The position numbers were made by a program, and so were the translations under genes. From assembly GCA_025999435.1 (NCBI GenBank), contig BNXH01000026.1:1-24469 (forward strand): a DNA stretch of 24,469 nt, in the 5' to 3' direction. How positions within the stretch are numbered: the first letter of the stretch is position 1; every line of letters begins with the position of its first letter. The DNA comes from Bacteroidia bacterium. Lineage in GTDB: Bacteria > Bacteroidota > Bacteroidia > Bacteroidales > Dysgonomonadaceae. The notes beneath the pieces are model-generated. The model saw nothing but the letters and a program-made list of their open reading frames with translations, had not been told where the DNA came from and searched no databases. Positions 1-24,469 of the stretch are shown here, piece after piece.

Positions 1-1
1 C

Positions 2-736
2 CATGCGGAAAACCTGAAACGCTTTGAAAGGCAGGCAAGGAATATGCACTCGCTGTCAAGGTATAGCCGTTCAAATCAAATAAACAAACAATGGATCGAA
101 GAGTATCTCAATGATGCGCATAGCTTCGGCTTAACCTCCGTGCGTTGCCATGTCAATGTCATGGCATGGAGCGAAGACAAAGAAGAACTTTCCCGTATCA
201 AAAATGATGTGGGCAGCCAGTTGGCTTTGATGGGATGCAAGCCCCGGCACAATACGGTCGATACGCCGACCTTGTTCTGGGCAGGTATTCCGGGTAACCA
301 GGGGGATTTCCCGGGTGAAGAAAGTTTCTACACTTTTATCAAGCAGGCCTTATGTTTTTTTGTGGAAGAAACAAACTACAAGAGTTCACCTTCTCCATTC
401 GGTATTAAGATGGTAGACCGGGTAACGGGCAAGCCGCTCCATGTGGATATATCCGACCTTCCCATGAAGAAAGGGATTATCTCCAACCGGAATAAGTTCG
501 TGTTAGGACCTTCTGGTAGTGGCAAATCTTTCTTTATGAACCATATGGTCAGACAGTATTGGGAGCAGGGCACGCATGTCGTCTTAGTCGATACGGGTAA
601 CTCCTATCAGGGCTTATGTGAAATGATCCGTAATAAAACCAAAGGGGAAGACGGGATTTACTTTACCTATACCGAAAAAAAGCCGATTTCATTCAATCCG
701 TTCTATACCGACGACGGGCAGTTCGATGTGGAGAAA
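2..736 (+). pseudogene. traG: Central part of TraG conjugation ATPase, inverted relative to its own N-terminus
   Basis: The open frame enters from the left edge in frame 2 (starting HAENLKRFERQ) and matches the central region of Bacteroides TraG, the VirB4-like ATPase that powers the conjugative type IV secretion channel. The Walker A motif GPSGSGKS is encoded at 506-529, followed by LVDTGNSYQG and FNPFYTDDG, typical of the family. Family similarity stops at the codons for FDVEK (ending about 736). The frame stays open to 1000, but that tail is antisense to the TraG N-terminus and is not real protein. The N-terminal part of the same protein lies immediately next to it on the opposite strand, so this piece cannot be read with its own start. 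The ATG at 44 is internal to the family sequence, not a true start. The Walker B region and C-terminus are not visible. Identity as TraG is clear; whether the arrangement is biological or an assembly artefact is not. Confidence 0.85.
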
Positions 737-1332
737 TACTTTTCGATAATGCCTGCGGCTCCCGTCCCTTCGGGATTGACCGGGGATTGGACGCCTACTA
801 TCTCATCGGTTGTCAATCGACTCAGCTTGATAAACCCGCTATCGTTGATAATGCGTTCGAACTGCCCGACGGACTCCAGGAATTTCTGCGCCGTTTCCCT
901 GTCCTGCATTTCCTTTGGGACGATAAAGCCACGGGTAAGAGCTGTAAAGCTGCTTTGCTGTTTAGCCCGCTCTTTGGTTGTCTTGGTCAGGAAGAGATAA
1001 CAAGTGTGATTCAAAAACGGCCGTTCGTTGAAATGACGCTCGAAAGACCGTGATAAAAAACTGATGTCTTCTTTCTGTAATTCGGGCTTGTAGTCCTCTT
1101 CGGTAAACCAGTCCTGCTTGAGAATCACAGAGTAGTTGGGCAATACTTTTATCGCTTTTGCCCAGGCCGCATGGATCGCTTCGTATTCGGCAGAGGTGAC
1201 GGTAAACAGTTCGGGCAGTTCTACCCGGTAGGCAACTGTTATATCCGCGTCCTTACTGAGGATGCAATCGTATTCGACAGCCAGCAGCGGAAACTTGCTC
1301 TCCAATGTAGCTGCTGTTAGTGTATTCCGCAT
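703..1332 (-). pseudogene. traG: N-terminal part of TraG conjugation ATPase, cut off by an inversion junction
   Basis: This frame encodes the conserved N-terminus of Bacteroides TraG: LESKFPLLAVEYDCILSKDA, then FLSRSFERHFNERPFLNHT, and further on the stretch AGIIEKYFS. TraG is the VirB4-type ATPase on the cytoplasmic side of the mating channel. Genuine family sequence runs from the ATG at 1330-1332 to about 730. The last residues before the stop at 703 (TSNCPSSV) come from reading the inverted central part backwards. The start overlaps the end of traF by 16 bases, the usual coupling in this operon. The product would be about 209 residues, against more than 800 for a complete TraG as I recall the family, and would lack the Walker motifs. 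Such an element could not conjugate by itself unless the inversion is reversible or a second traG copy exists. Confidence 0.85.
730..736. other. traG: Inversion junction inside traG, seven-base shared sequence
   Basis: Here the minus-strand TraG N-terminus meets the plus-strand TraG centre head to head. The plus strand reads GGAGAAA as the end of the FDVEK codons. The minus strand reads TTTCTCC as the KYFS codons. The same bases therefore belong to both natural reading frames, as expected for an inversion between two short inverted repeats. The surrounding 14 bases (731-744) form an imperfect palindrome. Which residues normally follow each side is inferred from recalled TraG sequences. Confidence 0.7.
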
Positions 1333-1661
1333 AGATCCTCCTTTCTTTTGATTCTTGAAATCAGTTGGATGATGCGCCTGCGGTTGATGATATAGCGGGG
1401 ATGGTTACGGATAGCCTGCAACTTCATGAGCCCGAATTCCCCGTATTTGTCGTTCAGGTAAAAAGTGCCCCGAACCAGTGTCCCGGCGGTAACAACCCCG
1501 AACCCGATACAGATAACCTGGCTGATACCGACCATATACATAATCACAAAGACTACGAATACACCCAACAACCCGCCTGCGAAGATGAACAGGTACTGGC
1601 TTTTGAGTCCCTTAAACTCGGCGGGCTTGCCGATTCCTTTATTGATTGAATATGCTGCCAT
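1317..1661 (-). CDS. traF: Conjugation protein TraF (DUF4133 family), VirB3-like membrane protein
   Basis: This is a 114-residue protein that I recognise as TraF of CTnDOT-type elements. It starts MAAYSINKGIGKPAEFKGLK, followed by two adjacent hydrophobic segments (about residues 24-42 and 45-66), then a charged tail rich in arginine (YIINRRRIIQLISRIKRKED). Small two-helix inner-membrane proteins placed directly before the VirB4-type ATPase correspond by position to VirB3, which helps anchor that ATPase. That functional equivalence is inference from size, topology and gene order. The gene lies 42 bases after traE and overlaps the traG start by 16 bases, so translation of the two is probably coupled. 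The length is normal for the family and there is no sign of damage. Confidence 0.88.
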   Translation of the reverse strand: MAAYSINKGIGKPAEFKGLKSQYLFIFAGGLLGVFVVFVIMYMVGISQVICIGFGVVTAGTLVRGTFYLNDKYGEFGLMKLQAIRNHPRYIINRRRIIQLISRIKRKEDLCGIH

Positions 1662-1703
1662 TCTTTTTCGTTATTAAAAGATTAATAAGAGGATCTGTGA
1701 CCC

Positions 1704-2003
1704 TTACAGGAAAAAAGATCTAAGAATTGTAGCGGCTACAATCAGGAAGATACACGCCCCGAACCACGAGGCGGCGGTCTTGGAGGTGTCGGGGTCGCCA
1801 CTCGAAAACTTCGAGTAGACTTTTACCCCTCCGATGAGTCCTACAACGGCCCCGATGGCATAGATAAGTTTGGTGGCCGGATCGAAATAGGAGGTCACCA
1901 TATTGGTGGCGTCGGTGATGCCCTGCATGCCGTTGCCCTGGGCAAATAGCGTTGAACCTATGGCTAAGGACACAGCCATAGAAAGAAGGAATTTCTTTCT
2001 CAT
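1704..2003 (-). CDS. traE: Conjugation protein TraE (DUF4134 family), small pilin-like membrane protein
   Basis: From the ATG at 2001-2003 this is a 99-residue protein starting MRKKFLLSMAVSLAIGSTLFAQ, a clear signal peptide with likely cleavage after the alanine of LFA. Two hydrophobic segments follow (about residues 46-62 and 79-97). Sequence and position between traD and traF match TraE of Bacteroides conjugative transposons. A secreted, two-helix, roughly 80-residue mature protein just ahead of VirB3-like and VirB4-like genes resembles VirB2 pilins; the pilin role is inference. The frame is open to 2051, but that extension (MSDDPILTAIKNKPTI) would bury the signal peptide, so the later start is preferred. 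A gap of 152 bases separates it from traD, longer than the other gaps in this operon. That gap contains a NotI-type palindrome (GCGGCCGC) and no promoter I can recognise. Confidence 0.88.
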   Translation of the reverse strand: MRKKFLLSMAVSLAIGSTLFAQGNGMQGITDATNMVTSYFDPATKLIYAIGAVVGLIGGVKVYSKFSSGDPDTSKTAASWFGACIFLIVAATILRSFFL

Positions 2004-2155
2004 AATTGTCGGTTTGTTTTTAATTGCCGTGAGGATTGGATCGTCGCTCACGGCGGGTTAAACTTGAATAATCTGGATAATTAGCGCGGCCGCAAGCCGT
2101 TTTGTCTTTACTTCATTTTATTTTTCCATAGGCGTTTGTTTTTAATATACTGTTT

Positions 2156-2869
2156 CTAAAAAATACTGTCGATATCAAAATCTTTAAATTCATCCGGATA
2201 GATAATTTCATTCACTCCCTGCAATCGTTGAGCGCACATAGCCAGATGGACATCAATAAGTGTTGCGATTGTCCTGGCTGTTTCTTCACTGTTGGCAGCT
2301 ACCTGTTCAAACATATCTGTCTGATGATTTTCGTAAAGTACGCGTCCTGCCTCTACTTTGTCAGCTTCCGATGCCTGTTTGTTGACAATAGTCCGGTTCG
2401 TATGCACTAATTCGTCATAGCTGGCTCCACTGGCCAGTACAGCGTCACGTCCGGCATCAAGCGGTTCCTCTTCTGCTGCTGCTTCGTCCGGCGTCACCGA
2501 TTGTTCTTTCTCCAAAGGGACATCTACATCGAATTTTTCAGGATCGCTATCCGGTTCGGGTGCAAATGTAGATTCTTTTTCAATAGGATTTTCACTTTTC
2601 AAATCCGTGGCAGTGTTTGGCGTCGATTGGCGCAGGTTAAATTTACTTTTGCCTACAATCGATGCTATTTTATTCTCTTCGACAGTTGTTTTTTTCGAAT
2701 CTTCAACCTTAACTTCTTCTTTTGCCTTTCCGTAGGTAATCAAATACAACCATTCCACAAACTGTCTCCATTTCCTTACCAAAATCGGATAAAGGATCAT
2801 ACCTAATAGAATGGAGGCGATAACAACTATTAGTTGTACCATATGGCTATTGATTTTAATATTATTCAT
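2156..2869 (-). CDS. traD: Conjugation protein TraD of CTnDOT type, single-pass membrane protein
   Basis: This is a 237-residue protein with one hydrophobic segment near the N-terminus (about residues 11-30). A basic stretch follows, then a long acidic, low-complexity middle region rich in E, D, P and S (about residues 95-145). The stretch KSKFNLRQSTPNTATDLKSE (residues 74-93) and the following EKESTFAPE agree with TraD proteins of Bacteroides conjugative elements. It is not related to the F-plasmid coupling protein of the same name; the coupling protein here is MobC. The molecular function is not known to me. The start overlaps the end of the preceding DUF3408 gene by 8 bases, indicating translational coupling. 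Codons 73-88 or so (2608-2653) also carry a DNA word repeated twice in the traA-mobA intergenic region. Confidence 0.75.
   Translation of the reverse strand: MNNIKINSHMVQLIVVIASILLGMILYPILVRKWRQFVEWLYLITYGKAKEEVKVEDSKKTTVEENKIASIVGKSKFNLRQSTPNTATDLKSENPIEKESTFAPEPDSDPEKFDVDVPLEKEQSVTPDEAAAEEEPLDAGRDAVLASGASYDELVHTNRTIVNKQASEADKVEAGRVLYENHQTDMFEQVAANSEETARTIATLIDVHLAMCAQRLQGVNEIIYPDEFKDFDIDSIF
2608..2653. repeat. traD: Copy 1 of the 22-bp word, inside the traD coding sequence
   Basis: Bases 2608-2629 match the intergenic 22-base word at 20 of 22 positions, in the same plus-strand orientation, although this lies within minus-strand traD. The wider match to 5194-5239 continues for about 46 bases. 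It falls in the codons for the conserved KSKFNLRQSTPNTATD segment, so coding constraint may explain it here but not in the non-coding copies. Confidence 0.55.
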
Positions 2870-3287
2870 CTACCTTTCGTTTAAGTATATCCTTTATATC
2901 CGATTCATACATCTCAAAATGATGGGCCAGCACCGTATCTATATATCCGAACACCGATAAATTGGGGTTGTCATAACAAAGAATAATGCCCTGTATTTTC
3001 TTATAGAATTGACTGCGTAAATAGGTTGTTTTCTCTTTCCTTCCTGTTATCGGGGTTTCCTGAATAAAAAGGGACTCATAATCTTTTTTGTTTTTTCGCT
3101 TTCGAGAGACTTCCTGTTCCTCTTTTCGAGGAATAGATATGTTTCGACGGCCTGACGGTATATCCATTTTTTCATATTCCACCCTTTTTGTATTTGAAAA
3201 AATACGCCTGTAGCCTTTGACCAGTTTTAGAACTATAATACCTCCAATCAATGTAAATACTGTTACAATTAATAATAGTGTTTCCAT
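2862..3287 (-). CDS. DUF3408-type conjugation protein with an N-terminal membrane helix
   Basis: This 141-residue protein begins with a hydrophobic helix (METLLLIVTVFTLIGGIIVL), followed by a basic linker with several KR clusters and a C-terminal domain of about 70 residues. That domain contains SVFGYIDTVLAHHFEMYESD. The pattern 'V-G-Y-h-D-x-V-h-x-H-H-h-E-x-h-x-x-x-I' is the signature I associate with DUF3408, the TraB/TraC group of Bacteroides conjugation operons. It shares the signature with the two upstream genes, so all three look like diverged copies. The position matches traC, but I do not assign that name firmly. Its start codon overlaps the stop of the upstream gene (TAATG), and its end overlaps traD by 8 bases. 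A DNA-binding or partition-accessory role has been suggested for such proteins by analogy with ParB/RHH folds; that is not shown here. Confidence 0.7.
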   Translation of the reverse strand: METLLLIVTVFTLIGGIIVLKLVKGYRRIFSNTKRVEYEKMDIPSGRRNISIPRKEEQEVSRKRKNKKDYESLFIQETPITGRKEKTTYLRSQFYKKIQGIILCYDNPNLSVFGYIDTVLAHHFEMYESDIKDILKRKVDE

Positions 3288-3586
3288 TACATCAGGGATT
3301 TAGCCGTATTTTCTTTATAATAACATTCTATTTCCTCTCTGTAGGATTCTAAGTGATGTCCTATAACAGCATTCAGGTATCCGGTTATTGTTATTTTCCT
3401 TCCATGTTTCACAGCAACCAAACGACTGATAATAGTGGCCAGATCCTCATTTACATACATACACACGCGTTGATAATTCCTATTTCCTGCTTTTTCTATG
3501 AACAGAATTTTATAGTCTCCCTTATCAATCATATTTGTTTTTGGCTGTGCACAATCATTATTTCTTTTAAATCTTCTATTCTTCAT
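3287..3586 (-). CDS. Small DUF3408-type conjugation protein
   Basis: This is a 99-residue, basic, apparently soluble protein. The C-terminal part contains RVCMYVNEDLATIISRLVAV followed by ITGYLNAVIGHHLESYREEI, the same pattern seen in the flanking DUF3408 genes. It resembles a ribbon-helix-helix-like module: a short strand followed by two helices. It lacks the membrane helix of the downstream copy and the long acidic linker of the upstream copy, so it is close to the bare domain. It lies 8 bases after traB and is joined to the next gene by a one-base TAATG overlap. No catalytic residues are evident. It may bind DNA together with the ParA-like TraA, which is inference from the family context only. 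Confidence 0.68.
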   Translation of the reverse strand: MKNRRFKRNNDCAQPKTNMIDKGDYKILFIEKAGNRNYQRVCMYVNEDLATIISRLVAVKHGRKITITGYLNAVIGHHLESYREEIECYYKENTAKSLM

Positions 3587-3594
3587 AATTTGTT

Positions 3595-4020
3595 TTATTT
3601 AATTAAATCATCTTTTTTCTTTTTATACAAGGTGTTGATTTCCTGTTTATTCGCCTCGAAGTGTTCTCTCATTACCGTATCAACATATACGCCGACCGAT
3701 ACATTGTTATCCGCTATTTGATTAACAATCTTAACGATAGTCTCGTGTACATCCTGGCTGATATAAACACATTGCCTGCTTTTGAGCTCCCTCTTTTGTA
3801 AAAAGACAGATTTGTAGTTATCAGCGACCTTTGGCTTTACGACTTCACTTGCTCCCCGTTCTTCTACTTCATCTTTCTTCACCGGCTTTATCTCTTTTTC
3901 AACAGGAGCAGTCTCCGCTTTACTTTCCGGCCTTCCAAAATCGACCATCGACTCCAGGAGCTGCTTTTCGTCAATGCCTTCTACACGGCGGATAATATTA
4001 TCTTTCTTCCCCATAAGCAT
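3595..4020 (-). CDS. traB: TraB-like DUF3408 conjugation protein
   Basis: This 141-residue protein has an N-terminal charged linker (about residues 20-65, rich in E, K and V) and a C-terminal domain from about residue 75. That domain reads RQCVYISQDVHETIVKIVNQ, then SVGVYVDTVMREHFEANKQE. This is the DUF3408 signature found directly downstream of the ParA-like gene in Bacteroides conjugative transposons, where the gene is called traB. The start at 4018-4020 overlaps traA by 23 bases; a second ATG two codons later (4014) is also possible. Its place after a ParA ATPase suggests a partner role like that of ParB or an RHH adaptor, but no experiment I know of supports this. The length and reading frame look intact. 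Confidence 0.72.
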   Translation of the reverse strand: MLMGKKDNIIRRVEGIDEKQLLESMVDFGRPESKAETAPVEKEIKPVKKDEVEERGASEVVKPKVADNYKSVFLQKRELKSRQCVYISQDVHETIVKIVNQIADNNVSVGVYVDTVMREHFEANKQEINTLYKKKKDDLIK

Positions 4021-4783
4021 TCAGGCCTGTTAATTCTTCAATTTCGTCAGCCAGCAGGTCCAGATTGGTATCCTTTACCAGTTGTTTATCAACGGGAAAT
4101 AGGGTGCTGCGGAAGATGGACCTGACCTCTTCCGTCAGTTCATGCCGGAAACGTTTCCTGTCAGGGATCATTGTTTTTAAAACGTGCAGCCCCAGTTCGC
4201 CGAAAAGGGTATTAAAGGTATCGTACAGATCGGTTCGTTCCCTGGAATCTACCTGGTTCCAGATAAGGTACAGGCCTTGTATATTACTTTTCCCCGTCGA
4301 TATGACATTATCATTGAGCAGGGAGGCAAACTCAAGGGAACTTTGCAATACCATCCGGTCGGCAGTAACCGGGGTAATGATAAAATCTATCATGGACAAG
4401 GTTTTGATAATACCTTCGCTGTTGAGCGTTCCCGGTAAATCGAAAAATATTATATCCAGATCCTCAGGAGATTCCCGGATCATCCTTTCGGCGGCTGTAA
4501 TGGCATCGACAGGGGAACTTTTAAGAATCGGGTACGGCTTCTTATTCAGTGTTTTGAGCTGGTTAAACGCCATTAGCTTGTAGTGGTCGATAGAGGTTGC
4601 AATCTTCCGGTCCCGGTCCCGCATATTATAGGTGCTGAACTGTGGAAGGTCGCAGTCTATCACTCCTACATTATATCCTTTGACATAATGGAAGTGCCCG
4701 GCCATCAGGACTGTCAGGGCAGTTTTGCCTGCTCCGCCCTTTTGAGTGGAAAAGGCAATTAATAAAGTCTTTTTTTCTTTCAT
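3998..4783 (-). CDS. traA: TraA, ParA/MinD-family ATPase at the head of the transfer operon
   Basis: This 261-residue P-loop ATPase carries the deviant Walker A motif of ParA proteins, QKGGAGKTALT (about residues 14-24). Next comes a Walker A'-like segment, VGVIDCDLPQ (about residues 39-48), and then a Walker B-like IIFFDLPGT (about residues 113-121). In CTnDOT-type elements traA is the first gene of the tra operon, as here: it starts at 4783 next to the large intergenic region and points away from mobA. ParA proteins move or position DNA or protein cargo by ATP-dependent nonspecific DNA binding. A role in placing the transfer complex or maintaining the excised element is plausible but inferred. 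It overlaps traB by 23 bases. The length is normal. Confidence 0.85.
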   Translation of the reverse strand: MKEKKTLLIAFSTQKGGAGKTALTVLMAGHFHYVKGYNVGVIDCDLPQFSTYNMRDRDRKIATSIDHYKLMAFNQLKTLNKKPYPILKSSPVDAITAAERMIRESPEDLDIIFFDLPGTLNSEGIIKTLSMIDFIITPVTADRMVLQSSLEFASLLNDNVISTGKSNIQGLYLIWNQVDSRERTDLYDTFNTLFGELGLHVLKTMIPDRKRFRHELTEEVRSIFRSTLFPVDKQLVKDTNLDLLADEIEELTGLNAYGEER

Positions 4784-5193
4784 TTGATAATTAATTAGTT
4801 CGTTAAAACAATCTGTATATAAACCGGTATATCCATACTCTTTTCATGAGATGTGCCACCCTTGTCTTATTTTTATATTTTCATGGTTTTCTCTCCCTCT
4901 GCTTCTGTAATTCATCCCTGACAAGTCAAATCAGACGTATACCACAGCGCATCACGAAGAAATCAATTGATTACTTATCTGATAATACATTGTTCCGGTT
5001 TTACAAAATCATACGACAGTACAACAGTACAACAGCAGAACATTTTCTTCTCATAAGTTTAAGAATTTGAAAAGTTGCTCCTTTAAAATAGCAGTTTCCT
5101 ATTCTTTCGACTATATGAATAATTGCTTATCCGCATCAACCGTCCGGCAAATAAATAATAAAAATCCCATAAAATATTCATTTTCAACACATG

Positions 5194-5239
5194 TGGCAGT
5201 ATTTGGCGTTGATTGGCGTAGGTTAATTTCATTTTTGCA
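5194..5239. repeat. Copy 2 of a 22-bp word shared with traD and repeated at 5471
   Basis: Starting at 5194 the sequence reads TGGCAGTATTTGGCG and continues to complete a 22-base word (5194-5215) that recurs exactly at 5471-5492. Similarity to the traD copy at 2608-2653 extends further, to about 46 bases ending in TTTTTGCA, with roughly ten differences. This copy has no open frame equivalent to traD. It could be a remnant of a traD segment or a shared protein-binding site. Confidence 0.6.
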
Positions 5240-5470
5240 CTAAGAAGGAAGGAAAATATTGGGGAGACAGCCATGCCGGAAGATTGGATTTTTCTGAAAA
5301 AAACAGAACCAAAAACAAAGGCTTCTTATGCCCGTCTTTATCCAATATGTAAAAAAATATAGTTGGCCGGGAAGTCAATATCGCAAAATCAACATACCGG
5401 ATAACTTTTGTTGCAGGAATACCCGTTCATGCTGGTCTTTTCTTCATCCGATATCCTTAACCCACCCTTT

Positions 5471-5492
5471 TGGCAGTATTTGGCGTTGATTG
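5471..5492. repeat. Copy 3 of the 22-bp word in the traA-mobA intergenic region
   Basis: The 22 bases at 5471-5492 are identical to 5194-5215, in the same orientation and 277 bases downstream. Similarity ends abruptly after base 5492, where the sequence continues TCCACCCC instead of GCGTAGG. An exact core with different flanks fits a functional site better than a plain duplication. Confidence 0.6.
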
Positions 5493-5590
5493 TCCACCCC
5501 TGATTATTAGCATACTAATTATGAAGCCTCTAACTTTGCCACGGTGAAACCACTTCCGGCTTTATCACCGGATATATAAGATTAAAAACG

Positions 5591-5813
5591 GAAGAATAGA
5601 GATTCTTCTCTTTTTTGAAATCAACTATATCCTGTTAGCTGCAAGCTATCCCCTTACAGCTAAAATGGCAATCCGCATTCATGCGGATCTTTATTGTCGT
5701 CAGACAATAGCAAGATGTGTTTTGAGCTGCTCTGAATAAATTCAGCATCCCAAAACATCTTGCCCACTCCTTTGAAAAGTCGGGGGAGAATCTTGCGCCG
5801 GAGTTGCAAGATT
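5591..5813. other. Candidate origin of transfer (oriT): cluster of six inverted repeats before mobA
   Basis: Six inverted repeats follow one another. Arms are: 5591-5597/5602-5608 (GAAGAAT), 5635-5641/5657-5663 (TTAGCTG), 5671-5678/5681-5688 (ATCCGCAT), 5692-5698/5703-5709 (TATTGTC), 5710-5724/5751-5763 (GCAAGATG..TTTTG, two-base bulge, with an inner CTGAA/TTCAG stem), and 5789-5796/5806-5813 (AATCTTGC). Except for the bulged fifth one, all arms are perfect. Hairpins beside a relaxase operon are the usual look of an oriT. The word CATCTTGCCC at 5756-5765, in the right arm of the fifth repeat, resembles the IncP nick consensus YATCCTG/Y; AATCTTGCG at 5789 is a second, weaker candidate. The first repeat, followed by a T-run, could instead be a terminator. 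The nick site is inference. Confidence 0.6.
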
Positions 5814-5918
5814 TAGATTTTCGATTGAATGTAATGACTACCTCTTGTGGTAGCTGATGTAAAACTTGTCGTAGACTGCGTAAAACAAAACGGTCTGCGA
5901 CCGCTAATTATCCAAGTT

Positions 5919-6359
5919 ATGAATAAAGAAAAGAATCCTAAAAAACGAAAGGTCGGGCGTATTCCCAAGAAAGACCCCGCTGTTTTCCGCTATTCGATCA
6001 GCTTCAATAGTGTCGATCATGCCCGCTTTCTCTCCCTTTTCGAAGCAGCGGAAGCAAAAAGTAAAGCTCATTTTATCACTTCCTGTATCTTCGACAAACT
6101 CCTCAAAGTAGTCAAAATCGACAAGGGAATACACGATTATTACATGCGGTTAACAACCTTTTTCGGCCAGTTCCGGGGCATAGCTACGAACTATAACCAG
6201 ATTGTAAAATCCCTCAATGCCAATTTCACGGAGAAAAAAGCGCTTGCTTTTCTCTACAAATTAGAGCAGCAAACCATTGAACTGGTACAGCTCAACAGGC
6301 AAATTATTGCCCTTACAGCCGAGTTTGAACAAAAGTATTTACAGGATCATGGTCGCTAA
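5919..6359 (+). CDS. mobA: MobA, accessory mobilisation (relaxosome) protein
   Basis: From the ATG at 5919 this is a 146-residue basic protein starting MNKEKNPKKRKVGRIPKKDP. It continues with RYSISFNSVDHARFLSLFEA and GQFRGIATNYNQIVKSLNAN, both typical of MobA of Bacteroides conjugative transposons. The family is a MobC/RHH-type relaxosome accessory protein that binds oriT and helps load the relaxase. The strand-then-helices pattern at about residues 25-75 and the C-terminal coiled-coil-like region fit. The frame is open back to 5847, but the added residues do not resemble the family and would run closer to the oriT repeats, so the later ATG is preferred. The stop overlaps the start of mobB (6349), indicating coupled translation. 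The length is normal. Confidence 0.85.
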   Translation: MNKEKNPKKRKVGRIPKKDPAVFRYSISFNSVDHARFLSLFEAAEAKSKAHFITSCIFDKLLKVVKIDKGIHDYYMRLTTFFGQFRGIATNYNQIVKSLNANFTEKKALAFLYKLEQQTIELVQLNRQIIALTAEFEQKYLQDHGR

Positions 6360-7569
6360 AATCAATAATGGCAGCTCATTATTCGGGGCATTATCCTATA
6401 ATCAGGAGAAGATAGAGCAGGGCGAGGGGAAAATCCTTTTCTCTAACCGTATTATCCAAAATACCGATGGCTCACATAATATGTATCTTAATATGAAGTC
6501 TTTCGAGCCTTATCTGGCTGCCAATAAAAGAACCGAAAAGCCGGTACTGCACATCTCGGTGAATCCGCATCCTGACGATAAGCTGGCGGACGAACAACTG
6601 GCTATTATAGCGCAGGAGTATATGGAAAAGATGGGCTATGGGAATCAACCTTACCTTGTCTATAAACACGAAGATATTGACCGACACCACTTACATATCG
6701 TTTCAGTTCGGGTAGATGAGAACGGTAAAAAGCTGGACGATTCTTATGAGAAAAGGCGTTCGGAGAAGATCCGTAAGGAACTGGAGCAGAAATACAATCT
6801 CATCCCTGCCGGGAAGCAGGGGCAATCAAATACTTTACCGCTAAAGCCGGTAAATATCAAATCCGGCAATGTCAAAAAACAGGTTTCCAATATTGTCAAA
6901 TCGCTGGTGCAGGATTATCATTTTCAGAGTATCAATGAATATCGGGCGCTCCTTAATGTATATGGTGTAACGGTAGAGGAAGTAAAGGGAGAAGTCCGGG
7001 GTAAATCTTATAATGGGCTGATGTATTCTGCCCTGAATAAAAAGGGAGAAAAAGCTGGCAATCCATTCAAGGCTTCATTGATTGGCCGGGATGTTGGGTA
7101 CGGAGTTCTACTGAAGCAGATAACTTCTTCTAAAGAAGCCTTGAAGGATAAGAAAGCCTATGCCCGGACAGAATATATAGTTGCTGCCCTGCTAAAAGAA
7201 ACTCTTTCCCGGAAAAATTTCGAAAAGGAGTTGGCTAAGAATAGCATTTCTGTATTATTCAGGGAGAATGACGATAAACGTATATACGGCGTAACTTTTA
7301 TCGACCACCGGGAGAAAGCGGTGTTTAACGGTTCCCGGATGGGTAAGGACTTTTCCGCTAATGTTTTTCATAACCTGTTCAACGGGGACGGTAAAGAAAA
7401 GCATTCCCATAAATGGGAACCATTTGTGCCTTTTTCGCATGAACAGGATTCTGCTGACTCTTTGGGCGGATTGCTGGCAATGGAACAGCATGGCGACAAC
7501 TACGACGAAATTGCCTTTACCAACCGCATGAAACGCAGGAAGAAAAAGCCTCGTGGTCCGAAACTATAA
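6349..7569 (+). CDS. mobB: MobB, relaxase that nicks oriT
   Basis: From the ATG at 6349 (MVAKINNGSSLFGALSYNQE) this is a 406-residue relaxase of the Relaxase/mobilisation nuclease family (Pfam PF03432 as I know it). It would cut one strand at oriT, stay bound to the 5' end through a tyrosine and lead the strand into the recipient. The likely catalytic tyrosine is Y17 in LSYNQE. The metal-binding histidine motif is KHEDIDRHHLHIV, with H107, H114 and H116 as probable ligands. The basic C-terminus (MKRRKKKPRGPKL) may help bind DNA. The frame is open back to 6277, but that stretch overlaps mobA and lacks family features. The start overlaps the mobA stop. All key residues I would expect are present. 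Confidence 0.9.
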   Translation: MVAKINNGSSLFGALSYNQEKIEQGEGKILFSNRIIQNTDGSHNMYLNMKSFEPYLAANKRTEKPVLHISVNPHPDDKLADEQLAIIAQEYMEKMGYGNQPYLVYKHEDIDRHHLHIVSVRVDENGKKLDDSYEKRRSEKIRKELEQKYNLIPAGKQGQSNTLPLKPVNIKSGNVKKQVSNIVKSLVQDYHFQSINEYRALLNVYGVTVEEVKGEVRGKSYNGLMYSALNKKGEKAGNPFKASLIGRDVGYGVLLKQITSSKEALKDKKAYARTEYIVAALLKETLSRKNFEKELAKNSISVLFRENDDKRIYGVTFIDHREKAVFNGSRMGKDFSANVFHNLFNGDGKEKHSHKWEPFVPFSHEQDSADSLGGLLAMEQHGDNYDEIAFTNRMKRRKKKPRGPKL

Positions 7570-7580
7570 TAACAAGTCAG

Positions 7581-7601
7581 TGTGTCAATTCAATTGGCAC
7601 A
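7581..7601. repeat. Short inverted repeat between mobB and mobC
   Basis: TGTGTCAATT and AATTGGCACA flank a single base and pair at 9 of 10 positions. The 66-base gap between mobB and mobC contains this palindrome and a short direct repeat GGCACAT. No T-run follows, so it is more likely a processing or binding site than a terminator. Its role is unknown. Confidence 0.35.
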
Positions 7602-7635
7602 TCGGCACATTTACTAATTTTCAAATTGATTTTTT

Positions 7636-9639
7636 ATGCAACAAGAAGACGATTTAAGAGGCCTGGCAAAAGTTATGGAATTCATGAGGGCTATCAGTAT
7701 ATTATTTGTAGTAATCCATATTTACTGGTTCTGTTACCAATCTATTTTAGAACAGGGTATCAATATAGGTGTAGTAGATAAAATCTTGCTGAACTTTCAG
7801 AAAACGGCAGGATTGTTTTCCAATATCCTGTGGACAAAGCTATTTGCCGTAGTATTCCTTGCTTTGTCCTGCCTGGGGACGAAAGGCGTAAAGGAAGAAA
7901 AAATCACATGGAATAAAATATATGTATTTCTATTCTTTGGCTTTATCTTTTTCTTCCTCAATTGGTGGATATTGGCTTTACCCCTGCCATTGATTGCTAA
8001 TACAGCCATTTATATTTTTACAATGACTATCGGGTATATTCTGCTATTAATGGCAGGATTGTGGATGAGCCGCTTATTAAAGAATAACCTGATGGAAGAC
8101 GTCTTTAATCTGGAGAATGAATCCTTTATGCAGGAGACACGGCTGATGGAGAACGAATACTCCGTCAACTTACCGACCCGTTTTTTCTATAAAAAGAAAT
8201 GGAACAAAGGTTGGATAAATGTGGTCAATCCCTTCCGGGCGACAATTGTATTGGGTACTCCGGGCTCAGGAAAATCTTATGCGATTGTAAATAACTACAT
8301 AAAACAGCAACTCAGCAAAGGATATTCGATGTATATATATGATTATAAATTTGATGACTTGAGTACTATTGCTTATAATGAATTGTTGAAGAACCTCGAT
8401 AAGTACGATGTTACTCCCAAATTCTATGTAATCAACTTCGATAATCCGGCAAAGAGCCACCGGTGCAACCCCATTGCGCCGGAGTTCATGACCGACATTT
8501 CCGACGCATATGAAGCTTCGTATACAATAATGTTAAATTTGAACAAAACGTGGATTCAAAAGCAGGGGGACTTTTTTGTGGAATCGCCTATTATCCTGTT
8601 AGCTGCAATTATATGGTATCTCAAAATATACCAGAATGGGAAATATTGTACATTCCCTCATGCCATCGAGTTCCTGAACAAAAGGTATGAAGATATTTTC
8701 CCGATTCTAAGTTCTTACCCGGAACTTGAAAACTATATGTCTCCCTTTATGGATGCTTGGAAATCGCAAGCGAACGACCAGTTGCAGGGACAGATAGCGT
8801 CTGCTAAAATACCACTCTCCAGAATGATAAGCCCGCAGCTCTATTGGGTAATGACAGGGAATGATTTTACATTGGACATCAACAATCCGAAAGAGCCGAA
8901 GATACTTTGTGTGGGTAATAATCCCGACAGGCAGAATATTTATTCTGCGGCTCTTGGTTTGTATAACAGTCGTATCGTAAAGCTGATAAACAAGAAGGGA
9001 ATGCTGAAATCTTCTGTTATTATTGATGAATTGCCGACTATTTATTTTCGGGGATTAGACAATCTGATTGCTACTGCCCGGAGTAATAAAGTGGCTGTGT
9101 GTTTGGGTTTTCAGGATTATAGCCAGTTAAACCGGGATTATGGGGATAAAGAATCGAAAGTGGTGCAAAATACGGTTGGAAATATCTTCTCCGGGCAAGT
9201 AGTCGGTGAATCGGCTAAAACTTTATCGGAACGCTTCGGAAAAGTCTTGCAAAAACGGCAATCCATGACCATTAACCGTCAGGATAAATCAACCTCTATC
9301 TCTACGCAGTTGGATAGCCTGATCCCTGCCAGTAAAATATCGAACCTGACACAGGGTATGTTCGTCGGAGCCGTCAGCGATAATTTCGATGAAAGGATTG
9401 AGCAGAAGATATTTCATGCGGAAATTGTTATTGATAATCACAAGGTGGCTGCTGAAACAAAGGCTTATAAAAAGATACCTACGCTAACTAATTTTGGAAA
9501 TGATAAGAGTGTTGATTTGATGGAGCAACAAATACAACTAAATTATGTCCGCATTAAGGAAGAGGCTAAACAGATAGTAGAAGTTGAACTAAAACGGATT
9601 AAAAGTGATGAAAATTTAAAGCATTTGGTAAAACAGTAA
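7636..9639 (+). CDS. mobC: MobC, VirD4/TraG-type coupling ATPase
   Basis: This is a 667-residue inner-membrane ATPase that would link the relaxosome (MobA-MobB-oriT) to the mating channel built by the Tra proteins. The N-terminal 145 residues contain several hydrophobic segments (about 19-39, 58-80, 93-113 and 120-143). The P-loop GTPGSGKS lies at residues 207-214 and the Walker B segment VIIDELP at 461-467. TraG/VirD4-type features follow, such as NLIATARSNKVAVCLGFQDY (about residues 476-495). It is the third gene of the mob operon, 66 bases after mobB. The length is normal for Bacteroides MobC and no damage is seen. The start at 7636 is the only ATG near the N-terminal membrane region. Confidence 0.92.
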   Translation: MQQEDDLRGLAKVMEFMRAISILFVVIHIYWFCYQSILEQGINIGVVDKILLNFQKTAGLFSNILWTKLFAVVFLALSCLGTKGVKEEKITWNKIYVFLFFGFIFFFLNWWILALPLPLIANTAIYIFTMTIGYILLLMAGLWMSRLLKNNLMEDVFNLENESFMQETRLMENEYSVNLPTRFFYKKKWNKGWINVVNPFRATIVLGTPGSGKSYAIVNNYIKQQLSKGYSMYIYDYKFDDLSTIAYNELLKNLDKYDVTPKFYVINFDNPAKSHRCNPIAPEFMTDISDAYEASYTIMLNLNKTWIQKQGDFFVESPIILLAAIIWYLKIYQNGKYCTFPHAIEFLNKRYEDIFPILSSYPELENYMSPFMDAWKSQANDQLQGQIASAKIPLSRMISPQLYWVMTGNDFTLDINNPKEPKILCVGNNPDRQNIYSAALGLYNSRIVKLINKKGMLKSSVIIDELPTIYFRGLDNLIATARSNKVAVCLGFQDYSQLNRDYGDKESKVVQNTVGNIFSGQVVGESAKTLSERFGKVLQKRQSMTINRQDKSTSISTQLDSLIPASKISNLTQGMFVGAVSDNFDERIEQKIFHAEIVIDNHKVAAETKAYKKIPTLTNFGNDKSVDLMEQQIQLNYVRIKEEAKQIVEVELKRIKSDENLKHLVKQ

Positions 9640-9662
9640 AAAAAAAGGTTCTATCCCAATAT

Positions 9663-9705
9663 TAAAGTCTGAATTTTTATTCCTAAATAATGATTTCAGA
9701 CTTTA
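9663..9705. terminator. Hairpin terminator after mobC, possibly bidirectional
   Basis: A perfect 11-bp inverted repeat, TAAAGTCTGAA (9663-9673) and TTCAGACTTTA (9695-9705), is followed by ATTTTATTA and preceded by an A-rich stretch. It lies 23 bases after the mobC stop and 160 bases before the convergent end of the hybrid regulator gene. It therefore probably ends the mob transcript and may also stop transcripts from the other side. The spacer of 21 bases is longer than in typical terminators. Confidence 0.6.
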
Positions 9706-9867
9706 TTTTATTACAACAATCTTATTTCGGCAATACAGATGGGATAATTTGCCGTAATTACGAAACAACTTTTAACACGGCAGAAGAAATAGTCAAAATT
9801 GCTTCTATGAAATTATTGTTATATAAAATCAAAGTAGACTCCAAATAGATCACTTGTGTTTTAGCAC
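9706..9867. other. Junction between conjugation module and fructan locus
   Basis: These 162 bases separate the mob operon terminator from the end of the hybrid regulator gene. I see no gene, tRNA, transposase remnant or clear attachment-type repeat here. From this point on the sequence is visibly richer in A and T than the tra and mob genes. Confidence 0.5.
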
Positions 9868-12585
9868 TTATGATAAATTATTTCCCTTTATAAACTCAGT
9901 CGGACTTACTTTGTAAAACTCTTTAAAACATTTTGTAAAATAAGATGCTGAAGAAAACCCCGATTTATAAGCTATCTCAGAGATAGAGATACCGGAAATA
10001 ATCATTTGTGCAGAATATTTTAATCTTAAAATTCTTACAAATTCATTTGGAGAATAATCAGTTAATGATTTTATTTTTCGATATAATTGAGATCGGGAGA
10101 GACCCATATGTTTCGCAATATCTACTATATTGAGATCTGGATCAGTAATATTCTTTTCGACATATTCTTGGAATATGTTTATAAAAGATTGTTCTATTTC
10201 AGCCAATGTTGTTTTTTTAGAGTTACTTAGTAAACTATTGGCAAAAGAATCTTTAATTTTCTGCCTGTTTTCAATTAAACGATGAATTCTTATATTCAAT
10301 AATTTAGCATTAAAAGGTTTTGCTATATAAGCATCTGCTCCGCTTTCAAAGCCTTGGGCCTTTTGTTCTTCTAATGAGCAAGCTGTCAATAAAATAATAG
10401 GGATATGGCTTGTATACATATTCCCCTTAAGCAATCGGCAAACTTCAAAACCGTCTTTACCTGGCATCATAATATCACATATAATAATATCGGGTATAAA
10501 TTTTATTGAAAGTTCTATTCCCTCATCCCCATTTTCAGCTTCAATAACAGTATACTCACTTCGAAGGATTAAGCGCATATAGTTCCTCATATCTTGATTA
10601 TCATCAATGAGTAATATTATCTTTTTATCCTCTTCTAAAATGTTCTCTATAAATAATTTTTCGGATATAACTTCTATATCATTTTTTAATTGAGTTTTTG
10701 TAAATCCTTCCTGATATACGATAGCTTCCTCTGTAGGTATATCTAATACATTTTGACTACAAGGTAATAGAATATTAAATGTTGTACCTTCTCCTTCTAT
10801 GCTTTCAACTGAGATTCGACCACCATGTATATCCACCAATGCGCTGGTGAGAGCGAGTCCGATTCCAGTACCTTCATCTGTTGGACTGACTTTATAAAAT
10901 CTTTCAAAAATACTGTTGATTTTATCAGGAGGGATAGCTTTTCCATCATTAAATACAGATAGTTTAAAATAGTTAGTCCCATTATATATAACTGTTGCCA
11001 CATTTATATTAATAGTTCCATTTTTATCTGTATGTTTAAATGCATTTGATAGAAGATTAAAATACATTTTTTCAACTTTCTCTTTATCAAAAGGAATTAT
11101 ATAAGAACTGTTATCTGTGGAAAAAATGAAATTTATATTCTTTCTTTTGGCATAATCTAAGAAAGCGATATTTAAGTCTTCCAAAAATAACTTAATATCA
11201 TCTCTTACAAATTGAATGTCCATTTTCCCGTTTTCATATTTTCTAAATTCAATAATTTGTGAAAGAAGGTTTAAAAGAATATTACTGCTACGTTGCATGA
11301 TTTCCAATAGGACTTTTTGCTCTGTGGATATATTCTCAGAAGTGAGCAATGTGTCTATTGGCCCCAGAATTAAGGTAAGTGGAGTTCGAAATTCATGTGA
11401 TATATTCGTAAAGAAAACCAATTTTGCATTTGTAGCTTCTTCCAACTGCCTGGATAAAGAAACCAGTTGATTTTTTTGTTCTTCTAACAGCCTGTTTGAT
11501 TTACTTTTACTTCTATAAGCTAGAACAGAAACTAATAATAATATCGAAATTAATAGAAGAACAAGAATTGTCCCGTAAAAAAAGGTTTGTTGGTTAGAAT
11601 ATTGTTTAAGGCTTTTATTTAAAAGTCCATTTATTCGTTCTACCTTTTGTCGATGATTCGCTATTTGTTCTGTTTGTAATTGTAGTACCCTTACATTACT
11701 TCTGTCTACTACAGCCGTGTGCAAAATATTCTCTCTATCAAAAGGCTTCTTCTGTAATATATTTAGTGCCAGATCAATCACCTTATCCCCACCAGTCGGA
11801 TAAATAAAAGAAGCGTCTTGTATTCCTTTTCTTATATTTTCTATTCCACCTCCTTTACCCGGTAAGGCGTCTATACCTACTATAAAAGGAAAACGTCCGC
11901 TATATTTTGAAACAGCCTCATGCACCCCCAATGCCATTGGGTCATTCATTGCAAATACAAGATCTATCTCTTTATATTTACTCAGAACCTTAGTCATTTC
12001 TTTTTCAGAATCTTCTTTTAAAAAGTTTCCCCGGCATTCCGCTACAATTTTTATATCAGGATAGTTCTTAATCCCATCAATAAAACCCGCATGCCTTTCT
12101 GTGTCGGAGGTTGAACCATGCCAGCCGCGCATTTCAACTACATTTCCTTTATCATTAAGTATTCCAGCTATATATAAACCAGCCTCTTTTCCTATCTGAT
12201 AGTTATCAGCCCCTATGTAAGCAGTATAATCATCTGTATCTATTTTTCTGTCAACTAAAATAACAGGAATACCCATATTATGTGCTTTCTGTACAACAGG
12301 AGTAACAGCTGTAGATTCATTTGGGGAAACGACTAGCAAATCTACTCCTTTTTCCAGTAGTTCTTCTATATCTTTTATTTGTTGCCGGGTATCATCTTTT
12401 ACAGTTCTGATATCAATTTCGATATTTTGATTGATAGAAGCTTCCAATAAGATTTCATCATTCATTGTTTGCCTCCATAAATCATCACTACATTGCGAAA
12501 TACCAATGATATATTTACCTTTTTCTTCTTTAGTACAGGAGCATAAGAGGTTAAGGATTATGAGGATAAAGCAAGTCCTGTTCAT
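9868..12585 (-). CDS. Hybrid two-component system regulator of fructan utilisation (BT1754-like)
   Basis: This single 905-residue protein combines sensor and regulator. It starts with a lipoprotein- or anchor-like N-terminus (NLLCSC). Residues 25-300 resemble periplasmic sugar-binding proteins of the ribose type (KYIIGISQCSDDLWRQTM, LLVVSPNES, YIGADNYQIG, VFAMNDPMALG). A transmembrane helix (about 336-357) follows. Next are a histidine kinase domain with phospho-acceptor H397 in NISHEFRTPL, an ATPase domain with N514 and GTGIGLAL, and a receiver domain with D704 in ICDIMMPGKDG. An AraC-type DNA-binding domain (about 820-900, ending YKVSPTEFIK) closes the protein. B. thetaiotaomicron BT1754 has this layout and its periplasmic domain binds fructose; this copy is inferred to do the same and to activate the nearby fructan genes. 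It is the last gene of the minus-strand cluster, 72 bases after the fructokinase gene. All catalytic residues appear intact. Confidence 0.92.
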   Translation of the reverse strand: MNRTCFILIILNLLCSCTKEEKGKYIIGISQCSDDLWRQTMNDEILLEASINQNIEIDIRTVKDDTRQQIKDIEELLEKGVDLLVVSPNESTAVTPVVQKAHNMGIPVILVDRKIDTDDYTAYIGADNYQIGKEAGLYIAGILNDKGNVVEMRGWHGSTSDTERHAGFIDGIKNYPDIKIVAECRGNFLKEDSEKEMTKVLSKYKEIDLVFAMNDPMALGVHEAVSKYSGRFPFIVGIDALPGKGGGIENIRKGIQDASFIYPTGGDKVIDLALNILQKKPFDRENILHTAVVDRSNVRVLQLQTEQIANHRQKVERINGLLNKSLKQYSNQQTFFYGTILVLLLISILLLVSVLAYRSKSKSNRLLEEQKNQLVSLSRQLEEATNAKLVFFTNISHEFRTPLTLILGPIDTLLTSENISTEQKVLLEIMQRSSNILLNLLSQIIEFRKYENGKMDIQFVRDDIKLFLEDLNIAFLDYAKRKNINFIFSTDNSSYIIPFDKEKVEKMYFNLLSNAFKHTDKNGTININVATVIYNGTNYFKLSVFNDGKAIPPDKINSIFERFYKVSPTDEGTGIGLALTSALVDIHGGRISVESIEGEGTTFNILLPCSQNVLDIPTEEAIVYQEGFTKTQLKNDIEVISEKLFIENILEEDKKIILLIDDNQDMRNYMRLILRSEYTVIEAENGDEGIELSIKFIPDIIICDIMMPGKDGFEVCRLLKGNMYTSHIPIILLTACSLEEQKAQGFESGADAYIAKPFNAKLLNIRIHRLIENRQKIKDSFANSLLSNSKKTTLAEIEQSFINIFQEYVEKNITDPDLNIVDIAKHMGLSRSQLYRKIKSLTDYSPNEFVRILRLKYSAQMIISGISISEIAYKSGFSSASYFTKCFKEFYKVSPTEFIKGNNLS

Positions 12586-12657
12586 GGCTGATTTAAATAA
12601 TAGGCAAATCTATAAAAAGCATCGTAATTAAAAAGTTAAAAACGATGTTTTAATATT

Positions 12658-13542
12658 TTATTTCCAAAATAATTCCAGATAAGCATCCGGTAATTTAGGC
12701 ATTGCACCATGTTGCGTACATACATAAGCTGAAACTTCCACTGCCAATTGGTGTGCGTCAGTAAGACGTTGTCCACGCATATAAGATGCCACAAAAGCAG
12801 CAGTAAAAGAATCTCCTGCTCCTACAGTATCAGCTACATGGACTTTTGGAGTAGGTTGGTATGACGTTTCTTTTTGAGTGAAAACAAAGCTTCCATCTGT
12901 TCCTTTTGTAAGTACGATAATATCAAGATTATATTCCTCAAGTAAACGTTTACAGATATCTTGTTCATTATCCTCCTTATATCCATATAGCTGTGCAACT
13001 AAAATAACTTCTTCATCATTAATTTTTAGCATATTTGAAAGTAATAAGGATTCATGTATCAACTCCTTGGAATAAAAATGTTGCCGCAGATTTATATCAA
13101 ATATTTTAAGACTATTTTCTGGCATGCATGCTAAGAATTTTTTTATAGTCTCTCTGGATACACTGTTTCGCTGAGCTAATGAACCAAAGGAAACTGTATT
13201 TGTATTTTTTGCCAGATTTTCTGTTTTTGCAGTAAAAGAGATATTATCCCATGCTACATTCTCACATATTTCATATTCAGGAACTCCTTTGTTATTCAAT
13301 TTTACATTTACTGTTCCTGTCGGATAATCCGTAGTCTCTATCAGATAATTCAGTCCTTTTTCAGCAAGACAGTCCAATATCTCTTTTCCCAACAAATCTT
13401 CACCAATAGCACTTACAGTATATCCATTATATCCGAACTGCGATACGTGATAGGCAAAATTTGCAGGGGCACCGCCCATAACTTTTCTTTCAGGAAATAT
13501 GTCCCATAAAATCTCGCCTAGTCCTACAATAGTATTATTCAT
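12658..13542 (-). CDS. Fructokinase, PfkB/ribokinase family
   Basis: This 294-residue cytoplasmic sugar kinase would convert imported fructose to fructose-6-phosphate with ATP. PfkB-family features are the N-terminal substrate-binding GGAPANFAYHV (residues 23-33) and the C-terminal signature DTVGAGDSFTAAF (238-250), with D244 as the probable catalytic base and GAGD as the anion hole. The family is broad, and fructose specificity is inferred from the neighbours: a hexose permease 15 bases upstream and GH32 enzymes. It corresponds in position and type to BT1757 of the B. thetaiotaomicron levan locus. The gene is probably co-transcribed with the permease and the hybrid regulator. The length is normal and the frame intact. 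Confidence 0.88.
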   Translation of the reverse strand: MNNTIVGLGEILWDIFPERKVMGGAPANFAYHVSQFGYNGYTVSAIGEDLLGKEILDCLAEKGLNYLIETTDYPTGTVNVKLNNKGVPEYEICENVAWDNISFTAKTENLAKNTNTVSFGSLAQRNSVSRETIKKFLACMPENSLKIFDINLRQHFYSKELIHESLLLSNMLKINDEEVILVAQLYGYKEDNEQDICKRLLEEYNLDIIVLTKGTDGSFVFTQKETSYQPTPKVHVADTVGAGDSFTAAFVASYMRGQRLTDAHQLAVEVSAYVCTQHGAMPKLPDAYLELFWK

Positions 13543-13557
13543 AGTTATTTACTTAAT

Positions 13558-14733
13558 TTATTTAATCGAAATTACTTTATTTTTTATTCTGGTTGCTAAA
13601 AAAAGAAGATAAATAACACCTATAGTCATTATTGCCAATGCTCCTATCTGTGAATTGCCCAATGCTTTAGTAGCATGCCCCATGAAAAATGGGAATATAG
13701 TTCCTCCGAAAAGTCCCATAATCATTAGACCTGATATCTCATTCTTCTTATTGGGCATATATAGCATTGCACGAGATAGTATTACAGAGAAAACATTGGA
13801 ATTACCAAAACCAATGAGACCAATACATGCACATAATGCAATTTCACCTTGTAAAAAATATAGTCCTGCCATACCTAAAGCTATGCAAAAAACACTCAAT
13901 GCAAAAAACTTTTTAGCTGAATAACGAGCAAGAACAAATGCTCCTATAAAACAACCGGCTGTACGAAAAGCAAAATACACACTGGTCGCATAGTTTGCAT
14001 CATCAAGGTTTGTTAATCCAAGCCTTTCCATTAGTATCCGGGGAGAAGTAATATTGGTGCCCACATCAATACCGACATGGCATATGATACCAAAAAAACA
14101 TAGTAAAATAACTCCATTGCCCAATAGCTTAAAGCATTCTGTAAATGTAGCACCTTTACTATCCTCTTTTTGTTCATCGATATTGGTTATACCAAGCCAT
14201 ATTGTTGAAATTACAGATATAATCAAAAACAAAGGATAAATCATTCGCCAGTCATCAAACATCAATGATGCCCTTGTTGCTATAAGTGGAGCACTAAATG
14301 ATGCTATTGCTTTTACAAATTGCCCGAAGGTCAGAGAACTTGCAAGTTTGTCACCTTTTACAATGCTTGATAAAAGCGGATTCAGCGAAACTTGCATCAA
14401 TGTATTGCCTATTCCTAATAAAGAAAAGGTTATAATAAGAGATGTCTTGTCATACCACAGAAATGGGATTATCATTGACAGGGCAGTTATCAATAAACTG
14501 ATTATAACCGTTTTTTTTCTTCCTATCCGGGACATTAATAGTCCTGTAGGAACGGAAAAGATAAGAAACCAGAAGAAAACCATTGATGGGAATATATTCG
14601 CTGTCGCATCGTCCAATCCCAGATCTTTTTGAGCATAATTAGTAGCTGTACCAACCATATCTACGAACCCCATACAAAAGAATGCCAGCATTATAGGAAG
14701 AATCTTCGTATAAAAACTTTTATTGTTAGTCAT
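13558..14733 (-). CDS. MFS hexose (fructose) permease, BT1758-like
   Basis: This is a 391-residue inner-membrane protein, hydrophobic throughout, with about 12 predicted helices. The cytoplasmic loop motif between helices 2 and 3 (GLLMSRIGRKKT, residues 64-75) is the major facilitator motif A. The sequence looks like the sugar:proton symporter branch that includes FucP and GluP. In this locus the expected substrate is fructose released in the periplasm by GH32 enzymes; B. thetaiotaomicron BT1758 has that role and the same position beside the fructokinase gene. It lies 32 bases after the GH32 gene and 15 bases before the fructokinase gene, so a single transcript is likely. Substrate specificity is inferred from context, not from individual residues. 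Confidence 0.85.
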   Translation of the reverse strand: MTNNKSFYTKILPIMLAFFCMGFVDMVGTATNYAQKDLGLDDATANIFPSMVFFWFLIFSVPTGLLMSRIGRKKTVIISLLITALSMIIPFLWYDKTSLIITFSLLGIGNTLMQVSLNPLLSSIVKGDKLASSLTFGQFVKAIASFSAPLIATRASLMFDDWRMIYPLFLIISVISTIWLGITNIDEQKEDSKGATFTECFKLLGNGVILLCFFGIICHVGIDVGTNITSPRILMERLGLTNLDDANYATSVYFAFRTAGCFIGAFVLARYSAKKFFALSVFCIALGMAGLYFLQGEIALCACIGLIGFGNSNVFSVILSRAMLYMPNKKNEISGLMIMGLFGGTIFPFFMGHATKALGNSQIGALAIMTIGVIYLLFLATRIKNKVISIK

Positions 14734-14765
14734 ATCGATTATTTATTCGTTAAAGTAAAAAACAA

Positions 14766-16958
14766 TTATTTTATTTTATGCACGGATATATCTTGAACAT
14801 TAATATTACCCTCAAATTTCAATGAGTTATAAGGTTCTGAAGGGAATATTATATTTGTCGAGACTAGTTCGCCGTCATTTATGAACAGTTCGGAAGAAGC
14901 ATTATCTATAAAGAGGCGAATTTTATATGTATTTTTTTTAACAAGGGAAGCTTTTATCTCTTCCGTGGCAAATTTTTCACTGAAATTAGTGATTCCACTC
15001 TTCGACCTGTCAGTCAGGAGTACCTCATCTTTTAAATTAAAAGAATATTTCAATTCTTCTTTCCTGCGATTTTCAAGCGTAAAACTGAATCTATCAATGC
15101 CTTTGGTAATTAAGGTCATTGCCACCTCGTACGCTCCATCATTTTTATCTAAAAGCTTATCAATGGTATATGCGCCTTCTACTTGAATATCTTTTATTTT
15201 TTTCGATTCATTCCTTAAATCGATTATATCTTTTAGAGGAGAATTACCTACAACTAAATGTTTCCCATTGTGTATGAGTTTCAATTCTCTAGGTAAGGTA
15301 CTTGCACTTTTAAAGTTAACTGTTGGTACTTGATTCGCATAATCCCAACTGCTCATCCACCCGATAAAAACTTTACGATTATCCGGAGCATTACTCCATG
15401 TTACTCCGGCATAATTATCTCTTCCATAGTCAAGCCAAATAGGATAAGGTAAATCATCGGCTTTAAATATTCTACCATCAAAATCGCCAATGAAATATTG
15501 GGTTGCACTTCCATTGTTAGGGCCACCGGGATTGATGCTTACAAATAAAACCCACTTTTTTTGTCCGTTATAGTCTAATGGGAACAGATCCGGACATTCC
15601 CATACGCCACCATGAGCACCTATGCCTTCTCCGAACTCACTAAGCTTTTCCCATTCTTTTAAGTTTCTCGACCCATAGAATGTAATGGTCTGGGAAGTAG
15701 CCAATGACATAATCCACTTATGTGAACTTTCATGCCAAAATACTTTCGGGTCACGGAAATCTATAATATTGGGATCTGTTAAGATTGGATTTTCTTTGTA
15801 TTTGGTAAATGTTTGCCCGTTATCGAGGCTATATGCAATGCTTTGAGTTTGAGTTTTTCCAGCAGAAGTGTAAAAAATGACCATAGCATCTTTTCCAAAA
15901 CCTGCTGTATTGTTCTTGTCAATAACAGCACTTCCAGAAAATATAGTACCTAAAGAATCTGGAGCTATTGCTACAGGTAGATGTTCCCATCTCTTCAAAT
16001 CTTTCGATATTGCATGTCCCCAATGCATGTTTCCCCATACGGAACCATAAGGATTATATTGATAAAAGAGATGGTACTTCCCGTTATGATATATCATCCC
16101 ATTAGGGTCATTCATCCAACCATATTTAGGTGAAAAATGATATGCCGGACGATATTTCTCATTACTGTCGAAATGGAAATCATTCGATTGTTTTATTTGA
16201 GAATACCCCAAATTGTCTTTTGCAATCTGAGAGAATATTAAATCTATATTATTACCTCTATATTTTTCAATATCTATAGGAACCCAATATGATATTTTGG
16301 TTTGTGCAAGACGTATATTAATAGGTACACCTTTTGTTTCGTTATCTATAATTAATCGGGTACTTATTTCCTGTGCTGAATCTTCAATTGGTATCAAAAG
16401 ATATTTCTTGTCTGCCTTAAATGATATTTTATGATTAATCATCAGTGTACTTATCTGATTATCACTCATCACAATCTGATCCACTAGTATATGCCCCCAG
16501 TCTCCAGTGTGATTGTCAACGATCTGAATTCTGGCATTCTGACCTTTAAATTGTTTAACATCCCATGTTATCCATTGTAAAGTCTCGCTATTTTCCAATG
16601 AGGTACTTTTATAAATACTTTTATTTCCAATTATTAATTCAATATAAGTATCATTACTCATTCCGCCACCCAATAGAAAATTGATATAGCCTCTTTCTAT
16701 TTTGAACTCCGAAGAAATAAGAGTTCCTTTTGAATTATCTCCCTGATTAAAACTGTTGGCTAAATATTTCCCCTCAAAGCCTTTTACTTCCTGCTGTTCG
16801 GGATAAGTTCCCTTTATTGGAGTATTCCCAAAAGCATCTCCTTGAATTGTCCATCTATCGTATGTTCCTGATTCAAAATCGTCAATGATGATGTCTACCG
16901 AGGAACATCCGGTCATCAGGGTTAGGAAAGTACAAAAAAATATTTCTATTTTTTTCAT
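14766..16958 (-). CDS. GH32 fructan hydrolase lipoprotein (levanase/inulinase type)
   Basis: This 730-residue lipoprotein has a signal peptide ending LMTGC (C18 lipidated) followed by SSVD. Residues 20-170 resemble the N-terminal jelly-roll module (DUF4980 type) found before GH32 in Bacteroidota, with IDDFESGTYDRWTIQG. The GH32 five-blade propeller starts near residue 270 and contains WMNDPNG (nucleophile D284), FRDP (transition-state stabiliser D403) and WECPD (acid/base E454). All three catalytic carboxylates are present. A C-terminal beta-sandwich follows, with SSELFINDGE. It should cleave beta-fructosyl bonds in levan, inulin or sucrose; exo or endo action and linkage cannot be read from the sequence. 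It is first in the minus-strand cluster and divergent from susC. Confidence 0.93.
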   Translation of the reverse strand: MKKIEIFFCTFLTLMTGCSSVDIIIDDFESGTYDRWTIQGDAFGNTPIKGTYPEQQEVKGFEGKYLANSFNQGDNSKGTLISSEFKIERGYINFLLGGGMSNDTYIELIIGNKSIYKSTSLENSETLQWITWDVKQFKGQNARIQIVDNHTGDWGHILVDQIVMSDNQISTLMINHKISFKADKKYLLIPIEDSAQEISTRLIIDNETKGVPINIRLAQTKISYWVPIDIEKYRGNNIDLIFSQIAKDNLGYSQIKQSNDFHFDSNEKYRPAYHFSPKYGWMNDPNGMIYHNGKYHLFYQYNPYGSVWGNMHWGHAISKDLKRWEHLPVAIAPDSLGTIFSGSAVIDKNNTAGFGKDAMVIFYTSAGKTQTQSIAYSLDNGQTFTKYKENPILTDPNIIDFRDPKVFWHESSHKWIMSLATSQTITFYGSRNLKEWEKLSEFGEGIGAHGGVWECPDLFPLDYNGQKKWVLFVSINPGGPNNGSATQYFIGDFDGRIFKADDLPYPIWLDYGRDNYAGVTWSNAPDNRKVFIGWMSSWDYANQVPTVNFKSASTLPRELKLIHNGKHLVVGNSPLKDIIDLRNESKKIKDIQVEGAYTIDKLLDKNDGAYEVAMTLITKGIDRFSFTLENRRKEELKYSFNLKDEVLLTDRSKSGITNFSEKFATEEIKASLVKKNTYKIRLFIDNASSELFINDGELVSTNIIFPSEPYNSLKFEGNINVQDISVHKIK

Positions 16959-17073
16959 GGTTTATTTTTTAAGTTATATAATATTGATTTATTTTTTTAG
17001 AAAATACCCACTGAGATTTAAAGTTATTATCTTTTATACAAAGGAATACTTATTAGTATAATAATGTGATAAC

Positions 17074-17141
17074 AAATGTTGCCAACGATTGTAAAAATGT
17101 TGCATCTTATTTATTTTCTTGCATATTGCAACATTTTTACA
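17074..17141. promoter_or_regulatory. Candidate operator: 15-bp perfect inverted repeat plus a third half-site
   Basis: TGTAAAAATGTTGCA at 17090-17104 and TGCAACATTTTTACA at 17127-17141 are perfect inverted copies with a 22-base spacer. A third copy of the core AAATGTTGC lies at 17074-17082, exactly 21 bases (two helical turns) before the same core at 17095-17103. The site sits between the divergent GH32 and susC genes, upstream of the susC promoter. This is where an AraC-type hybrid regulator would bind. Alternatively it could form a transcript hairpin. Binding is inference. Confidence 0.6.
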
Positions 17142-17184
17142 TATATCTGAAACATCCATTACACAGGGCGAAATTAAATCCATG

Positions 17185-17192
17185 TAGTTTTG
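17185..17192 (+). promoter_or_regulatory. Bacteroides-type -7 promoter element for susC
   Basis: TAGTTTTG fits the Bacteroidota -7 consensus TAnnTTTG. No TTTG box is seen at the usual -33 distance, as expected for a promoter needing an activator. The candidate operator ends 43 bases upstream. Transcription would start shortly downstream, which favours the susC ATG at 17238. Confidence 0.5.
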
Positions 17193-17237
17193 TACAATCA
17201 TGAAATTAATATGTTAAACAATAAATTTAATTACCAA

Positions 17238-20200
17238 ATGGAAAAACAAACTCACATTATTAAATTGAAATGTTGTATTTCAATATTATTCTTATTTGTT
17301 CTTCCTTCACTTTCTTTCTCCCAGACTAAAGGAGTAACAGGAGTTGTTACTTCGGCAGAAGATGGTTTGGGTACAATAGGAGTTAGTGTTGTTGAAAAGG
17401 GGACGACAAATGGAACAACTACTGATATTGAAGGAAAATATCAAATTCAATTAACAAGAGAATCGGCTACTCTTGTCTTCTCTATGATTGGAATGGTAGC
17501 ACAAGAAAAAACTGTTAGAAATGGAGATGTCGTTGATGTTGTTTTATCTGAAAACCAACAATTATTAGATGAGGTGGTTGTGACAGGTTATACAAGTGAA
17601 CGGAAAGTTGATATAACAGGATCTGTATCTGTTGTAAAAATGAAAGATATAGCAAATATTCCTACTGGAAATGTGTTATCATCTCTTCAAGGCCGTGTTC
17701 CCGGTGTTAATATAACTACTGATGGCACACCCGGTGGAATGAATACTTCGACTTTAATACGTGGCACAACAACAATCAATGATAGTTCTCCTCTTTATGT
17801 TATTGACGGGGTTATGACACGTGATAATATAGCCTCTATTTTATCATCCAATGATGTTGAATCTATTCAAGTATTAAAAGATGCTGCTTCCGCAGCAATT
17901 TATGGGGCACAGGCAGCCAATGGAGTGATAATTATCACAACAAAAAGAGCAAAGAAAGGTGAAATCAAAGTAGACTTTGATATGTCACTAACTGCACAAA
18001 CATTTACTACTGGAATTGACCTTCTAAATACTCAACAATGGGGAGATGTTTACTGGCAAGCCTATAAATATTCATATGGGGTTACGCCGAATAGTGCAGT
18101 ATACGGAAATGGTGAAACAGCAGTTCCGCAAGAATATTATTATAATACTGATAAATTGAAAATTAGAACTGCAAATACAGATTGGGCTAAGGAAATTTAT
18201 AGTACTTCATTGATGCAAAATTATAATGTTACGTTATCTAAAGGAGCAGACAACGGTTCAACGTCATTGACATTAAACTATATGGATCAGGACGGATTAA
18301 TAAGAAACACTGACTTTAAGCGTCTTAATACAAGATTAACATCTGATTATCATTTTTTGAATAATCGCTTACGTATCGGTGAGAGTATTAGCATTAACCG
18401 TTGGACACGTCACTTGAACCCCGGAGGTATTGAAGAACAAGTACTTGCTCAACATCCAGCTATTCCTATCTATGATGAGAATGGCGGATATGCAGGAGGT
18501 TATGTAGATATATTAGGTGATAAACCTAATATGATACGTCTAACAGATAACGAAAAGAATAATCGACATACATATTGGCGTATTTTTGGTAATGCATATA
18601 TTGAGGTGGAACCTGTGAAAAACCTTATTTTAAAATCCAATTTCGGTATAAACTATTATAATGAGTTTAACTCTGTGTTTATCCCATCATGGCAAGAAGG
18701 TTCCAGAACTGTGAAGACAAATGAGTTGACGACCTCAAATGCCTATAAATATAATTGGGTTTCATCTAATACAGCTGCTTATAATTTCACTATAAATAAG
18801 CATTCAGCTTCAGCCTTATTAGGATTTGAAGCGAAAAAAGACTATTCGGAACATCTTAACGGCTATGGGACTAATTTATCAATCGAAGATACTAACTATT
18901 TGTATTTGGATGGAGTAACTGCTGGTCAAACAGTAGGGAATAATGCCAGCACTTATGCCATGGTTTCCGTATTCGGAAGGGCAAATTATTCATATGATGG
19001 TAAATATTTATTGTCCGGAACTTTACGTCGAGATGCCTCTTCTCGTTTTGGTTCAAAAAAGAATTATGGTTATTTTCCTTCAGTATCAGGAGGATGGCGT
19101 ATTTCTAGTGAACCATTTATGTCAACTACAACAAACTGGCTTTCTGATTTAAAGCTGAGAGCATCATGGGGGATCAACGGAAATGATATGATCGACAATG
19201 AAGCTACATATACAAAATATATTGTAAGCTTAAGGGATGCCAGCTATAATATCAGTGGAGACGGGTCAATATTAGCACCGGGTGCATTCAAAGATATAAC
19301 AGGTAATCCACTTTTGAAATGGGAACAGACAACTCAGACAAATATTGGTATAGATGCAGCTTTCCTTAACAATCGCATGGGAATAGCTTTTGATTATTTC
19401 AACAAAGACACCAAAGATATGCTAATTAAACGTGACTATATTGCTGTTATAGGTGAAGGCGGTTACTATTGGTATAATGGTATTTCAATGAATAATAAAG
19501 GGTTTGAGGTCACTTTGAATTGGAGAGACAATATAAAAGATTTTAATTATGAAATAGCGTTAAATCTTTCGTATTATAAAAACAAGGTAACAGATTTGCC
19601 AAGTGATATATACTATACTTATGGAGGAGGTAATGGAACAGACAAAACAATAGTTGGAAAACCTTTGGGCTCATGGATGGGTTATAAGACCGATGGTATA
19701 TTCAGAACCCAAGAAGAGGTGAATGAATATAATTCTAAATATGACGTACAGATAGGCGAAGCAGGAATAGGCCGTGTCAAATATCAGGACATAAATGATG
19801 ATGGTAAAATAAACACAGCTGATCAGACATGGCTTGGATCTGATAGGCCAAAGCTGATTGGCGGCCTGAATCTGGCAGCATCTTATAAAGGTTTCGATAT
19901 AAACATGTTCTTTAACGGAATGGTTCGGGATGCATGGAATAATTCAAAATATTATACTGATTTTTTTCAATTATGGACAGGCAATCACTCCACTCGTTTA
20001 CTAAGTGCCCTAAGTGCTTGGAAAGAATATGAACAAACAGGAGTTTATAAATCTGATATACCTGCATTAACTGTAGATAATAAAAATAATGAAGAACGTG
20101 GCTCTGATTATTACATTGAAAATGGATCTTACATAAAATTAAAATCTTTAACATTAGGTTATACACTGCCAAATAAACTGATGAGTAGGCTAAAATTAAG

Positions 20201-20333
20201 AAATGCCCGGGTTTATATACAATCACAAAATCTTTTTACAATCACAAAATACAAAGGTGCAGATCCTGAAGGCTTAGGATATACTTATCCACTTCCCAGA
20301 ACATATACACTTGGATTGTCCTTTGGTTTTTAA
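17238..20333 (+). CDS. SusC-like TonB-dependent outer-membrane fructan importer
   Basis: From the ATG at 17238 this is a 1031-residue outer-membrane transporter that would import fructo-oligosaccharides with energy from TonB. The N-terminus is a signal peptide (ISILFLFVLPSLSFS, cleavage near residue 28). A carboxypeptidase-D-regulatory-like domain follows (about 33-107, with TTDIEGKYQI), then the TonB box DEVVVTG (111-117), a plug domain (SLQGRVPGVNI, LYVIDGV, VLKDAASAAIYGAQAANGVI) and a 22-strand barrel ending in the typical C-terminal phenylalanine (YTLGLSFGF). An ATG at 17211 in the same frame is also possible, but it lies too close to the likely transcription start and adds a hydrophilic leader. 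The susD gene follows after 26 bases. Substrate is inferred from the GH32 neighbours; it corresponds to BT1763 by position. Confidence 0.92.
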   Translation: MEKQTHIIKLKCCISILFLFVLPSLSFSQTKGVTGVVTSAEDGLGTIGVSVVEKGTTNGTTTDIEGKYQIQLTRESATLVFSMIGMVAQEKTVRNGDVVDVVLSENQQLLDEVVVTGYTSERKVDITGSVSVVKMKDIANIPTGNVLSSLQGRVPGVNITTDGTPGGMNTSTLIRGTTTINDSSPLYVIDGVMTRDNIASILSSNDVESIQVLKDAASAAIYGAQAANGVIIITTKRAKKGEIKVDFDMSLTAQTFTTGIDLLNTQQWGDVYWQAYKYSYGVTPNSAVYGNGETAVPQEYYYNTDKLKIRTANTDWAKEIYSTSLMQNYNVTLSKGADNGSTSLTLNYMDQDGLIRNTDFKRLNTRLTSDYHFLNNRLRIGESISINRWTRHLNPGGIEEQVLAQHPAIPIYDENGGYAGGYVDILGDKPNMIRLTDNEKNNRHTYWRIFGNAYIEVEPVKNLILKSNFGINYYNEFNSVFIPSWQEGSRTVKTNELTTSNAYKYNWVSSNTAAYNFTINKHSASALLGFEAKKDYSEHLNGYGTNLSIEDTNYLYLDGVTAGQTVGNNASTYAMVSVFGRANYSYDGKYLLSGTLRRDASSRFGSKKNYGYFPSVSGGWRISSEPFMSTTTNWLSDLKLRASWGINGNDMIDNEATYTKYIVSLRDASYNISGDGSILAPGAFKDITGNPLLKWEQTTQTNIGIDAAFLNNRMGIAFDYFNKDTKDMLIKRDYIAVIGEGGYYWYNGISMNNKGFEVTLNWRDNIKDFNYEIALNLSYYKNKVTDLPSDIYYTYGGGNGTDKTIVGKPLGSWMGYKTDGIFRTQEEVNEYNSKYDVQIGEAGIGRVKYQDINDDGKINTADQTWLGSDRPKLIGGLNLAASYKGFDINMFFNGMVRDAWNNSKYYTDFFQLWTGNHSTRLLSALSAWKEYEQTGVYKSDIPALTVDNKNNEERGSDYYIENGSYIKLKSLTLGYTLPNKLMSRLKLRNARVYIQSQNLFTITKYKGADPEGLGYTYPLPRTYTLGLSFGF

Positions 20334-20359
20334 TATCTAACAGATAAAAAATAAATGAT

Positions 20360-22126
20360 ATGAAAAATATAGTTTTATCACTTCTTATATTGTTTTTCGT
20401 CACAGGTTGTGACGATTTCCTGGATACCAAGCCTCAAGGACGATTGAGTGAAGATATACTAAATTCCAGTGAAGGGGTTGATTTGTTGGTAAATGCAGCC
20501 TATGCGGCACTAGGAGGTCCACGTGGACAAGAATGGGGTGTATGGTCATTTCCAACAACAAACTGGTCATACGGAGAAGTGCGCTCCGATAATGCCTACA
20601 AAGGAGGTGGTGGTACGGGTGATATAATGGACATTCATAAAATTGAGACTTATAATGTAGATGCAACACTGGGCAACATTGATGGCAAATGGTATCATCT
20701 GTATTGTAGTGTACAGCGGTGCAATTCGGCTTTACGTGTATTAAATAAAAGTACAGATGAAGAGGTTGCAAATCGTTCGTCCCGAATAGGAGAAATGAAA
20801 ACGCTTAGAGCGCATTACTATTTTGAACTGAGCCGTCTATATAACAAAATTGCTTATTTTGATGAAAATATAGAGATTGATGATTATACCAAGATATCGA
20901 ATAATCAATATACTCGTGATGAAATTTTAGGCATGATAGCTGACGAATTACAAACAGCTGCCGATATCCTTCCTCCCACCCAATCGGAGATTGGACGTGT
21001 TAATAAATACATAGCATTGGCATATAAAGCCAAAGTCAGACTTTATCAAGCCTACGTTCAGGATGAGAATACACATGCCGTTATATCTGTAAATAAAACA
21101 TTGATGCAGGAAGTGGTAGATTTATGCGATGAAGTCATTGGAAGTAATAAATATGATCTGCTAGATGATTTTCAACAATTAGACCTTGTCGCTTTTGAAA
21201 ATGGTAAGGAGTCCATTTTTGCAGTTCAATATTCTATGAATGACGGGACAGCCAGCGCAGGTCGCATAAATTGGAGTCATTTATTGAATACACCACAAGG
21301 TCCATATAGTGGGGATGGATTTTTCTTGCCTAGTCAGAATCTGGTTAATTCATATAAAACAGATGCTAATGGTCTCCCATTAGTTGACACATTCAATGAT
21401 CAAGATTACAGTACTATAACTTTTGACGGAAGCGGTAAACCTGTGAATACAAATGTTAGTTCAAACGTCGATCCGCGACTTGATTTTGTGATAGGTCGCC
21501 CCAATATCCGATGGAAAACATATACTGAGTCTCCATGTTTAAACTCATGGGTGCGTGATCAAGGAACATATGGATACAATTGTAGTAAACGTTTTTGTGT
21601 TTCTCCAGAAAGTCCTGATATGTTCGAAGGTTGGCCATGGGGTGCTTCACAACTTAACTGGCAAATAATAAGGTACGCAGATATTTTATTATGGAAAGCA
21701 GAAGCCTTGATTGAAATTGGAACTGATTTAGAAACAGCTCGCGGACTGATAAATGATATTCGCAATAGAGCGAAAGATAGTGAATATGTAAAAGATTTCA
21801 ATGATGAAACAAAATATGCAGCTAATTATAAAATAGAACCTTATCCGGCTACTGGTTGGACTCAGGATTATGCGCGTAAAGCTCTTCAATTTGAATCTCG
21901 ATTGGAAAAAGCAATGGAAGGAGAACGTTTTTTCGATTTAGTTAGATGGGGTATAGCTAAAGATGTAATGAATAAGTATTTTTCCGGAGAAAAAAGTAAA
22001 AGAGTTTATTATGCAAATTCCACTTTCCAGGATGGAAGAGATGAATATTATCCAATATCCAATGGTCAGTATAATTTTTCTGAAGGACTATATGTTCAGA
22101 ATCCAGGTTACGGGCAATTTAAATAA
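20360..22126 (+). CDS. SusD/RagB-like surface glycan-binding lipoprotein
   Basis: This 588-residue outer-membrane lipoprotein has the short signal peptide MKNIVLSLLILFFVTGC (lipidated C17), then DDFLDTKPQGRLSED, the usual opening of SusD proteins. The middle contains the helical tetratricopeptide-like segments (MKTLRAHYYFELSRLYN). The C-terminal part has the conserved ILLWKAEALIEIGTD and RLEKAMEGERFFDLVRWGIA. SusD caps the SusC barrel and captures polysaccharide at the surface. The gene pairs with the upstream susC (26-base gap) and corresponds to BT1762 by position. The binding specificity (levan, inulin or mixed fructan) cannot be read from the sequence because SusD proteins diverge quickly. 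The length is normal and the frame intact. Confidence 0.93.
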   Translation: MKNIVLSLLILFFVTGCDDFLDTKPQGRLSEDILNSSEGVDLLVNAAYAALGGPRGQEWGVWSFPTTNWSYGEVRSDNAYKGGGGTGDIMDIHKIETYNVDATLGNIDGKWYHLYCSVQRCNSALRVLNKSTDEEVANRSSRIGEMKTLRAHYYFELSRLYNKIAYFDENIEIDDYTKISNNQYTRDEILGMIADELQTAADILPPTQSEIGRVNKYIALAYKAKVRLYQAYVQDENTHAVISVNKTLMQEVVDLCDEVIGSNKYDLLDDFQQLDLVAFENGKESIFAVQYSMNDGTASAGRINWSHLLNTPQGPYSGDGFFLPSQNLVNSYKTDANGLPLVDTFNDQDYSTITFDGSGKPVNTNVSSNVDPRLDFVIGRPNIRWKTYTESPCLNSWVRDQGTYGYNCSKRFCVSPESPDMFEGWPWGASQLNWQIIRYADILLWKAEALIEIGTDLETARGLINDIRNRAKDSEYVKDFNDETKYAANYKIEPYPATGWTQDYARKALQFESRLEKAMEGERFFDLVRWGIAKDVMNKYFSGEKSKRVYYANSTFQDGRDEYYPISNGQYNFSEGLYVQNPGYGQFK

Positions 22127-22154
22127 AGTATTGTAAATGGTTATACATTTTTCG

Positions 22155-22183
22155 GCTATCCGGGTATAACCTATTCGGATAGC
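22155..22183 (+). promoter_or_regulatory. Hairpin between susD and the downstream GH32-like gene
   Basis: GCTATCCG (22155-22162) and CGGATAGC (22176-22183) are perfect inverted copies with a 13-base loop, in the 92-base gap after susD. Only a weak T-rich tail follows. It could reduce read-through or stabilise the susCD message, which would set a higher susCD level than the distal genes. The effect is inference. Confidence 0.45.
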
Positions 22184-22218
22184 TGATTATTATGAAAAAG
22201 CCTATAAACTAAATACCA

Positions 22219-24363
22219 ATGAAAAAACTAATCATTTTAATTTACATTCTTTTATTATCATTAATTCCTATATATGCCCAACAGACATGGAACTTTGATA
22301 ATAACAAACCACTAAATTCTGATTCGAACACACCTTTGATTCTTCATAGTATCCGGGATTTCCCGGAACTAGTAGAAGGTATAGAAGGAAAAGGATTAAG
22401 AACAGACGGATATACCACATGGCTTACAGCTAATTTTATCCCAGCTCAGGAAATAAAATCGATCTCGGCCTGGTTCGCATTGGAATCATTCCCTACCGAT
22501 ACCGCTGCATTCTATGGTATAAGGTCTTTAGATAAAGAGGAGGCTTTTTCTCTGTGTGTAGACAAATATGGGTCCGTTATGTTGAGTATATATCAGAATG
22601 GGGAATATGTTTATCTGCCGACTACATCCAAGGTTAGAAGATTTGAATGGATAAATCTTTTGTTGTCAATCAATAAAAAGAATATAGATGTATTTATTAA
22701 TGGAGATAAAAATTTTCACATTCCTTATCAACTAAAATCAACTTCTTTTAATGAGGTGATTTTAGCAAAAGATTTTAAGGATAAAAAATTAGGAATATAT
22801 GACCTAACTGTAATAAATGCAATAGTTGATGATATAAAGATATGGACAGAAGCTATTGACGATTATCAATCGATAAAGAATAAGTCATCTGTATTAGCAG
22901 GAAGAAAACCTGTTTTAGCTATCCCACACAGCAGGTTCGAAAAAGATTTTAGCAGGCCAAAATATCATTTGCTTCCTGCAGCCAATTGGACAAATGAAAC
23001 ACATGGCTTATTTTTTCATAAAAGCAGGTATCATATTTTCAATCAAAAAAATGCATCTAATCTATTTCTAGGGCAAATAAACTGGGGGCATTTCAGTAGT
23101 CCTGATCTTATCAACTGGACAGAACACAAGCCAGCCATAACACCTGAGCCCGGTTATGATTGTAATGGCATATGGTCAGGACATGCTGTAATTGATGATA
23201 ACCAGACACCGGTATTAGTATATACAACTGGAGGAGAAAAAATGGGAGTAGGTTTGGCATACCCGAAAGATGAAAATCTTATAGAATGGAGCAAATATGA
23301 GAACAACCCTGTCGTATGGGGACAACCAAAAGGTTATGCAAGGACGGATTTAAGAGATCAGTATGTCTGGAAAGAAAAAGACATCTGGTATATGATTATT
23401 GGTTTCGGTATAGTTGATGATAGTATTGAAAAGGGTGCTGTATTATTATATAAATCGAAAAACCTAAAGGATTGGGAGTTCATACACACTTTATTTGAAG
23501 GTGATCCTAAGACCGATGATTCTGGAATATTCTGGGAAATGCCTGTCTTTTGGAAACATGAAAATAAATATATCTTGTTGGTTAACAAAGTTCCACATCA
23601 GGGAGTTCCAGCCAAAGCAATGTACTGGACAGGGGAATTCAAAAATGAAAAATTTATTCCGGATCATAAAATACCGCATAATCTGGAAGTTATAAACCGC
23701 TTATTATCCCCATCAGTATCATATGATGAAAATGGATTAGTGACAGCGATTGCAATAATACCTGATGAAATAGGAAGCTGGGCAGCTTACCAACATGGCT
23801 GGACTCATCTTTATAGTATTCCTCGGGTATGGAACTTTAACAATGGGATAATAGAACAAACACCCCATCCATCACTAAAACAATTAAGAGGGGAGCGGAT
23901 TGAAGTGTCCCCAAAATCCATTTCAGAAGAAAAACCATTGAAATTGACAGATAATGATAATCAACTGGAAGTCAGACTGATTGTAAATCCTAACGGTTCT
24001 AAGAAATTTGGTTTTTATATACATAAAAATACTGATAACTCAGAATTTACCAAGATTTATTATGACGCTGTAAGCCAAGAAATAGTTGTAGACCAACGAT
24101 ATTCAAGTCTTAAGAAATATGTTCCATTAAATATACGTAAAGGAAAATATAAACTTGATTTATCTGAGCCCGTAGATTTTCATATATTCATCGATGGCTC
24201 TGTTATTGAGGTATTTATTAATAATAAGGATGCATTTACTACACGTATATTTCCATTGAAAGAAAATAGTAGCCAATTCGAGTTATTCACTGAAGATACA
24301 GATATAAAAGTGAAGGGTGAACTTTGGTATTTAAAGCAAGCTAATATGAATATCGATTTTTAA
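22219..24363 (+). CDS. Divergent GH32-like protein with N-terminal LamG-like module
   Basis: This 714-residue protein has a signal peptide ending IPIYA (cleavage before QQ, no lipobox). Residues 25-215 look like a concanavalin/LamG-type sandwich (TWLTANFIPAQEIKSISAWF, VDDIKIWTEAI). From about residue 245 the sequence aligns with the GH32 propeller: YHLLPAANWTNETHGL, LINWTEHKPA, DLRDQYVW, and a C-terminal beta-sandwich with FHIFIDGSVIEVFINNKDAF. The usual nucleophile motif WMNDPNG is NWTNETHG here, placing a glutamate (E260) where the aspartate belongs. D380 and E440 keep the positions of the stabiliser and acid/base. It may be a subfamily with unusual chemistry or specificity, or a fructan-binding protein. 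It follows susD by 92 bases on the same strand, where the levan locus of B. thetaiotaomicron carries other fructan proteins. Confidence 0.8.
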   Translation: MKKLIILIYILLLSLIPIYAQQTWNFDNNKPLNSDSNTPLILHSIRDFPELVEGIEGKGLRTDGYTTWLTANFIPAQEIKSISAWFALESFPTDTAAFYGIRSLDKEEAFSLCVDKYGSVMLSIYQNGEYVYLPTTSKVRRFEWINLLLSINKKNIDVFINGDKNFHIPYQLKSTSFNEVILAKDFKDKKLGIYDLTVINAIVDDIKIWTEAIDDYQSIKNKSSVLAGRKPVLAIPHSRFEKDFSRPKYHLLPAANWTNETHGLFFHKSRYHIFNQKNASNLFLGQINWGHFSSPDLINWTEHKPAITPEPGYDCNGIWSGHAVIDDNQTPVLVYTTGGEKMGVGLAYPKDENLIEWSKYENNPVVWGQPKGYARTDLRDQYVWKEKDIWYMIIGFGIVDDSIEKGAVLLYKSKNLKDWEFIHTLFEGDPKTDDSGIFWEMPVFWKHENKYILLVNKVPHQGVPAKAMYWTGEFKNEKFIPDHKIPHNLEVINRLLSPSVSYDENGLVTAIAIIPDEIGSWAAYQHGWTHLYSIPRVWNFNNGIIEQTPHPSLKQLRGERIEVSPKSISEEKPLKLTDNDNQLEVRLIVNPNGSKKFGFYIHKNTDNSEFTKIYYDAVSQEIVVDQRYSSLKKYVPLNIRKGKYKLDLSEPVDFHIFIDGSVIEVFINNKDAFTTRIFPLKENSSQFELFTEDTDIKVKGELWYLKQANMNIDF

Positions 24364-24373
24364 AAAGCACATT

Positions 24374-24469
24374 ATGAAAAATTATTTAACTATCATCACT
24401 TTTTCCGATACTTCTCTGTAATGAACTAAGTCGTCCGAGACAACTTTTCCTCACCAAAACAACTGATAT
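24374..24469 (+). CDS. Start of a further gene at the window edge, possibly frameshifted
   Basis: An ATG at 24374, 10 bases after the GH32-like gene, opens MKNYLTIITF, which looks like the start of a signal peptide, but the frame stops at 24419-24421. If one T of the run at 24400-24404 is dropped, the reading continues as MKNYLTIITFPILLCNELSR to the window edge, giving a plausible lipoprotein signal with a cysteine after ILL. The spacing suggests the next gene of the same operon. I cannot identify the product. Either a sequencing or natural frameshift occurred, or the true start lies beyond the window. Confidence 0.35.

Follow-up and report, generated by a model that had tools for sequence, protein, structure and literature searches.

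The conjugation gene traG is assembled, in the stretch of DNA analysed here (24,469 bases, hereafter the window), as two pieces that lie on opposite strands and meet at a seven-base junction. The window is the entire contig C26 of assembly G000, a draft genome of the genus Dysgonomonas (278 contigs, 2.21 Mb, 51% completeness), and among named organisms Dysgonomonas mossii DSM 22836 is the best relative. The half-flip of traG is truly present in the assembled sequence and, judged from the two long homologous stretches involved, the flip itself exceeds chance. Most probably, it is no feature of the organism. On the sequence comparisons reported below, we put the probability at roughly 0.8 that the junction is a fold-back chimera and does not reflect the genome as it exists in the living cell; our best reading of its source is DNA copying, library preparation or assembly, a cause that we infer.

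The two halves of the gene are carried by a plus-strand open reading frame (2-1000) and a minus-strand one (703-1332), which converge and overlap. Comparison with relatives delimits their natural coding parts to 2-736 on the plus strand and 730-1332 on the minus strand, and the overlap between them (730..736) consists of the seven bases GGAGAAA/TTTCTCC, which belong to both natural frames. The first piece (2..736, plus strand) is the central part of traG with the P-loop GPSGSGKS; it is reversed with respect to the N-terminal part, is 83-84% identical at the DNA level to the closest loci and matches the P-loop_TraG family (PF19044) over positions 1-106 of the 413 in the profile (E 9e-54). The second piece (730..1332, minus strand) is the N-terminal part, assigned to DUF3875 (PF12991, E 1e-28) and by comparison with relatives, and it shares its strand with the tra genes to the right. 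On one strand, the matches of relatives cover at most 1-736, and on the opposite strand at most 794-1400; four of the matches listed also include a stretch of 26-33 bases that ends at 756 on the strand of the N-terminal part. A strand-flip scan based on codon pairs places the switch at 734|735. These results bear out the preliminary description, in which the N-terminal part was read on the minus strand down to about 730, the P-loop part on the plus strand up to about 736, and the seven bases in both frames: open reading frames, Pfam and relatives agree. The imperfect palindrome that it placed at 731-744 is also there as read from the sequence, with mismatches in two of its seven pairs. Just before the junction lies a linker (757-793) that is eight codons longer than the short form in 89 of the 92 readable loci (108 were tried). 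It was considered as a further rearrangement and dropped, a similar long linker being found in L048, whose pieces are in normal order, which points to natural variation.

We take the interrupted gene to encode the VirB4-type TraG ATPase of a CTnDOT-type conjugative transposon. Both the DUF3875 N-terminal domain and the TraG P-loop domain of such proteins are present, on the two separate pieces, and the neighbourhood is alike: to the right of traG follow a DUF4133 gene (1317..1661, minus strand, PF13571), a DUF4134 gene (1704..2051, minus strand, PF13572), DUF3408 genes, a ParA-type ATPase (3998..4783, minus strand, by Pfam) and a mobilisation block (5847..9639, plus strand, by Pfam) with MobC_2, a relaxase and a coupling protein (YWFCY/T4SS-DNA_transf). 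By position, the DUF4133, DUF4134 and ParA-type genes are presumably traF-like, traE-like and traA-like, respectively. As assembled here, the gene differs from a CTnDOT-type traG in two respects: the flip breaks it, and the contig lacks its C-terminal part. A fructan-use locus (9868-24363), composed of a hybrid two-component regulator, a PfkB kinase, an MFS transporter, two GH32 enzymes, a TonB receptor and SusD, directly adjoins the mobilisation genes; its G+C content is 34%, as compared to 41% in 1333-9700, and it is possibly cargo of the conjugative element.

The order of the two pieces was then compared across 115 traG loci by searching the pieces apart and comparing their strands. The sample consists of matches from the same genome and from relatives (one search contributing its best 80 of 319 matches) together with two fetched stretches. 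Normal order was found in 112 loci, two were without the N-terminal piece, and the window alone was flipped. Collapsed by distinct central pieces, the sample comprises 88 distinct loci, of which 85 are in normal order, one, the window, is flipped and two are undecided: L049 begins too near the piece and has little upstream sequence, and L081 reads N there. Normal order is not synonymous with an intact gene: the frame stops after 674 codons in L018 and after 677 in L019, and genome G019 carries an intron. Frame length was compared in 20 of the normally ordered copies, two of them from the same genome and 18 from relatives: it is 829-834 codons in 16, two frames run off the contig at 821 and 823, and the remaining two are those of 674 and 677; the window has two opposite-strand frames and lacks a single frame of about 830 codons.

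Some of the other traG loci deserve mention in their own right. In L018, L019 and L245:5212-5997 the traG frame does not reach the usual 830 codons but stops directly behind EEAWL, at what is perhaps another insertion site. In the single-contig genome G019 (C1, L245:1587-5997), a group II intron interrupts traG at a site matching window 570|571; it contains RF02012 at 3031-3179, RF00029 at 5288-5364 and an open reading frame (3519-5270) that is reverse-transcriptase-like by eye. Four traG copies of this genome are split at the same place; the description of the intron comes from one of them. Finally, two traG copies on contigs C11 and C12 of genome G004 start at base 7, their contig ends matching window position ~711, which perhaps reflects an inserted repeat.

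In these 20 normally ordered copies, the distance between the two sites that are joined in the window is 984 bp, except for two copies in which it is 978 bp. The longest inverted match between these arms measures 4-9 bp; one copy out of 20 has the exact seven bases at each arm, and seven have a six-base core. Recurrence of this core follows from conserved codons and is not unique to the strain of the window. Furthermore, inverted pairs of seven bases at distances of 100-3000 bp number 208-297 per traG (eight genes), against means of 158-218 in shuffled sequences; such pairs being common in traG, a match of this length is weak evidence on its own. A recombinase-driven intragenic inversion would have conserved inverted repeats at its two ends; such a repeat was sought at the arms of the 20 normally ordered copies, and no clear one was found. 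The preliminary description had derived the junction from a single inversion between short inverted repeats. One gene, one flip, the EKYFS and VEK codons and about 250 missing bases all stand; switching gains no support from the arms, which share just the 4-9 bp given above.

The geometry of the arms bears directly on the idea, raised at the outset, that flipping of traG switches conjugation on and off. According to this explanation, a recombinase would drive a reversible inversion of about 1 kb within the traG of a Dysgonomonas element, at sites almost without repeat. In favour of it, intragenic inversions of gut bacteria have reportedly been published (Chanin et al. 2024), and the window resembles them in that the inversion lies inside a gene and in a member of the Bacteroidota; it differs from them in having no conserved flanking repeat, a single orientation, a contig end close by and no recombinase in the scanned open reading frames. 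Indeed, no recombinase family was detected near the junction in a Pfam scan of 17 open reading frames, a search confined to the window. Bacteroidales use many invertible regions (PMC12632263), which is a further point for a switch. Against it stand the short arms, the single copy in 20 with the exact seven bases, the abundance of such inverted pairs in traG and the 85 of 88 distinct loci in normal order, with two undecided and the window alone flipped. Together with the dead end and the second junction described below, these observations leave a reversible switch unsupported and very improbable.

A different line of evidence comes from the left end of the contig (1..1), which lies 736 bases past the junction; the contig begins at window base 1. 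Own-genome searches and a 40-mer comparison found no other contig sharing this end: the first 40 bases of the window have no copy in the other contigs compared, whereas such sharing was seen for 26 of 82 contig starts. When the whole genome was searched with the traG of the window, the only other matches were on C14 and C91, 72-75% identical and in normal order up to their contig ends. The unshared first 40 bases and the distance of these two matches indicate that this end of the contig is a dead end. A search of the same genome with the D. mossii element matched the central part to C26, and a part further downstream to C22 from base 1 onwards (77-83% identity to D. mossii); between the latter and the window, roughly 2.07 kb and a further 249 bp or so are unassembled. 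Accordingly, the C-terminal part of traG and the 249 bases adjoining the window were not found in this genome, save for the distant copies on C14 and C91. A second junction had been predicted about 250 bases left of the window, and the 984 bp spacing in 18 of 20 copies agrees with that position; it is invisible, as the contig has no sequence left of window base 1. Contigs C14 and C91 both break off inside traG, and their first bases are identical over exactly 127 positions; a shared length of 127 recurs at several other contig ends and is probably the overlap length of the assembler.

These comparisons speak to two further explanations. One is a pure error in the assembler's graph, joining two traG copies of the same genome. 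The genome does carry at least two further copies; however, the two pieces of the window are equally close to the D. mossii locus L009 (82% and 83%) and only 72-75% identical to the copies on C14 and C91, and the junction shares seven bases where many contig ends share 127. We consider such an error hardly credible. The other is a genuine inversion, fixed in one strain and spanning about 984 bp within traG, arisen by illegitimate recombination at the seven-base match and breaking the conjugation ATPase. Its geometry fits (984 or 978 bp), both pieces are clean open frames, and rearrangements of mobile elements are common. On the other hand, the second junction that it predicts was not found in the genome, the contig ends 736 bases past the first one, and a junction of the same shape exists at an unrelated locus on contig C45. 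A fixed inversion is the main rival of the fold-back chimera and, although unlikely, ranks as a distant second to it.

The C45 locus emerged from the strand-flip scan, which looks for places where coding switches strand with neither a stop nor a start in between. A single-codon version did not recover the junction of the window; the codon-pair model that replaced it had this junction, already known, as its test case, and was applied to about 1.17 Mb of G000 outside the window. At the strict setting, four flips were found in 1,195,600 bases of G000 (window included) versus none in the 800,000 bases scanned of G019, a single-contig genome. The loose setting gave 24 matches versus seven in the G019 control, and decides nothing; the 14 places inspected looked mostly like ordinary neighbouring genes, one of them presumably an IS21-type element, and these matches were not used as fold-backs. 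Two of the strict matches were likewise left uncounted: both are doubtful, as the plus-strand partner looks spurious by eye in L152 and in L170, and the minus-strand partner of L170 is a transposase-associated piece (PF13808).

The remaining strict match, at position ~10221 of C45 (L131:9780-10576), is the one further fold-back-like join outside the window that is backed by relatives, the two other strict ones being doubtful. In this glycan locus, which is unrelated to traG, a cut methyltransferase (147 aa) stands head-on against a cut glycosyltransferase (PF00535, positions 1-95 of 168 in the profile), and the contig ends 3.4 kb after the junction. The transporter gene on the left side and the glycosyltransferases on the right side are co-directional in all four relatives fetched; the cut methyltransferase has no match in these four, and the order was judged from its neighbours. 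In a search of 61 genomes, the right part gave some matches about 26 kb or more away on the other strand, which are probably paralogues. C45 thus has the same shape as the window: a left part in normal order, a next part reversed, and then the end of the contig.

The fold-back chimera, which the preliminary description had named as an alternative in the form of a chimeric assembly or amplification artefact, is the better reading in view of the dead end, the unflipped relatives and the junction of the same shape on C45. The window displays an inverted join of sites lying a short way apart (984 or 978 bp) and a complementary match of seven bases, GGAGAAA. In such an event, the growing copy of one traG strand would come loose near the codons for IEKYFS, and its loose end could anneal through TTTCTCC to the complementary GGAGAAA on the displaced strand, about 984 bases further along. 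Copying would then run backwards through the stretch between the two sites, and the assembler, following this product in a poorly covered region, would continue for 736 bases into the reversed stretch and stop. The copying or amplification origin and the poor coverage are what we infer. In one single-cell amplification, 406 of 475 chimeric junctions (85%) were inverted, with at least two complementary bases in 93.5% of the inverted joins under 10 kb and up to 21 overall (PMC1855051). The junction of the window is similar to these chimeras of multiple displacement amplification, being an inverted join of near sites, under 10 kb apart, at a short complementary sequence; the difference lies in the amplification, which is documented for the DNA of that study. 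Our literature search found no report combining Dysgonomonas with single amplified genomes.

Several observations count against a fold-back chimera. The difference of four versus zero in the strict scan is small, one of the four being the test case itself and two (L152 and L170) doubtful. The support from C45 is tempered by the missing match of the cut methyltransferase and by the distant matches on the other strand. An overlap of exactly 127 bases is frequent among the contig ends of this assembly, so that a chance short match would not have been enough to produce the junction. Moreover, both traG pieces are undamaged open frames, as they would be in a very recent true inversion, and the six-base core of the match is found at both sites in 7 of the 20 copies.

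The case illustrates how the end of a contig, when chimeric, can look like phase variation in a conjugation gene. That one draft genome contains two such similarly shaped junctions calls for caution in inversion scans of fragmentary assemblies. If the inversion were true, it would represent an unusual control of transfer, exerted by inverting part of a structural gene.
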